A DNA stretch of 64,000 nucleotides from Myxococcota bacterium (GTDB taxonomy: Bacteria; Myxococcota; JAJVIH01). The notes below the pieces were generated by a model, which saw only the letters and a program-made list of their open reading frames with translations, did no database searches and was not told the DNA's origin. Where the stretch lies: NCBI GenBank assembly GCA_022072125.1, contig JAJVIH010000030.1, forward strand, positions 1-64,000, read 5' to 3'. Below are positions 1-64,000 of the stretch, in pieces (within the stretch, counting starts at the first letter, position 1; every line of letters begins with the position of its first letter). A program made the position numbers and the translations under genes.

Positions 1-125
1 ATGTCTCCCCGCACGGCGCAGGTCGCCATGGCAGCGATGTCGCCGCGCTTCCGGCCAAGTTCCGCCCATGGCCGGCGCAGACTCACCGCCTCGATGGCGG
101 GGAAAGCAATCCCCGTGCCAACTCC

Positions 126-136
126 GGGGGGGGGGG
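126..136. repeat. Homopolymer run of 11 G
   Basis: Eleven consecutive G in a non-coding region. Such tracts are prone to slippage and to sequencing error. It lies about 70 bp upstream of the dyad, so length variation could alter spacing in the control region, but nothing in the sequence shows that it does. Confidence 0.8.
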
Positions 137-206
137 CCGTCATCTGTTGAGAAATACTGGGAACGTGCGGAAAGAAAACGGAATCACGCCCTTTCACGCC
201 GCGGAT

Positions 207-230
207 TTGGTATGTCAATTGATATACCAA
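207..230. promoter_or_regulatory. 24-bp inverted repeat, candidate operator
   Basis: The left half TTGGTATGTCAA and right half TTGATATACCAA are reverse complements except for one G/T pair. The dyad lies 60 bp upstream of the sigma-54 -24 element, where an enhancer-bound activator or a repressor could act. The TTGGTAT/ATACCAA ends resemble sites of several GntR-type regulators, but the cognate protein is unknown. It could also be an upstream site for the activator encoded next to it. Confidence 0.6.
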
Positions 231-290
231 TCCATGACTGACAAGGCGTGATCCGGGCGCGCATCCCCGTCAATCCTGCATTTTCCGGAT

Positions 291-306
291 TGGCATGGAG
301 ATTGCT
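291..306 (+). promoter_or_regulatory. Sigma-54 (-24/-12) promoter
   Basis: The element TGGCATG-GAGA-TTGCT matches the RpoN consensus TGGCAYG-N4-TTGCW at every defined position, with GG and GC correctly spaced. It lies 36 bp upstream of the ATG at 342, which is preceded by an AGGAG ribosome-binding site. Transcription would start near 317 and give a leader of about 25 nt. The downstream gene is itself a sigma-54 activator, so autoregulation is likely. Confidence 0.8.
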
Positions 307-341
307 TTGGAGACGGGAGACCCCGTTCCCAGGAGATCACA

Positions 342-1691
342 ATGAAAACCAATCCGCCCATTCTCGTCCGCGACAAGGAATCCCTGACCATCCGCCATAC
401 CGCGCCGATCCGGATGCAGCGCGAAAATCCAGGCGGGTCCCATGTGTTTTTCCAGCACCTGGGCGATCAGTCGCTGCGGCGGTTGCGGCAGGGCGGAGCC
501 CTTTCCATTGGCGCCGCACAGGACAACGACTGGGTGCTCGGCGATTCGTCGGTGTCGGCCCGCCACTGCCAGATTTTCCAGCGTGGAGACAAATGGTTCG
601 TGAAGGATTTGCGCTCCACCAATGGCACCCAGATCAATGATGTCTATGTGCTGGAAACCATTCTGCCGCATCAAGGCGTCCTGCGTGTGGGGCGCTGCGA
701 CATCCGCTTTGTCACGGTGCCGCCGCTGGGATCAGATGGACTGTCCCCCCGCGGCCTGCACGGTTTCACCACTTGCGACGCCCGGTTGCAGGCCATGTTG
801 AAGGAAATCGAACTGGTCGCATCCTCCAGCGCCACGGTGCTGATTCAGGGCGAAACCGGAACCGGCAAGGAGGTTCTGGCGCGGGCCATCCACACGGAAG
901 GGGACAAGCGCAAACCTTTTGTCGCTCTCAATTGTGGTTCCTGTCCGGACACCCTGATTGAGTCGGAGTTGTTTGGTCATGTCCGCGGCGCATTCACCGG
1001 CGCGGAACTCCAGCGGCGCGGCGCGTTCCAGCGAGCCAATGGCGGCACGCTTTTTCTGGATGAGGTGGGCGAGCTGACTCCCCACGCCCAAACCAGTCTG
1101 CTGCGCGCGCTGGAGAGCGGCGAGGTGCATCCGGTGGGTTCCGATGACTCCATTCATGTGCAGGTGCGGGTCATCGCCGCAACCCACCGGAATCTGCAGG
1201 CCCGCGTGCGCGACGGAGGCTTTCGCGAAGACCTGTATTACAGGCTCTCGGTCATTCCGGTGGAGTTGCCGCCTCTGCGCGAACGGCCCGCGGATATCCT
1301 GCATCTCGCCCGGCGCTTCGCGGAGCAGTTCTCCCGGGAGTCGCGCCCCGTCCTGATCACGCCCGGGGTGGAAAGCGCCCTGTTGGCCCATTCCTGGCGC
1401 GGCAACGTGCGGGAACTGCGCAACGTCATGCAGCGCGCCTGCGTGACCTGCCACGACGGATTCCTGACCGCCGGGGATCTGCGCCTGCAAACAGGAAATT
1501 TTCCGGCCGGCGCGGAGGACGCCGCTCCGGTCATGACGCTGGCGGAAATGGAGTTCGCCGCCATCACCCGCGCCCTGCGATCGCATGAAGGCAACCTGGC
1601 GGAAGCCGCCAAAACCCTTGGCGTGAATCGCACCACGCTTTACCGCAAGATGGAAAACTTCCGCCGGCGGGGCATGACCGCGGCGGCATAG
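342..1691 (+). CDS. FHA-domain sigma-54-dependent transcriptional activator
   Basis: A 449-residue NtrC-family enhancer-binding protein of the myxobacterial FHA type. An N-terminal FHA domain (about 45-130, with GAAQDND and SSVSARHC) would bind phosphothreonine, so the input is probably a Ser/Thr kinase and not a histidine kinase. The AAA+ domain (about 145-375) has Walker A GETGTGKE at 170, the sigma-54 contact loop GAFTGA at 216 and Walker B LDE at 239-241. A Fis-type helix-turn-helix closes the protein (about 407-446, AAKTLGVNRTTLYRKME). AGGAG lies 7 nt before the start. The gene follows a consensus sigma-54 promoter, which suggests positive autoregulation. A Pkn-type kinase is encoded 9 kb away (10483-13125); a functional link is speculation. 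Confidence 0.93.
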   Translation: MKTNPPILVRDKESLTIRHTAPIRMQRENPGGSHVFFQHLGDQSLRRLRQGGALSIGAAQDNDWVLGDSSVSARHCQIFQRGDKWFVKDLRSTNGTQINDVYVLETILPHQGVLRVGRCDIRFVTVPPLGSDGLSPRGLHGFTTCDARLQAMLKEIELVASSSATVLIQGETGTGKEVLARAIHTEGDKRKPFVALNCGSCPDTLIESELFGHVRGAFTGAELQRRGAFQRANGGTLFLDEVGELTPHAQTSLLRALESGEVHPVGSDDSIHVQVRVIAATHRNLQARVRDGGFREDLYYRLSVIPVELPPLRERPADILHLARRFAEQFSRESRPVLITPGVESALLAHSWRGNVRELRNVMQRACVTCHDGFLTAGDLRLQTGNFPAGAEDAAPVMTLAEMEFAAITRALRSHEGNLAEAAKTLGVNRTTLYRKMENFRRRGMTAAA

Positions 1692-1809
1692 CCGGCATGC
1701 GCGGGAATGCCGCCGCGGATCCGGGCGCCTGTTCCAGGCGCGGCGGGTGCGCCCGCGGACAGTTTGGGGTAGGCTTACAGGCTCAACCCGTTTCACACGT
1801 GGTCCAGAC

Positions 1810-3009
1810 ATGTTCATCTACCTCGACAACAACGCCACCACGCCCGTCGCATCCGGGGTTGCGGCCGCGATGGCGCCCTTCCACACGGAGTTTTTTGGCA
1901 ATCCGGCCAGTCTGCACCGCTTCGGGCAGGAACTGCGTCCGGTGATCGCCCGCGCCCGCGAAGCCGTGGCGGCGCTGCTGTCCGCCGAACCGGCGGAGAT
2001 CACCTTCACCAGCGGGGCGACGGAAGCCATCAATACCGCCCTGTTTGGTCTCGCAACCGCTCATCCCGGCAAACGCCATCTGGTCGCCACCGGGGTGGAG
2101 CATGACGCCACCCTGAAAACCTGCGAGGCGCTGGGCCGCCGCGGATTTGATGTGACCATCCTGCCCGTGGATGAAACCGGCGGCCTGGATTTACGCCAGT
2201 TCGAACAGGCGCTGCGTCCAGACACGCTGGCCGCCAGCGTGATGTGGGCCAACAACGAAACCGGGGTGATCTTTCCCATCGCGGAGTTGGCGGCCATCGC
2301 CCGTTCCCGCGGCGTGCTGTTCCACTGCGACGCGGTGCAGGCCGCCGGCAAAATCCCCTTCGAGGGCGTCCGTTCCGGCGTGGACCTGATGTCCGTGTCA
2401 TCCCATAAATTTCACGGCCCCAAAGGCATGGGCGCGCTCTATGTGCGGCGCGGAGTCCGGATCGCCCCGCTGATTCATGGCGGCGGTCAGGAAGAGGGAA
2501 TGCGCAGCGGAACCAGCAACGTGCCAGGAATCGCCGGCATGGGCAAAGCGGCGGAACTGGCGCTGGAATTTGTCCGGAGCGGCGGGCCGGATCGGATGGC
2601 GGCCCTGCGCGACCGCCTGGAACGGGGTCTGCTGGATCGCGTGGAAGACGCCCGCGTCAACGGCGCCGGACAGCCGCGCATTCCCAACACCACCAACCTG
2701 GCGTTCCGTCACGCCTCGGGGGAGGCCATGCTGCAGTTGCTGGATGAAGAAGGCATCGCCGCCGCGACCTCCAGCGCCTGTCAATCGAACGATCCAGAAC
2801 CATCCCATGTGCTGAAAGCGATGGACGTTCCCGTCACCTGGGTGCGCGGTTCGTTGCGGCTCAGCCTGTCCCGCTACACGTCCAACGAGGAAGTGGACGC
2901 CGTGCTGGCGGCGCTTCCAGATATCGTCGCCAAATCACGGCGCGCCTCCACATTCTCCGGAGACCCGCTCGCCGGGGAATTTGAACGGTTTCAGCGCCAG
3001 GGCCGCTAG
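1810..3009 (+). CDS. Cysteine desulfurase, IscS/NifS type
   Basis: A PLP-dependent class V aminotransferase fold enzyme that takes sulfur from cysteine for Fe-S cluster or thiolation pathways in the cytoplasm. The 399-residue reading starts at MFIYLDNNATTP, which matches the family N-terminus; an upstream GTG at 1747 in the same frame gives an unsupported extension. The PLP lysine is K200 in SSHKFHGPKG and the persulfide cysteine is C324 in TSSACQSND, both close to IscS numbering. The long active-site loop SACQSNDPEPSHVL indicates the group I (IscS/NifS) class. No scaffold or other isc gene is adjacent, and it lies about 120 bp after the activator. There is no clear Shine-Dalgarno before 1810. 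The C-terminal extension of about 20 residues is unremarkable. Confidence 0.9.
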   Translation: MFIYLDNNATTPVASGVAAAMAPFHTEFFGNPASLHRFGQELRPVIARAREAVAALLSAEPAEITFTSGATEAINTALFGLATAHPGKRHLVATGVEHDATLKTCEALGRRGFDVTILPVDETGGLDLRQFEQALRPDTLAASVMWANNETGVIFPIAELAAIARSRGVLFHCDAVQAAGKIPFEGVRSGVDLMSVSSHKFHGPKGMGALYVRRGVRIAPLIHGGGQEEGMRSGTSNVPGIAGMGKAAELALEFVRSGGPDRMAALRDRLERGLLDRVEDARVNGAGQPRIPNTTNLAFRHASGEAMLQLLDEEGIAAATSSACQSNDPEPSHVLKAMDVPVTWVRGSLRLSLSRYTSNEEVDAVLAALPDIVAKSRRASTFSGDPLAGEFERFQRQGR

Positions 3010-3035
3010 AGCATCCGCCCGCGCCGGCATCCCCG

Positions 3036-4142
3036 TCACACCTTCAATGGCGTGTATTCGTGGCCCAGGCTCTCGGCCACCGCCTGGTGAACCATCCGGC
3101 CCTTGTAGCAGTTGAAGCCTTTCGCCAGGGGCTCGCTGCGCCGCGCGGCCTCCTCGGCGCCCAGATCGGCCAGCATCAGCGCGAACTGAAGCGTGGTATT
3201 GGTCAGGGCGTAGGCGCTGGTGCGCGGTACGGCTCCCGGCATGTTGGCGACGCAATAATGCACCACTCCGTGCTTCACGAACGTGGGATTCTCGTGGGTG
3301 GTGGGGTGAACGGTCTCGACGCAACCGCCCTGGTCCACCGCCACGTCCACGATGACCGATCCGGGCTCCATCTGGCTGACCAGCTTTTCGGAAACCAGGA
3401 TGGGAGCGCGCGCCCCCGCCAGCAGCACCGCTCCAACCACCAGATCGGCCTGCCGGACCAGCGTTTCGATGGTGTAGGGATCGGAATACCGGGTGTCCAC
3501 GCTGGTTCCGAAGATATCCTCCAGGTATTCGAGGCGGTTGAGATTGACATCGAGCACCGTCACCTGCGCGCCCATGCCAATGGCCACCTTGGCCGCGTTG
3601 GTTCCCACCACCCCGCCGCCGATGATCACCACCTTGCCCCGGTTCACCCCCGGTACGCCGCCCAGCAAGACGCCCTTGCCTTCGTTGTGGCGCTCCAGCG
3701 CGAATGCGCCCACCTGCACGGCCATTTTCCCGGCCACCTCGCTCATCGGTTTGAGCAGGGGCAGGGCGCCGTCTTCCGTCTGGATGGTCTCGTAGGCGAT
3801 GGCGGTGACCTTGCGGTCCATCAGCACCTTGGCCAGTTCAGGCACGGCGGCCAGGTGGAAGTAGGTGTAGACGATCTGCCCCTCGCGCATCAGGCTGTAT
3901 TCGGGAGGCAAAGGCTCCTTGACTTTCATCACCATGTCCGAACGGGAATACACCTCGGCGGCGGTATCCACGATATGGGCGCCGGCCTTGGCGAACTCTT
4001 CGTCGGAAACACCGATGCCCGCGCCGGCGCCCTTCTGGATCAACACCTTGTGGCCGCGCGACGACAGGCTGTGCACCCCCCACGGAACAATGCCGACGCG
4101 GTATTCGTGGGTTTTGATCTCCTTGGGTACGCCGACGATCAT
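3036..4142 (-). CDS. ald: Alanine dehydrogenase
   Basis: NAD-dependent L-alanine dehydrogenase (alanine to pyruvate and ammonia), 368 residues, the usual family length. The N-terminus [17 protein letters not shown] is diagnostic of the alanine dehydrogenase/PNT family, and the Rossmann motif [18 protein letters not shown] lies mid-protein. The substrate-side motif YTYFHLA and the late motif [16 protein letters not shown] are present. The frame stays open upstream to 4316, but the start at 4142 fits the family and has GGAG 8 nt before it. It converges with the cysteine desulfurase, with 26 bp between the stops. Confidence 0.95.
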
Positions 4143-4738
4143 GATGAACTCCAGTGGTGATGGAAAAAATTCGCGGCGGATTAAATGCGGAAGCCACCCG
4201 AAAAGCAAGATTGCCGCCGGGTGCGGCTCCGGTTTGGGAATTTGGAGAACGCCAGACCGCGGGTGACGATGATCGGTTGGCGTATGACCTCGAAGACCGT
4301 GCGAACCTTGAAGCACACGGCATGCGGTCCGTCAGCTTCAAAGACACCGCTGCTCTGTACGGGATGGCGCTCTTGCCCAGGCATTCGACCGCTTCATTCA
4401 GATACTCGACGGAATGCGCCCGTACATTGATTTCCGTCTCCTGGATGCCCGGCCGCTCCCTCTCAATTTCACCCGGACGGTTATTTCCAGGCCGGAGGAT
4501 TTCCTCCACTTCAGCGAAGGGAACACCGCGAATCGCCGGAAACGGGGTTCGCGAAGCATGCGATGGAGAACCGGACGCCAGGCGCTCCACCAGCGCCAAT
4601 GGTCCGGAGCGGGGCGAAAGCGCGGAGAGAATGGGCCGCCGCGCGGAAGGAACGCCCGCCAGAACTCACCCCGCCTTGCACAAGCCCATCCGCTCATCCC
4701 CGTCAGCCATGCGCCAGACAGGGCGTCAAGCCGGGTCA
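4143..4738. other. Gene-free region with possible decayed coding sequence
   Basis: Nearly 600 bp lie between alanine dehydrogenase and the next gene end. Several overlapping frames are open but none has a convincing start and none is recognised. On the minus strand, one frame around 4380-4600 gives an Glu-rich run (EVEEILRPGNN, ETEINVRAHSVEYLNEAVE), and a different minus frame around 4190-4380 gives [21 protein letters not shown]. This would fit one decayed gene with a frameshift, but it is only an impression. No terminator or RNA gene was seen. Confidence 0.35.
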
Positions 4739-5950
4739 TTACAATCGCCACCTGATCAATTCAGGCCGGTCGCCTTTGGACATGATGAGGTAGGATCCAT
4801 CCGGGCTGTAGGCGATCACGCCGGCTTCCGAATTGGGAAACGCCGACACGGGTTCCGCATCCGCTGAAAAGTTTTTCTCGGCGTAAATCAGCAAACCCTT
4901 GCTGGTTCCAACGGCCACGCGCGCGCCATCCGGCGAATACGCGACGGAGAGCACCTGCGTTCCTGCCCACGAAACGCTCTTCTCCTCCTCGCCTGTACTG
5001 GCGTTCCATATCTTGACCGATGATCCGCATGCCCCGATTACCTTTTTCCCATCGGGAGAAAATCCCGCCGCCCGGACCGGACACGCCCAGGATGGGCCGG
5101 CGGAGGTTCCGTCCATGCGCCACAATGTCAATTCCCCCGCCGTGGAATCTGGCTGGTGAGGACCAAACCCGGCCAGCAAAAGAGATGAATCGGGAGACCA
5201 CGCCAGCAAATTCAGGCCGGCGCCTTCCACGTTCTGATGCATCTGGCCTTCCTGGACCAGGGTCGCGGCGTTGTACAGAAGGATGCCGTGGTTGCTGGAG
5301 TTGGCGCTCGCGGCCGCCATCCACTTTCCATCCGGTGAAAACGCGACAGGCCCCAGGGCTTCCCGGAAGGTTTGCACTGGTTCCGTGGCGGGATGGTTGT
5401 ACATGGTCAAGGGGCTTGCGCCCACCGCCAGCAAGGTCCCGTTGGGATGCATCGCCACTCCCCTTCCCGGCCGCGGCAAAATATACGATGCATGAATCTC
5501 GCCGGTTTTCCAGACAGCGGCGCTCCCGAGAATGGTGGCGCCCGGCGATCCCAAATTGGTTGCCGCCACCGCCTGCCCATTGGGCAACCAGGAAATCGCG
5601 CGCACTGGAACCTCGGAGGACAGTCCGGTCAGAAAATCATAATAACCCGAAGTCCGGCACTCGCCCCGGTGGCAATATCCCGTGACGGGGGCCGCGCTTG
5701 GCGTACAGCGGCTGAAATCCGGAATCGGGGTTCCGCTCCTGTCGCAACAATCGTTCTTGCAGGATACCGGGGCCTGTATATCCCCCGGAGCGGCGTCCAC
5801 GGGCGATGCCCCGGTATCCGGAACCGCGCCGCCGTCGCGGGACGCCGGGTTGTCTGGAGAATGCTCTCCAGAGGAGCAGGCCATCAGTCCCGTTGTTGCA
5901 ACCACCCACGCCAAGGCCGCCCAGCCCAATCGCTGCATTCCGGATTGCAT
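4739..5950 (-). CDS. Lipoprotein with WD40/YVTN-like beta-propeller
   Basis: A 403-residue predicted lipoprotein. The N-terminus has a basic and hydrophobic signal with lipobox LMAC (Cys about residue 25), followed by a Ser/Asp/Pro/Gly linker. A short Cys-containing segment (KNDCCDRSG to YCHRGEC) precedes a propeller of repeated SPDG-type blades such as AFSPDGKWMAAAS, AWSPDSSLLLAGF, GFSPDGKKVIGAC, AYSPDGARVAVGT and AYSPDGSYLIM. The repeats resemble WD40 or YVTN blades and imply a protein-binding surface at the cell envelope. A second start at 5938 (MQRLGW) is equally possible. Its ligand and role are unknown. Confidence 0.8.
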   Translation of the reverse strand: MQSGMQRLGWAALAWVVATTGLMACSSGEHSPDNPASRDGGAVPDTGASPVDAAPGDIQAPVSCKNDCCDRSGTPIPDFSRCTPSAAPVTGYCHRGECRTSGYYDFLTGLSSEVPVRAISWLPNGQAVAATNLGSPGATILGSAAVWKTGEIHASYILPRPGRGVAMHPNGTLLAVGASPLTMYNHPATEPVQTFREALGPVAFSPDGKWMAAASANSSNHGILLYNAATLVQEGQMHQNVEGAGLNLLAWSPDSSLLLAGFGPHQPDSTAGELTLWRMDGTSAGPSWACPVRAAGFSPDGKKVIGACGSSVKIWNASTGEEEKSVSWAGTQVLSVAYSPDGARVAVGTSKGLLIYAEKNFSADAEPVSAFPNSEAGVIAYSPDGSYLIMSKGDRPELIRWRL

Positions 5951-6209
5951 GTCTTCCTCCCGCTTGCATGGCGCCCACGGCGGAAGGCTACTGGCGCGTC
6001 ACGGTCCCGTCAACACAAACAGACGGGCCTCCTCATACGCGGCGCGGATGCAATCAGGCGCTGTCACGGGAAGGTCCCATACCCGGGGCCGTGCGGGCTT
6101 TTACCGTGGCTTTTCCGGAACATCCATTTCCAACGCAATAGCGGGGCAAGCCCGGAATACTTCCAGGCTCGCCTTCATGCGCCATTGACCGCCAATGGAG
6201 GTGGGGGAT

Positions 6210-7532
6210 TTACTCGCCGGCTTCGTCGAGATTGTTGTCCGGCAGTTTGACCGGTTCGCCGGGAATGAGTTTGCAGCGGCCCAACAGGGTCTGCACCACC
6301 TTCTGCTGCAACGCCATGTTGAGATGGGCGGTCAACTGGTTGCTGCGGTGCAAAAACGCCTTGATTTTTGGCAGGTTGGCGTTTTCGCCGAAGACCTCTT
6401 TGAGATAGGCGTCAAAGCCCTCGTCATCGAGTTTGATCTGTTCCTTTTCCGCGATGACTTCCAGCACCAGAAAGGTCTGAACGTTGAACAACGCGGTTGC
6501 ATGGTAGGAATTGCGCAGTTCCGCCGTGTCAATGCCGAACTCGGACGGGTGCTTGCCGTCAATATAACGGCGGGAAAACTCATCCACCATGGCATCCTTG
6601 CGGCGTTCGATCATGGAATCGGGCGTGGGGAACGGGTTTTCGTCGAGAATCCGGCGGATCAGGTTCTGCTCCGCGGCCTGATCGGCCATCTGTTCCTTGG
6701 CCTTGCGGATGTCCGCGCCGATGCGCTCCTTCAGTTGGTCCAGGGTTTCATACTCCTCGGCGCGCGCCAGGCTGTCGTCAATTTCGGGCAGCTGGCGCTT
6801 GCGGATGCTGGTCAGGGTGGTTTCAAACATGGCCAGTTTGCCGGCTAGGTCCTTGGCCTTGTAATCCGCCGGGAAGTTGACGGGAATGACCTTGGTCTCA
6901 CCCACGGTCATGCCGATGATTCCCTTTTCCAGATCGGAAAGGAGCCGGTTGGCGCCCAGTTCGAACTGCTCATCCTCACCGGAGAGTTTGTCGTCCGCCT
7001 TGCCGTCAATCGTTCCCTTGAAGGTGATATTGACGAAGTCGCCCTCCTGGCATTTGTCGCGGCCTTCCACCGGAATCAGTTCCGCGTGCTTGGACTGCAC
7101 GCGCTTGAGGGCGGCGTTGATATCCTCCGCGGTCACTTCCACCACCGGACGCTGGATTTCAAACCCGTCAATGCGGTTGAGCGTGATCGTGGGTTTGATT
7201 TCAACCGTCACCTCGTAACGGTATCCATCCGCCGGATTGATGGCGCCCGGCGCTTCGATGGCGGGATCGCCCACCACGGCGAGTTTGTTCTCCTCCACCG
7301 CGCGGGAGAAGCTCTGCTGCACCAGGGTTTCGATGGCGTCGGCTTCCACCTGGGGCTTGAACCGCTGCTCCAGCACCTGCCGGGGCACCTTGCCGGCGCG
7401 AAAACCGGGCATGCGCACCTTCTTCGCCAGTTCGGCGTAGGCATGGTTGACTTCACGCCGCACCTCTTCCGGACTGATTTCAATGCTCAATGCGCGCCGG
7501 ATCGGCCCTTCCTCACGGACAGTCACTTTCAT
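6210..7532 (-). CDS. tig: Trigger factor, ribosome-associated chaperone
   Basis: A 440-residue cytoplasmic peptidyl-prolyl isomerase and chaperone that binds at the ribosome exit tunnel. The ribosome-binding signature GFRAGKVP lies near residue 45, followed by a central FKBP-like domain (EGDFVNITFKGTIDGK) and the long alpha-helical C-terminal arms. Length matches the family (430-450). The start is preceded by AAGGA. It stands alone here: the usual clpP/clpX/lon neighbours are not in the window. Confidence 0.96.
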   Translation of the reverse strand: MKVTVREEGPIRRALSIEISPEEVRREVNHAYAELAKKVRMPGFRAGKVPRQVLEQRFKPQVEADAIETLVQQSFSRAVEENKLAVVGDPAIEAPGAINPADGYRYEVTVEIKPTITLNRIDGFEIQRPVVEVTAEDINAALKRVQSKHAELIPVEGRDKCQEGDFVNITFKGTIDGKADDKLSGEDEQFELGANRLLSDLEKGIIGMTVGETKVIPVNFPADYKAKDLAGKLAMFETTLTSIRKRQLPEIDDSLARAEEYETLDQLKERIGADIRKAKEQMADQAAEQNLIRRILDENPFPTPDSMIERRKDAMVDEFSRRYIDGKHPSEFGIDTAELRNSYHATALFNVQTFLVLEVIAEKEQIKLDDEGFDAYLKEVFGENANLPKIKAFLHRSNQLTAHLNMALQQKVVQTLLGRCKLIPGEPVKLPDNNLDEAGE

Positions 7533-7923
7533 GGAAGCGTTCCTTGGTTCTGCGCCAGGTGGTGATTGGGGAGGCCAGCAGACCTTTCCCTGGAAAAACG
7601 GGGCTGCATACTAGGCGCCAACACGGCCCGATTGCAACAACCGGGAAACCGGCCCTTCACCGCTCCCTGAATCGTGGTTGGCGGGAACGCCGGCTGAACC
7701 GGCGTCCGCCTCCCGCCGGGCTTGCGGACCAAGGCCCGATCCCGCCCTCCCCAGTTCCGGCAACCAGGTCCGGTCAGATGCGGACAACGGCTGGAGACTT
7801 TCCCGGCGGCGAGCCTGTTCCTTGTCATGACATGGCGCGGCGCCCATCCGTCCATGCTATTTTGATGTTGTATTTGCGGGCCATCAGGATAAACTGGCTT
7901 CCTCATCAAGATGGGGGATTCCC
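7533..7923. other. Divergent intergenic region between tig and a small secreted protein gene
   Basis: About 390 bp between divergently oriented genes. It holds a likely minus-strand promoter for tig (listed separately) and a GC-rich hairpin near 7687-7710 (ACGCCGG-CTGAA-CCGGCGT) without a following T tract, so not a clear terminator. Small ORFs here are in unconvincing frames. No RNA gene was recognised. Confidence 0.5.
7608..7637 (-). promoter_or_regulatory. Possible sigma-70-type promoter for tig
   Basis: On the minus strand TTGCAA (7637-7632) is followed after 18 bp by TAGTAT (7613-7608). Each hexamer matches four of six consensus positions. Transcription would start about 75 nt upstream of the tig ATG. 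This is a pattern match only. Confidence 0.35.
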
Positions 7924-8334
7924 ATGAAGCGTTCGCCCGCTGTCATCATCGCCGCCGTGGTTGGCGGCCTGCTGGTTCTGATTATTATCGCCCGGTTGAC
8001 CATTTCCGGCGACACCATCGCCCAAACCCTCGGCCTGAAGCCGCCGCCAGCGCCGCCCCTGCCGCAAAGCGCCTTCGAGGGTTGCAACGCCGGGGAGGAC
8101 TGCGCGGATATCGAGCCGGGCAAACTCTACTGCATCCCTTCAGCGCCGGGCGGAACGGGCGTGCGGGATGTGAAGGCCTCCTTCGAGAAGAATCCCAAGG
8201 GACAACGCTTCGGCTACTGCGACTCGGGCAAATGCGCGGCGGGACTGGAATGCGTCAAGCATCCCGACGGCTCCCACGACGGATGCCTGGCCCCCTGCCG
8301 GGTCAAATCCCCGGGCCTCCAACTGCCCAAGTGA
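7924..8334 (+). CDS. Small membrane-anchored Cys-rich protein
   Basis: A 136-residue protein with one N-terminal hydrophobic segment (about 7-27, AVIIAAVVGGLLVLIIIA), a Pro-rich linker and an exported-looking Cys-rich domain. The cysteines come in a CNAGEDC...YC...YCDSGKC...LEC...GC...PC pattern resembling the CxxDxxC knots seen in myxobacterial lipoproteins, including the one at 15188-16417. A GGGGGA ribosome-binding site precedes the ATG. Function is unknown; disulfide-bonded periplasmic display is inferred. Confidence 0.75.
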   Translation: MKRSPAVIIAAVVGGLLVLIIIARLTISGDTIAQTLGLKPPPAPPLPQSAFEGCNAGEDCADIEPGKLYCIPSAPGGTGVRDVKASFEKNPKGQRFGYCDSGKCAAGLECVKHPDGSHDGCLAPCRVKSPGLQLPK

Positions 8335-8420
8335 CCCCGGGATAACAAGTTTGATGAACTGAGCGCTTCCGGTTATTTTGGCCGTGGGTATGGACGGGGT
8401 AGCCTGATTGAGTTCAGGGG

Positions 8421-9323
8421 ATGAAACCCATGGCCAACCGCATCTTCAAGGGAATATTCGCCGTCGCGTGCCTGCTCGCGCTGACCAGTTGCCGGGCTGG
8501 CGACGCCGATGGCACGGGTTTGAACCCGGACTTGCGCACCACCGGCGGTATCGCCATTCCGGTGGATGACGGCGGACAACCCGCCTCTCCCCCCTCGGGC
8601 AACTCTCCTCCAGCCGATGCGGGCCGGAGCGATTCATCCGCCAGCGATATCGCCCCGCCCGATGTCCAGGTGCCGTCAGACAGCGGCCCGGTCAACCCGC
8701 CGCCCGCCGATGCCGGCGCGGCGGATGCGGCGCCAACGGACACCGGGCCCCAGCCGCCCGCCAAGGCATGGAAAATCCTGGCCATGGAAACTTTCGACAA
8801 CGGTTTTGGAGATGGATTCCGTCTGGTTCAGTCCCTGGCGGCGGACAGCGGCGAACTGCTCGCCACCGGGGCCCGCGGCTTCGCCATCCACAAGACATCC
8901 TTCGCGCCGCCCGAGCCCGTGCGTCTGACGCTGAGCGTGCCGACACGCGGCTCCGCCGGCGAGGAGTGCGGGTTGATGCTGGCTGAAAACGACGCCCTCG
9001 ACAGCAGCCTGCGCATGGGGCTGCGCTTTACCGGCGACGCCACCATTTTGATGGCGGGACGGGATCGCAAGGAGGCGCCGGAGATGGTCGAAAAGTCCAT
9101 CAAGATTTTCAAATTCCCCTTGGAGATGGCCATGGAACGGGAGGGGGATATCGTCACCGTGGTTGTGCGGGACGACACCCAATACGAAGCCGCCCGGATT
9201 TCGTTCGCGGTTCCGGCTCTTGGCGGACGGGGATCTCCCGCTATTTACATATTCAGCACGGAGAAACGGCTGGCGCGGCTGGACAACCTGGCGATCGCCA
9301 CCCTTCAGTCGAGCGAGAAATAG
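8421..9323 (+). CDS. Lipoprotein with Asp/Ser/Pro-rich stalk
   Basis: A 300-residue lipoprotein: a signal with lipobox LTSC (Cys about 24), a low-complexity Asp/Ala/Pro/Ser stalk (about 30-115) and a C-terminal domain beginning AWKILAMETFDNGF. That domain has beta-strand alternation and a late SPAIYIFSTEKRLARLDNLAI motif resembling jelly-roll (LamG or 3-keto-disaccharide hydrolase type) folds; this assignment is tentative. The start could also be the ATG at 8430. Its 3' end overlaps the convergent deoC by 19 bp. Confidence 0.8.
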   Translation: MKPMANRIFKGIFAVACLLALTSCRAGDADGTGLNPDLRTTGGIAIPVDDGGQPASPPSGNSPPADAGRSDSSASDIAPPDVQVPSDSGPVNPPPADAGAADAAPTDTGPQPPAKAWKILAMETFDNGFGDGFRLVQSLAADSGELLATGARGFAIHKTSFAPPEPVRLTLSVPTRGSAGEECGLMLAENDALDSSLRMGLRFTGDATILMAGRDRKEAPEMVEKSIKIFKFPLEMAMEREGDIVTVVVRDDTQYEAARISFAVPALGGRGSPAIYIFSTEKRLARLDNLAIATLQSSEK

Positions 9324-10240
9324 TCTGGCGACTGGTAGCGGCCGCTCTTGAGCCATTCAATCTGCATCAACACGTCATTGAGCAGGGTGCTGGCGCCGAA
9401 CCGGAACCAGTTGGGGGACAACCAGGCGTCGCCCATGGTTTCCTTCACCATCACCAGATAGTGCAGGGCCTGTTTGGCGGTGCGGATTCCTCCCGCCGGC
9501 TTCATGCCGATCATCTTGCCGGTCGCGCGGTAATGGTCGCGAATGGCCTCCAGCATCACCAGCGTGACGGGGATGGAGGCGGCGCTGGGGATTTTGCCTG
9601 TCGAGGTCTTGATGAAGTCGGCGCCCGCCGCCATGGCGATGTCGCTGGCGTGCCGCACGGTGTCGAAGTCGCCCAGTTCGCCGGTTTCCAGAATGACCTT
9701 CAGATGGGCCTGGCCGCAAGCCTCCCTGGTCTGGGCGATTTCATCGAATACCTTTGCGTAGTCGCCCGCCAGCATGGCCCCGCGATCAATCACCATGTCA
9801 ATTTCATCGGCGCCCATCTCCACGGTGCGGCGCACTTCATCCAGCTTGAGCGGGAGCGGGGAATGCCCGGAAGGAAAGGCCGTGGCCACGGCGGCGACCT
9901 TGACTCCGGAACCCTTGAGCGCCTGCGCCGCCACCGGAACCAGGTTGGGATACACGCATACCGCCGCGGTGGAAGGAACATCGGGATCCGCGGGATTGGG
10001 ATGCATCGCCTTCTGGCACATGGCGCTCACCTTGCCAGGGGAGTCCGCTCCTTCCAGTGTGGTCAGGTCCATCATGCTCACGGCGAGTTTGAGCCCCTGC
10101 AACTTGGAACCAGCCTTGATGCTGCGTTTGGTGAAGGCCGCGGCGCGCGTTTCAATGCCGGTTTTGTCCACGGCCACCGCGGGATGGCGCAGCGCGGATG
10201 GCATGGCGGGTCTGGATATCGAGGTGACGTTGTTGCTCAT
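9305..10240 (-). CDS. deoC: Deoxyribose-phosphate aldolase
   Basis: A cytoplasmic class I aldolase that cleaves 2-deoxyribose-5-phosphate to acetaldehyde and glyceraldehyde-3-phosphate in nucleoside salvage. The 311 residues include VCVYPNLVPVAAQAL, VAAVATAFPSGHSP, EIDMVIDRGAMLAGDY, LKVILETGELGD and the Schiff-base lysine segment ADFIKTSTGK, then GMKPAGGIRT with the second conserved lysine. It is longer than the ~220-residue E. coli short form lineage and fits the longer DeoC forms of about 250-330 residues. It is convergent with, and overlaps by 19 bp, the lipoprotein gene on the other strand. Confidence 0.95.
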   Translation of the reverse strand: MSNNVTSISRPAMPSALRHPAVAVDKTGIETRAAAFTKRSIKAGSKLQGLKLAVSMMDLTTLEGADSPGKVSAMCQKAMHPNPADPDVPSTAAVCVYPNLVPVAAQALKGSGVKVAAVATAFPSGHSPLPLKLDEVRRTVEMGADEIDMVIDRGAMLAGDYAKVFDEIAQTREACGQAHLKVILETGELGDFDTVRHASDIAMAAGADFIKTSTGKIPSAASIPVTLVMLEAIRDHYRATGKMIGMKPAGGIRTAKQALHYLVMVKETMGDAWLSPNWFRFGASTLLNDVLMQIEWLKSGRYQSPDYFSLD

Positions 10241-10482
10241 GACGGGGAAGTTTGCCGAAACCCCCTTTCCCGTGCAAGCACCAGCCGGATTTGGTTTGTC
10301 GCTCCCCCGGTTTTGGGAACCGGACGGGATTTTTTCCCGCCGCGGCGCGGGAGCGGCGATCCGCGGAATGTGGTGAATGGACTGGGCCGGGCCATCTGCT
10401 GGACCTTACCCGCGGGATTGAATAAATTCCGCCGTTGATTCCGTCATTCAGCGGCATGACCAGGCACGTGATTGAGGACGCC

Positions 10483-13125
10483 ATGATCTATTGCAACCGA
10501 TGTGGATCGCAAAATCTGGAAACCGCCCGGTTCTGCGGACGCTGTGGGGCGGATTTGGCCCCCGCTCCCGCCACCCCATCGCCCGCCGTGGTTCCGGCGC
10601 CGTGGACGACGCCCGCGCCGCCTTCATACACCCCGTCGCCGCACCCCGTCAGCGGGCCGGTAAGCGGCGGCTTTGGCGGCGGACCGGTGGAAGGCACCGA
10701 ATTTGACTCCGGCGTCCAGTTCATGGGCGGCATGCTGCAGCCCGGCACGACCTTCGCGCGGCGTTTTGAAATCCGGAAATTGCTGGGTCAGGGCGGCATG
10801 GGATCAGTCTACCTGGCGCACGACAAAATCCGCCGCCGTGAAGTCGCGCTCAAACTGATGTTGCCCAACCTGATTGAATCGGAACGGGCGCGGGAGCGCT
10901 TCATTCGCGAGGTCACCACGTCCCAGAACCTGCGTCACGAACATATCGTTCAGGTGCTCGATCTGGGATCGGAAGGTCCGGAAGACAAGCCGTTCCTGTA
11001 CTACACCATGGAATTCATCGGCGGCGAGGACGTGCGGAAAATGCTGGAAAGCTCCGCGCGTTCCGGCGGCCATGGCCTGCCGCTGCAGGCGATTTTGCGC
11101 ATCATGGAGGACGTCTGCGCCGCGCTGGACTATGCGCACAACCACAAGCCGCGCGTGGTCCACCGGGACCTGTCCCCGGACAATATTCTTGTCCGGCATT
11201 CGGACGGAGAATGCGTGCTCATGGACTTCGGCATCGCCAAGGCCATGGAGGAAGAGAACCGCAGCGCGTTCACCAAAACCGGTCAGGCGATTGGAAAGGC
11301 CCACTACATGGCGCCCGAACAGAGCCGCGACGGCGCCCATGTGGACCACCGGGCGGATATCTATTCAATGGGCATCATCCTGTACGAACTGAGTACGGGA
11401 CATTTGCCGCAGGGCGCCCGCCCCGAACCCATCGCCGCGTACCGGAATGATCTTCCAGCGGGTTTTCAGGACATCTTTGAAAAAGCCGCGGCACCCCGGG
11501 CCGAAAACCGCTACAACCAGGCCATGGATCTGTGGCGCGATGTGCAGGCCGCTGTCGAGGGCAGGCCGCTGACCGCGGCCACATCACATGGCGCCTCCCC
11601 GGCGCCGCTGACCCCTGCTCCGGTGACTCCGGCGCTGGTGACTCCAGCCCCCGTCACGGCCCCGCCGGTCAACAAAGCCGTGTCCCCTGCTCCCGTCACT
11701 CCTTCACCGGCAAGCCTGTCTCCGGCGCCCGTCGAAGCTCCAAAGAAGGGAAAAGGCAAAACCGTCGCCATGATCGTGGGGGGATTCGTGGCCGTGGGTG
11801 TGGCGCTGGTGGCGATCACCGGCAAGAAGGAGGAAAAAACCGATTACCCGCCGGGCGAATCGCCCATGGTGGGATTGACCGATCCCAAACCCGCCGGTCC
11901 GCCGGGCGCGGATCCGGCCAAGGCGGAAGATCCCGGGCCAGCGGCGGCCCCATCCACTGCGTCCAAAACCCCAGGCCCGGCCGGTTCAGGGGCGGCGGCG
12001 GCGATCAAACTCTCGCCCGTCGCCGCGGATGCGCCGCTCGACACGGCTGGCGACGCTCCGGCGCAAGGCCCTGAAAACGCCCGGGTGGTGATCACCGTCT
12101 TCAGCGATTTCCAGTGTCCCTTCTGCGCGAAACTGCCGCCGGTGATCAAACAGATCCGCCAGACCTGGCCTGATGACGTGCGCGTGGTTTGGCGCAACCT
12201 GCCGCTGGATTTTCACCCGCGCGCCAAACCTGCCTCCATCGCCGCCACGGCTGCTGGAGCCCAGGGGAAATTCTGGGAATTCCACGACCAGCTTTTCGCC
12301 AATCCGAAAGCGCTGGAGGACAACGACTTCCTGAATACGGCCGCCCAGTTGGGACTGGACAAGGACCGCTTCCAGGCCGCCCTGAAGGATGCCGCCGTCT
12401 CCAAATATGTGGAGGCCGACATCACTTACTCCAAGGCCTGGAAGGTGACGGGGACCCCATCGTCGTTTGTCAACGGCAAGTTGCTCGCGGGCGCGCAGCC
12501 GTTCGATACATTCAAGGAGGCCATTGAAACCGAACTCGCGGCCATGCAGCAGTTGATTTCCTCCGGCAAGGACGTGAAACAAGCCCGCCTGGAGCGGATC
12601 AAGATCAACCAGAGCGCCCCCGGCGACGAGAAAAAGCACGAACCCATTCTGGAAAAACCCAGGGAAATCGCAAAAACACCCCCCAAACCAGTCAAAGCCG
12701 CCAAGGGTGAGCGTTTCACGGACAACGGCGATGGCACCATCAGCGACTCCAAGACCGGACTGATGTGGACCAAGGACGACAGCTACAACCGCGTGAAGAA
12801 ATGCATGACCTATGGCGAGGCGGTGCGCTTTGTGCGCGGGCTCAGCACTGGCGGACACCGGGACTGGCGCGTTCCCACGGTTTCCGAGTTGTTCACGCTG
12901 TACAAGTCCGGGGACAACCGCGACTTTGACAATGAAGGGCTGGCCTACAGTTCGGCCTTCTCGCGGGGCGGCACCTACATGTACTGGTCCTCTGAAACGG
13001 TGGGAGGCAGTTCCGCCAAGGCTGTCGCGCTGGGCAAGGTCTATGGCGGCAAGATTGACACCCATGCCTACAGCGATTGCGGGGCGTCCCTTGGCGTCCG
13101 CGCGGTGCGTAGAAACACCAAATAA
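10483..13125 (+). CDS. Zinc-ribbon/Ser-Thr kinase/DsbA-like/DUF1566 fusion protein
   Basis: An 880-residue membrane signalling protein with an unusual domain order. Residues 1-25 form a zinc ribbon (C4, C7, C18, C21). A Pro-rich linker leads to a Hanks-type kinase (about 95-350) with GQGGMGSV, catalytic K124, HRDLSPDN with D229, and DFG with D248, so it looks active. A second Pro/Thr-rich linker precedes one membrane helix (about 427-446). Outside lies a DsbA/thioredoxin-like domain (about 530-700) with FSDFQCPFC, both cysteines (C545, C548) kept, then a DUF1566 domain (about 744-880: FTDNGDGTISDSKTGLMW, GHRDWRVPTVSEL). The start at 10483 has GAGG upstream and begins exactly at the zinc ribbon; an earlier in-frame start at 10435 adds only a short extension. 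Domain identities are family knowledge; redox sensing is inference. Confidence 0.9.
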   Translation: MIYCNRCGSQNLETARFCGRCGADLAPAPATPSPAVVPAPWTTPAPPSYTPSPHPVSGPVSGGFGGGPVEGTEFDSGVQFMGGMLQPGTTFARRFEIRKLLGQGGMGSVYLAHDKIRRREVALKLMLPNLIESERARERFIREVTTSQNLRHEHIVQVLDLGSEGPEDKPFLYYTMEFIGGEDVRKMLESSARSGGHGLPLQAILRIMEDVCAALDYAHNHKPRVVHRDLSPDNILVRHSDGECVLMDFGIAKAMEEENRSAFTKTGQAIGKAHYMAPEQSRDGAHVDHRADIYSMGIILYELSTGHLPQGARPEPIAAYRNDLPAGFQDIFEKAAAPRAENRYNQAMDLWRDVQAAVEGRPLTAATSHGASPAPLTPAPVTPALVTPAPVTAPPVNKAVSPAPVTPSPASLSPAPVEAPKKGKGKTVAMIVGGFVAVGVALVAITGKKEEKTDYPPGESPMVGLTDPKPAGPPGADPAKAEDPGPAAAPSTASKTPGPAGSGAAAAIKLSPVAADAPLDTAGDAPAQGPENARVVITVFSDFQCPFCAKLPPVIKQIRQTWPDDVRVVWRNLPLDFHPRAKPASIAATAAGAQGKFWEFHDQLFANPKALEDNDFLNTAAQLGLDKDRFQAALKDAAVSKYVEADITYSKAWKVTGTPSSFVNGKLLAGAQPFDTFKEAIETELAAMQQLISSGKDVKQARLERIKINQSAPGDEKKHEPILEKPREIAKTPPKPVKAAKGERFTDNGDGTISDSKTGLMWTKDDSYNRVKKCMTYGEAVRFVRGLSTGGHRDWRVPTVSELFTLYKSGDNRDFDNEGLAYSSAFSRGGTYMYWSSETVGGSSAKAVALGKVYGGKIDTHAYSDCGASLGVRAVRRNTK

Positions 13126-13371
13126 ATGGCGATGGATACAGCGTCTCCTGCTGACGCACGGCGTGGAATGCCCGGATAACCAGCCGTTCACGGACCACAT
13201 GCGCGGTTCGTGAACTCGCCTGACGGCCAACCCGCAAGCCCTCATTTTATCCACGCCATGTCCAACTTCCGCGGCGCATGCGCCAACAACGGCCCCTTCA
13301 ACCAGATTCAGGCAAACGGCTTGCCATGAAGCCTCGCGGGATCGGGCGCGTGTCCGCCTGGAATCGCTGGC

Positions 13372-14961
13372 TCAGTTGTTGCGCCTGAACCGGAAGCCGT
13401 AGCGCACCGTCACCGGCGAACCATTGGCCGAAACCGGGAAACGCCATTCCATCAGGCGACTCTCCAGGCATTCATGCAGTTCGCCGTTCTGGACGGAATC
13501 CGGATCCGCCTGGGCGCTGGTCACCGCCCCATCGGGACCGATGGTGAAGACCATCAACACCCGGCCGGCCAGTTGTGGATCACGCAGCAGGGACTTTTCA
13601 TAGCAGGCGCGCACCTGTCCGCGCCACCGCGCCACCACTGCCTCGATCAGGCTCGGATGAATGGCGGGACTGGGGTCTTCCAGCGGCGAAACCCGCTGTT
13701 CCATGGCCGTCAGCGAACCAGGCCCATCGCCGGTTGGCGGATCGGGGGGGGCGAGCGTCACCGGTACAAGCGCGGGGGGGGGCCCCACCGGCGCGCCAGA
13801 CCCCGGAGTGGCGGATGAAGACGCCGCGGCGGCCGGCTGCAAGGCGGAGATCGCCACCTCCAACTCCCTGCCCCGCTCGCCGGGCAGGTTTTCCATCGCC
13901 AGCACGCCCTTGCCCCTGCCGGAGGCGCCGGGCGGCGCCGCGCCGTTCGCCGGGAACTGGAACGACGGGGCGCGGGAGAGGCCGGATTTGCCGTTGCCGG
14001 CCGGCCGCGAACCGGCCGCATCCCGTGGATTGGTCCAACTGGTGGACGGGGACAACGATCCGCCGCCGGCATTGTCCAGCGGGGCGACGCTGACCGCGCC
14101 GCCGGGACCACTGCTCCCCGGACCGGGGATCAAGACATCCTTCACCGGGTCACGCAGGAAGGGCGCCAGCATGATGACAATGATGAGCAGCGCGGCGTGC
14201 GCCATCGTCGAGGTGGAGAGCCAGGTGGTGAAGGAATAGTCCAGGCGGGCCGGAGAAGCGCGGGGCGCATTGGGAACCGCCACATACCCCACCAGGAAAG
14301 TGGAGCCGCCCGCAACGATCTCGTAGCGATCTCCGGGGTGCAGGGGGATGCGGACCGGCCGCAGAATATTGTCCGGCTCCACCCCTGGCAGGGAAACCCC
14401 GCCAGCCTGGGGCGCCAAACGGCGGCAGGCCATACCCGGCAATACCTGCATCCGGTAATCAAATCCGTCGTGAACCACCAGCGCCAGTTCGGGTAGGGCA
14501 AGGTCTGATTCGGGCACGGTGAAATCCGAACTGCTCAACCCGCCAACGCGGAGCGCCCGCCCCGGATCGCAATACCGGACATCCAGAATCGCGTGTCCCC
14601 ACAGTTGCACCACCTCCACCGCCATCCGTCCGCTGGCGGATACGGGCCGGGATTGTTCCGCAAGCTGCACCGGCTGGAGTACCGGAACTTCCATCCCCCC
14701 GGGCGGGGCGTCATCATGTTCATCAGCTTGTTCAACCGGACTGAAACCGCCATCCGGTTGGGACTGCAACCATGGTTGGTCTGGCCAGGAACGGCTGTCA
14801 TCCGCGATGGCCATGCTTCCCAAGGCTTCAATCAGGCTGCGGGTCTGGGCGACATCCCGGCGGCACGCCAGGCACTCCTGCATATGCAGCAGGTCTTCCG
14901 GCTGGGGATGGCCTTCCGCCGCGCGGTGAAGGGCCTCGTTATCCAGATGGGGTGTCGGCAT
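13372..14961 (-). CDS. zf-HC2/FHA-like/TM/AgmX-TonB C-terminal protein
   Basis: A 529-residue protein starting at MPTPHLDNEAL, with GAGG 7 nt upstream. The frame is open much further upstream, but that part is antisense to the lipoprotein gene. The N-terminus carries an anti-sigma-type zinc motif H-x3-C-x2-C (H26, C30, C33). A degenerate FHA-like region (about 122-240, RALRVGG and SSDFTVPES) is followed by one membrane helix (about 245-268), a long Pro/Ala/Gly-rich periplasmic stretch, and a C-terminal AgmX/PglI-type TonB-like domain (about 435-529: RACYEKSLLRDPQLAGRVLMVFTIGPDGAV). This topology would couple a cytoplasmic sensor to the outer envelope. It resembles GltG/GltJ of the Myxococcus gliding machine and the FHA-like protein at 34971-36374. 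Confidence 0.8.
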   Translation of the reverse strand: MPTPHLDNEALHRAAEGHPQPEDLLHMQECLACRRDVAQTRSLIEALGSMAIADDSRSWPDQPWLQSQPDGGFSPVEQADEHDDAPPGGMEVPVLQPVQLAEQSRPVSASGRMAVEVVQLWGHAILDVRYCDPGRALRVGGLSSSDFTVPESDLALPELALVVHDGFDYRMQVLPGMACRRLAPQAGGVSLPGVEPDNILRPVRIPLHPGDRYEIVAGGSTFLVGYVAVPNAPRASPARLDYSFTTWLSTSTMAHAALLIIVIMLAPFLRDPVKDVLIPGPGSSGPGGAVSVAPLDNAGGGSLSPSTSWTNPRDAAGSRPAGNGKSGLSRAPSFQFPANGAAPPGASGRGKGVLAMENLPGERGRELEVAISALQPAAAASSSATPGSGAPVGPPPALVPVTLAPPDPPTGDGPGSLTAMEQRVSPLEDPSPAIHPSLIEAVVARWRGQVRACYEKSLLRDPQLAGRVLMVFTIGPDGAVTSAQADPDSVQNGELHECLESRLMEWRFPVSANGSPVTVRYGFRFRRNN

Positions 14962-15187
14962 GGCGCAACCTCGCCCCCAACAACGTCCGCCACGGCGTAC
15001 ATGTCTAACCCCCCAACAATGCCGCCGCTTGCCCAATCCGGGGGCGCGCTGGCGCATGAGAGCCAACCAGGTCAGGTCATCAAGTACGAACACACCAGGC
15101 GCGGCAGGGTTGTTGACAGTCTTGCTGGCGGGTGCTACCGCCTTTGACAAGGGGCTCGCAGAACGCCGCGAAGGGGGGCTGTTCCAC

Positions 15188-16417
15188 ATGTCCAGATTCC
15201 CGGGAAGAACCCTATTCTGGTTTGGCGCATTGGCGCTGATGTTATTCACCGCCTGTGAAGATTCCGGCCTGGCTGACGCAACGGTGCGGCCGCGCAAGGG
15301 GGGCGATGCCTCGATCACCCCCGGATTGAACGAACCCGACCTTCCGGGTGATCCCGGCCCTGGTGACGCCAGCATCGAGGATGACGGTTCCGGACCAGCC
15401 CCTCCCGCCGAGGAACTGGACGCCGGCGGGGAAGACGACGCCCTTTTCAACCCGCTCCGCGACGCCAGCAAACCCGATACCGCCGAAACGGATACCGGCG
15501 CGGCGGACACCGGACCCGGGGATACGGAACCCGCCGATACCGGTGCGGGCGGCGCGGATGCATCATCCCCGGATAGCGGACCGCCCGACGTCGCACCGGC
15601 TGATACGGGCTCCGCGGATACAAGCCTTGCTGACGCCGGCATCGAGGATACCGGCGCATCCGACACCGCCGCCGCCGACGCCGGTGCAAGCGATACCGGC
15701 GCGGACGCCAGCTTACCAGACAGCGGAACCAGCGACGGCGCGGACGCCAACCCCGGGGCGGACGCCGCTTCCACCGATGGTTCCGGCGCCGACTCGGGAA
15801 CGGCGGACAATGGAGATGGCGGCGTTCTGCCTGGAACTGGCGACAACAACGCCGTCTGCGGCCCCACGCCGGCAACCGGTTGCAGCGACGGATTGACCTG
15901 TTTTGTTCCCTGGACCGGAGCGAGCAAGCATTACTGCAAACCCGCGTGCAAGGTCTCGACCGATTGCGCGGCGGGAAGCCAGTGCGTGAAAAACGTCTGC
16001 CTGGAAGAACCGCGCCTGACCTCGAAGTGGAAGTTGGGCAGCGTGGCGGTGACCGCGGCGCAGAGAAAAAGCGATGGCTCCAACTGGGACGCCAGCCTGG
16101 CGGATGTCAGCCCGGACCTGAAGATCATCCTGACCATCGGAGGCAAGGAATACCCCTCCAGCCAGAACATGAACAAACACTCCACATCCTGGGATTTCTC
16201 GAAGAACGGTCCTTTCACCGCCGGACAACTCGTCACCGCGAGAATCCTGCTCTACGACATGGATGAATGGTCCGCGAACGACATCATTCTGGACGACACG
16301 GTGGATATCTCCCCGAAATGGGCGGATCATGAATGGCGGATCACCATCACCACGGTGGGCAAATACCAGAACACGCCGCTGGGAACGGTGACCTTCCAGT
16401 TGCTGCCTCAGCCGTAG
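15188..16417 (+). CDS. Asp-rich lipoprotein with Cys-rich and C2-like domains
   Basis: A 409-residue lipoprotein starting at MSRFPGRTLFW; the frame extends upstream but without signal character. The lipobox is LFTAC (Cys about 21). A very long low-complexity stalk (about 30-215) is built of DTG, DAG and DSG units. A Cys-rich knot follows (CGPTPATGC...CFVPW...YCKPACKVSTDCAAGSQC...NVC), then a C-terminal domain with PDLKIILTIGGKEYPSS and LLYDMDEWSANDIILDD, which looks like a C2-type beta sandwich with acidic, possibly calcium-binding, loops. It is divergent from the zf-HC2/AgmX gene. Stalks of this type are common in Myxococcota and Bradymonadales surface lipoproteins. Ligand unknown. Confidence 0.82.
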   Translation: MSRFPGRTLFWFGALALMLFTACEDSGLADATVRPRKGGDASITPGLNEPDLPGDPGPGDASIEDDGSGPAPPAEELDAGGEDDALFNPLRDASKPDTAETDTGAADTGPGDTEPADTGAGGADASSPDSGPPDVAPADTGSADTSLADAGIEDTGASDTAAADAGASDTGADASLPDSGTSDGADANPGADAASTDGSGADSGTADNGDGGVLPGTGDNNAVCGPTPATGCSDGLTCFVPWTGASKHYCKPACKVSTDCAAGSQCVKNVCLEEPRLTSKWKLGSVAVTAAQRKSDGSNWDASLADVSPDLKIILTIGGKEYPSSQNMNKHSTSWDFSKNGPFTAGQLVTARILLYDMDEWSANDIILDDTVDISPKWADHEWRITITTVGKYQNTPLGTVTFQLLPQP

Positions 16418-16494
16418 CCGGACCAAATCCGCGGCGGTCCGGTTCCGCCTCCGCCAGCGGAAGCAAACCCGCCAGGGTTCGCGGCGGCAGGGGG

Positions 16495-17406
16495 TTATCC
16501 GCCAAAGGGGTCTGGGAAGAGGCTCCCGGTCCAGGATACTCCCGCCATGATGGTATAGCCGCGCGCCACAAAGGCGCCCCAGGGGATGATCCCCGCTTCC
16601 GCCTCCAGGGAAAAACCGGCGGCGATGGGAATCAGCAACCCAGCCGCCGCGTTGATCATGCTGGAAGTGGGACTGTCGTTGACCGCGCTCAACCGTTGAC
16701 TGGCGGCCGCGCGCGCCGTGATCGCCAGGTGCTCCGGCCAGATGAAAACTCCGCCGCCCGCGGACGCCGTGAACTGGTGTCCGAATCCGCGGGTGCGCAG
16801 GCGCACGCCCGCTTCCCCCTGCAACCAGCCTGGAATGGGGTGCATGGACCATCCGATCTGCGCCACGGGAGTGATATCCACGCTGCCATCGCCCAGCGCC
16901 GGAAAGAACGGGCTGGACCGCGGGTGATCCGGGTTCTGAAAACTGGAGCCGGTGACCGATGTCAACACGCCGCTGTACAGCGGCAGGCGGGTGCTGAGTT
17001 GCAGCGCCAGAGCGATCGGCGCGCGGATGATTTGCCCCTGCAGGTGGATATCGAGATCGCCGGCGCCCCGGCGGTTGAACCGCACGCCGCCGCCGTTCAG
17101 GGTGTTACGGGCCGCGAACCACGGCAGGGATAGCCCCAGAGCCACCCGGGGCAACAGGCCCATCTCCAGGTAGGCGTATGCGGCGGCGTTCCCGTATTCC
17201 AGCGCGGGATCGGGAACCAGGGTTCCGTTGATGTCGAAAATCCCATCGCTGAAAAACGCCCCGCCGGAGAGTTTGGCGTAGGTTTCGCCCGGTTGTTTGA
17301 CCCAGGCCCCGGCATGTGCGTCTGGCGCGGTGAACGCCAAAACCAGCGCCATCCACGCCAAGCCGGCGGCGCGGCGCGGGGAACGGATTGAGCCCGTGGT
17401 CATCAT
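16495..17406 (-). CDS. Probable outer-membrane beta-barrel protein
   Basis: A 303-residue secreted protein. A signal peptide (about 1-33, ending AHAGAW) is followed by GETYAKLSGGAFFSDG and alternating beta strands with aromatic belts (AYAYLEMGLLPRVALGLSLPWFA, LALQLSTRLPLYSG, GEAGVRLRTRGFGHQFTASAGGGV). This pattern fits the MetA-degradation or transporter-like barrel families of about 280-320 residues. It lies about 80 bp downstream of icmF on the same strand, so it may be read from that operon. Substrate unknown. Confidence 0.7.
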   Translation of the reverse strand: MMTTGSIRSPRRAAGLAWMALVLAFTAPDAHAGAWVKQPGETYAKLSGGAFFSDGIFDINGTLVPDPALEYGNAAAYAYLEMGLLPRVALGLSLPWFAARNTLNGGGVRFNRRGAGDLDIHLQGQIIRAPIALALQLSTRLPLYSGVLTSVTGSSFQNPDHPRSSPFFPALGDGSVDITPVAQIGWSMHPIPGWLQGEAGVRLRTRGFGHQFTASAGGGVFIWPEHLAITARAAASQRLSAVNDSPTSSMINAAAGLLIPIAAGFSLEAEAGIIPWGAFVARGYTIMAGVSWTGSLFPDPFGG

Positions 17407-17486
17407 CGCACCATCCGGCCGCCAATACGCCGCATCACGCGGAAACGTTACAAGCGCCCTGCAAACGGGACGTCACCCTTTTCCGG

Positions 17487-20400
17487 TCACATGTTCCGGC
17501 GGTACTGGCCGCCCACTTCGTATAGCGCCCGGCTGATTTGTCCCAGGCTGGCATGCAGGACCGTATCCATCAACGCCTCGAAAACATTGCCGCCGCTGAC
17601 CGCGGTTTCCTGCAGGCGCCTGAGCGCCGCCGGGGCGCTGTCCGCATGGCGGCGCTGGAAATCCCGGAGGTTGGCGATGCACTCCCGCTTCTCCTCGTAC
17701 GAGGTGCGGAAAATCTCCTTGGGCAACAGGGCTTCGGCGTTCTCATCCAGCTTCGGATTGACAAAGGTGTTCACCCCAATGATGGGAAGTTCGCCAGAGT
17801 GCTTGAGCCGTTCGTAATGGAGCGATTCCTCCTGGATCTTCGATCGCTGGTACTGGGTTTCCATCGCGCCCAGCACGCCGCCGCGCAGGCTGATGCGATC
17901 AAATTCCGCCAGCACCGCCTCCTCCACCAGCCGGGTCAGTTCCTCGATGATGAACGAACCCTGCAGGACGTTCTCGTTCTTCATCATTCCAAATTCGCGG
18001 TTGATGATCATCTGAATCGCCATCGCCCGGCGCACCGATTCCTCGGTGGGCAGGGACACCGCTTCGTCATAGGCGTTGGTGTGCAGGGAATTGCAGTTGT
18101 CATACAGGGCGATCAGGGCCTGCAGGGTGGTGCGGATGTCGTTGAACTGGACCTCCTGCGCATGCAGGCTGCGGCCCGAGGTCTGGATATGGTACTTGAG
18201 CTTCTGGCCGCGCTCGCCGGCCCCGTAACGATCGCGCATGGCCACCGCCCAGATGCGCCGCGCCACGCGCCCCATCACGCTGTATTCCGGATCCAGTCCG
18301 TTCGAGAAGAAAAAGCTCAGGTTGTGGGCGAAGTCATCCACCTTCATGCCGCGCGACAGGTAATACTCGACATAGGTGAAGCCGTTGGCCAGCGTGAAGG
18401 CGAGTTGACTGATTGGGTTCGCGCCCGCCTCGGCGATGTGGTAGCCGGAGATGGACACCGAATAGAAATTCCGCACGTTGTTCCGGACGAAGTATTCCTG
18501 GATGTCGCCCATCATGCGCAGCGCGAATTCCGTCGAGAAGATGCAGGTGTTCTGGGCCTGATCCTCCTTGAGGATATCGGCCTGCACGGTGCCGCGGACG
18601 TTGGCGAGCACGTCCGCGCGGATTTTTTCCCGCGCCCCGGCGTCAAGGATTTCCGGCCGGCCGCCAGACTCCTTCATCAGCCGTTGATGGATGGCCGTGT
18701 TGAAAAACATCGCCAGAATCATCGGCGCAGGACCGTTGATCGTCATGGACACCGAGGTGTTCGGATCGCACAAATCAAAGCCGTCGTAGAGGCGGACCAT
18801 GTCATCCAGCGTGGCGATGGACACGCCGGATTCGCCGATCTTGCCGAAGATGTCCGGACGTTCGTCCGGGTCCTCCCCGTAAAGCGTGACCGAATCGAAC
18901 GCGGTGGAGAGGCGCTTGGCCCTGTCGTCGCGCGACAGGAAATGGAAGCGCCGGTTGGTGCGGGCCGGGCCGCCTTCGCCCGCAAACTGGCGTTTGGGGT
19001 CTTCATCGGCGCGGCGGAATGGAAATACCCCCGCTGTGAATGGAAACGAACCCGGAAGGTTTTCCGACCGCAACCAGCTCAGCAGATCGCCTTCGTCGTT
19101 GTAATGGGGCAGAGCCACCTTGGGGATTTTCAACCCGGACAACGACGAAACCGCGCGCGGAACGCGGATGGTTTTTCCACGCACGTCGAAGGTGATCTCC
19201 TCGCGGGAGTAGTTGCGGGCGGTCTCCGGCCACGCGGCCAGCATGTCGCGGGCGGCGGGCTCCAATTGGCTCTCCAGTTCCGCGCGCCGTTTCTCCACGG
19301 CTTCCGCGGCGGCCCCATGCAGTTCAAACCCGGCGGTGCGCAAATGCTGGATGCGGCGCGCCAGCCCGGACAACTCACCGGTCTTCTGGTGGTAGGCGCG
19401 CAGGGTTTCCGCCACGCCGGACAGATAGCGCACCCGTCCGGGGGGAATCAGCGAGCGATAGGAAGGCAGCGTCAGCGACATGCCCTTGAACGGCGAATCC
19501 CGGTGGAAGCGGGTTTTCTGATCCAGCGTGCGCAGCAGGGCGGCGTAGAACGAATCCACGCCGGGGTCCTGAAATTTGCTGGCGACCGTGCCGAACACCG
19601 GGAGTTTTTCATCGGGCGCGTCAAACCACTTGCGGTTGCGGCGCACCTGGCGGCGGACATCGCGCAGGGCGTCTTCGGAGCCGGGCTTGTCGAATTTGTT
19701 GATGGCCACCAGATCGGCGAAATCCAGCATGTCTATTTTTTCAAGCTGGGTGGCGGCCCCAAACTCGCTGGTCATCACGTAAACCGGGATATCGGACACA
19801 TCCACCACGCCGGATTCCCCCTGGCCGATGCCGCTGGTCTCGACAATGATCAGGCCGTATCCCGCCGCGCGGCACAATGTGATGGCGTCGCGGATGGCGG
19901 GAGACAGCGATGCGCCGCTCTGCCGCGTGGCGAAGGATCGCATATACACCCGCGGATTATAGATTGCGTTCATGCGGATGCGATCGCCCAGCAGCGCGCC
20001 GCCCGACTTGCGGTGAGACGGATCCACCGACAGCACGGCCAGGCGCAAATCCGGAAAATCGAGCAGGAAACGCCGCACCACTTCATCGGTCAGCGATGAT
20101 TTTCCCGCGCCGCCGGTTCCGGTGAAACCCACCACGGGCGCGTCCGGATCGCCCTTGCCCGCCAGGCTTGCACGGTAGGCGGGCCAACCGGGGTGGCCGC
20201 TTTCCGCATGGCTAATCAGCCGCGCCAGCCGGGCCTTGTCATGCGGAGCGGGAACGCCCGCGCTGTCGAGGAAGCCATTGGCGGCCACCGGAAAATCCGC
20301 TTGCTCCAGCATGTGATTGATGATGCCCTGCAGGCCCATCTTCCGCCCGTCTTCCGGGGAATAGACCCTGACCACGCCATGGATCTCCATATCGCGCGCC

Positions 20401-20723
20401 TCCGCGGGCGTGATCACGCCGCCTCCGCCGCCAAATACGCGGATATGCCCGCAGCCATGCTGCTTCAGCAGGTCAATCATGTACTTGAAATATTCGACAT
20501 GCCCGCCCTGGTAGGAAGACACCGCGATGCCCTGCGCGTCCTCCTGGATCGCCGCTTCCACCACTTCCGCCGCGGAACGGTTATGCCCCAGGTGAATCAC
20601 CTCCGCGCCGGCGGCCTGGAGAATGCGCCGCATGATGTTGATGGACACATCGTGTCCATCAAAAAGGCTGGCGGCGGTGACAAAGCGGACCTTGTTGCGG
20701 GGCTGGTAGATATTGCTCTCCAT
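17487..20723 (-). CDS. icmF: Fused isobutyryl-CoA mutase
   Basis: A 1078-residue adenosylcobalamin-dependent mutase interconverting isobutyryl-CoA and n-butyryl-CoA, with its own G-protein chaperone. Order: B12-binding domain (about 10-140, with [13 protein letters not shown]), MeaB-like GTPase (about 205-420, P-loop [12 protein letters not shown]), linker, then the (beta/alpha)8 mutase (about 540-1078). Two residues separate isobutyryl-CoA from methylmalonyl-CoA mutases. The Tyr of the QYAGF motif is F567 here (TAGVFPF), and the Arg of the VRNTY motif is Q724 (AQNTCIF). Both match IcmF. Length fits the family (about 1080-1095). An AGGA site precedes the ATG. No cobalamin riboswitch was found upstream. 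It lies downstream of a thiolase and an acyltransferase, suggesting short-chain acyl-CoA metabolism. Confidence 0.95.
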
Positions 20724-21059
20724 GATTACTTCCTCGCCATGGGCGGCGCAGGGCCGCTGCTTGTCAATATATCATGCCGCCTGGCAGCGTGTTTGGGCCG
20801 CACGGAGTTTACCCGCGCGCCAGACAATGCGCCAGCGGAAGCCCGCCGGATCACCCGGGCGTTGGCGCGGGTGGGGAGCCGCGGCGGATGGGAGGATTTT
20901 CACATGGCTGAACAGTTGAATAGAAAAACCAAGGGATCAAGAGTCACGGGCCAACATCCGGCCGGCATCCCGCCGCGCGGCGGGGAAAGCCCATGCCAGG
21001 CCGCACCCGTGGCGGAACGGGCAGGCCGTTAATCAATCTTGTCCGGCGCCGGCAGGGTT
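20724..21059. other. Intergenic region upstream of icmF
   Basis: About 335 bp between icmF and a 60-aa gene upstream on the same strand. Apart from a possible extended -10 element close to icmF (listed separately), it holds GC-rich segments with local dyads such as CCGCCGCGCGGCGG near 20980. I looked for a cobalamin riboswitch because of the B12 enzyme and did not find its conserved boxes. Confidence 0.5.
20766..20774 (-). promoter_or_regulatory. Possible extended -10 promoter for icmF
   Basis: On the minus strand the sequence TGATATATT matches an extended -10 (TGnTATAAT with one mismatch), in an otherwise GC-rich region. Transcription would begin near 20758, about 35 nt before the icmF ATG. 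No good -35 is present, as is usual for extended -10 promoters. Confidence 0.4.
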
Positions 21060-21242
21060 CTATTTGCGGTAGAACAGGATGATGGACAGGCAGTGAAACT
21101 CGCGGTCGGAGCTTTGCACAACGATCTTGTCCACCACCTGGGCGCCGCTATCCTGAAGCCATCGGGTGATATTCTCTCCAAGGCTTTCGCGATCGCGGGC
21201 CAGCGTGGCCGAAAACACCTTGACCCCGTTGAAGCTTTCCAT
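21060..21242 (-). CDS. Small conserved-looking protein, function unknown
   Basis: A 60-residue cytoplasmic protein beginning MESFNGVKVFSATLARDRE and ending DREFHCLSIILFYRK. The alternation of short helix (RDRESLGENITRWLQD) and strands (KIVVQSS, HCLSIILFY) suggests a compact alpha/beta fold. I recall similar tiny proteins with KVFSAT and DREFHCL motifs in deltaproteobacteria, but they have no assigned function. It sits between the acyltransferase gene (36 bp downstream of its stop) and icmF, on the same strand, so it may belong to this metabolic cluster. Confidence 0.65.
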   Translation of the reverse strand: MESFNGVKVFSATLARDRESLGENITRWLQDSGAQVVDKIVVQSSDREFHCLSIILFYRK

Positions 21243-21278
21243 GTGCGCTGCCTCCCGTCTCCCCCGGACGGTCCGGCG

Positions 21279-22571
21279 TCAGGCTGACACCGGCGTCTGG
21301 CGGGAATGCTGTTGAACCACCTGCATGATCTCGTCGTCGGTGAGCAGGCGGTTGCCTGATTTGGCCAGGTTCAGAATGTCCTGGCAGAGTTTTTCATCGT
21401 GCGCAATCCCGTGCTTTTCCAGCCAGAAGGTGACATTCGACATGCCGCTGTAGTGGCCAATCTCGATCACCTGTTCCTTGCCGAACCAGCCCGCGGGAAC
21501 CCCCGAGTACACCTTGTCGGCCAGTTCACGGTCGCCCTTGCGCAACGCCTTGATGATGGCGGCGGCGTGCACGCCCGTGCCGGTGCGGAACGCATCCTTT
21601 CCCGCGAGGGGATAGTTGTAGGGAATGGGCACCTTGCAGTAGCGGCTCACGGCTTCGCAATACTCGACCAGCTTCGTCAGATCGTGATCAAGCTCGCCCA
21701 GGAGTTTGAGGTTCAGCAGAATCTGATCCAGCGGAGCGTTGCCCACCCGCTCGCCGACGCCCAGTCCGGTTCCATGGATGCGCGTCGCACCGGCTTCGAT
21801 GGCGTGCAGCGCCAGCGTCACCGACAGGCCGCGGTCATTGTGCCCGTGCCAGTCTATGCCGATCTCCGCGCCGGTGGTGCTGATCAGATTCCGGGTGAAG
21901 TTGATCAGGTTGAACACCCCATCCGGCGTGGCGTGGCCGACCGTGTCGCACAGACACAAACGGCTGACCCCATTGTTGATAGCATGGCGGAACATCTTAT
22001 CAAGGGTCGCCGGATGAGAACGGGTGGTGTCCTCGGTCACGTACACGGTGGTGAGGCCATGCTTGACCGAAAACTGGATGGCCGCCTCGGTGTGGCGGAG
22101 CATGGTGTCGAGGTCCCAGCCTTCGGCGAACTGCCGCACCGGGCTGCTGCCAATGAACGAATAACACTCCACCGGAACGCCGGTTTTCTGAACAATATCC
22201 ACGATGGGGCGGATATCATTCACCACGGTGCGGGCGGCGCACGACGGGATGATTTTCATCTTCCGGTCACGGATTTCCTCGACCAGGCGCACGCAGTCGT
22301 TGAAGGCGCGGGGGCCGGCCGCCGGCAACCCCACGTCCAGAACCCCCACCCCAATGTCTTCCATGAGGTGGAGGAGTTCGATCTTCTGTTCGATGGTGGG
22401 ATCGGTCACCGAGGGCGACTGAATACCATCGCGGAGGGTTTCATCCACGAAAGCCACCGGTCTGCGCGCCATGGGGGCCTTCTTGTTCAGCGAATTCCAG
22501 TCATAAATGATGTCCTTCGCTTCGCTTGCCCGCGCATGTCCATTGCCTGATTTGCCATTGCCTGAAACCAT
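21279..22571 (-). CDS. DRE-TIM metallolyase, isopropylmalate/citramalate synthase-like
   Basis: A 430-residue pyruvate-carboxyltransferase-fold enzyme, starting at MVSGNGKSGNGHARA; the open frame reaches 22730 but the extra part is unlike the family. The catalytic motif ETLRDGIQSPSV holds the conserved Arg-Asp, the metal-ligand motif is DWHGHNDRGLS, and GTGLGVGERVGNAPLDQ is the flap signature of the homocitrate/isopropylmalate/citramalate synthase group. It lacks the ~130-residue LeuA regulatory domain, having only about 100 residues after the barrel, so it would not show classical leucine feedback. The condensed substrates cannot be told from sequence. Neighbours are a thiolase and an isopropylmalate-dehydrogenase-like gene upstream and icmF downstream. 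Confidence 0.82.
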   Translation of the reverse strand: MVSGNGKSGNGHARASEAKDIIYDWNSLNKKAPMARRPVAFVDETLRDGIQSPSVTDPTIEQKIELLHLMEDIGVGVLDVGLPAAGPRAFNDCVRLVEEIRDRKMKIIPSCAARTVVNDIRPIVDIVQKTGVPVECYSFIGSSPVRQFAEGWDLDTMLRHTEAAIQFSVKHGLTTVYVTEDTTRSHPATLDKMFRHAINNGVSRLCLCDTVGHATPDGVFNLINFTRNLISTTGAEIGIDWHGHNDRGLSVTLALHAIEAGATRIHGTGLGVGERVGNAPLDQILLNLKLLGELDHDLTKLVEYCEAVSRYCKVPIPYNYPLAGKDAFRTGTGVHAAAIIKALRKGDRELADKVYSGVPAGWFGKEQVIEIGHYSGMSNVTFWLEKHGIAHDEKLCQDILNLAKSGNRLLTDDEIMQVVQQHSRQTPVSA

Positions 22572-22713
22572 GACGCACTCTCCCGTTGGCGGATTTCTCC
22601 GGATCAACCCAACTGCCGGTATTCGCGGACGGATGGCCGCATGAACCGGCGGAAAGGCGGCTTGCGCGCCGCCTCCCCCGCCCGCGATGCTTCGCCCCCT
22701 GATTGTATCCGGA

Positions 22714-23907
22714 TCAAAGAGCTTCGACAATCACCGCAATGCCCTGCCCGCCGCCGATGCAGGCGCTGCCCAGGCCGTATTTCAGGCCGCGGCGGCGCAA
22801 TTCGTAGATCAGCGTGGCGGTGATGCGGGCGCCGGAAGCTCCCAGCGGGTGTCCCAGCGCAATCGCGCCGCCGTTGACATTGGTCTTCTCGCGATCCAGG
22901 CCCAGGGCGCGCTCCACCGCCAGGTACTGCGGGCTGAAGGCCTCGTTGACTTCCACCAGATCAATCTCTTCCAGCTTCATGCCCGCCCGGCGCAGGGCGA
23001 TCTGGGCGGCGGGAACCGGGCCGATACCCATGATTTTCGGATCGCATCCGGAGACGCCCCAATTGACCAGCCGGGCGATGGGCTGAAGTTCGCGGTTGTG
23101 GCAGGCATCCCTGGTTCCCAGCACCAGGGCGGCGGCGCCGTCGCAAATGCCAGAGGCGTTGCCCGCGGTCACCACGCCATCTTTCTGGAAAACCGGCCTG
23201 AGTTTGGCCAGGCCCTCGGCGGTGGTCTCCGGGCGGGGGTGTTCGTCCTTGTCGAAGGCGACCGAACCCTTGCGGGTCTTGACCTCGATGGGGGCGATTT
23301 CCGTATTGAAGAATCCCTGCGCCTGCGCCGCGGCGTGCCGTTGTTGCGACAACAGGGCGTAGGCGTCCACCTCGGCCCGGCTGATTTCATATTTGGAGGC
23401 GAGGTTCTCCGCGGTGATGGCCATGGGCATGCCGGTGTAGGTGTCGGTGAGACAGGCCCACAGGGAGTCCACCAGTTCGCCGCGGCCAAAGGCCAGCCCC
23501 TCACGGGCGCCGTAGATGCAGTGGGGGGCCTGGCTCATGCTTTCCGTACCGCCGGCCAGCACGAACTCCGCCTCGTCCAGCAGCAGCAGCTGAGCCGCCT
23601 GCACGATGGCTTCGAACCCCGACCCGCACAAGCGGTTCACCGTCACGGCGGGCACCGGCTCGGGAAGCCCGGAACGCAGGCCGATATGGCGCGCCAGGTA
23701 GATGGCGTCGCGGCTGGTCTGCAGCACATTGCCAAAGACCACATGGTTGATGTCCTTGGCCTGGACGCCCGACTGCGCGATGGCCGCCTTGGCGGCTTCG
23801 ACGCCCAGATCGGTGGCCGAATAATCCTTGAGGGTGCCGCTGAAGGTTCCGAAGGCGGTGCGCTTGCCAGAGAGGATGTAAATGTCCCTGTCCAGATGCT
23901 TGCTCAT
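22714..23907 (-). CDS. Acetyl-CoA acetyltransferase (thiolase)
   Basis: A 397-residue type II thiolase. The nucleophilic cysteine lies in NRLCGSGFEAI, the conserved histidine in GGAIALGHPLGASGAR, and the second cysteine in GSACIGGGQGIA. It condenses two acetyl-CoA or cleaves 3-ketoacyl-CoA in the cytoplasm; chain-length preference is not readable. Its start follows the stop of the dehydrogenase gene upstream by 12 bp, so the two are co-transcribed. Together with IcmF it would link acetyl-CoA, butyryl-CoA and isobutyryl-CoA if reductase and dehydratase steps exist elsewhere. Confidence 0.93.
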   Translation of the reverse strand: MSKHLDRDIYILSGKRTAFGTFSGTLKDYSATDLGVEAAKAAIAQSGVQAKDINHVVFGNVLQTSRDAIYLARHIGLRSGLPEPVPAVTVNRLCGSGFEAIVQAAQLLLLDEAEFVLAGGTESMSQAPHCIYGAREGLAFGRGELVDSLWACLTDTYTGMPMAITAENLASKYEISRAEVDAYALLSQQRHAAAQAQGFFNTEIAPIEVKTRKGSVAFDKDEHPRPETTAEGLAKLRPVFQKDGVVTAGNASGICDGAAALVLGTRDACHNRELQPIARLVNWGVSGCDPKIMGIGPVPAAQIALRRAGMKLEEIDLVEVNEAFSPQYLAVERALGLDREKTNVNGGAIALGHPLGASGARITATLIYELRRRGLKYGLGSACIGGGQGIAVIVEAL

Positions 23908-23919
23908 GGTGCTTCCTCG

Positions 23920-24984
23920 TTATTGAATTTCAGCGATGCGCCGGATGATGCAATCGCCGGCCCCGGCGGTACTCAGGGTTCCGCCTAGGTCGGGCGTGGT
24001 ATAGCCCGCTCGGATATTGTCCGCAACGGCCTGCTCCGTGACCCGGGCCGCATCCTTGAATCCCAGGTAGTCCAACATCAGGGCGGCGGTCGAAATCGCG
24101 CCAACCGGATTGGCCAGCCCCTTGCCCGCGATATCCGGCGCCGAACCATGCACCGGTTCGAACAGTCCAATGCCTCCCGGGTGGATATTGCCGCTGGCCG
24201 CCACGCCCAGACCGCCCGCCAGCGCGGCGCCCAGGTCGGTGATGATGTCGCCGAACATGTTGGAGGTGACAATCACATCGAAATTCTCCGGCGCGCGGAT
24301 TATCTCCATGCATAGGGCGTCCACGTACATGTGACGGGACTGGATCTCCGGAAACTCCGTCCGTACTTCGCGAAACACCCGCTGCCACAATCCGTGGCCG
24401 TAGCGCAGCACATTGGCCTTGTCGCTCATGCACACCCGGCCCAGTTTGCGGTCGCGCGCGTATTCAAAGGCCCGGCGGATGATGCGCTCGACCCCCTTGC
24501 GGGTGTTGATGGATTCGTTGATGGCCACCTCGTCGGGCGTGCCCTGTTTGAACACCCCGCCCACCTCGACGTAAAGGTCTTCGGTATTTTCCCGGAAGAT
24601 GGTGATCTGGACATCCTTGGCCTGCTTGCCCTTGAGCGGACAGAGACGCTCGTCAATCAGGGAGACCGGCCGCAGGTTCACGTAAAGGTCCAGTTTGAAA
24701 CGCATCCCCAGCAGGATGTCCTTGGCGTGCTGGTTGCTGGGCACGCGGGGGTCTCCCACCGCGCCCAGATAGATGGCGGCGAAGTCGTTCCGGTAGGTCT
24801 CGATCTGTTCGTCTGGAAGGGTGACGCCGGTGGCGAGGTAATGGTCCGCGGACCAGGGAAAATATTCGAGGGAGAGCCCCAGGCCGAAACGGCGGTCAAG
24901 CGCTTCCAGGACCTTGCATCCCTCGGCGATGACTTCCTTGCCGATGCCGTCGCCTGGAATGACGGCGATACGAGTTTTGCCCAT
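23920..24984 (-). CDS. Isocitrate/isopropylmalate-family decarboxylating dehydrogenase
   Basis: A 354-residue NAD(P)-dependent beta-hydroxyacid oxidative decarboxylase. Motifs in order: IAVIPGDGIGKEV at the N-terminus, MRFKLDLYVNLRPV for substrate carboxylate binding, TIFRENTEDLYVEVGG, the metal aspartates in SNMFGDIITDLGAALAGGLGVA, and EPVHGSAPDIAGKGLANP. The specificity loop RENTEDLYVEVGG is closer to tartrate, isocitrate or homoisocitrate enzymes than to classical LeuB (RELTGGIYFG). It is the first gene of the cluster on the minus strand and is followed after 12 bp by the thiolase. The true substrate should match the product of the DRE-TIM enzyme at 21279-22571. Confidence 0.85.
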   Translation of the reverse strand: MGKTRIAVIPGDGIGKEVIAEGCKVLEALDRRFGLGLSLEYFPWSADHYLATGVTLPDEQIETYRNDFAAIYLGAVGDPRVPSNQHAKDILLGMRFKLDLYVNLRPVSLIDERLCPLKGKQAKDVQITIFRENTEDLYVEVGGVFKQGTPDEVAINESINTRKGVERIIRRAFEYARDRKLGRVCMSDKANVLRYGHGLWQRVFREVRTEFPEIQSRHMYVDALCMEIIRAPENFDVIVTSNMFGDIITDLGAALAGGLGVAASGNIHPGGIGLFEPVHGSAPDIAGKGLANPVGAISTAALMLDYLGFKDAARVTEQAVADNIRAGYTTPDLGGTLSTAGAGDCIIRRIAEIQ

Positions 24985-25145
24985 GAAACATCCGGTTCAG
25001 CTTGCGCGCGGCAGCCACGGCCGCGCGGGATTCAATGGAGCGGGGAAGATGCTCATGCGGACCCACGGCTGTCAATTCATTGACGCACCGCAGCGCGAGA
25101 ATAACCGTTATTTTTCTTCCCGCCGGGGATGGCAGGCATTCGCCG

Positions 25146-26894
25146 TCACCAGGTCCACGCCGGAAGCGCGATCCAGAATGGCGTCATTTCGCTGCGGACT
25201 GGATGGGCCGGACTGGTTGGACGCCGCAACTCACGGGCGGCGTCTTCGAGACCGCGGCGCCATTCCTCGCGATCGGCCTGTTGGCGCGCGTCATGGACCG
25301 CCGCGGTGATGTCCGTCGTGGCGCCGCCTGCGATCCCCAGGCCCCACAACACGAATCCGGAGATGAGCTTCCAGTCGAAGCGCTCCGGCGTGCTTTCCGC
25401 CCCGCCCCAGATCAGGAATACGTACGCCGCCACGCTTTGCGGAATCGAGGCCCACGCAAACACCCGGTAGGGCGGAGAGCGCGAGAAAAAGTAGAACGCC
25501 GGCACGCCAGGAACCAGCGCCGTCACTGTCGCGGGAAACTGTCCTCCCCAGATTTCCACCGGCTCGCCGAGGCGGGTTTCCAGCAATTCCACGCGCGCGA
25601 CGGCGTCTTCAAACTGCAGGCATTCTTCCACACGGCCCAGGCGCGGCTGAAAGGGGATGACCAGGCCGCGTTCGGGCTTTTGCAACGCCAGCGGCGGAAG
25701 CGAGGGACGCCGGCACAAGGGGTCCATCTGCCGCAGTTCGCGGTGGCGGGCCGCCACCTGGTCAATCGCGCCGCGCTCGCGCTGGAGTTCGTACAGCCGG
25801 AAGCGGGCTTCCCGGTTCTCGGGCCGGCGCTGGGCGATGCCCCACAACACATTCGCGGCGTCGTCCTGCTGGTTGCGCTCGTAGGCCGCCGCGCCCAAGT
25901 TGAATTCGGCGGCGGCCAGATCGCTGTCGAGGGTCAGGGCCTGCTGGAAATAACGCGCCGCCGCATCCACCTTGCCTTCGCCAAACAGGCGCACGCCTTC
26001 GTTGTTTAGCTTCACCGCCTCCGCGAAATCCTTTTCCGCCGGCAATCCCGCGCTGGCTGGGCTGGCGGAGGGGAACTCCGCCGCACCGCCGGGGCTCCAC
26101 CCGATCTCCGGCGCATCCCCAGGCCAAGCGCGCGCATGGGACATGTCCGTATTGAGCCGGCTCGCGGCGTTGACCGGAACCCCGCCGCTGACCCGGCCCG
26201 CAAAAGCATGGGTCGAGATCGCCAGCACCTCGCCGCGCCGGTTGAGATAGACCGCGCCGGGCCGGGTGGCAGGTTCATCCTCCGAAAACTGGAAGAGGAT
26301 GTCGCTTCCCAGCGCAAAATGGCCGGCCAGCGTGACCGGACGCCAGGAGAGCGCGCCAGAGTCATCCAGTTCGGCCCGGTTCATGGCGTCGAGCGGACGG
26401 GCCCGCTCGCTGTCGCCCAGACGGGCGGCTTCAAGACCGTTACGGTTGATGCGCAACAGCGCCAGCGACACCTCCGCGGATCGCCCGACCACATGGGTCA
26501 CGCTGACCGTGGAGCCATCATCCAGCCGGGCGAAGAGAGGCCGCCGCTCCGCCAGCACCTCACCGGGGGCGAGCACCATGCCGCCAGACTGGATGATCAC
26601 GCCCTGAGCGATGGTCCGTTCGCACAACGGATCCGCGCAAATGCGCACGAGCGATCGGGCGTCGAATGCGGGCGGCGGCGCGGGCAACGGCCTCGCGGGC
26701 GTTTCGGCGGCGGTCTCGCGCGCCGCCGCAATGGCCGGAGCCCATAGGGCCAGCGCAATCAGGACGAATACCCGGGACGCGCGCGAACCCCGTGGAAAAA
26801 CGTCCGCCGGCCGCGCGGCCGTGGAACCACCGGCCCCCTTCCTGCCGGGCGCGGTGAAAGGACAGGAAAACAACGCCATATTCCCGATGTTCAT
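25146..26894 (-). CDS. TPR protein with degenerate trypsin-like domain
   Basis: A 582-residue envelope protein of unknown role. A hydrophobic segment (about 41-60, VFVLIALALWAPAIAAA) acts as signal or anchor. A DegP-like domain follows (about 85-270), recognisable from GVIIQSGGMVLAPGEVL, VVGRSAEVSLALLRI, LGDSERA and LNRRGEVLAIST. All three catalytic positions appear replaced: His by Glu, Asp by Ser and Ser by Arg. TPR-like helices (about 290-390, AVKLNNEGVRLFGEGKVDAAARYFQQAL) come next, then two C-terminal membrane helices (about 455-530) and a basic/acidic tail. It is probably a binding pseudoprotease. The long N-terminal region before the hydrophobic segment makes the exact start uncertain. 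Confidence 0.75.
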   Translation of the reverse strand: MNIGNMALFSCPFTAPGRKGAGGSTAARPADVFPRGSRASRVFVLIALALWAPAIAAARETAAETPARPLPAPPPAFDARSLVRICADPLCERTIAQGVIIQSGGMVLAPGEVLAERRPLFARLDDGSTVSVTHVVGRSAEVSLALLRINRNGLEAARLGDSERARPLDAMNRAELDDSGALSWRPVTLAGHFALGSDILFQFSEDEPATRPGAVYLNRRGEVLAISTHAFAGRVSGGVPVNAASRLNTDMSHARAWPGDAPEIGWSPGGAAEFPSASPASAGLPAEKDFAEAVKLNNEGVRLFGEGKVDAAARYFQQALTLDSDLAAAEFNLGAAAYERNQQDDAANVLWGIAQRRPENREARFRLYELQRERGAIDQVAARHRELRQMDPLCRRPSLPPLALQKPERGLVIPFQPRLGRVEECLQFEDAVARVELLETRLGEPVEIWGGQFPATVTALVPGVPAFYFFSRSPPYRVFAWASIPQSVAAYVFLIWGGAESTPERFDWKLISGFVLWGLGIAGGATTDITAAVHDARQQADREEWRRGLEDAARELRRPTSPAHPVRSEMTPFWIALPAWTW

Positions 26895-27017
26895 GATGCA
26901 TTCCCGGAGCAGTGTCCTGGAATGTTAATGCAATGGAAGGATGAATGAAAATTCCGCCGGCGTCCCGGCGGTTTTCCTCGAAACCGGAACCTCGCCGCCG
27001 ATCCGGCAGGCGCCGGT

Positions 27018-27776
27018 TCACTCCCCCTCCAGCACGGTTTCCGCGCCTGGAAAGAGCGCGGGGATATCTTCCCTGGGGATGACGCGCCACCGCCCGGGTT
27101 CCAGATCGCCCAGTGTTACTCCGCCAAACCGGATGCGCTTGAGCCGCGTGACTTCATGGCCAAGCGCCAGGAATATCCGGCGGATTTCCCGGTTTTTCCC
27201 TTCGTTCAGCACCACCCGCGCATGACTTTCGCGGCGCGAGGTTTTGAGCCGTTCCACGTGAACCGCGCTCAGCCATTCGCCCCCCTCCTCGACCCCCGCC
27301 ATCATGGCCGCGGCGCCTTCTTCATTCAGTTCTCCGCGGCAGGTGACGATATATTCCCGGGGAATGGCGTGAACAGGATCCGTCAGCCACGCGGCCAGGC
27401 GGGTGTGAGTGGTCAACAACAACAAACCCGTGCTGGCCTGATCCAGACGTCCCACCGCCTGCACGCCGCCAGGAAGATTTTCCAGCACATCAAAGATGGT
27501 CGCACGCCCCCGCGGATCGGAGCGCGTGGTCAATACGCCCCTGGGCTTGTTGCAGGCGATCAGCGCAAACTCCGGCGCGCGCAGAAGCCGGCCGTCCAGT
27601 TCCAGCCGATCCATGCGCGGATTGATAGCCGCTTCTGGACAGGTTTCGGTCACGCCATTCACACGGACCCGCCCTTCCCCAATCAGGCGGCGGGCCTGGC
27701 TGCGCGTGGCCGCGCCCAGGCGCGACAGCGCGCGCTCAAGCTGGAGTTTTCCGGGCGGAGGCGGCCGGGATTTCAT
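27018..27776 (-). CDS. RsuA/RluB/RluE-family pseudouridine synthase
   Basis: A 252-residue enzyme that isomerises uridine in rRNA. An N-terminal S4 RNA-binding domain (LQLERALSRLGAATRSQARRLIGEGRVRVNG) is followed by the catalytic domain, with FALIACNKPRGVLTT, the catalytic aspartate motif GRLDQASTGLLLLT, and the family C-terminal signature LNEGKNREIRRIFLALGHEV. The best match is the RluB/RsuA group; which rRNA and position cannot be told. The start at 27776 is preferred; the frame stays open to 27803. Confidence 0.92.
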   Translation of the reverse strand: MKSRPPPPGKLQLERALSRLGAATRSQARRLIGEGRVRVNGVTETCPEAAINPRMDRLELDGRLLRAPEFALIACNKPRGVLTTRSDPRGRATIFDVLENLPGGVQAVGRLDQASTGLLLLTTHTRLAAWLTDPVHAIPREYIVTCRGELNEEGAAAMMAGVEEGGEWLSAVHVERLKTSRRESHARVVLNEGKNREIRRIFLALGHEVTRLKRIRFGGVTLGDLEPGRWRVIPREDIPALFPGAETVLEGE

Positions 27777-27858
27777 GGCGCCGCCCCACCTGTCTCCACG
27801 CATTCAGCCATTTGACAAACCGCCGCAAGACACGCCCGTGATTACGATATGGAAAACG

Positions 27859-27876
27859 GAACCAGAACCAGAACCA
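27859..27876. repeat. Three tandem copies of GAACCA
   Basis: A short perfect hexamer repeat in the intergenic region between the pseudouridine synthase and PfkB-kinase genes. It may be a slippage product; no function is suggested. Confidence 0.7.
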
Positions 27877-28001
27877 GCAGCAGGCCGCCAGGCCGCGATC
27901 ATGCGTCCCCTCTCCGCGCCGCAAGGCGGAAAAAGGGCGCATCGCGAAACGGCCGGGGTGAGGTTGGAGAAATCAATTCAGGATGGAGGACACCGGCTCC
28001 A

Positions 28002-28937
28002 TCACCCCTTGGCGGGCGGATGAAGATCGGACCATTCTTCATAATGGGTCATGCGCCGGATGGTTTTGTAGCGATCCTCAATCTCCGCCATGGTCAGGTT
28101 GCGCATGCGATCCAGGCTGAATTTCTCCACCACGAACGAGGCCATCACCGTCCCGGTGGCGATGGCGCGGCCCAGGGACTGGCGATCCAAACGTCCGGAT
28201 TTTGCCAGGCTGCCCATCAATCCACCGGCGAAAGTATCGCCCGCGCCGGTGGGATCAAACACCTCTTCCAGCGGAAACGCGGGAATGCCGCATACATCGT
28301 CCCGCTGAAACAGCATGGAGCCGTACTCTCCCCGTTTGACCACCAGGATTTCCGGTCCCATGGCGTGGATGGCGCGCGCTGCCCGCACCAGGCTGAATTC
28401 GCCGCCCAGTTGCCGGGCCTCCGCCTCGTTGATCACCAGCAGATGAACCTCCTTCAGGGTGCGCAACAGGGCCTCGCGCTTGCCGTTGATCCAGAAATTC
28501 ATGGTGTCGCAGGCGATCAGTTTGGGTTTGCGCACCTGCCTCACCACCTCAAGCTGCAACTCGGGATCAATATTCGCCAGAAAGACATATTCGGCGTCGC
28601 GGTAGCTCTCCGGCAGCACCGGCTTGAACGACGCGAAGACGTTGAGCTGGGTGTCCCTGGTCTCGGCGTTGTTGAGGTCGTAGCCATATTCCCCGGACCA
28701 GCGGAAGGTCTGCCCGGGAACACGGGAGACGCCGGTCAAATCCACGCCGCGGCTGGATAGAAAATCCAGATGCTGCTGGGGAAAATCCTCTCCGACCACG
28801 GCCACGGCCCGCACCTGCGTGTGGTAGGAAGCCGAGGCGGAAAAAAAAGTCGCGGACCCGCCCAGGGCGTCCCTTGCCTCGCCGAAGGGGGTTTTCACGG
28901 TGTCGAGCGCGACCGATCCAATCACTACCAGGCTCAT
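28002..28937 (-). CDS. PfkB-family carbohydrate or nucleoside kinase
   Basis: A 311-residue ribokinase-fold kinase. The N-terminal signature LGGSATFFSASAS binds substrate, and the C-terminal signature DPTGAGDTFAGG supplies the catalytic aspartate and anion hole. The start MSLVVIGSVALDTVKTPFG has GGAGG 5 nt upstream. The sequence GSVALDTVKTP and the NIDPELQ motif resemble adenosine/sugar kinases annotated simply as PfkB in deltaproteobacteria; the acceptor (adenosine, ribose, fructose or other) is not decidable. It is separated from exonuclease III by 65 bp. Confidence 0.9.
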   Translation of the reverse strand: MSLVVIGSVALDTVKTPFGEARDALGGSATFFSASASYHTQVRAVAVVGEDFPQQHLDFLSSRGVDLTGVSRVPGQTFRWSGEYGYDLNNAETRDTQLNVFASFKPVLPESYRDAEYVFLANIDPELQLEVVRQVRKPKLIACDTMNFWINGKREALLRTLKEVHLLVINEAEARQLGGEFSLVRAARAIHAMGPEILVVKRGEYGSMLFQRDDVCGIPAFPLEEVFDPTGAGDTFAGGLMGSLAKSGRLDRQSLGRAIATGTVMASFVVEKFSLDRMRNLTMAEIEDRYKTIRRMTHYEEWSDLHPPAKG

Positions 28938-29012
28938 GTTCCCTCCACGGAAATCAGATGTTGTTATTGACGGCGGATACGGGACAATGGCGGCGGATTT
29001 TCGCCGCCGTGT

Positions 29013-29789
29013 TCATTCCAGTTCGATTCCCACCGGGCAATGATCCGACCCGGTGACATCCGGCAGGATAAAGGCGTTTTTCAAGCGCGGGACCAGTCCG
29101 CTGGATACGAGCACATAATCAACCCTCCAGCCCACGTTGCGCTCGCGCGCGTTCATGCGGAATGACCACCAACTGTAGGCGCCTTCCCGGTCCGGATGAA
29201 AATGCCGGAAGGAATCCACATACCCTGCATCGAGATAGCGGCTCATCCATTCGCGCTCCTCGGGCAGAAAGCCGCTGGTTTCCTGGTTGCCACGCCAGTT
29301 CTTGAGATCAATCTTCTGATGGGCGGTGTTGTAGTCGCCCATGATGATCACCTCGCGGCCTTTCTTGCGGTGCTTCGCGGCGTGTTCGAGCAGGGCGCCG
29401 TAAAACGCCAGTTTGAACGGCACCCGGCTGTTGGACCGATCCGTTCCGCTGCCGTTGGGAAAATAAACATTGAAGATCACGAAATCCGGATATTCGGCTT
29501 CAATCACCCGGCCTTCTTCGTCGAATTCCTCGACGCCCAGATCACGGTTCAAACGGACGGGCTCCCTCCGGGTGTACAGGCCGACGCCGCTATAACCGGC
29601 CTTGCGGCGGCAGGCGCTCCAGTAACTTTTCAGGTCTTCCACGGCGCGCAGATGCAGGGGAATCTGATGCTCCTCCGCGCGCACTTCCTGCAAGCCCAGG
29701 ATATCCGGCTTCATGCGGACGATGGAGTCCACCAGGCCTTTTTTCTCCGCCGACCGGATGCCGTTGACGTTCCAGGAGATGATCTTCAT
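29013..29789 (-). CDS. xth: Exodeoxyribonuclease III / AP endonuclease
   Basis: A 258-residue DNA-repair nuclease of the exonuclease-endonuclease-phosphatase fold, starting at MKIISWNVNGIRS. Conserved motifs are LGLQEVRAEE (metal Glu), YSGVGLYTR, MGDYNTAH (Asp-Asn), WWSFR and the closing GSDHCPVGIEL (catalytic Asp-His). It cleaves 5' to abasic sites and degrades 3' ends. It begins 17 bp after the tldE-like gene on the same strand, so the two are likely co-transcribed. Length fits ExoIII (about 255-270). Confidence 0.95.
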   Translation of the reverse strand: MKIISWNVNGIRSAEKKGLVDSIVRMKPDILGLQEVRAEEHQIPLHLRAVEDLKSYWSACRRKAGYSGVGLYTRREPVRLNRDLGVEEFDEEGRVIEAEYPDFVIFNVYFPNGSGTDRSNSRVPFKLAFYGALLEHAAKHRKKGREVIIMGDYNTAHQKIDLKNWRGNQETSGFLPEEREWMSRYLDAGYVDSFRHFHPDREGAYSWWSFRMNARERNVGWRVDYVLVSSGLVPRLKNAFILPDVTGSDHCPVGIELE

Positions 29790-29806
29790 ATGCGCCGCCG
29801 GCCGCC

Positions 29807-31162
29807 TCAGGCCCCCTGCCGTCCGGTGAAATGGAAACGGCGAATCAACAGTCCCGGAACCACGGTGGCGTTGAGTTCGCTCCACCAGCCGGGAATGGTC
29901 GCGCGTTCGCGGGTGATTCCATCCACCCGGGAAAAGGCTTCCAGCATGCCCTGGGTCCAGCGCAGGTTGCCAATGCCCCTGGTCAGCTTGCCATTTTCAA
30001 TCAGGAAGGTGCCGTCGCGGGTCATGCCGGTCTGCAAGGCCTTGCGGGTGTCCAACAGGCCGTTCACGTAGTGAAACCGGGTGATATAAACCCCCTTCTC
30101 GACCTTCGCGATCAGGCTTTCCAGCGTCTCCGCGCCAGACGCCATGGTCAGGTGCGTGGGAACGGGATCATTCCCGAAATCATTCGGCGGCGAGGCGTGG
30201 CCCGTGCTGCGCGTCCCCATGCGGGCAGCGGACTGGATGTCGTGCGCCGGTCTGCCGGCCCGGCCGTTTTTGATCAGATCCACGCGCTCGCAAGGCGTGC
30301 CTTCAAAATCGAAGGCCGCCGCAAGGCCGATGGAGTCGTCCAGCGCGTCATCGGCGATACTGATGTTTTCGCCTGTGATCAATTCGCCTTCGCGCCCTTC
30401 CAGAAAGGAAGCGCCGTCTTCCACCGCACGCGCGCCGAACGCGGTGGAGGCGATCCATTCCAGGCTTTCCGCGACGGCCTCGGGTTCAATGACGACATCG
30501 TAGTCTCCAACCTCAATATCGGCGGGATTGCGGGATCGCGCACATTTCCCGATGGCGCGCTGGGCCAGGTCCGGAAAATCGAAGGCGCCGATATCCCGCG
30601 AGCAGAACGAGGCGTAACCGCTGGCGCGCCCGTCAATGGCGAAGAGTTTGAGATGAACCGAAGTGCCTGGCTGCCAGCACTCCACGCCATTGGAGTTGAC
30701 CACGGCGAACCCGGAGAGGGAGTGCAGCAACAGGCCGGCGGCGCTCATGCCATGCTGGTTGACGGCGGAAAAAATCCGGTGCAGTTCCGCCGCGCGATCT
30801 CCGGGCGTGGAGGCGGCGGTGGCCTCCACCCATGTGTTGAGAGAACGTGTTTTCTGCGGTCCCGGAAGGCGGACTTCATACGGGAGGGGTTGCTGGGCGC
30901 GGGCGAAGGCGAGCGCGCGGGCGAACCCGCGATCCAGATCATCGGGGTCCAGACGGGATACGGTTGCAGTGCCGATGCGGGCGCCATCCACCACCCGCAG
31001 GTAAATCACGGCGGCATTTTCATGGATGGACTGCTGAACGGCGGAATTGGCGAAGCGGTGAACGCCGCGCACGCCGCCAATCCAGGTGGCCTGGGCCTGC
31101 CCGGCCCCGGAGTTCCGCACCGCCCGCTGCAAGGTCTCGATAATGTGGTCGCGCTGCAACAT
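29807..31162 (-). CDS. TldE/PmbA-like subunit of the TldD/TldE protease
   Basis: A 451-residue TldD/PmbA-family protein without the HExxxH zinc motif, so it fits the non-catalytic TldE (PmbA) partner. TldD/TldE is a cytoplasmic metalloprotease known for processing microcin B17 and degrading the CcdA antitoxin. Family features include the N-terminal domain with AQATWIGGVRGVHRFANSAVQQS, the middle segment DLIKNGRAGRPAHDI and the C-terminal barrel with IENGKLTRGIGNLRWTQG. AAAGGA precedes the ATG. TldD (31663-33129) is encoded upstream on the same strand, with a puzzling 500-bp spacer instead of direct contact; xth follows closely. Confidence 0.88.
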   Translation of the reverse strand: MLQRDHIIETLQRAVRNSGAGQAQATWIGGVRGVHRFANSAVQQSIHENAAVIYLRVVDGARIGTATVSRLDPDDLDRGFARALAFARAQQPLPYEVRLPGPQKTRSLNTWVEATAASTPGDRAAELHRIFSAVNQHGMSAAGLLLHSLSGFAVVNSNGVECWQPGTSVHLKLFAIDGRASGYASFCSRDIGAFDFPDLAQRAIGKCARSRNPADIEVGDYDVVIEPEAVAESLEWIASTAFGARAVEDGASFLEGREGELITGENISIADDALDDSIGLAAAFDFEGTPCERVDLIKNGRAGRPAHDIQSAARMGTRSTGHASPPNDFGNDPVPTHLTMASGAETLESLIAKVEKGVYITRFHYVNGLLDTRKALQTGMTRDGTFLIENGKLTRGIGNLRWTQGMLEAFSRVDGITRERATIPGWWSELNATVVPGLLIRRFHFTGRQGA

Positions 31163-31177
31163 GACTGTTCCTTTGGC

Positions 31178-31294
31178 CTAGAATCCGGCTCCAGCAAGAA
31201 CCAGCGGCATCCCCCGGCTTTTCCCGGCAAGATGATGACGCCCCGCCTTGAAATAACCGGTGCTGGAACTCATCCTGCGCGTCATCGCCTTCAT
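31178..31294 (-). CDS. Possible 38-aa peptide gene upstream of tldE
   Basis: A small frame translating as MKAMTRRMSSSTGYFKAGRH... and ending ...PLVLAGAGF. A strong GGAGGG site lies 6 nt before its ATG, and it stops 15 bp before the tldE-like start. The peptide is basic with a Ser/Thr cluster and a hydrophobic, Gly-containing tail. It may be a leader ORF or a TldD/E substrate, or chance. No homologue is known to me. Confidence 0.3.
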   Translation of the reverse strand: MKAMTRRMSSSTGYFKAGRHHLAGKSRGMPLVLAGAGF

Positions 31295-31650
31295 GGGCAA
31301 CCCTCCACGCCAACATCCATCCTGTCACCGGCATGAATCGCAAGCTGTTTAACAAAAACGCCGCGGGCGGCAAAAGCACATTTTCCAAACCGGATTTCAA
31401 CCGCTGACAGAACGCCGGTTCTGTTTTTTTCTTCAGAAAAGGGCTTTGCCGGACAGGCCTCCCCATCCAGAGTCTGGGTAGTCTCCCGGGGCGCCTGCCG
31501 GAACATGCGTTGATGCGCCATCAAAAACCCGGCCCCTTGAGATACGAATATGCAGCCGGAATTTTCATGGAGCATCACCCTCTCCCGGAAAATCGCATCC
31601 GCCCGGTGTTGAAATGACTTGAACGCCATCGTGGTTGCATCCAATCCCAA
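31291..31650 (-). CDS. Possible 119-aa ORF between tldD and tldE
   Basis: An open frame on the tldD strand that could start with TTG at 31650, or with ATG at 31629 (MAFKSFQHRADAIF), and ends EGCP. Its stop overlaps the start of the 38-codon frame as ATGA, the coupling style used elsewhere in the window. Against it, codons such as AGA, AGG, ATA and GTA are frequent and third-position GC looks lower than in neighbouring genes, and nothing is recognised. A plus-strand terminator lies inside it. It may be a transferred gene or non-coding. Confidence 0.25.
   Translation of the reverse strand: MGLDATTMAFKSFQHRADAIFRERVMLHENSGCIFVSQGAGFLMAHQRMFRQAPRETTQTLDGEACPAKPFSEEKNRTGVLSAVEIRFGKCAFAARGVFVKQLAIHAGDRMDVGVEGCP
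31333..31407 (+). CDS. Possible 24-aa ORF ahead of a terminator
   Basis: A plus-strand frame MNRKLFNKNAAGGKSTFSKP...NR ends one base before an intrinsic terminator hairpin. It is rich in Lys/Asn/Arg. No Shine-Dalgarno is visible before the ATG, so it may instead be part of a small RNA. Confidence 0.2.
   Translation: MNRKLFNKNAAGGKSTFSKPDFNR
31408..31430 (+). terminator. Intrinsic terminator on the plus strand
   Basis: The stem CAGAAC/GTTCTG (31408-31413 with 31418-31423) has the loop GCCG and can be extended by an A-T pair at each side. It is followed directly by seven T. No plus-strand gene is otherwise known within kilobases upstream, so it points to an unannotated plus-strand transcript. 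Confidence 0.65.
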
Positions 31651-31662
31651 CCAGACAGGTTT

Positions 31663-33129
31663 CTATACCCGCGCGCCGGTGTTGACCTTGCGGTAGCGGG
31701 CGGGAACACAGCCGTGGCCGACCAGCATGATCTGCATCGGATCTCCCTTGCCGCAATGGGGCACGCCATGCACGCGGAACTCCTCCCGGGAGCAGATCGC
31801 ATCGCAGCCCCCCCAAAACTCCGGCGTGCGTCCGGTATAGAGCGCATTGCGAAACATCCGGCCCTTGCGGCCGTTTTTGATCTCCCACGCCACTTCACAG
31901 CCAAACTGGAAATTCAGGCGCAGATCGTCAATGGACCAGGTGCGGTTGGTGTCCATTAGAATGCCGCCGGCCGTGCCAGCGACAAGATCATCCAGCGATC
32001 CCGCGCCGCCCGGACGCAAGGATACATTGGTCATGCGGATGATCGGCGGATGATGCCAGCGCTGCGCGCGCATGGAGCCATGCAGCGGCGCGCCAGTCAG
32101 CGCGGCGGTTTCCCGCGAACTCAGGTAACCGGTGAACTGGCCTTCGCGCACCAGATCAATTTCGTTGGATGGCGTTCCTTCGTCATCCCATCCGAAGGTT
32201 CCCAGGCCGCCATCCAGTTGCGAACTGGCGTACAAATTGACGATGGGGGATCCGTAGGTGAAACGGTTCAGGCGATCAATGGAAAGGAAACTGGAGCCCG
32301 CCAGGGAAACCTCCCAGCCCAGCGCCCGATCCAGTTCGGTGGGGTGTCCGCAGGACTCATGAATCTGCAGGGCCATCTGACCGCTGCCGAGAATCAGCGT
32401 GTGCTCGCCCGCCGGGCAGTTGGGCGCCGACAGCAATTCAAGGGCTTCGCTGGCGACCCGCTCGGCCTCTTCATCCAGGCGGGCGCGCTGGACAATTTCA
32501 TATCCGCCCTGACCCCAACTCACTTCCAGCGGCAGGGTGCGGCGCTGCATCTGTCCATTCTCCACCGCGGTGGCGGCCAATCCCGCTCCCACATAGGTGA
32601 ACCGCTGGAGGACATCGCTGCCCTCGCTGTCCATGTACAGTTTGAGGTAACGCACTTGCCCGATGGCCGCCTCCGCGCTGCGCACGGCGCCCTTCATCAT
32701 CGAACGGCTGGCGCGGGTCAGCAAGGACAGTTTGTGTTCCAGCGGAATCGAGAAAGGGTCCTGCTCCACCCGGGAGGCGTAGGTTCCCCGGCTCGGAGCG
32801 CGGCTGGGCAGGGCGACCTTGCGCGGGTTGATTCCGGCGGCCCCCAAAGCCTGGTCCAGGGCGGCCCGGGCGGTGCGAATGACCTCCTCTTCCGAACAAC
32901 CGGCGGAGGCGGCGAATCCCCAGGCGCCATTGGCAAGCACGCGGATATTCACTCCGGCGCCGGATTCGGACAGGGGCTCTTTCACCTCGCCATTGCGGAC
33001 GCTCAGGGTCTCCGATTCGTGGTGAAAGTACCGGGAGTCCGCATAGGCGGCGCCGTTGGATTTCAGCCATTCCAGCGCATTGGCGATAGCCGGACGAACG
33101 CAGGACGGGATTTCCGGAGAACCTGACAT
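31663..33129 (-). CDS. tldD: TldD metalloprotease subunit
   Basis: A 488-residue catalytic subunit of the TldD/TldE zinc protease. The motif HESCGH (H257, H261) corresponds to the HExxxH site of E. coli TldD (H262/H266), and C459 in HCGKG matches the third ligand region (C454). Other family segments are the N-terminal YADSRYFHHESETLSVRNGEV, DDEGTPSNEIDLVREGQFTGYLSSRETA and SIDDLRLNFQFGCEVAWEIKNG. The start MSGSPEIPS at 33129 is chosen because the upstream extension to 33198 lacks family similarity. It cleaves unstructured peptides in the cytoplasm and acts in RiPP maturation in several bacteria. A TldE-like gene lies downstream. Confidence 0.92.
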   Translation of the reverse strand: MSGSPEIPSCVRPAIANALEWLKSNGAAYADSRYFHHESETLSVRNGEVKEPLSESGAGVNIRVLANGAWGFAASAGCSEEEVIRTARAALDQALGAAGINPRKVALPSRAPSRGTYASRVEQDPFSIPLEHKLSLLTRASRSMMKGAVRSAEAAIGQVRYLKLYMDSEGSDVLQRFTYVGAGLAATAVENGQMQRRTLPLEVSWGQGGYEIVQRARLDEEAERVASEALELLSAPNCPAGEHTLILGSGQMALQIHESCGHPTELDRALGWEVSLAGSSFLSIDRLNRFTYGSPIVNLYASSQLDGGLGTFGWDDEGTPSNEIDLVREGQFTGYLSSRETAALTGAPLHGSMRAQRWHHPPIIRMTNVSLRPGGAGSLDDLVAGTAGGILMDTNRTWSIDDLRLNFQFGCEVAWEIKNGRKGRMFRNALYTGRTPEFWGGCDAICSREEFRVHGVPHCGKGDPMQIMLVGHGCVPARYRKVNTGARV

Positions 33130-33472
33130 GACATACCTCTGAATCAGAAGACGGAGGACCTGATCGCCCTGCCGCAACCCAATCCGCCAAAAGTTCATGA
33201 TAAACGCCGTCTTGCGGCTCCGTCAATCGGCGGCGCGGGATTCCTGGCGCGCGGTTGGCGGCGGGCCGCCCGCATTTTCACCGATCTTCCGGCGGCCTTC
33301 ATCCGGAATATGTCTGCTTCATCGCCCAGGCGCGATCATGCCTGGCGGCGGAGAACCCAGGTGCGGCCGCCGCACCCAGGCGAAACACGGAGCCGCGCAT
33401 GGAAATGAAACCACCCGCCGGATCGCGGGTGGACGGCAGCGGGCGGGGATCGCCGCCAGCGGCGGCGGGAGA
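33130..33472. other. Intergenic region between a cNMP-binding gene and tldD
   Basis: About 340 bp, upstream of tldD and downstream of the cyclic-nucleotide-binding gene on the same strand. Near 33450-33470 a GC hairpin (CGCCGC-CAG-CGGCGGCG) follows the cNMP-gene stop but lacks a T tract on the minus strand, so it is at best a weak terminator. No coding frame or recognisable promoter stands out. Confidence 0.45.
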
Positions 33473-33919
33473 TCACATCCGCTGGGCGAGTTTGGCGTTG
33501 GTTTCGCGCAGGCGCTGGCTGAGCACGCGGGCGATGTTGATCACCACCATCGTGAAGCCGTTTTTATACACCTTGGCGAAAGAGTGCAGATTCTCGTTGG
33601 AGAGGTAGATCATCTCCGTGTCGGTGCGGGCCTTGACGCTCGCGGACCGGTATTCCTTATCAATCAGGGACATCTCGCCAAAGAAATCGAGGGCTTTCAG
33701 GGTGGCGATGATTTTGGGCGACGAGGTTTTGAAGTCACGGATGACATCCACCTCGCCGGAACCAATGACATAGAGGGCGTTGCCGACCTCGCCTTCCTCG
33801 AAAACGATATCGCCCGAGGCATAGGTCTTGACCTGACAGAGGTCCGCCAGCATATCCAGCTCGTCGGGGAGCAGGTTGGCGAACAGTCGCGAGGACTGAA
33901 GAACCTGATGTTTATCCAT
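33473..33919 (-). CDS. Cyclic-nucleotide-binding domain protein
   Basis: A 148-residue stand-alone CAP_ED (cNMP-binding) domain without a DNA-binding part. Features are LLPDELDMLADLCQVKTYASGDIVFEEGEVGNALYVIGSGEVDV (beta roll) and the phosphate-binding cassette region FFGEMSLIDKEYRSASVKA, where GEMSLI and R-S-A-S keep the Glu and Arg typical of nucleotide binders. The C-terminal helix (NIARVLSQRLRETNAKL) follows. The ATG at 33919 is taken; a GTG two codons upstream (33925) is also possible. It is the last gene of the 49.7-33.5 kb envelope cluster, 18 bp after the coiled-coil gene, and may report cAMP, cGMP or c-di-GMP to that machine. Confidence 0.85.
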   Translation of the reverse strand: MDKHQVLQSSRLFANLLPDELDMLADLCQVKTYASGDIVFEEGEVGNALYVIGSGEVDVIRDFKTSSPKIIATLKALDFFGEMSLIDKEYRSASVKARTDTEMIYLSNENLHSFAKVYKNGFTMVVINIARVLSQRLRETNAKLAQRM

Positions 33920-33937
33920 GGCCACGGGTCTCCGGCA

Positions 33938-34954
33938 TCAAGTCGCGCCTGCGGGCGCGGACTTTCGCTCCTTCAGAAAGAAATCGTCAATCCGGGTGTC
34001 GGCGGAATCGTCCGGCTCCCGGCCCACGGGTTCGATGAAATCCACGCCGCGCTGACGATCCACCTCATAGATATTCAGGGCGCGGACTTCAATATTGTAA
34101 TGGGCGCTGTCCGAGAACAGCGGCACGCAATAGACCATGCGCTGGCTGTCCTTGACGGGGAAATAAAGGAATTCTTCTTCCGCCAGACAATCAAACCGTT
34201 CCGAGGCGGAACGCAAGACCCGGCGGATTTCAATTTCAGCATCGTTGAGGTCATGTTCGGCGGTTTTGACCGCTTTCCTGAGTTCCTCGGCTTTCTGCCG
34301 GTGCGCTTCGGCTTCCCGGAAGAGTTTTTCCGATTCCTTGCGGATGCGAACCGCCTTGCGGCGCAGTTCGCTAACAGAGAGGCTGATTTGCAGTGAAGCC
34401 TCCCACAGCCGCTCGACCTCCCGCCATAGACGGTTTTTTTCGACCGCCTGCTTTTCGTAGTCGTGGCGGGCGGTTTCCGCCTCGGTTTCCAGGCGGCGCA
34501 ATTCTGGTTGAAGCCGCTTGAGTTCGTTGCGGGCGGCGGGCTTGCTGTCCGCCTCGGCCTCCAGCGCGGCGATTTGGGATCTCAGGGACTCCACCCGGTG
34601 TTCGGCGGCCAGGTGGTTGGACCAGGCGTCGGACGTGGTGACGCGCTGGGTTTCAAACGCCGCCACCGATTCAAACGACTGGTTGTCCAGGGAGTTGGAT
34701 TCAGCGAGACGGGTGGCTGCGCGATCTTCGTATTCTCCCGCCCGGTAGAGGTGATCCACGGCGCGTTTCTGGGCGTTTTCGGCGCGGAATCCGGTCAGGT
34801 TGTGCTGTTCCTGGACGTCTTCGTAAGCTTTCTGGGAAGCGGCCAGGCGATCATGCGCGGCCCGCAGCGCGTTCCACCATTGTTGGAAGTCCGCGCTCTG
34901 AAGGACCTGCTGCAGTTCGTCGTGGCGCCGCGCTTTCATGCCAGGCCATGCCAT
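33938..34954 (-). CDS. Coiled-coil protein of the envelope cluster
   Basis: A 338-residue protein, mostly long heptad-rich helix (about 15-255), full of Glu, Arg, Ala and Leu, e.g. ELKRLQPELRRLETEAETARHDYEKQ and RKESEKLFREAEAHRQKAEELRKAV. The C-terminal part (about 255-338) is a small mixed domain with DCLAEEEFLYFPVKDSQRMVYCVPLFSD. No signal peptide or membrane helix is visible, so it is probably cytoplasmic. It lies 16 bp after the FHA-like/TonB-like gene and 18 bp before the cNMP-binding gene. It may be a scaffold at the inner face of the ExbBD complex. No homologue recognised. Confidence 0.75.
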   Translation of the reverse strand: MAWPGMKARRHDELQQVLQSADFQQWWNALRAAHDRLAASQKAYEDVQEQHNLTGFRAENAQKRAVDHLYRAGEYEDRAATRLAESNSLDNQSFESVAAFETQRVTTSDAWSNHLAAEHRVESLRSQIAALEAEADSKPAARNELKRLQPELRRLETEAETARHDYEKQAVEKNRLWREVERLWEASLQISLSVSELRRKAVRIRKESEKLFREAEAHRQKAEELRKAVKTAEHDLNDAEIEIRRVLRSASERFDCLAEEEFLYFPVKDSQRMVYCVPLFSDSAHYNIEVRALNIYEVDRQRGVDFIEPVGREPDDSADTRIDDFFLKERKSAPAGAT

Positions 34955-34970
34955 CCCTCGCCGGAAGAAA

Positions 34971-36374
34971 TCAACCTCCGGGCGAGAAGCTGAACGGGTA
35001 GGTCACGGTGACGTTTTCACCCTTCTCGTTGCGTCCAAAGTAAATGGTTTTGATGACATCCACAATGCAGTCGCCGACATCCCGGTCGGGCAGGCTGCTT
35101 TCAGCGACGCGGGCGGTATTCACACGTCCGTCGGCGCCGACCACGAAAAAGACCACCACCTTGCCCTTGAGGGTGGGATTGGCGCGCAGCTTGCGTTCGT
35201 AGCAGGCCTTGAGCGCGCCCATCTTGCTGGTGACCTTGGAGGATATCTTGTTGTGATCCATGCCGCCGCCAATGGTTTTGGGGGCTTGCATGGAAACGCC
35301 GCCGACCACGCGCGGTCCGCCTGCGCCAGCCAGTTCCTTGCCGCCAGCGCCGCCGGTGCCGGCGACCTTGCTGCCGCCTGCCTGAACCACGCGCGCGCCA
35401 GTGGTCAATTCGCCATATTTTTCCACCGCCTTGACCCGTCCGCCCATGACGGTATCGGCATATTCGCCGGCCTTGACCTTGGATATGGCGCTCTCGAACG
35501 AACCGCCGGAGTTGTCTTCTGCGAGCAGGCGGGACGCCGCACTGTTGCTGTTGCAGCCGGCGCCCTTGCAGGTCAGTTTTTTCAGCACCATGATGACGGC
35601 GCTCTTCTCAACCGCCTTGATATTTTCCTGGCGCTCCTTCTCGCGGGCGCTGGCCGGAGGAGCGTCGCTTGCCTCCTCCTTGGGAGCTTCGGCGGGCTTT
35701 TCTTCCTTCGGCGCCTCGCTCGGCGTGTTGCTGGGCCTGTCATCGGCCTTTTTGGGCTGGGGCTTGATTTCCAGCTTGGGGGCCATGATCTTGACGAAAC
35801 GATCCGGGATATCTTCCAGTTCGCGGGTGGTGCGCACCGGCTGACTCATCAGGTAGCTGACGACGATGAAATGAATCACCGTGCTCATCGCCAGCAATCC
35901 GGCGTAGAGTTTGTCAATGCTCTTGAGGAAATAGCCCTTGGCGATGGCCGGAATCTGCGGCTTGGCGGGTTCCGGGGGCGGAGCGACAAACTGGAACAGG
36001 ATGGTGACGTTGCCGAACACCACCTTGCCGCGCGAGTCGTCGTTCATGGGCAGGACGTAGACGTTGCCTTCCTTCTTGACGAGTCCCTGCGACTTGAGGG
36101 CGTCGAAATCCAGGTTGTTGTTGTTGACGGTGACCCGGCCGCTCATCTGATCGGTGAACGACAGCACATACTGCTTGTTCTTGAGCCGGAACAGGGGGAA
36201 GGTCTGCGGCAATTCCGCCAGGGGAATCACCAGCGAATTGTTGGTGGACTGACCAATGGACACCGGATCGCGCTTGCGAATCAGGCGTTCCTCAATGATC
36301 TTGCCGCTGCTGATGACGCCGATGCGAAGGATCTTGAGCTGGTTGAGTTGTTGTTGCTGCTGTTGCTGGCTCAT
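34971..36374 (-). CDS. FHA-like/TM/AgmX-TonB C-terminal protein (GltG-like)
   Basis: A 467-residue trans-envelope protein. After a start with seven consecutive Gln, residues 13-131 form an FHA-like beta sandwich (VSIGQSTNNSLVIP, LFRLKNKQYVLSF, MSGRVTVNN). One membrane helix lies at about 155-176. The periplasmic part is Lys/Pro/Glu-rich (185-245), then Gly/Ala-rich. The C-terminal AgmX/PglI domain (about 370-467: GALKACYERKLRANPTLKGKVVVFFVVGADGRV, CIVDVIKTIYFG) is the TonB-like end. This order matches GltG of the Myxococcus gliding machine as I know it. GGGAGAGAAGAG precedes the ATG. It lies directly downstream of exbB-exbD-exbD, so it is probably the energy-transducing arm driven by that motor. 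Confidence 0.88.
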   Translation of the reverse strand: MSQQQQQQQLNQLKILRIGVISSGKIIEERLIRKRDPVSIGQSTNNSLVIPLAELPQTFPLFRLKNKQYVLSFTDQMSGRVTVNNNNLDFDALKSQGLVKKEGNVYVLPMNDDSRGKVVFGNVTILFQFVAPPPEPAKPQIPAIAKGYFLKSIDKLYAGLLAMSTVIHFIVVSYLMSQPVRTTRELEDIPDRFVKIMAPKLEIKPQPKKADDRPSNTPSEAPKEEKPAEAPKEEASDAPPASAREKERQENIKAVEKSAVIMVLKKLTCKGAGCNSNSAASRLLAEDNSGGSFESAISKVKAGEYADTVMGGRVKAVEKYGELTTGARVVQAGGSKVAGTGGAGGKELAGAGGPRVVGGVSMQAPKTIGGGMDHNKISSKVTSKMGALKACYERKLRANPTLKGKVVVFFVVGADGRVNTARVAESSLPDRDVGDCIVDVIKTIYFGRNEKGENVTVTYPFSFSPGG

Positions 36375-36444
36375 TCTCTTCTCTCCCGTGGTGACGGGCG
36401 TCCCGGTGCGTGAATGGTTTCGGCGTCCGCCATTCGCGCCCGGT

Positions 36445-37053
36445 CTATTTGTTCTTCACAACCGCAAGCTTGTACTGGCCAAATTCCGCCTGACCAGCGG
36501 TGTCCAGCACGCGGAGCAGCAGTTTTGCAGGCATGTCCGTGTTGGCGATCACGTTGATCATGCCCTCGAAATTCGAGCCGCCGCCGGCCGCGAAGCGCTG
36601 CTGCTTTTCGCGGGCCTTGGACAGGGCGTCCTTCAAAGTGGCGAGGGTGCCTTCGGCGTCTATGGCGTCCCGGCTGTATTCGTACTGGCTGAGCTGCACC
36701 ACCGAGATGTTGTTGACCAGAATATGGTTCGGCGTGATGGTCATCTGCACCGCCTGCTTCGGGTCAATCAGCGCGTTCGATTTGGGCATGTTGACTTCAC
36801 GGTTGAGCGTGATGGGGTCGTTCGCGTAGGTCAAAATCAGGTACACCAGGATGTTGGTGAAAATATCCATCAACGAGTTGATATTCAGGGCGGGGGATTC
36901 ATACTTCCCCGCCTTGGCGCGGCGCTCGGCGTTCTTGGCCTTGGCTTTCTGCAGCAAGACATCCAGTTCAGCCTTGTTGACCGGTCCGCGATAGACCTGG
37001 TTAACCGGATCGTCCGATGGTGCGCCTGCAACGTTGATGTTCGCTTCCGCCAT
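36445..37053 (-). CDS. ExbD/TolR-family motor subunit with conserved Asp
   Basis: A 202-residue ExbD/TolR protein starting at MAEANINVAGAP. An unusually long cytoplasmic N-terminus (about 55 residues, basic, KAKAKNAERRAKAG) precedes the single membrane helix SLMDIFTNILVYLILTY, in which D63 is the protonatable residue of the proton channel. The periplasmic domain includes ITPNHILVNNISVV and MINVIANTDMPAKLLLRVLDTA. It lies 13 bp downstream of the second ExbD gene and forms with it and ExbB a stator like AglR/Q/S or TolQR. It lacks any DNA or cell-wall binding motif. Confidence 0.92.
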   Translation of the reverse strand: MAEANINVAGAPSDDPVNQVYRGPVNKAELDVLLQKAKAKNAERRAKAGKYESPALNINSLMDIFTNILVYLILTYANDPITLNREVNMPKSNALIDPKQAVQMTITPNHILVNNISVVQLSQYEYSRDAIDAEGTLATLKDALSKAREKQQRFAAGGGSNFEGMINVIANTDMPAKLLLRVLDTAGQAEFGQYKLAVVKNK

Positions 37054-37066
37054 GATCCCGTCCTGC

Positions 37067-37609
37067 CTATTCGATCTGGACCGCCTGAAACCCGCCCGCA
37101 AGGGATATTCCATCGAACATCATCTTGGGGGGGACCTGGGTTTCGGTTCCCGGGATATACCGGGCCGCGTCCATGGTCTGAATGATCACTTCATAGGGAA
37201 CATTGTCATCGAGCGACAGCGTGGCCCCATGTTCTTCCTCGACGCCCGCCTGTTTATGCCAGATCTGGTAGATCTCGTGAAGGGCCTTGCGCAAGGTCGC
37301 CGTGTCGTAGTCGGCGCCCTTCTTCGGAATCTTCTTCGATTCGGACTGCTGGAAACCGGGGAGGTTGGCGATGATGTAATAACCCGTCGGACCCACGCCG
37401 ATGACCAGCCCAAGCTTGGGTTTGTTTTCCTTTTCGTCGGAGGGGCCGCCGCCGCCGCCATCCGCTTCCATGCTGGCGGAGACGTTGATGACCTTGTATT
37501 CGACGAATGACGCGCCCAGCAACAGGAACGGGATGATCATGCACACCAGATTCATCATCGGCGTGAGATTCAAATCCGGCAGCGGTTCTGGTTCGCGGAC
37601 TTTAGCCAT
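37067..37609 (-). CDS. ExbD-like subunit lacking the channel Asp
   Basis: A 180-residue ExbD-family protein. After the typical LPDLNLTPMM lead-in, the usual membrane Asp (LTPMVDV in most members) is Asn (N20, LTPMMNLVCMIIPFLLLG). The periplasmic domain (about 40-180) has the two-lobed ExbD pattern and ends with GGFQAVQIE. The gene lies between exbB (36 bp) and the Asp-containing exbD (13 bp). By comparison with other systems, this subunit could dimerise with the Asp-bearing one but not carry protons itself. The start MAKVREPEP is fixed by family length. Confidence 0.88.
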   Translation of the reverse strand: MAKVREPEPLPDLNLTPMMNLVCMIIPFLLLGASFVEYKVINVSASMEADGGGGGPSDEKENKPKLGLVIGVGPTGYYIIANLPGFQQSESKKIPKKGADYDTATLRKALHEIYQIWHKQAGVEEEHGATLSLDDNVPYEVIIQTMDAARYIPGTETQVPPKMMFDGISLAGGFQAVQIE

Positions 37610-37645
37610 GGCTTGGTTCCCGGGGTTTTCCTGCGTTGCCCGTCA

Positions 37646-38305
37646 TCACGAGGAAGCGCGATCCATGGGGTTGGTCTCGCCGCGGTTGCGGGAGAACAGC
37701 ATGTTCTGGAGTTTCAACGAGTATTCGTCAATCTCCGACATGATCTTGTTGGTGAGATTGGTCAGAATCAGGTGCGCGGCCAGGCAGGGGATGGCGACGA
37801 TCAGACCAAACGCCGTGGTGTTCATGGCGGTCGAGATACCGGCCGAGAGAACTTCCTGGCGTTTGTCCGGGGTCGCGGTGCCCAGCGCCTCGAACGCTTC
37901 GATCAGACCCGTGATGGTGCCGAGAAGTCCCAACAGGGTGGCGATATTGCCGACGGCGGCGAGGGAGTTGGTCCGCTTGGTGAGTTGCGGCAACACTTCC
38001 AGGGTCGCCTCTTCAATCGCCGCGACGATTTCGGAATCCCCCTTGTTGGAACGGGTCAGACCCGCCTTGACAATCTTGGGGAGCGCCGCCTTGGGGGCCG
38101 CGTTGCAGAGTTTGATCGCCCGGTCAATGTGGTTGGCGAGCACGAGCTTCTGAATCTGCGCCATGAACGCCGGGCCGTTGATGTTGTACCGGAGGGCGAT
38201 AGCGATAAACCGCTCCAGCAGCAAGGCCAGCGCAATCACCGAACAGATGGTGATCGGGTGCATCCAGACGCCGCCTTTGTTGTAGAAATCGATCATGCCC
38301 TGCAT
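37646..38305 (-). CDS. ExbB/TolQ/MotA-family proton channel subunit
   Basis: A 219-residue inner-membrane protein with three helices: about 14-32 (MHPITICSVIALALLLERF), 115-140 (SLAAVGNIATLLGLLGTITGLIEAF) and 160-185 (AFGLIVAIPCLAAHLIL). The conserved polar Thr residues and the LLGLLGTITGLI motif are those of the TolQ/ExbB channel. The start at 38305 has AAGGAG 8 nt upstream; the upstream open frame is not family-like. With the two ExbD subunits it would form the proton-driven motor that energises the TonB-like protein downstream. It is shorter than E. coli ExbB (244) by the N-terminal extension. Confidence 0.94.
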   Translation of the reverse strand: MQGMIDFYNKGGVWMHPITICSVIALALLLERFIAIALRYNINGPAFMAQIQKLVLANHIDRAIKLCNAAPKAALPKIVKAGLTRSNKGDSEIVAAIEEATLEVLPQLTKRTNSLAAVGNIATLLGLLGTITGLIEAFEALGTATPDKRQEVLSAGISTAMNTTAFGLIVAIPCLAAHLILTNLTNKIMSEIDEYSLKLQNMLFSRNRGETNPMDRASS

Positions 38306-38427
38306 CGCGCTTCTCCTTCTTCCCCATGTTGGACACCGGAAACCCGAGCAGGTTCCCGGCGGTACGGAATGTGATGGTGAAAACCCCTCGAAAACGTTCC
38401 GCAATCAGACGGAACGCCGCGTCAATT

Positions 38428-38685
38428 TCAAAACGGCTCCTTTTGGACCGATTCCTCGATCTTGTCAAGGAAGCTTTCCGGCCGCTCAATGTCTTCGTGA
38501 CGGTAGGTTGAGCGGGCCAGGTTGTAACCCACTTCGGCGCGCTGAACCTCGCCTTTGATCTCGGTATCCTGCAATTCAATGATGGTCGAGGCCCGCCCTT
38601 TCGCCTCACCCTTCTTTTGGGCCCAAGCGGGAGATGAAACCATCAGTCCAAGCAGGACAAAGGCAAACAGAATTTTTCTGCTCAT
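38428..38685 (-). CDS. Small secreted protein between TPR lipoprotein and exbB
   Basis: An 85-residue exported protein. A signal peptide (about 1-22, ILFAFVLLGLMVSSPAWA) is followed by a mature part beginning QKKGEAKGRASTIIELQDTEIKGEVQRAEVGYNLARSTY and ending in DIERPESFLDKIEESVQKEPF. I recall short proteins of this form (EIEGKVQKPEAFYIL...ESFIPKIIES) beside ExbB genes in Myxococcota, with unknown function. GAGG lies upstream of the ATG. It is probably a periplasmic accessory of the motor. Confidence 0.78.
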   Translation of the reverse strand: MSRKILFAFVLLGLMVSSPAWAQKKGEAKGRASTIIELQDTEIKGEVQRAEVGYNLARSTYRHEDIERPESFLDKIEESVQKEPF

Positions 38686-38734
38686 AAACACCTCGTTTCT
38701 AGCATACCTGCTGTCCGGAACGCCACACATTTTT

Positions 38735-40450
38735 TCACTCCACGGGGGGCGGCGGCGGAATATCCGAGCCCGGTTCCGGCGGCGGAGGCGGCGGCTCATC
38801 CGGCGCGGGAGGAGGAGCGGGAGGTGCTTCCACGGGAGGCGGCTCCGGGACCGCGGGTGGAGGCTCTGGCGCGGACGGCGGCGGTTCAGGTGTTGCGGGG
38901 GGCGGTTCGGGCGCGGCAGGCGGCGCCTCCGGAGCAGGGGGAGGAGGAGCATCCGCTGGCGGAGCTTCAGGCGCGGGGGGCGGAGGAGCATCCGCCGGGG
39001 GAGCGGGCGGCGCGTCTCCCGCAGGCGGCGCGGAGCCATCCGGAGCAGGCGCGGCGCCGCCTTCCGGCGGCTGGGCCTGCTCCATTTTTTTCAGTTCTTC
39101 CAGGGCCTTGCGTTCATTTTCAATGGATTTCTTGATGAATTCAATGCGTTTGTTGGCCTCGGCGATGTAATCATTGGAGCGCCGGACCAGGTCAGGATTG
39201 GCGTTGGTCTTGTCGTTGTACTGGCGGAAGAGTTCGATAGCCTTGTTGTAGGCGAGGATATTGGCCTCGTCGTTTTTGCGGCTGGCGTCGAACCACAAAA
39301 GCGCCTGGTTGAAGATGACTTCCACCAGTTGGGGGTTGAGCGTCAACGCCCGCTGGAACGCCTGTTCGGCGCCCTGGGTATCGCCCATGCCCGCCATTGC
39401 GGACCCCAGGTTCATCCACGCCCGCGCGAAATCCGGATAGTAGGTGGTGGCGGCGCGAAATGCGTTGGCGGCGTCCTGGTAGAGGCGGCCCTGCAAATAC
39501 AGAATCCCCAGGTTGTTCTGGGCTTCCACCATATCCGGACGCAGCCGGACGGCTTCCTTGAAGTTGAGCAGCGCGCGCTGGATTTCCTTGTTGCGAAGAT
39601 AATAGATCCCAAGCTGGAAAAACACCCGGGCGTCGGTTGGATCATCCACTGCCTGCTTTTCAAGGATGTCCAGCGCCAGGTCCTTTTTGCCCTGCTTGTA
39701 ATAGGCCTGCGACAGGGCGAGGCGCGCGCTGGATGATTTCTGATGCGTCACCAGAACCTTCCGCGCCTCGTTGATCGCCCTTTCCGGGTTGGATGAATTT
39801 TCGGCGAGCAGAATCGCGAAGGTCTCGCGCGCCATCACCACCTTGTCGTGCCGGGCCACATAGTCATCGAGCCAGGTGATGGCCTCGGTGACCTTGCCCT
39901 GCTTGCGCTTGAGCAAGGCGAAATTGCGGACAGCCGGTCCATACTCCGCATTGAGGGCGAGGGCCTTCTGGTAATTGACTTCCGCCGCCTGGTAGTTGCC
40001 GGAATACTCCATGGCCACGCCCAGGTTGTAGAAGCACTGGTAGCACTCGGCGTCGGCGGAGGCGGCCCGCTGGAACGCCTGCGCGGCGCCGGCGGGATCC
40101 GTCAGAATCAGTTCGTAGCCTTCTTTCAGGCTGGCGTCGGCGGAGGCGTTGGGCTGGCGTTCAGGCGGCTCACGCTCTTCTTCCGGAATCTCCTCGACCA
40201 CCGCCTCGGCTGGGGCGGCGGGAGCGGCGGCCTCCTTTTTTTCCCCGGGGGCGCCCTCTTCCCCGGCGGGAGGGGGCGCGGGCGGCTCGCCGGGAGCATC
40301 TTCACGAACTTCCTCCCGTGGCTCCGGTTTGGACTTTCGCACCGCCTTTTTTTCCAGATCGGCGCGGTCATCCTGCGCGGGCTGGGAGGCGCATCCCGCC
40401 GCCAGCGCCAAGGAGAGGATCAACAATCCATGGATAAAACGCATGTTCAT
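38735..40450 (-). CDS. TPR lipoprotein with Pro-rich tail (AglT/GltE-like)
   Basis: A 571-residue lipoprotein with lipobox AAGC (Cys about 20), then an acidic Pro/Ala/Glu-rich linker (about 35-90). About eight tetratricopeptide repeats follow (about 95-430; AAEVNYQKALALNAEYGPAVRNF and QGAEQAFQRALTLNPQLVEVIF are examples). The tail (about 465-571) is a Pro-rich array of PPAPEAPP and PPAPPEP units ending IPPPPPVE. It overlaps the upstream 1191-aa TPR gene by 4 bp (ATGA), so the two are translationally coupled. By position and type it resembles AglT/GltE, the TPR lipoprotein of myxobacterial gliding. A second start at 40444 is possible. The Pro tail could reach across the periplasm. Confidence 0.87.
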   Translation of the reverse strand: MNMRFIHGLLILSLALAAGCASQPAQDDRADLEKKAVRKSKPEPREEVREDAPGEPPAPPPAGEEGAPGEKKEAAAPAAPAEAVVEEIPEEEREPPERQPNASADASLKEGYELILTDPAGAAQAFQRAASADAECYQCFYNLGVAMEYSGNYQAAEVNYQKALALNAEYGPAVRNFALLKRKQGKVTEAITWLDDYVARHDKVVMARETFAILLAENSSNPERAINEARKVLVTHQKSSSARLALSQAYYKQGKKDLALDILEKQAVDDPTDARVFFQLGIYYLRNKEIQRALLNFKEAVRLRPDMVEAQNNLGILYLQGRLYQDAANAFRAATTYYPDFARAWMNLGSAMAGMGDTQGAEQAFQRALTLNPQLVEVIFNQALLWFDASRKNDEANILAYNKAIELFRQYNDKTNANPDLVRRSNDYIAEANKRIEFIKKSIENERKALEELKKMEQAQPPEGGAAPAPDGSAPPAGDAPPAPPADAPPPPAPEAPPADAPPPPAPEAPPAAPEPPPATPEPPPSAPEPPPAVPEPPPVEAPPAPPPAPDEPPPPPPEPGSDIPPPPPVE

Positions 40451-43400
40451 TTCTCGCCTCCTCCAACGCGATCGCCGGTGTCCGGGGCGGGAGGCGGCGG
40501 CGTGTCTTCGGGCGCGGGAGCGGACGCGGGAGGCGGCGCCGGGGGCGGAGATTCCGCGGTGACTCCGCCATTGGTGATGGCGTCTTCCTGGAAGGCGATG
40601 ACCGGGTCCTGCCGGGCCTGCGAGGAAGGATCAATCATGGCGAGGGCCTTCTCGATCTCCTGCAGCCAGGGGGAATCCACCGCCTGGGCGCGCTTCACGA
40701 CCTCGATGCCCGCCTTGTAGCGCTTGATCGCCTTGTCAAAGATGGGCGCGGAGTATTCTTCCAGCAGGTTCTTGAAATCCTCGGCGCAGGTGTCGCCGCG
40801 GCCCTTGCATTCGGGCGGCACGGGCGCGTCAATCAGCGTCTTGGCGAAGCGATCATACAGATAACCCGCCTTGTAGGCCGCCGCGGCGATCATATTGGGA
40901 TTGCCGAAGTTGGCGACCTTTTCGTATTCCTTCTCGGCCTTCTCCAACTGCTTGGACTTGTCGGTGAACTCCCGCTCGAAACGCTTGATCGAACTGAAGC
41001 GCATCTTGTCGAATTTCTCGAATTCATCCTCCGCCACTTCAAACTGGCAGGTGGCGGCGGCCTCGGAAGCCTTGATGAAGTCAAAGCGGTTGGCCGAGTT
41101 GACTTCGATGTTGGCGATTCCCTTGGTCTTGTATTCCTTCAAGGTCTGGTTGCACCAGCGTTCGTATTCCTTGCGGTTGCCCTTCTTCTTGTAGAGTTCC
41201 GCGATGCGGTAGGTGGACTGCAAGCTCTTGAGCTTCTGCTTGCCGCCCCATGACTTGATGAACGATTCATGGGCGCGGATGGCCCGGTCGGTCTGGCCGG
41301 CCTTTTCGTACAGCAGCGCCGCTTCAAAGGTGACTTCGGGGGCGGCGGGCTTGTCTTTGTAGGTGTCGGCGTATTTCAGATACAGGCTGGCGCCGCGCTC
41401 GTAGTCGCCCTGAAGCGCATAAATCTGGCCCGACTGCAACAGCGCCTTGTCGCGCTCCTTGAAGTCCGGATACTTGTTGTACAACAAGTCGAAATTCCGG
41501 ACCGCGTCGTCGTACTGGTAGAATTGATAGGAATTGCGCGCGACCTTGAACAGCGCTTCCGGCGCGCCCTTGGATTTCGGGTAATCCTTGAACGATTTCT
41601 CGAAGGCGGCGAGCGCATCCTTGCGGCGCTTCAGTTTTTCGTAGATCAGGCCGGCGTTGAAGAGCGCGTCCGGGGCGTTCTCGTTGGTGGGGTACTGACC
41701 CACCAGCTTTTCATATTCGCGCGCCGAAGAGAGCAGCTTGCCTTCCTTTTCCAGTTTGATGGCTTTTTGGAAGATCGCCGCCTGCACCAGGTTGCGCGGG
41801 CCGCTGGTCTCCACGCCCATTTTTTCCTTCTTGGCCGCCCAGGCGCCGACGTTGTCCCAGTCCTCGGTGGCGATGAAGGTGTTGATCAACAGGTCGTAGG
41901 CCATGCCCAACTTGGTGGACTTGGGGTAATTGTCGATCAGGTAGATGAAACGCTCGCGGGCCTCGGGCAGATGATCGTACTGGTAGTAATACTGGGCCGC
42001 CTCGAAGACCATGAAGTCGGCCATTTCTCCCTTGGGGGCCACGCGCAGGTAGCCGTTGGCGGCGTCAATATAACGCTGAAGGGCGGCTGGAACGGTCTTG
42101 GGCTCGAATTTCTGGCCCTTGCGTTCTTCCGGGGTCCAGAGCTGATCCAGTTTGGGCACGCGGCCAGCCTCCTGGGCCTGCAACACCAGGCGGGAGTAGG
42201 CGCGCACCGCCTCGAAGGCGGCTTCTTTCCGGTATTTGCGGCCGGAAACGCTGTCGCGGACGGTTTCGTACTGCTTGCCCGCGCGTTCGTAGTCTTCCAC
42301 CGCGAACAGGGACACGCCCAGGAAAAACGCCAGTTCATATGAATTGGAGGAGTGGGGGAAGCGATCCAGGAACTCCACGTAGGCCGACGACGCCATGCGG
42401 TACAGCGGCGTGGACAACTGCGCGAAACCCGACTGTTTCATCACGTCGCCCTGCTCATGGAAGCTCTTGGAGAAGTCCACCAAGGTTTTTTCCAGGGCGT
42501 CCAGACCGCGCTGCACCGCGACCGGGTTGTTTTCGTTGCGTTTGCGCCAGTCCGCTCCGTAAATCTTGGACATGTTCATCAACTCGGCGAAGGCGATTTT
42601 GTAGCCAGCCAGCTTTTCATCCACCATGCGGGCGGCTTCTTTTTTCTCCACCGTGGGGGCGGGCAGGTAACGGGCGACCGCCTGCTGGAACAGCAGCTTG
42701 ACCAACGAATAATACAGTTCCGGAGCGGTGGCGGAATCCGGCTGGGTCTGAATGGCCAGCTTGTAGGCGGTCACGCCGCGGGCTACATCCTCGGCGTCGC
42801 CGCGTTCGGAATACTGATCTCCGATGGAGCGCAACACCTCGCCGGTATAAGGTGGATTGCCCAGCTTCATGAAATAGGCGTGGGCGTTTTCAGGACCGGC
42901 GCCTTCCCAACGCGGGTCGGTGTAGCAGATGCCGATGGACTTGACCGCTTCCGGCCGGAAATCGGTGCCCTTGCCCTCTTCCTTCTTCTTGCGCTCGTCC
43001 ATTTCCAGCAGTTCGGTGAACTGCTGGACGGCTTCGGCGTATTTGCCGCGGCGGAAGGTGGTCCAGGCGATACGGTACATGGCCTTGTCCACGTTGGCGT
43101 AGTCCTTCGATTCCAGGACCTTGCGATAGCAGGCCTCGGCCTTGTTCAGGGTGGCCTCGGTCTGGGAGATATCCACCTGGGCGTTGTAGTATTTGTCGCC
43201 CAGGCGCATCCAGGCGTCGGGGGCGTAGCGGCTTTTCGGGAAACGGCTGGTCAACGCGCCAAGAACCTTCTCCGCTTCGTTCATGTTGGCTTCGCCGCCC
43301 TGTTCGGCGAGGGCGAAACCCAGCATGTAGTAGGCCGCGTCAATGTCCTTGAAGTCGGGGAAGTTGGTCACCAGTTTGCGGTAGACGGTGATGATCGGCC

Positions 43401-44022
43401 CCATGTCATGGGGGGGCGGTTCCAGTCCTTCCTTGCCGGCCTCTTTCAGTTCGGCCAGGTATTTGTCGAATTTTTTGGAGTAGTCTTCCGCCTCGCGCTC
43501 GAAATAGAGTTCGGCGAGCCGGATCATCGAAGCGGGCGTGTACGTCCGGTTGAGCGGGTACTTCTCGATGAATTCCTCGAAGCGGGTGATCGCCTCGTCG
43601 CGGCGCAGGCGCTGCTCCACCTGCAGTTCGTTCACCCGGGAATCATAGGCGCGGGTGATGTTTTTCCGCTGGGTCTCGTACTGCATCTTGACGTAGGTCA
43701 GCAGGTTCCGGCGGTACTCGACGGATTCGTTCTGCAGGTGATCGGCGACCCGGCCCATGTCTTCCAGTTCGGCCAGTTCATCCTTGGAATATTTCTCCAC
43801 GGGACGGCTCAAACGGTCACGGTTGCCTGAATCCGGCTTGGCCTTGCTTGCGGAAGGAGGAGGAGCCTCTTCCAAGCGGGGCGGAGCCTCGGATTCCGTG
43901 GGCGGCGGCGGAGGCGGGTCGTCGTTCTGCGCCATCGCGGCGGAGGCGGCGAAAACGCCGAACGCCAGAACAGATGCAATGATGCGTCGCATATCCGTAC
44001 CTGAACGATTCATCCGGTTCAT
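40447..44022 (-). CDS. Giant periplasmic TPR protein (1191 aa)
   Basis: A 1191-residue exported protein. The signal peptide (MRRIIASVLAFGVFAASAAMAQ) begins about ten residues in from the first ATG. An acidic Pro-rich stretch is followed by a solenoid of many tetratricopeptide-like repeats (about 100-1130), for example FEEFIEKYPLNRTYTPASMIRLAELYFER and FEKSFKDYPKSKGAPEALFKVARNSYQFYQYDDAV. The C-terminus is again Pro/Ala-rich. It resembles PglI/GltI and similar TPR proteins of the Myxococcus gliding machinery in type, not in proven orthology. ATGA overlaps join it to the genes on both sides. It would form a scaffold in the periplasm. Confidence 0.85.
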   Translation of the reverse strand: MNRMNRSGTDMRRIIASVLAFGVFAASAAMAQNDDPPPPPPTESEAPPRLEEAPPPSASKAKPDSGNRDRLSRPVEKYSKDELAELEDMGRVADHLQNESVEYRRNLLTYVKMQYETQRKNITRAYDSRVNELQVEQRLRRDEAITRFEEFIEKYPLNRTYTPASMIRLAELYFEREAEDYSKKFDKYLAELKEAGKEGLEPPPHDMGPIITVYRKLVTNFPDFKDIDAAYYMLGFALAEQGGEANMNEAEKVLGALTSRFPKSRYAPDAWMRLGDKYYNAQVDISQTEATLNKAEACYRKVLESKDYANVDKAMYRIAWTTFRRGKYAEAVQQFTELLEMDERKKKEEGKGTDFRPEAVKSIGICYTDPRWEGAGPENAHAYFMKLGNPPYTGEVLRSIGDQYSERGDAEDVARGVTAYKLAIQTQPDSATAPELYYSLVKLLFQQAVARYLPAPTVEKKEAARMVDEKLAGYKIAFAELMNMSKIYGADWRKRNENNPVAVQRGLDALEKTLVDFSKSFHEQGDVMKQSGFAQLSTPLYRMASSAYVEFLDRFPHSSNSYELAFFLGVSLFAVEDYERAGKQYETVRDSVSGRKYRKEAAFEAVRAYSRLVLQAQEAGRVPKLDQLWTPEERKGQKFEPKTVPAALQRYIDAANGYLRVAPKGEMADFMVFEAAQYYYQYDHLPEARERFIYLIDNYPKSTKLGMAYDLLINTFIATEDWDNVGAWAAKKEKMGVETSGPRNLVQAAIFQKAIKLEKEGKLLSSAREYEKLVGQYPTNENAPDALFNAGLIYEKLKRRKDALAAFEKSFKDYPKSKGAPEALFKVARNSYQFYQYDDAVRNFDLLYNKYPDFKERDKALLQSGQIYALQGDYERGASLYLKYADTYKDKPAAPEVTFEAALLYEKAGQTDRAIRAHESFIKSWGGKQKLKSLQSTYRIAELYKKKGNRKEYERWCNQTLKEYKTKGIANIEVNSANRFDFIKASEAAATCQFEVAEDEFEKFDKMRFSSIKRFEREFTDKSKQLEKAEKEYEKVANFGNPNMIAAAAYKAGYLYDRFAKTLIDAPVPPECKGRGDTCAEDFKNLLEEYSAPIFDKAIKRYKAGIEVVKRAQAVDSPWLQEIEKALAMIDPSSQARQDPVIAFQEDAITNGGVTAESPPPAPPPASAPAPEDTPPPPAPDTGDRVGGGEK

Positions 44023-46385
44023 CGTCCGCCCTCGCCTTCCTCCGAGACGATCTCGCGGAAGTCTTCGGAGATATTGCGAAGCTCGCGCTGCTTCTGCTTC
44101 TGCAACTCATTGACATCGGAGGTGATCAGTTCGTGCTTGCGCCCGGCCACATCCGCGATGCCATACTCCGATTGAAGCATGATATTTTCATATTTCTCCT
44201 TGACCTTCTGCAAGGAGCGGTAGGCGATGTCTCCAGCGATCTTTTCGGTCTGCGCCTGCTGGGCCTCGTAAGCCTTGTCGTAGTCATTCAGTTCGCCCTT
44301 GTAGCGCAACAAATCCGCCTTCAGCGGCACGCCCTTGCGCCGGATGACTTCATCGAGAGTCACGCTGTTCTGGCGGGCGCGGACATGCAGTTCCCTGGCG
44401 CGGGAGCGGGCGGCCTCGATGCGCCGCAAAACGGCGAGATCGCTGGAATCGGCGCGGTTGCGCGCGGGCGTCATGAGGGCGCGCTCCGCGCGCAGGGCGG
44501 CGATGTAGTTCTCGCGGATGTTTTCATCATCCGACTCCGCCGAACCCAGACCCAATGACCGTTTCTCCGAGACAATGCGGCCTTCCATCTCCTTGGCGCG
44601 TCCCAGCATCCATTCGATATATTTTTTTTCATCGTCCAGGCGCTTCTTGAAACCAATTTCCGCCTGGCGGTTGACTGAATTGGGGTTGCTGGATTCGCGC
44701 ATGTACCGGTTGTACATCTCCTCGATGGCCAAGATCTCGACGCGGAGTTCCCTCAAACCATTCTGCACGGCGTACAGGCCGGTCTGAATGCCCAGGATGC
44801 GCTCTTCCACCTTGCCCTGGCGATCGTAGAATCCCGTCTGCTCATTGGGAATCGTGGAAAATTTGCCGGTCACGGCGGCGCGGCGCTTGCGGGCGGCCAG
44901 CACTTCGTCGCGCTCGCTGTCGCTCATGTGTTTTTCCAGCAGCGAGAACTCGGCGTCGGTGAGTTGGCCTTCGTACAGGGCGAGGTTGTTGTCAATTTCC
45001 ATCAGGATGCTCTTGCCCTCGCGCTCGCGGGGGAAGAGTTCGACGGCGTTTTTGCCTTCCACGGTCCGGAGAAGATGATCCACTGTGTCGAGGGATTTGG
45101 CGATTTCCTTCCGGCTATCGTCAATCTCATTGAACACCCGCATGGCGAAACGCATGCTGGGGTTTTCATTGGCGGCGTTGATGGCGGGCTGGGGCAGACC
45201 GCGATCCACCTTCAATTCGTTGGTGCGCCCCACGACCTTGTTGAAGTAGCTTTCCGGATCGCTATGTTGCGCCGTCAGTTCAACGATTTCGTCACGCAGC
45301 GGACCGTACTCGCGACGCACCTGGCCGTAGATCACCGTGGCGTCTTCAAACTGGTTCTGCCGCACCAGCAGCTTGGCGCGCACCAACTGGATGGACGGAT
45401 CGTCCTGGGAACTGAATCCGCTGGTGATGACGTAGAGTTCCATCACGCGCTGGGCCTTGTCGAAGTTGTTGTTCCGGACATAGGCCCATGCCAGTTCGTA
45501 GAGACCGGCCAGGCGGTGCTTGGAATCCTTCGCCAGGGATGAATAGGCCGCCTGCGCTTCCGGATATTTGCCCTGTTCATAGAGCACGCGGCCCTTGCCG
45601 AGGATGGCGAGGTCGCGGATATCCCGTTCGGTGGCGTTTTTAGCCTCGTGCTTGCTGATGGTTTCAAATTCCTCCAGCGCCTTGTCGAGCTGTTTCAACT
45701 GCACATTGGCCAAACCAAGGAAATAACGGCTCTGGAGATAACGGGAAGTCCCATTGCTGACCGAACCCATGGCGCGCATGCAACCAAGATAATCGCGCTG
45801 GTTGTATTGGGCGCGCCCCATCAGATACCAGACGCCGGATCGGCCTTCCTCGCCATCCACGGTGGGGATTTGCTGGGCGAGGGCTGGAAGTTCTTCATAA
45901 CGCCGGGTGATGTCGGCGATCTCAATCAGCCTCCCCAGCGACTCGGCGCGGTATTTGCCGCCGCCATTGCGCAACAGTTCATTGAAATAAGCCTTGGCGC
46001 CCCGGTAGTTGCGGTACTGGTAAAGAGCCTCGGAAAGCACATAGAGAGCGTCCACCCGCTCGCCGCCGGAAAGCTTCCCGCCTTCGTACAGATCGTGCGA
46101 ATAAATCGCCGCCTGGATAAACGCCTTCTGCTTGAGCGCCCGTTTGGCGTCCTCCAGCATGGCGGATGCGCTTTCCTGCTCGGCGACATTCTGCAGGTTG
46201 ATGTACTGCTCGCGCACAAAGGTCAGGCGGCTGTCCATATCCGACAGACCTTTTTCCACGTTCTCCACGTTGGTTTCCGGGTCAACCGCGAACGCCAGAC
46301 CTGGCCATACCGCCAGCGCCGCGGCGGGCAACAGGCCCGCGCTCAGGAGACCACGGAGGCGAAACTTCTGGGGCCACAACCGCAT
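44019..46385 (-). CDS. Periplasmic TPR/coiled-coil protein (788 aa)
   Basis: A 788-residue exported protein. A signal peptide (about 1-33, LLSAGLLPAAALAVWPGLAFA) leads into TPR-like helices (about 40-400; YPEAQAAYSSLAKDSKHRLAGLYELAWAYVRNN), then a long coiled-coil region (about 420-788; for example REREGKSILMEIDNNLALYEGQLTDAEF) ending RNISEDFREIVSEEGEGGR. It has no membrane helix after the signal. Its stop overlaps the start of the 1191-aa gene and its start follows the five-repeat gene by 4 bp, so it belongs to the same polycistron. It is not recognised beyond TPR. Confidence 0.82.
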   Translation of the reverse strand: MRLWPQKFRLRGLLSAGLLPAAALAVWPGLAFAVDPETNVENVEKGLSDMDSRLTFVREQYINLQNVAEQESASAMLEDAKRALKQKAFIQAAIYSHDLYEGGKLSGGERVDALYVLSEALYQYRNYRGAKAYFNELLRNGGGKYRAESLGRLIEIADITRRYEELPALAQQIPTVDGEEGRSGVWYLMGRAQYNQRDYLGCMRAMGSVSNGTSRYLQSRYFLGLANVQLKQLDKALEEFETISKHEAKNATERDIRDLAILGKGRVLYEQGKYPEAQAAYSSLAKDSKHRLAGLYELAWAYVRNNNFDKAQRVMELYVITSGFSSQDDPSIQLVRAKLLVRQNQFEDATVIYGQVRREYGPLRDEIVELTAQHSDPESYFNKVVGRTNELKVDRGLPQPAINAANENPSMRFAMRVFNEIDDSRKEIAKSLDTVDHLLRTVEGKNAVELFPREREGKSILMEIDNNLALYEGQLTDAEFSLLEKHMSDSERDEVLAARKRRAAVTGKFSTIPNEQTGFYDRQGKVEERILGIQTGLYAVQNGLRELRVEILAIEEMYNRYMRESSNPNSVNRQAEIGFKKRLDDEKKYIEWMLGRAKEMEGRIVSEKRSLGLGSAESDDENIRENYIAALRAERALMTPARNRADSSDLAVLRRIEAARSRARELHVRARQNSVTLDEVIRRKGVPLKADLLRYKGELNDYDKAYEAQQAQTEKIAGDIAYRSLQKVKEKYENIMLQSEYGIADVAGRKHELITSDVNELQKQKQRELRNISEDFREIVSEEGEGGR

Positions 46386-46389
46386 CGCC

Positions 46390-48978
46390 TTATTCTCCCG
46401 TCTCGAACTGAAGACCCGGGCGGTCTTCGATTCGCGTGAAGATACCGCCTTCTTCCACGCCTTTGACCGTCAGCTTCAGGTCCTGTCCGGGGATGAAGTT
46501 GAATTCATGGGTCTTTTCAGCGCGGAAGCGCATGTCTTCCATGTAGGTGAAGAAGCCCTTCGCATTCCCGGCATACACCGCCGTCACCTTGAGAACGTTC
46601 GGTCCCGGACTGACTGGAATGGCGCCGACATCAAATTCGCGGACGCCGGCGGCGGAGGGGTCTTTCGACGCATCGCGGCTGAACACCACCTTGCCATTGA
46701 GCCGGTAGATCAGCGTCAACAGTTTGTAGCCGTCGCCCATCTCATTCTTGTGGATCACATGAACCTGGCCGCCCGCGGCCTGGCTGGCCGCTCCCGGCGC
46801 GAAATACGAAGCCGGGCGATCCAGGGTGATGCGAAGCTGCGGACGGTCTTCCTGCCGGATCAGCGCGCCAGACTCCTCGTAACCAATGATGTTGAAGGTC
46901 AGGGTCTGGCCCTTGCCAATCACCCAATCATGCTGCCGGGCGGCGCGGAAATTCATGTCGTCCATGTAGGTGAAGAAGCCGCGTCCATTGCCGGAGTAGA
47001 CAACATCCACATCGAAGGTATGGCGTCCCTCGCTGGTGTCCACGAACCCGAGATCGATTTTGTCCGTCGAGGCGATCGAGGCGTCCTTGTCGCGGCTGCG
47101 GCGCAACACGGGCTTGCCATCCAGCCGGACCACGATGGATTTGAACAGGAAAGAATCGGTCATCTGGTTCAGGAAAATCACGCGGGCGCGGGTGTCGCTC
47201 GCCGCAGCCGGCGCGGCGGGACGGGAGCCGGATTGGGGTTCCACTGGCGCAGCGGCTGGTTTGGGAGCGCCCGCGGCGGGCAGCGGAACGGGTGCGGCGG
47301 CGGCCACACCTCCGCCCAGCGAGGTCATGGCGATGCGGACCGCCGGCTTGTCTTCCGGTTTGGTGAAGATTCCGCCTTCTTCAAGACCAGTCACCCGGAT
47401 TTCAATGGTTTCGCCTTCCTTAATCGAGAAATTCTCCGATTTGTTGGCCCGGTAGCGGAAATCCTCCATGTAATCAAAGATGCCGCGCGCGGAGCCCGAG
47501 TACACAAGGTTCACCGTCAGCTTGTGATTGCCCGGCTTGACAGGGAAGGTCCCGGCGTCAAACAGCTTGCTGGTGCGCAGGGAGGCGTCCTTTTCGCCAT
47601 CGCGATTGTAAATGACCTGTCCATCCACCACATAACGCACCTGACGGAGCAGGAAACCACTCCCCATCTGGTTGTCGTGAATGATCTTGATGCGGGTTCC
47701 CGTGTCGGGAATCGCGGGCGCCTGTCCCGGAACCTTGGGCCCCCCTGGCGTGGCGGCGGCGACCGCGCGGCCTTCCACCACGTTGGCGATCACACGAACG
47801 GCGGGAAGATCCTCCTGTTTGGTGAACACCCCGCCGTCTTCGTAGCCAATGACCGTGAGTTCGACGGTCTCGCCCTCATTGATGGTCAGCGGATGGCTGT
47901 GATCGGCGCGGAAGCGCATGTCTTCCATGTAATTGAAGATGCCGCGCGCCGCGCCCGCATAAACAATATTCACTCCGAACTGGTACACCCCGGGTTTGAT
48001 ATCGAAGGTTCCGGCTTCAAAACGCTGGGCCTTGGCCAACTCCGCATCCCGGGCGCCGTCACGCCGGAATATCTGCTGCCCATTGAGGGTGTAACGGATA
48101 TCCCGGAGCAGGAACGATTTGCCCATTTCGTTCTGGTGAATGATGCGCAAGCGGGTTCCGGTGGGCGCCGCCAGGGCGGAAGGGGTGGCGGAAATATCCT
48201 TCGGCGCAGGCGCCTTGATTTCCGGAATGGGCAGGGCGGCGACCGCGGTCGGCGGCGCCTTGACCTTGGGCCGGGCGACCAGAACCCCGGCGCCTTTGCC
48301 GAGCGAATTGGGCGCGCGGCCGACAAAGGTGGGATCGTTGGCGACAAAGCGGGTATCCAGTTCCACTTCCAGGGCGGGACGGTCGAGGGTCTGAACGCCC
48401 AAGCCTTCGCGTTCATAACCACGCAATAGAATGGGGGTGGCGCCGCGCATGCGCACATAGAAGGTACGGGTTTCCGCGAGTTTGACCCGGTAGCCCTCCA
48501 TATAAGAGAAGGTGCCGCTGTTGCCGCGATAGATGATGAATACATCCATGCGGTGGTTGCCGGGGGAAACCCGGCGATCAAACAACAAGGTGGTGCTGCC
48601 CGCCGGCGTTTTTTCGATTTCCTGCCCCTTTGCCGGGTAGACCTGCATGCCATCCAGATAGATGGTGATGGAATCCACCAGGAAATCACGCCCCACATCA
48701 TTTTTGAACGAGATGCGCGCGCGCGGCAGGTTGTATTCGTAGTTCAGGTCCTCCAGGGTGGAAATATGCTTTCCGCCCTGCCCAGCGCGCGCGCGAAGAT
48801 CGCGCACCTGATTTTCGAGATCTTCCGGGTCGAGGGTGTAGGAGTCATCTTCGGTCAGGGGACTCAGTTCAGAGGGTTTTCCCCCACCCTGGCCTTCCTG
48901 TGCGAGCGCCCCGGCCGCCGCCCCCAGCAAGAGAGCAAGCAGGATCGCAATGGTATGTTTGGGTTTCAAAAGGCCCAT
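46390..48978 (-). CDS. Secreted protein with five copies of an unrecognised envelope domain
   Basis: An 862-residue exported protein (signal 1-26, ending GALAQ). After an acidic helix (45-80) come five copies of a ~123-residue domain: 87-210, 276-398, 429-552, 597-720 and 738-860, joined by Pro/Ala-rich linkers of about 20-65 residues. Shared landmarks are an N-terminal strand pair (HxNxMGxxFLLxxIxYxLxG), a PGxHxxxVxxVYxG core, the near-invariant GxFxYMEDMRFRA, and a closing GYExGGxFTxxEDxPxxR. Copy 1 is the most divergent. The 249-aa protein encoded just upstream holds one copy. I know no named family for it; a beta-sandwich fold is inferred. AGGA precedes the ATG. Confidence 0.85.
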   Translation of the reverse strand: MGLLKPKHTIAILLALLLGAAAGALAQEGQGGGKPSELSPLTEDDSYTLDPEDLENQVRDLRARAGQGGKHISTLEDLNYEYNLPRARISFKNDVGRDFLVDSITIYLDGMQVYPAKGQEIEKTPAGSTTLLFDRRVSPGNHRMDVFIIYRGNSGTFSYMEGYRVKLAETRTFYVRMRGATPILLRGYEREGLGVQTLDRPALEVELDTRFVANDPTFVGRAPNSLGKGAGVLVARPKVKAPPTAVAALPIPEIKAPAPKDISATPSALAAPTGTRLRIIHQNEMGKSFLLRDIRYTLNGQQIFRRDGARDAELAKAQRFEAGTFDIKPGVYQFGVNIVYAGAARGIFNYMEDMRFRADHSHPLTINEGETVELTVIGYEDGGVFTKQEDLPAVRVIANVVEGRAVAAATPGGPKVPGQAPAIPDTGTRIKIIHDNQMGSGFLLRQVRYVVDGQVIYNRDGEKDASLRTSKLFDAGTFPVKPGNHKLTVNLVYSGSARGIFDYMEDFRYRANKSENFSIKEGETIEIRVTGLEEGGIFTKPEDKPAVRIAMTSLGGGVAAAAPVPLPAAGAPKPAAAPVEPQSGSRPAAPAAASDTRARVIFLNQMTDSFLFKSIVVRLDGKPVLRRSRDKDASIASTDKIDLGFVDTSEGRHTFDVDVVYSGNGRGFFTYMDDMNFRAARQHDWVIGKGQTLTFNIIGYEESGALIRQEDRPQLRITLDRPASYFAPGAASQAAGGQVHVIHKNEMGDGYKLLTLIYRLNGKVVFSRDASKDPSAAGVREFDVGAIPVSPGPNVLKVTAVYAGNAKGFFTYMEDMRFRAEKTHEFNFIPGQDLKLTVKGVEEGGIFTRIEDRPGLQFETGE

Positions 48979-48999
48979 GATCCTTTCCGAAGCGGAAAA

Positions 49000-49749
49000 T
49001 TATTTCTTGTCGCCTTCGGGGGCCTTGGACGAAACCTCCTTGGTACGCGACACCGCCTTGCGATTCACCTCAAAGCGAATCGTGGGACGCTCGGTCAATG
49101 GTGTCGTGATTCCCCCTTTTTCATACGCGACAGCTTTCACAACAGTCTGCTGACCTTCCTGTGCGCTGAAGACATATTTGCCGGGCACCGTAAAACGGTA
49201 GCCATCCATGTAGCTGAACAATCCGCGGCCATTGCCCTGGTAAATCGCCACCACTTCGAGGGTGTGATTGCCGGGGGCGACGCGCTCATTCAGCACTTCC
49301 AGTTCGTTCTTTTCCGGCAGGGAAGGGTCATCCTCAATGGTTTTGGTCAGGATAGGCGTGCCATCCATCGTCACCTTGAGCTGCTGCAGAATAAAGGAGC
49401 CGCCCATTTCATTGTTGACCATAATCTGGACCTTGGGCCCGGTGATTGACCCCACAATGACGGTGGAGGCGAGTTGCGACAGGCGCGCCTTCGAGCGGAA
49501 AACCTTCTCCTTGAGATCGTTGACCTTTTCTTCCAGGTCCTTGAGCCGGACATTATACCCTTCTTCCACCGTCAGCAGTTCCTTGGCGGAAGCCTGGCGG
49601 GCGGCGGGGCGCGGAGCCGTGGCGGCGGGAGCGGCCTGGGGCGCCGGGGAAGCGGATTCACCAGAAGCAGGCGCAGCGCCTTCCTGTGCGTAAGCGGTGG
49701 CGGATGTGACAACCACGGCCAGCGCAACACTCAATCGCGTCAGATGCAT
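49000..49749 (-). CDS. Secreted coiled-coil protein with one copy of the envelope domain
   Basis: A 249-residue exported protein, first gene of the cluster. A signal peptide (about 1-21, ending TAYAQ) precedes an Ala/Pro-rich linker and a short coiled coil (56-95, VRLKDLEEKVNDLKEKVFRSKARL). One copy of the domain found five times in the next gene follows (106-228): VNNEMGGSFILQQLKVTMDG, PGNHTLEVVAIYQGNGRGLFSYMDGYRF, AYEKGG. The C-terminal tail is basic. It starts with GAGG 8 nt upstream, about 85 nt after a candidate promoter. The coiled coil suggests that it forms oligomers. Confidence 0.83.
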   Translation of the reverse strand: MHLTRLSVALAVVVTSATAYAQEGAAPASGESASPAPQAAPAATAPRPAARQASAKELLTVEEGYNVRLKDLEEKVNDLKEKVFRSKARLSQLASTVIVGSITGPKVQIMVNNEMGGSFILQQLKVTMDGTPILTKTIEDDPSLPEKNELEVLNERVAPGNHTLEVVAIYQGNGRGLFSYMDGYRFTVPGKYVFSAQEGQQTVVKAVAYEKGGITTPLTERPTIRFEVNRKAVSRTKEVSSKAPEGDKK

Positions 49750-49839
49750 AGGAACCCCTCAATAACGGACATGGGGAAAGACATTCCGTCCCCAATTGCG
49801 CCGGAATAGCCGGCTTCGGATGATTTGGACGTCGCATTT

Positions 49840-49869
49840 CGTCTAGCATACGCCCGGAATGAGTGTCAA
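49840..49869 (-). promoter_or_regulatory. Candidate promoter of the envelope cluster
   Basis: On the minus strand the full consensus -35 TTGACA (49869-49864) is followed after 18 bp by TAGACG (49845-49840), preceded by TGC as in extended -10 elements. Transcription would start near 49833, giving a leader of about 85 nt for the first gene. The -35 is perfect; the -10 is weak. Confidence 0.45.
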
Positions 49870-50015
49870 TTGAATGTCAGGTTCAACCTGGACGAAAACA
49901 TGTCATGAAAGGAGGATTCCTTTTCGGCCCCCAAAGGGCTGGCGGCGGCTCTGGACACGCCATTTCTGTAACAAATAGCGTCAATCCGGGTGTCCCGTTT
50001 GGCGACGCCCCAAAT

Positions 50016-50042
50016 TGACGCGCGTCAGATTGACACGGGTCA
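50016..50042. promoter_or_regulatory. Tandem TGAC-N4-GTCA operator candidate
   Basis: Two dyads stand 15 bp apart centre to centre: TGACGCGCGTCA, a perfect 12-bp palindrome (50016-50027), and TGACACGGGTCA (50031-50042), which keeps TGAC and GTCA. Each is preceded by AT, giving the direct repeat ATTGACNCGNGTCA. They lie about 150 bp upstream of the candidate cluster promoter. The binding protein is unknown. Confidence 0.6.
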
Positions 50043-50107
50043 CAAAAAATTCACATCGGATTTCACTTCGCTCTTCCATCAAAAATGATGATCAATTAAG
50101 CATAATA

Positions 50108-50127
50108 AAGCATCATTATATATGCTT
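50108..50127 (-). terminator. Weak AT-rich terminator candidate
   Basis: At the very end of the gene at 50116-52074, the minus-strand sequence forms AAGCAT/ATGCTT around an 8-nt loop that includes the stop codon, followed by TATTATGCTT. The six-pair AT-rich stem is weak, and other pairings of the repeated ATGCTT are possible. Confidence 0.3.
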
Positions 50128-52074
50128 CATCTTATCCATCCATGCGGTCCGGCGTAACCCCCACAGGACCAGAACGAAGGCCCCAAGACAGCACAAATGC
50201 TTCCATTCCGTGGAATGGGATGGCCTGGAAAAACCACAGCCGCAGCTTCCGCCCGGACCCGTATGCTCATCAACGGTTACTTTTCTGGGCGTGGGCGCCG
50301 GGGGTTCACACCCCGTTACCGGACCGCAATCACCGGGATTGGCGTCCATCCAATCATCGCCATCCGGATCGCCGCCTGCGTCAGGGGGTTGTTGTCCGGA
50401 TCCGGAGCCATGCTGAATGATGAGCGGACCCCGGCTCTGCCCGGCCCTCGGCTCATTCACGCCATCATCAATTTCGCCGATGACCCAGTACTCTCCCGGG
50501 TCCAGGCCGCTGATATCCCACGAATACTCGTCCGACGGGCTGTCTTCGGGAATGTCCCTGGCGATGAGCGTCCAGTCCTTTTCTGGCGCGAAGGGGACTG
50601 GCGAATAATAGAGCGCGATGCTGGCGGAACTGTCGTCATCGGAGTCGCTCCAGACAATGCGAAAGGCCGCCCCGCTGACGGGGGGGTCGTTGCGTCCGGG
50701 AGAGAGAATCACGATCCCCGGCGCTTGATTGGGCGGCGGCCGCGGCGCCACCACCACCCTTCCCTGCCCATACGACCTAACCGGGGGATGAACCCCATCA
50801 TTGGCGATGACGAATGGCGTATATTCCCCCGGGGCCATCCCGCGGACATTCCAATACATACATCCCTCGCGGGGGGCTTTTTCTTGTGTGAAGATGATCG
50901 GACCGTCAAAGCCCGTCTGATCGCTGTCCACGCCGATGGAGACGCCCGGTTGATCTTCCGGATCGGCGACGCTCCAGCAGATTTCCACCCCATCCCGGGT
51001 TTCCACGCGATCCACCGGCCTGGTGACGCCGGCGGTGGGGGGCTGATTGGCGGCGATATTTTCCACAAAAACCGATCCCGCGGATCGGGTGCGATAGGGC
51101 AGCGTCTCTCCATCCTCGATGGAGGCGGCGATCACCCAGGTTCCAGACGATGCGCTGGTGGTGTCCCAGATATAAGAGCCTTTTTCACCGGCCTCGGGCA
51201 ATCCCAGAGCGATAGGGCGAAGATCGTTGATTCCATCCGGCGACCAATACAGGTTGATGCGGGCATCGCTGTCTGGATCCGCGTCGCGCCAGCGGATGGC
51301 GTACATACCGGGTGAAAACTCCTGCTGGCGATCCGGCTTGGTCAGGAAAATGAATGGCCGGACCTTGCGTCCGGGAGGAGCCACGGTGACCGGCGCGTCG
51401 GAGTATAGGTAGAGCGGCGCCGCAAGCCCGTCATTCACCTCCAGATAAATCCAGTAGGTCCCGGGGGTGGCGGCGGTGACATCCCAATCCACGGTGACCA
51501 GGCCATCCTCCTCGTGTCCCCCGGCGATCATGGTTCCATTCAGACCGCCGCGATCGTTGTCGTAGTACAGACGCCAGATGGCGCGGTGGTCCGGATCGGC
51601 GGCGCGGAAGATCACCTTGAAGGTCTGGGCGGCGATGGCCCCCCACTGGCTGGGTTCGACGATACTGCCATTGGGCGGGCGGTTGTCGCGGGGATGCCAG
51701 ATGGTGATTGGAACGCGGTGGGTGATGCGCACGGGCGGATTGACCCCGTCATCCAGCACGCCATTGATATACCAGGTTCCGGAGTCAGCCAGATCGGTAT
51801 TCCATGTATAGGACCCTGGCCCCGTCTGCACGGGAATATCCTGTGCGATGGGCCAGTTGGATTGATGAAATGGCGTATCGCTGTAATTCAGGCTCAGCAG
51901 GGCCTGCCCAGCGGGAATCGCCGCATCCCAAGTGATGACGAAGGATTGATCGGCGCGCCGCCCCGGCTCCGCTGGTTCGGTGAACTGCAGGCGCGGCGGC
52001 GCGGGATTCTGCCCGCACACGGAAACGGGCGCCGCCAGAACCAGCATCAGGAGGGTGAAGAAACGGGTTGTCAT
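50116..52074 (-). CDS. Secreted repeat protein with MYXO-CTERM-like tail
   Basis: A 652-residue exported protein. A signal peptide (about 1-22) precedes five Ig-like repeats of roughly 95-105 residues. Each repeat has an acidic opening such as ADPDSDA or SDSDDDSSA, a strand like LYYSP, and an ending YxWD...SGTWxIxxxxDDG. After a Gly/Asp-rich linker (GSGSGQQPPDAGGDPDGDD) comes the C-terminal part GGSCGCGFSRP...CCLGAFVLVLWGLRRTAWMDKMKHI. A Cys-Gly motif, one membrane helix and arginines make it resemble MYXO-CTERM sorting tags, though it has an atypical 10-residue extension. The D-rich loops may bind calcium. It would be surface-anchored or processed. Confidence 0.75.
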   Translation of the reverse strand: MTTRFFTLLMLVLAAPVSVCGQNPAPPRLQFTEPAEPGRRADQSFVITWDAAIPAGQALLSLNYSDTPFHQSNWPIAQDIPVQTGPGSYTWNTDLADSGTWYINGVLDDGVNPPVRITHRVPITIWHPRDNRPPNGSIVEPSQWGAIAAQTFKVIFRAADPDHRAIWRLYYDNDRGGLNGTMIAGGHEEDGLVTVDWDVTAATPGTYWIYLEVNDGLAAPLYLYSDAPVTVAPPGRKVRPFIFLTKPDRQQEFSPGMYAIRWRDADPDSDARINLYWSPDGINDLRPIALGLPEAGEKGSYIWDTTSASSGTWVIAASIEDGETLPYRTRSAGSVFVENIAANQPPTAGVTRPVDRVETRDGVEICWSVADPEDQPGVSIGVDSDQTGFDGPIIFTQEKAPREGCMYWNVRGMAPGEYTPFVIANDGVHPPVRSYGQGRVVVAPRPPPNQAPGIVILSPGRNDPPVSGAAFRIVWSDSDDDSSASIALYYSPVPFAPEKDWTLIARDIPEDSPSDEYSWDISGLDPGEYWVIGEIDDGVNEPRAGQSRGPLIIQHGSGSGQQPPDAGGDPDGDDWMDANPGDCGPVTGCEPPAPTPRKVTVDEHTGPGGSCGCGFSRPSHSTEWKHLCCLGAFVLVLWGLRRTAWMDKMKHI

Positions 52075-52110
52075 GCTGTCCGCCCCCGCCGCACCCCATG
52101 GCCGGGTCCC

Positions 52111-52482
52111 CTATTTTGAACCAAAGCGGGCCCCGATGATCAAGCGAAGGCCCATCAACATCATCAGCGCGCCAACAAGATATTTGAGGCTGGTATGGTG
52201 CGGCAGAAAAAAATGGGCCTGCAACAGGAAGAGGCATCCCAGAATCACAAACGCCCAGGGCCAAGGAAAACCATTGCCCTGGGGCTGCGCCTGCGCCGGA
52301 ACCGGAATCTTCCGTCCCGCCGCGCGAAGACCCGCCTCCACCTCGTCCAGCAGGTGAGTGGCGGCCTCGGGATCGTGACCGCGATCCATCAATTCCTGAA
52401 TCAGCGCGGGGCGGCCCCGCCCGGCCAGCAGACCATCTCCAAGATGTTTCAACAGATCATCGCCGGGAACGCCTTGACTCAA
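52111..52482 (-). CDS. Small two-helix membrane protein
   Basis: A 123-residue protein with an N-terminal cytoplasmic helical part (about 1-60: DDLLKHLGDGLLAGRGRPALIQELMDRGHDPEAATHLLDEVEAGL) and two C-terminal membrane helices (about 74-92 and 99-115). The N-terminal region resembles a small helical bundle with ALIQELMDRG, of the UBA-like or DUF2059 style; this is uncertain. It ends 36 bp upstream of the repeat-protein start. Function unknown. Confidence 0.65.
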   Translation of the reverse strand: MSQGVPGDDLLKHLGDGLLAGRGRPALIQELMDRGHDPEAATHLLDEVEAGLRAAGRKIPVPAQAQPQGNGFPWPWAFVILGCLFLLQAHFFLPHHTSLKYLVGALMMLMGLRLIIGARFGSK

Positions 52483-52640
52483 TGCAATCTCCTGATACGC
52501 CGCACCAGGCGGGCTGAATGACCAACAGCAGCGCGCAAACCCCTCTTTTCAAGCCGGAGCGGACCGGCGAATCCAACCGGACTTCCGGGTGTAGACCTGA
52601 AATCCGCGCATGCTCGCCCGCATCCCAAAACCCCACCGGG

Positions 52641-54101
52641 TTAATCACCCCGCCCGGCCAACACCAACAGGGTCTTGCGCAATAACGGCTCCAGCATGAC
52701 GGCGCAATCCTCCCGCATCCCGCTGGTGAACTCGCCCTCGCGCAGACCTTCGGCGATGACGGCCACCACGGCGGGCAGTTCCTCCACCCGGACGCCCGAA
52801 ATGCGGTCGCCGCCCGCCTCTTCCAGGGCGCGAACCAGCCTCAACAACCCCGCGAGCAGGAACACCTGGGGCCGCCAGTTGGGGGCGAGGCCGCGCCATT
52901 CCACATGGTCCTCGCCGGGCAGGGAATCCTTTCCATAACGCAGGGCGCACGCCAACAGCAGGCGTTCGTCGTGCTGCAACGAAGGAGGCGCATCCAGTTC
53001 GCAGGTGACAATCCGCGCCGCGCGTTTCCGCGCCCGGGCGCTGGCGCCGCATCCGTAGGCCTCGAATGCATGGACAGCGGCGCGCAACAATAGTTCCCCG
53101 CCTTCCAGCGGAACGCCGCCCAACAACCCCGGCCTGGAAAAACCCCGCCACAGACTGTCCGCCAGCGCCGTTTCCCGCCGCAAACGCGGCGATCCCGGCG
53201 CAAGGCCGTGGCTGGCGAGCAGATATCCGGCGTATCGCCGTCCCGGCGGCGAGGTTTGGTTGAGCGAAGTTGATAACAACTCCCACATCGAAGAGCCGTC
53301 ATTGCAGAGCCGGGCCGCGTCCTGGATGCGGCGCAGGCGCTCCAGTTCAATGGCCGATCGCCAGCGCTGGCGGTGCGAATCGCGCATGCTTCCGGCCATC
53401 TCATCCACAAAGCCGGCCAGCACATCCAGATCATGAACCTCCCCCAGCAGGTCCTGAAGCTGTTTGAGCGTGGGGCCATGGGCGGCGTGCGCCGCCGGAA
53501 GGAAATTCTCAATGACATACCGCAGCCGCTTGACGGCGATGCGCAGGCGGTGGAACGCCTCGATGCCGGTTTGCTGCATGGCGTAGTGATAGAGGCTGCT
53601 GGCTTCAGCAAGACGTTGGCTGGCCAGCCAGGCGAAACTATCCACTGGCAATGCGGCGAAACGCACCCGTTCATCCAGGACGGCGGTGAGACGCATCCAT
53701 TTTTTCGCGGGAAAATCCGCCAGCCTTTCGTTGGCGATCTCACGCGCGGCTTTCTCCCGGCGCTTGACCTCACGCAGCGCGGTCATGGTGACCGGGTCTT
53801 CCGCGGCCCCGAAATGCCTGAGCCAGCCGCGCAGGACATGGAGGTCGCGCAGGCCGGCCAGGCCATCAAACAGGCGCGCCGCGATGCGGGACCACCGCCG
53901 CCATTCCTCCGCACGGTCCAGCGGCCGGAACGCCTGGGCGAAGGAGCGGCAGCGCCGCAGGGCCACCCGCAAATCATGCACCGGTTCGTCCTTGAGCGAA
54001 TCCTCCGCCTTGCCGCGAAGGCGCACAACCTCTTCCGCCCACAACCGGATTGCAGACGCCTCATTCTCCTCGCTGTGCGGATGAACCTGCAGGCTGCTCA
54101 A
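52641..54101 (-). CDS. CHAD domain protein with Ppx-like helical C-terminus
   Basis: A 486-residue cytoplasmic protein. It is taken to start at a TTG (54101) that overlaps the sixA stop codon, giving LSSLQVHPHSEENEAS; a longer upstream frame is antisense-like to sixA. The CHAD domain (about 13-290) has the signature VHDLRVALRRCRSFAQAF and FHRLRIAVKRLRYVIENF, basic helices thought to bind polyphosphate. The C-terminal part (about 320-486) has HDERLLLACALRYGKDSLPGEDH, resembling the helical C-terminal half of exopolyphosphatases. Coupling to SixA is common for CHAD proteins. Polyphosphate binding or granule association is inferred. Confidence 0.85.
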   Translation of the reverse strand: MSSLQVHPHSEENEASAIRLWAEEVVRLRGKAEDSLKDEPVHDLRVALRRCRSFAQAFRPLDRAEEWRRWSRIAARLFDGLAGLRDLHVLRGWLRHFGAAEDPVTMTALREVKRREKAAREIANERLADFPAKKWMRLTAVLDERVRFAALPVDSFAWLASQRLAEASSLYHYAMQQTGIEAFHRLRIAVKRLRYVIENFLPAAHAAHGPTLKQLQDLLGEVHDLDVLAGFVDEMAGSMRDSHRQRWRSAIELERLRRIQDAARLCNDGSSMWELLSTSLNQTSPPGRRYAGYLLASHGLAPGSPRLRRETALADSLWRGFSRPGLLGGVPLEGGELLLRAAVHAFEAYGCGASARARKRAARIVTCELDAPPSLQHDERLLLACALRYGKDSLPGEDHVEWRGLAPNWRPQVFLLAGLLRLVRALEEAGGDRISGVRVEELPAVVAVIAEGLREGEFTSGMREDCAVMLEPLLRKTLLVLAGRGD

Positions 54102-54607
54102 TGTTTTCCCGGATCCAGCAACGCCTTGAACTGTTTTGGCCCCATTAACCACGCAAGCTGGGCCCGCCCTGACTCCAAATCCCAATCCAAACATGCCACA
54201 GCGGATTTTTTCAGCAAGGTGACCGCCGTGGGCCGTTGCAAGGTCAGCACGCCAATCAGCAAATCCAGGTTGGGCGCATGTCCCGCCGCCAGAATATCCG
54301 CGCCACTGCACAGACGCTTCAGGTCAGCGGCGGCCCGGAATGGATCGCCATGGGGGACCAGCGGCTCGCAGAGTTCCAGCCGTGATTCCACGCCCAGCCC
54401 TTCCATCACCAGACCGGCGGTTTCCCGGGCCCGCAGATAAGGGCTGCTGGCGATGACCCTGGGGCTGGCGCCCAGCGCCGCAAGGCCGCGCACCACCAGC
54501 CGTGTCTTGCGAATCCCTTCGGGAACCAGGCGCCGGTCCGGGTCGGGCGGACACCGGGGGTCTTCGCGATCCTGGGCGAGACCATGCCGCATCAACCAGA
54601 TTTTCAT
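54098..54607 (-). CDS. sixA: SixA-type phosphohistidine phosphatase
   Basis: A 169-residue histidine-phosphatase superfamily enzyme, starting at MKIWLMRHGLAQ, whose RHG motif contains the nucleophilic His (H8). The second arginine is in ASSPYLRARETAGLV and the acid motif is in ILAAGHAPNLDLLIG. SixA removes phosphate from phosphohistidine in HPt domains or phosphotransferase proteins; the real target is unknown. The frame stays open upstream but lacks family similarity. Its TGA overlaps the TTG start of the CHAD gene, so they are coupled. Confidence 0.88.
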   Translation of the reverse strand: MKIWLMRHGLAQDREDPRCPPDPDRRLVPEGIRKTRLVVRGLAALGASPRVIASSPYLRARETAGLVMEGLGVESRLELCEPLVPHGDPFRAAADLKRLCSGADILAAGHAPNLDLLIGVLTLQRPTAVTLLKKSAVACLDWDLESGRAQLAWLMGPKQFKALLDPGKH

Positions 54608-54731
54608 CGTGTGCTCCGTGATAACGCCAGTCCTTGCGCAGCCGGATGGGTCCGCGGCTCCGTTGCATCCGCCCCGGCCGGGCGGTGATGACCACGCCGC
54701 ACGGAGAATTTCCCAAAAACCGTCCAAATAA

Positions 54732-54756
54732 CAAAGGCGGCCCCGGGCCGCCTTTG
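54732..54756 (-). terminator. Strong intrinsic terminator of the respiratory operon
   Basis: A perfect 11-bp GC-rich stem (CAAAGGCGGCC paired with GGCCGCCTTTG, loop CGG on the minus strand) lies 20 bp downstream of the ctaF stop. On the minus strand it is followed by TTATTTGG, a short T-rich stretch. It closes the act-cta operon and separates it from sixA. Confidence 0.8.
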
Positions 54757-54776
54757 CGAGGAGACGCGGAAGACGA

Positions 54777-55268
54777 TCAGTGGCCGTCCTTCTTGTCGCC
54801 GTGGGCGCCGCCGCCGTGATCGGAGTTCTTCGGAGTGACGAAGGCGGGCTTCACCTCCGCTGGATCCTGGGCCCTGTGGATGCTGAAATTTTCCTGCTCG
54901 GCCACCAGGGTGCCGCGGCTGTTCAGATCCACCATCACGAAGACAAAGAAGATCGCCAGGAACACCAGGCTGCCGAAGAAGACCAGCACGTTGAACGGCG
55001 TGTCGTACTTCAGGTGCATGAAGTAGCCGACGACCAGGCTGGCCTTGATGATGGCCACCAGCATGGCGACCGGCAGGGACAGCGGTCCCAGGTCCGCGTA
55101 GGATACCGCCACGGTCAGCACGGTCAGTATCAGCAGCGCGCCATAGATGGCGTAATACACTGGCAGCGCGGAGATGTGGTTGCCGTATGGGTCGTGTTCG
55201 CCCGCCAGGACTTCCTTCACATAGTCCGGGCCGTACTTTTCGTAGAAGGCTTGCAGCTTTGCGAGCAT
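54777..55268 (-). CDS. ctaF: Cytochrome c oxidase subunit IV (prokaryotic)
   Basis: A 163-residue small oxidase subunit of the COX4_pro family. Three membrane helices lie at about 35-55, 62-82 and 95-118 (LPVYYAIYGALLILTVLTVAVSYADLG, VAMLVAIIKASLVVGYFMHLKYD, VLVFFGSLVFLAIFFVFVMVDL), with the family motif ASLVVGYFMHLKYD. The N-terminus EKYGPDYVKEVLAGEHDPYGNHI is longer than usual and the C-terminus has an acidic tail (DHGGGAHGDKKDGH). It starts just after ctaE (2 bp). It helps stabilise the oxidase in the membrane. Confidence 0.9.
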   Translation of the reverse strand: MLAKLQAFYEKYGPDYVKEVLAGEHDPYGNHISALPVYYAIYGALLILTVLTVAVSYADLGPLSLPVAMLVAIIKASLVVGYFMHLKYDTPFNVLVFFGSLVFLAIFFVFVMVDLNSRGTLVAEQENFSIHRAQDPAEVKPAFVTPKNSDHGGGAHGDKKDGH

Positions 55269-55270
55269 GG

Positions 55271-55953
55271 CTATCTCACCAGGTAAAGCAGCGGGAAGAG
55301 GAAAATCCAGATCAGGTCCACGAGGTGCCAGTAGAGGCCGACGTTTTCGACTGGAGCATAGAACTGCGGACCAAATTCATCCTTCGAAGCGCGGATCAGC
55401 ACCCACGCCAGCACGCCGATGCCGATGAGCACGTGCAGGCCGTGCAGACCGGTCATGGTGAAATACAGGCCAAAGAACACGTGCGGGGCGCCTTCGATGC
55501 CATGGCCGTGATAATATTTTCCCGGCAGGTACCCATGCTCGAACTTGGCCGAATACTCGAAGTATTTGATGACCATGAAGGCGCAGGCGAACAGGATGGT
55601 CCAGATCAGATTGTTGATCAGCGACTTCTTGTTTCCCACCTGGGCCGCACGAACCGCCAGCGCCATGGTCAGCGAACTGGTGAGCAGAATGATGGTGTTG
55701 GCCGCGCCCGCCAGTTTGTTCAAATGCTCGTGCGCCGCCAGGAAGGTCCCGGGGTAGAAGAAGCGCAGGGCGATGTAGGCCATGAACACCCCGCCGAAGA
55801 ACAGGATTTCCTGGGCGAGGAACAGCCACATGCCCAGCTTGGCCGAAGTGAGCTGCTGTTCCGGGGTGTAGAAATGATGGGCCAGGAACTTGGGGTGTTC
55901 CCCATGTCCGTGCGCGTCATGGCCGTGGGCGGCCGGAGCGTGGCTGGAGGTGC

Positions 55954-55957
<4 letters not shown>
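55271..55957 (-). CDS. ctaE: Cytochrome c oxidase subunit III
   Basis: A 228-residue membrane subunit with five predicted helices. Features include [35 protein letters not shown] (with the WLFLAQE motif of CtaE), [46 protein letters not shown] (HGLHV) and [23 protein letters not shown] (WHLVD). It has no cofactors but stabilises the catalytic core and its proton uptake. Its start overlaps the ctaD stop by 4 bp (ATGA). The N-terminus is His-rich ([16 protein letters not shown]). Confidence 0.95.
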
Positions 55958-57606
<1,649 letters not shown>

Positions 57607-57616
57607 GGCGTTCTCC

Positions 57617-58615
57617 TTACTTCAGCGTCTTGATGTACTCGATGAGTCCATCCACCTGCGCATCCTTCAATTGCCCCTTGAACGAGGGCATGGCGGGCGC
57701 AAAGCCCTTCACGATTTTGGCGTTGGGCTCCATGATGCTCTGGCGCAGGTAATTGTCATCCACCTGCACGCTCGATCCGTCGGCGAATTCCTCGGTCTTG
57801 CCGAACAGCCCCTTGAAGCTCGGTCCAACCCGGGGAGTTCCATCCACGCTGTGGCAGGCGGCGCAGGCCTGGACATAGGCTTTTTCACCCACCACCACCG
57901 GCGGCTGGGGCTTGCCGTAGTCCGGATCCAGCGGATCGCCGCCGCCGTTGTCCACCCAGTCCTGGAACTCCTCTGGAGTCTTGACCACGACACTGCTCAG
58001 CATGCGGGAGTGATCCTGTCCGCAATATTCGGTGCAGAAAACCTGGAATTTTCCGGTTTTGGTGGCGTTGAACCAGAGCACCGTGTAGCGGTTGGGGATC
58101 ACGTCGCGCTTCACCCGGAAGGCCGGAATATAGAAGCTGTGCAGAACGTCCTGCGAAGACATGATCAGCTTGACATTCTGACCCTGCGGAACCACCAGCG
58201 TGTTCTCGCCGGCCAGTCCGAAGCGCGGATAGGCGTAGGACCAGGACCATTTCTTTCCGGTCACGCGGATTTCCAGCGAATCCTCGGGGGGCACGTTCAG
58301 GGTCATCCAGTCCTTGAAGCCGACCCAGAAAATCCCCAGCAGGAGCAGCGAGGGAATCACGCTCCAGAAAATTTCCAGGCCATGGTGGCCTTTGACCGGG
58401 CTGGTTTTCCGGCCGGGGCTCGCCTTGTAGGCGAACATGAAATAGCCCATGGCGGCCATGATCAGCACGAAGAAGAAGATGCACAGCCAATAGATGAAAT
58501 AGAACGCCCAGTCGGTGTCGGCGGCGACAGTGGACGCCTGCACCGGCATCCAGGTTGTCTCGTTCGCGCCGCCGGCGGCCTGCGCGATGACTGCATTCAA
58601 CAGAAACGTATTCAC
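57617..58615 (-). CDS. ctaC: Cytochrome c oxidase subunit II with fused cytochrome c
   Basis: A 332-residue subunit. It begins with a GTG (58615) that overlaps the sco stop; an ATG at 58657 would extend it into sco. Two membrane helices (about 35-60 and 75-95) hold the periplasmic CuA domain with ligands in [15 protein letters not shown] and [15 protein letters not shown]-terminal cytochrome c domain (about 245-332) has CAACH and a Met near [12 protein letters not shown]. The fused heme c makes this a caa3-type oxidase, taking electrons directly from alternative complex III or a soluble c-type cytochrome. Confidence 0.95.
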
Positions 58616-59439
58616 GGCGTTTCCTCCGCCAGTTGGACTGGCTTCTCGCGGCGCCACATCACGGTCAGAAAGGCGCCCAAGACAATCATGGTGATGATCG
58701 CTCCCAATCGCATGACGCCAAACGCCCAGGGCGCGTAATTCCCCAGGGCGGCGTCGTAATGAAAACAGCTCAGGAGAATGCGTTCGATGGGCGTGCCCAC
58801 GCGGCCTTCCGCCGCGTCCATCAGGGCGAATTTGATGTCCAGCGGACGGTATTCGATGCCGAACAGATAGCGCATCACCCTGCCCTGCGGCGACAGGAAC
58901 ATCACCCCCGCCGCGTGGCCGAACTGATCCTGTTCCGGATCGTAGCGGTAGCCAAAGCCCACTGACTTCGCCAGTTTGCGGATGTTGTCCACGGTTCCCA
59001 CCGCGAAGGTCCAGTCCACCTGATCGCCGCGGCCAAGCGCCTTGAGATAGCTGGCGCGCTTGTCGCGGCCCAACTCCCAGCCTTCCCGGTGATCAATGCT
59101 GATGGTCACGATGCGAAAGTTTTCTCCCGCCGTCCAATCGAATTTTTTCAACCCTTCGAGCAGACCGTTGAGCTGCATGCTGCACAACATCTTGCAGCGG
59201 TAATAATTGAGGGTCAGCAGCACGGGAACATCGCCTTTCACCAGTTCCCGCAGCGGAACGGTTTCGCCCTCGTGGGTGGTGAAGGTCAGGTTCAAATCCA
59301 CTTCCGCGCCGAACTGCTCCTCGATGGTCACTCCCTGCAACTCGCGGGGAATCAACTCCTCCGCGCGCGCGGATGCGCTCCACAGCGGCAGCAGGGCCGC
59401 AGCGGCGAATCCGGCGAGAACTGGACGAAACGGCTTCAA
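58612..59439 (-). CDS. SCO1/SenC copper chaperone for CuA
   Basis: A 275-residue exported protein. The signal peptide (about 1-26) is followed by a thioredoxin-like SCO domain, with the copper-binding cysteines C82 and C86 (YYRCKMLCSMQ, CxxxC) and the distal His in FGHAAGVMFLSP. A C-terminal membrane helix (about 245-262, YAPWAFGVMRLGAIITMIVLGAF) anchors it. SCO proteins deliver copper to CuA of subunit II. It starts with TTG (59439), directly after the stop of the preceding gene, and its own stop overlaps the GTG of ctaC. Translational coupling to ctaC fits the role. Confidence 0.93.
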   Translation of the reverse strand: MKPFRPVLAGFAAAALLPLWSASARAEELIPRELQGVTIEEQFGAEVDLNLTFTTHEGETVPLRELVKGDVPVLLTLNYYRCKMLCSMQLNGLLEGLKKFDWTAGENFRIVTISIDHREGWELGRDKRASYLKALGRGDQVDWTFAVGTVDNIRKLAKSVGFGYRYDPEQDQFGHAAGVMFLSPQGRVMRYLFGIEYRPLDIKFALMDAAEGRVGTPIERILLSCFHYDAALGNYAPWAFGVMRLGAIITMIVLGAFLTVMWRREKPVQLAEETP

Positions 59440-59961
59440 TCAGGGGGTTCCTGGTTGGACGCTGGGGGCCGGGGTGGCCGCGCCATCCGTTGGAGCGGGA
59501 ATCCCATCGGCGGGAACCGCCGCCGCGGTGGTGGTGACCGGAATCATGGTGGCGAGCAGGCGCGGATTTTTCACCACCGCCTTCATGGCCTGATCAATGG
59601 GAATGGCGTAGGTCTGTTTCGCTGCGTCAGCAACGGCGGCCTTGCCCAGTTCCGTCTTTTCATACTCGCGGAGGGCGATCAGCCGGGCGTCCGGCTTGTC
59701 CCAGGCTTGTTTCACAACCCCGGCGGACCACCAGTGGGTGAACGCCCACACCGCCAGCATGGATACGGCCACAATGCCGGTCAGCAGGACAATCCATACG
59801 CCGATGGTCATGTTCTCCGGGGCGTCTTCTTCCACTCCGGATTCGACGTAGTAAACCGCCTGCCCTTCCACCGGCTTCGCCAGACCCTCGCCGCGGCCGG
59901 TGATGCCGACCACATTGAAGGCCTGATCCTGGAGTTCCTGTTTTTTGTTCTGTTCGCTCAC
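59440..59961 (-). CDS. Single-TM protein of unknown function in the act-cta operon
   Basis: A 173-residue protein that begins with GTG (59961) two bases after actF; the upstream open frame is antisense to nothing useful but overlaps actF. One membrane helix lies at about 50-72 (MTIGVWIVLLTGIVAVSMLAVWAF). Before it is a soluble part with GQAVYYVESGVEEDAPENM; after it a helical domain (KPDARLIALREYEKTELGKAAV) and a Pro/Ala-rich tail. It has no heme, copper or Cys motif. It sits in the place where a small extra subunit of alternative complex III is sometimes encoded, but I cannot assign it to ActG. Confidence 0.7.
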   Translation of the reverse strand: MSEQNKKQELQDQAFNVVGITGRGEGLAKPVEGQAVYYVESGVEEDAPENMTIGVWIVLLTGIVAVSMLAVWAFTHWWSAGVVKQAWDKPDARLIALREYEKTELGKAAVADAAKQTYAIPIDQAMKAVVKNPRLLATMIPVTTTAAAVPADGIPAPTDGAATPAPSVQPGTP

Positions 59962-59963
59962 GA

Positions 59964-61199
59964 TCAACCCCAGTTGTTCTGGAAGTGCAGGGATTCGGCC
60001 AGCCGCGGGTCTTTCGCCGGAACCAGGTTGCGCTGCCGCAGGTTCCATCCGAAAGCCGCCAGGAACAGCCCCCCCACTCCAACGAAGGCCGCAACATTCG
60101 ACGCGGTGATTTTCAACCCATCCACGTAGTGAGGCGGCATCGCCAGCCAGTAGATGTCCACGAAGTGGATGACCAGAAGCCAGAACGACCCCAGCCCCAG
60201 GAGGAAGTCATTGCGCTTCACCGGACGGGGCAGCAGGAACAGGAAGGGCACCACGAAATGGCCAATCGCCAGGGCGATGCTCACCTTGTCCCATCCGCCA
60301 TGCATGCGGTGGTCGAACCAGATGGTTTCTTCCGGCAGGTTGGCGTACCAAATCAGGAAGAACTGCGAGAATGCGATGTAGGTCCAGAAGACGGTGAAGC
60401 CGAACATCAGCTTGCCGGTGTCGTGCTGGTGCTCGGTGGTGACGACATGGCCGAGGATCCCGCCCTTCCGCATGATGATGATGACCAGGTTCATGAACGC
60501 GAGGAACGCCACCACGCTTCCCGAGAAGTAGTACACGCCGAAGATGGTCGAGAACCAGTGCGGGTCGAGAGACATCAGCCAGTCGAAGGCGGCGAAGGTC
60601 TGCGTCAGGCCGTAGCCCACGACAATGGGACCGCTCCATTTCTGCAGCACGCGGGTGTGCGAGACATCGCCCGATTCATCCTGACTGGCGGAGCGTTTGG
60701 TCATGAACCAGGACGCCCACAGCCAGAAAGCAAAATAGCACGCCGCCCGGATGAAGAAGAATGGTTTATTCAGATAGGCTTCCTTGGCCTTGAGCACCGG
60801 ATCGTTCATGGCGCCTTCCGCCATCCAGTGGTGCCAGATATGGCCGCTGCCCAGCGTGATGACAACGAACAACGCCAGGAAAACCGGAAAGGACATGCTC
60901 ATGTTTTCGGCGAGGCGGCGGATGACCACGCTCCACCCGGCGCGGGTGAGGTGCTGCAGCGCCACGAAGAACATCGCCCCCAGGGCGATGCTCAGGAAAT
61001 ACATGAAGGCGGTCAGCAGGGACATCCAGAAATCAATGCGGTGATGGTCCGCGCTGGACAGGCCAAACGCCGCTCCAAGGCCAACCAGACCTATCACCCC
61101 GCCAATGGCGGGCAATCTGGCGAAGAGGCTGGATTCAGGCAGCCTCAGATCCCCGGGAGTCAACTCGCGGGCGTGGGAATGGGATTCGCTCATTTCCAT
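59964..61199 (-). CDS. actF: Alternative complex III subunit ActF
   Basis: A 411-residue integral membrane subunit of the quinol:cytochrome c oxidoreductase, with about ten helices. Family features include TRAGWSVVIRRLAENMSMSFPVF, GHIWHHWMAEG, WASWFMTKRS, DWLMSLDPHWFSTIFGVYYFSGS (with the conserved DWLMSLDPHW motif), and GFTVFWTYIAFSQFFLIWYANLPEETIW. ActF pairs with ActC. An internal ATG at 61193 (MSESHSHAREL) would overlap the actE stop by 4 bp and is an equally good start. The N-terminus is His-containing. Confidence 0.92.
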   Translation of the reverse strand: MEMSESHSHARELTPGDLRLPESSLFARLPAIGGVIGLVGLGAAFGLSSADHHRIDFWMSLLTAFMYFLSIALGAMFFVALQHLTRAGWSVVIRRLAENMSMSFPVFLALFVVITLGSGHIWHHWMAEGAMNDPVLKAKEAYLNKPFFFIRAACYFAFWLWASWFMTKRSASQDESGDVSHTRVLQKWSGPIVVGYGLTQTFAAFDWLMSLDPHWFSTIFGVYYFSGSVVAFLAFMNLVIIIMRKGGILGHVVTTEHQHDTGKLMFGFTVFWTYIAFSQFFLIWYANLPEETIWFDHRMHGGWDKVSIALAIGHFVVPFLFLLPRPVKRNDFLLGLGSFWLLVIHFVDIYWLAMPPHYVDGLKITASNVAAFVGVGGLFLAAFGWNLRQRNLVPAKDPRLAESLHFQNNWG

Positions 61200-61804
61200 C
61201 CTTTCGCCGAGGCCAGTTCTGGCGGAACATCTTCGAGACGGGCGGCCTTCGAAACCTGAAGCGCCCGGATATATGCGGCGATGGCCCAGCGGTCTTCCAC
61301 GGGAATCTGCGCCGCGTAGGACGACATGGTGCGCACGCCGTTGCTGATCACATCGTAAAAATGGCCGACGGGCATGGCGCGCAGACGGTCATCATGAAAA
61401 TTCGAGGGGAGGGTCATGCCTACCTTGCGTTGGACCACCGTTCCACGGCCCGTGCCCGCCGCGTCGTGGCAGGGGGTGCAATAGATGTTGTAGCGTTCCC
61501 GGCCGCGCGCCAGCAGGTTATCCGTCAGAGGAATTTCCCCGGGCAGGGTCGTGGCCAGTTCGCCGTTGACCTTGCCATGCCAGTAATGGCTGCTGGTTTT
61601 CGGGAAACCATGGGCGACCACGCCTTCCACGAAGGGGCGCGCCGACCGTTTGTCCGCGAACATCTCATTGGGCTCCTGCGGATCGTAACGCGCCTGCTGA
61701 TCCATGTTCGGGTTCAGATGGATCGGCGGCTCGGTGGAAGTCTGGCCCTGGCAGGCCGCCAGTCCAGCCATCAGCATCGGAATGGCGAATGCGTGCTTCA
61801 TCAT
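61190..61804 (-). CDS. actE: Alternative complex III monoheme cytochrome c lipoprotein ActE
   Basis: A 204-residue lipoprotein. Lipobox LAAC (C18), linker, then one c-type heme (C109-T-P-C112-H113) and a probable Met ligand in VGMTLPSNFHDDRLR. It passes electrons from the multi-heme subunit toward the oxidase, on the periplasmic side. Family segments are DMRDQPRYDPQEPNEMF-like (MDQQARYDPQEPNEMFAD) and YNIYCTPCHDAAGTGRG. Its start overlaps the actD stop by 4 bp (ATGA), and its end overlaps actF by up to 10 bp. Confidence 0.94.
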   Translation of the reverse strand: MMKHAFAIPMLMAGLAACQGQTSTEPPIHLNPNMDQQARYDPQEPNEMFADKRSARPFVEGVVAHGFPKTSSHYWHGKVNGELATTLPGEIPLTDNLLARGRERYNIYCTPCHDAAGTGRGTVVQRKVGMTLPSNFHDDRLRAMPVGHFYDVISNGVRTMSSYAAQIPVEDRWAIAAYIRALQVSKAARLEDVPPELASAKGWK

Positions 61805-62346
61805 GCTTGGCCCTCGACCAGTTCCACGTGGGTAGCGCCGAGTTTCGTCAGCAGGTCCTTCGCCTCGGCGGTGCGGAACTTGGGATCCGCCGCCTCGATG
61901 GCGATAAAGAATCTGTCGTCGGTCACCCGGGCGAAGCGCTCCGAGGAAAACAGCGGATTATAAGGACGGGGCAATCCATTCAGCAGCAACATGCCCAGAA
62001 ACGCGGTCAGCGCGCCGAACAGCACCCCCAGTTCGAAGGTGATGGGGATGAACGCCGGCCACGAGAACAGCGGCTTGCCGGAAATCACCAGGGGATAGTC
62101 CACCGCGCTCATCCACCACTGCATCAGCATGCCGAGCGATGCGCCGGTGATGGCTCCGATGAAGGACATCCAGCCCAGCGGCGAGGGTTTTTGTCCCATC
62201 GCGGCTTCAATGCCATGCACCGGAAAGGGGGAATAAGCGTCCCACTTCTGGTAACCTGCTTCACGGACCTTCTCGCAGGCGTGAAGCAGGTCCTTCGGAC
62301 TCTCAAATTCGGCGAGCACGCCGTAGAGTTTGTTTTCACCGGCCAT
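61801..62346 (-). CDS. actD: Alternative complex III subunit ActD
   Basis: A 181-residue DUF3341 protein. Two membrane helices lie at about 58-80 and 95-118 (GWMSFIGAITGASLGMLMQWWM, FIPITFELGVLFGALTAFLGML). The N-terminal cytoplasmic part is an alpha/beta domain (LYGVLAEFESPKDLLHACEKVREAGYQKWDAYSPFPVHG), typical of ActD. The C-terminal part FFIAIEAADPKFRTAEAKDLLTKLGATHVELVE resembles a small ferredoxin-like fold. It is tightly coupled to actC (TGATG) and actE (ATGA). Confidence 0.94.
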   Translation of the reverse strand: MAGENKLYGVLAEFESPKDLLHACEKVREAGYQKWDAYSPFPVHGIEAAMGQKPSPLGWMSFIGAITGASLGMLMQWWMSAVDYPLVISGKPLFSWPAFIPITFELGVLFGALTAFLGMLLLNGLPRPYNPLFSSERFARVTDDRFFIAIEAADPKFRTAEAKDLLTKLGATHVELVEGQA

Positions 62347-63857
62347 CAGTGTGCTCCTTGTCTGGCCACGGCCGTCGCGGGCATCAGGTCACCCTCCTCT
62401 TCGGACTCCGCCACCGCCTTGCGGGCGGGAGCGGGCGAAGGATCATCCTTGGGCATCTCTCCCTCGAAATGCGGATCGGCCTGCGGCAACACGCTCTTGA
62501 CTTCGGCGATGGCGACCATCGGCACGAAACGCAGGAACAGGGCGAACATGGTGAAGAACAGGCCGAAACTGCCGGCGAAGGTCAGGATGTCCCAGATGGT
62601 CGGCGAGAAATAAAACCAGCTCGACGGCAGGAAGTCGCGGTGCAGCGAGGTCGCGATGATGACGAAACGCTCGAACCACATGCCGATGTTCACGAAGATG
62701 GAGATGATGAAGATCGCCACCGGGCTGGTGCGCAGCGCCTTGAACCAGAAGAGCTGCGGAGACACCACGTTGCAGGTGAACATGGTCCAGTAAGCCCACC
62801 AGTAGGGTCCGAAGGCGCGGTTCTTGAAGATGAAAATTTCGTAGGGGTTGCCGGAATACCAGGCGATGAAGAACTCCAGGCAGTAGGCGTAGCCGACCAT
62901 GGAACCGGTGACGGTCATGATCTTGGCCATGTTCTCCAGATGCCGGATGGTGATGATATGTTCGATATCGTACGCCTTGCGCACCACGATCAGCAGCGTG
63001 GCCACCATGGCGAAGCCGGAGAACACGGCGCCCGCGACGAAGTACGGCGGGAAGATGGTGGTATGCCAACCCGGCAGCACCGAGGTCGCGAAGTCAAAAG
63101 ACACGATGGTATGCACCGAGAGCACCAGCGGCGTGGAAAGACCCGCCAGGATCAGGGTGGCTTTTTCGTAGTTCATCCAGTGGCGCGCCGAACCGGTCCA
63201 GCCGACCGAGAGGAATCCGTAGATAATCTGGCGGATTTTTCCCTTGGCGCGGTCGCGGATGGTGGCCAGGTCGGGAATCAACCCCATATACCAGAAGATG
63301 ACCGACACCGTTCCATAGATATTGACCGCGAACACATCCCACAGCAGCGGGCTGCGGAAATTGGGCCACATGGACATCTGATTGGGCAACGGCAGCATGT
63401 AGTAGGCCACCCAGATACGGCCGACGTGGACGCCGGGGAAGATCAGGGCGCACATGACCGCGAAGATGGTCATGGCCTCGGCGGCGCGGTTGATGGAGGT
63501 GCGCCACTTCTGCCGGAACAGGAAGAGGATCGCGGAGATCAGGGTTCCGGCGTGGCCGATGCCAATCCAGAACACGAAGTTGGTGATGTCCCACGCCCAG
63601 CCGACCGGGTTGTTCAGACCCCAGATGCCGGTGCCGTTGTAAATCAGGTGGCCCAGCGCGCCGCCCAGAATGGAGAGGATGGACGCCGCCATGAAGAAGT
63701 ACAGCCACCAGACCACGTGGGTCTTGCCCTCGATGGGCCGGCAGATATCTTCCGTGATCTTGTTGAACGACGGATTGCCGAGAATCAGCGGCGCCCGGCG
63801 ATCAATGGGGTCGCTGAGCTGGAGCTGTTGTTCCTGGGCCTGGTTCTTGGTCAACAT
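62346..63857 (-). CDS. actC: Alternative complex III subunit ActC (NrfD family)
   Basis: A 503-residue integral membrane subunit of the NrfD/PsrC family with about ten helices. It begins with ATG (63857), overlapping the actB stop as TGATG; a GTG one codon upstream is less likely. Features include [74 protein letters not shown], and [27 protein letters not shown]. The GHAGT and related motifs form the quinol site region next to the ActB iron-sulfur arm. The C-terminus is Glu/Pro-rich and cytoplasmic. Confidence 0.95.
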
Positions 63858-64000
63858 CACGCAAGCTCCGGATTGGGATTGCGAATTTTCGCCAGGTAGC
63901 TGGTGCGCGGCTTGATGTTCAACTCGGCGAGCAGCACGTAGTCGCGCGAATTGTTCTTGGCCATGGACACCCGGCTCCCGGGATCGGCGATATCGCCGAA
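63857..64000 (-). CDS. actB: Alternative complex III subunit ActB, C-terminal end (partial)
   Basis: The last 47 codons of a gene running off the right edge of the window. The translation [46 protein letters not shown] matches the ActB C-terminus (SRV...LLAELN..PRT.YLAK..NPNP) of molybdopterin-oxidoreductase-like ActB, which carries the [3Fe-4S] and [4Fe-4S] clusters. The stop TGA (63859-63857) overlaps the actC ATG. The start lies outside the window. Confidence 0.9.

Follow-up and report, generated by a model that had tools for sequence, protein, structure and literature searches.

The 862- and 249-amino-acid proteins encoded next to each other in the window (the whole 64,000-nucleotide stretch of Myxococcota DNA analysed here) are built around a repeated domain, for which we use the working name DOM and which lies outside every library searched (Pfam, NCBIfam and PDB sequences). 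Among the components of an Agl-Glt-type motor operon, the single-copy, 249-aa protein is widespread and probably ancestral, and the array of five in the 862-aa protein represents a local expansion seen in the window genome only. DOM is better accounted for as a conserved but unstudied piece of a machine whose general kind is known; its five-copy variant is known from this genome alone.

Both open reading frames lie on the minus strand, at 46390–48978 (862 aa) and 49000–49749 (249 aa). A profile HMM of 126 positions, trained on the copies together with related sequences, delineates six DOM copies in the window, all encoded on the same strand. Five of these reside in the 862-aa exported protein, with E-values from 7e-32 to 7e-42, namely, copy 1, the most divergent (residues 84–209, positions 48352–48729, E = 7.5e-32), copy 2 (274–400, 47779–48159, E = 1.5e-40), copy 3 (427–553, 47320–47700, E = 7.2e-42), copy 4 (595–721, 46816–47196, E = 2.1e-36) and copy 5 (736–862, 46393–46773, E = 5.8e-37). 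The sixth occupies residues 104–230 of the 249-aa protein (49060–49440, E = 8.8e-47). The initial annotation had proposed six copies of about 123 residues, and the HMM limits agree with its boundaries to within 3 residues. All 15 pairs of copies align 18–82 standard deviations above shuffled sequence, with identities of 27%–57%. The divergent alignment of 55 rows was too variable for a pattern search, and a 13-row set of orthologues was taken instead. All six copies keep GxFxYM[ED][DG], along with a conserved Pro near the end of the domain that opens the last strand; the longer motifs quoted initially hold less generally, since copies 2 and 5 alone have the exact GxFxYMEDMRFRA and copy 2 alone the exact GYExGGxFTxxEDxP.

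The novelty of the domain, also claimed at the outset, withstood all searches. Neither Pfam nor NCBIfam yielded an above-cutoff match to DOM, none of the 42 DOM orthologues scanned against Pfam gave one, and the PDB search revealed no convincing sequence relative, so that the profile falls within no known, characterized family. Weak Pfam matches to the chagasin inhibitor, CE2_N, ATG16 and PARP families were below the cutoffs (CE2_N far below) and were rejected. AlphaFold2, run on the 55-row alignment, predicts the single domain to be an 8-stranded beta-sandwich (pLDDT 91.6, pTM 0.82). Foldseek comparison of this model with the PDB produced zero matches at E ≤ 0.001; three viral models were retrieved at E ≤ 0.001 with TM-scores of about 0.45, the best being a DUF4352 protein. 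Transthyretin-like, fimbrillin-type and DUF4352-like sandwiches resemble DOM in general topology, with the best Foldseek TM-scores of about 0.4–0.5 and 8%–16% identity, and the full 249-aa chain had a single match, 4gpv, a Bacteroides putative adhesion protein (E = 4e-4, TM 0.25). Kinship to butyrophilin or transthyretin was considered and rejected, given that the resemblance reflects the general sandwich fold; as judged from the predicted model, none of these fold resemblances, including the viral ones, is evidence of kinship.

The 249-aa exported protein consists of a signal peptide, a Pro/Ala-rich stretch, a helix and the beta-sandwich. In its predicted structure, about 60 disordered residues are followed by a 39-residue helix (residues 60–98, positions 49456–49572, minus strand; LEERVNELKEKIFRSKARL) and then by the sandwich; the helix and the sandwich are both predicted confidently, and the helix, which had been anticipated for the single-copy partner, is kept in orthologues. 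Export of DOM to the envelope, another early proposal, is supported by the signal peptide and by an operon of periplasmic and lipoprotein parts.

The gene for the 862-aa protein sits between the 249-aa gene and gltC. Phylogenetic analysis places copies 2–5 in one clade (support 96/83), with copy 1 too divergent to place, and these sequence relationships point to local duplication as the origin of the array. No other protein with more than two DOM copies was detected in 195 Myxococcota genomes, as judged from per-genome match counts and fetched loci, and a search of genome contigs with the 862-aa protein as query returned no relative; a plasmid search with DOM likewise gave no match. The Pro-rich spacing described initially is borne out by linkers of about 64, 26, 41 and 14 aa, which are Pro/Ala-rich and of low complexity. 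Because such long linkers separate the copies, the sequence suggests a flexible, string-like 862-aa chain and not a ring or a rigid fibre.

The two DOM genes open a run of 12 same-strand genes encoding a complete Agl-Glt-type machine, and since neighbouring genes either overlap, by up to 4 bp, or are at most about 130 bp apart, the 12 genes probably constitute one operon. The DOM genes are followed, all on the minus strand, by those for a 788-aa GltC-type periplasmic TPR protein (44019–46385; NCBIfam GltC, 5.9e-20), a 1191-aa GltD-type TPR protein (40447–44022; recognized by family scans and relatives), a 571-aa GltE-type TPR lipoprotein (38735–40450; NCBIfam GltE, 1.1e-29) and a small, 85-aa exported GltF-like protein in the gltF position (38428–38685), which is found in the same position in relatives. 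The motor genes encode an AglR/TolQ-type proton-channel protein (37646–38302, with 38302 as the likely start) and two AglQ/S proteins of the ExbD/TolR type, the first at 37067–37609 (PF02472, 3.3e-9) and the second at 36445–37113 (likely start near 37053), for which no NCBIfam match was obtained and which was assigned by position and homology. A 467-aa GltG-type inner-membrane transducer with a TonB/AgmX-type C-terminus follows (34971–36374; NCBIfam GltG, 4.9e-40; myxo_SS_tail, 5.7e-26, above cutoff), and the operon ends with a 338-aa coiled-coil protein (33938–34954) and a 150-aa CRP-like cyclic-nucleotide-binding protein (33473–33925). The coiled-coil protein belongs to no Pfam family; another locus (L019) encodes a counterpart at the corresponding position (30% identity), and the protein may be a further unnamed part of the machine. 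Upstream of the operon, positions 50116–52074 encode what is probably a surface protein, 652 aa long. It combines a Kre9/KNH Ig-like domain (E = 1.9e-12) with a signal peptide and, at the C-terminus, a hydrophobic stretch bearing a Gly/Cys motif.

The 12-gene operon has the composition that Luciano et al. 2011 (PMC3169522) described for the Agl-Glt core complex, with homologues of the Group B genes for GltC, GltD, GltE, GltG, AglR, AglQ and AglS all located at 34971–46385, and the window GltD has the same length, 1191 aa, as that listed for M. xanthus (PMC3169522). In Geobacter and in non-Deltaproteobacteria, an ‘additional gene’ forms part of the core complex (PMC3169522). Because GltC, GltE and GltG all score under the NCBIfam equivalog cutoffs (71.5 versus 450, 103.7 versus 225 and 137.7 versus 650 bits, respectively), the window machine appears, by sequence, to be a paralogue rather than an orthologue of the gliding machine. 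Like the Agl-Glt gliding machinery (clusters G1, G2 and M1), the window encodes GltC, GltD, GltE, GltG, AglRQS and a protein in the gltF position together; unlike that machinery, it has DOM genes before gltC, and the gene inventory and family scans recognized no GltA/GltB-like barrel gene in the operon. In M. xanthus cluster G2, gltB and gltA precede gltC (PMC3169522), and the periplasmic GltC binds GltB and GltA (PMC4488436). Because the DOM genes hold the place of gltB and gltA, and no barrel gene was recognized, DOM is a candidate for the partner of GltC in the window version. The Nfs spore-coat machinery has a paralogous core of GltC, D, E and G type and is also driven by AglRQS (PMC3858216). 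Two more Glt/Nfs-type clusters with GltC-, D-, E- and G-type genes, both without DOM, are present in the window genome, on contig 5 (L083 6724–16734, with the GltD-type gene in two adjacent ORFs of 547 and 580 aa) and on contig 12 (L084 5745–15196).

DOM was detected in 153 of the 195 Myxococcota genomes, and the window genome has a seventh copy, a 222-aa exported single-domain protein on contig 30 (L003 1426–2094) close to two genes that look LpxA/LpxI-like by eye; neither this copy, nor the minus strand, nor the operon context figured in the inventory of the initial annotation. Single-copy DOM proteins encoded beside gltC are mostly 230–370 aa long by ORF calls, and their best alignments with the 249-aa protein are mostly 37%–50% identical, with 44%–50% identity to DOM proteins directly before gltC in many relatives. 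DOM usually sits between mglB-mglA and gltC in Myxococcota: among 95 distinct DOM sequences in loci fetched by similarity to DOM, a procedure that samples close orthologues most, 83 are followed by the gene for GltC (median gap −3 bp), and 64 are directly preceded by that for MglA (median gap 76 bp). By sequence, the 249-aa protein is an orthologue of this Myxococcota gene between mglA and gltC. In the window genome, mglBA is not beside the operon, mglA being on contig 2, and the single-DOM gene before gltC that characterizes G4-type loci is present, with the 862-aa gene intervening.

Among 58 genomes, G4-type GltC (threshold E < 1e-15) is encoded by 43 of the 46 with DOM and by none of the 12 without (Fisher p = 5e-10, uncorrected for kinship), the latter being spread over six families. 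The GltC of genome G052 itself contains an inserted DOM, and distant DOM-like domains, paralogues outside the operon, are fused to OmpA-family domains (L208 997–1941 and L214 1306–2643, both confirmed by Pfam, and L212 1288–2652, from the Myxococcus genome G049). It is mainly because of this co-occurrence, the G052 insertion and the OmpA-family fusions that we place DOM with GltC in the periplasm. Further DOM genes occur in other settings. In family f3, a second DOM protein adjoins a MutS-domain protein of about 630–650 aa with a hydrophobic N-terminal stretch (L052 4476–5438, L056 2020–2778 and L072 109–816), and a 453-aa protein with two DOM copies (L022 8733–10094) is encoded directly before an LpxD gene, away from any glt cluster.

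The counterpart of the window operon in M. xanthus would be cluster G4. Myxococcus loci share the order mglB-mglA-DOM-gltC-gltD-gltE-gltF-gltG; given this order and the positions of mglA and mglB (MXAN_1925 and MXAN_1926, respectively; PMC3983030) and of the G4 gltD homologue (MXAN_1922; PMC3169522), the DOM gene should correspond to MXAN_1924, which is unmentioned in the literature searched. The Myxococcus genome G049, used as a stand-in, contains four gltD homologues, whose map positions correspond to MXAN_1327, 1922, 3374 and 4870. Searches run without filters detected no DOM in the clusters presumed to be glt, nfs and G5 of M. xanthus. Of the G049 AglR copies, the one at 3.54 Mb, the map position of M2 (MXAN_3003–3005), shares 44% identity with the window AglR, and the one at 8.16 Mb, which fits M1, shares 40%; the AglR tree separates the window protein from M1 and groups it with other G4-type operons and the M2 copy (support 87/84). 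These relationships lend moderate support to the possibility that G4 and M2 of M. xanthus may be one machine, split in Myxococcus and intact in the window genome. Compared with G4 and M2, the window has the motor inside the operon, mglBA on another contig and the five-copy 862-aa protein added. G4 and M2 were reported to have no motility phenotype, and the function of G4, G5 and M2 was reported as unknown in 2011 (PMC3169522); M2 does not contribute significantly to sporulation (PMC3858216).

Considering together the observed operon, homology, conservation, co-occurrence, fusions and predicted fold, we infer for DOM a periplasmic position, contact with GltC and a part in force transmission, as well as a purpose for the five copies. 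We regard it as reasonably probable that the DOM protein is a component of a third, G4-type Agl-Glt machine, in which it serves as a periplasmic adaptor docking on GltC, with the 862-aa protein acting as a longer or multivalent form of this adaptor. The proton-driven AglRQS motor would pull, through the inner-membrane transducer GltG, on the periplasmic TPR scaffold of GltC, GltD and GltE. The helix and DOM sandwich of the 249-aa protein would dock on GltC, taking the role held by the GltA/GltB barrels in the gliding version, and would connect the scaffold with either the outer membrane or peptidoglycan. With five sandwiches on flexible linkers, the 862-aa protein would make several GltC contacts or reach further.

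Sugar binding is common among small beta-sandwiches, and DOM, above all in the five-copy array, might instead hold a periplasmic or surface polysaccharide moved by the motor, with avidity arising from the five copies. There is a precedent in the Agl-Nfs machinery, which moves the spore-coat polymer by transporting Exo glycan strands (PMC3858216), but DOM has no above-cutoff match to a carbohydrate-binding family, the CE2_N match falling far below cutoff, and we consider this explanation rather improbable. Somewhat less probable still is a role for DOM as a stator or brake that fixes the machine to peptidoglycan, in the manner of OmpA-family proteins, with the five copies as several anchor points; the fusions of distant DOM domains to OmpA-family domains, one of them in a Myxococcus genome, are compatible with such a function, but in these fusions the OmpA domain, not DOM, would bind, and the proteins of the operon contain no OmpA domain. 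Least credible is the free-standing periplasmic fibre or ring put forward in the initial annotation, in which the 862-aa protein would polymerize with the 249-aa protein: the tandem array, the shared operon and the predicted helix of the partner would suit it, but the single copy belongs to an Agl-Glt-type operon, in nearly all relatives the 249-aa protein occurs with no array, low-complexity linkers lie between the copies, and neither the sequence nor the fold searches turned up a relative that forms rings or fibres, apart from the one weak fimbrillin-type match (TM 0.25).

The adaptor model can be extended, tentatively and with considerable doubt, to a third machine comprising G4 and M2, tied by gene order to MglBA, in which GltC docks on a DOM adaptor instead of GltA/GltB and one lineage has elaborated this adaptor into a five-domain periplasmic tether, and which performs a task other than gliding or sporulation. 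A conserved, unstudied part of an envelope motor cluster is now identified, as MXAN_1924 by gene order, and G4 and M2, both orphan loci of M. xanthus, are suggested to form one machine, encoded beside the gene for the MglA polarity switch. For such a machine, the five-copy array would amount to a natural experiment in adaptor length.
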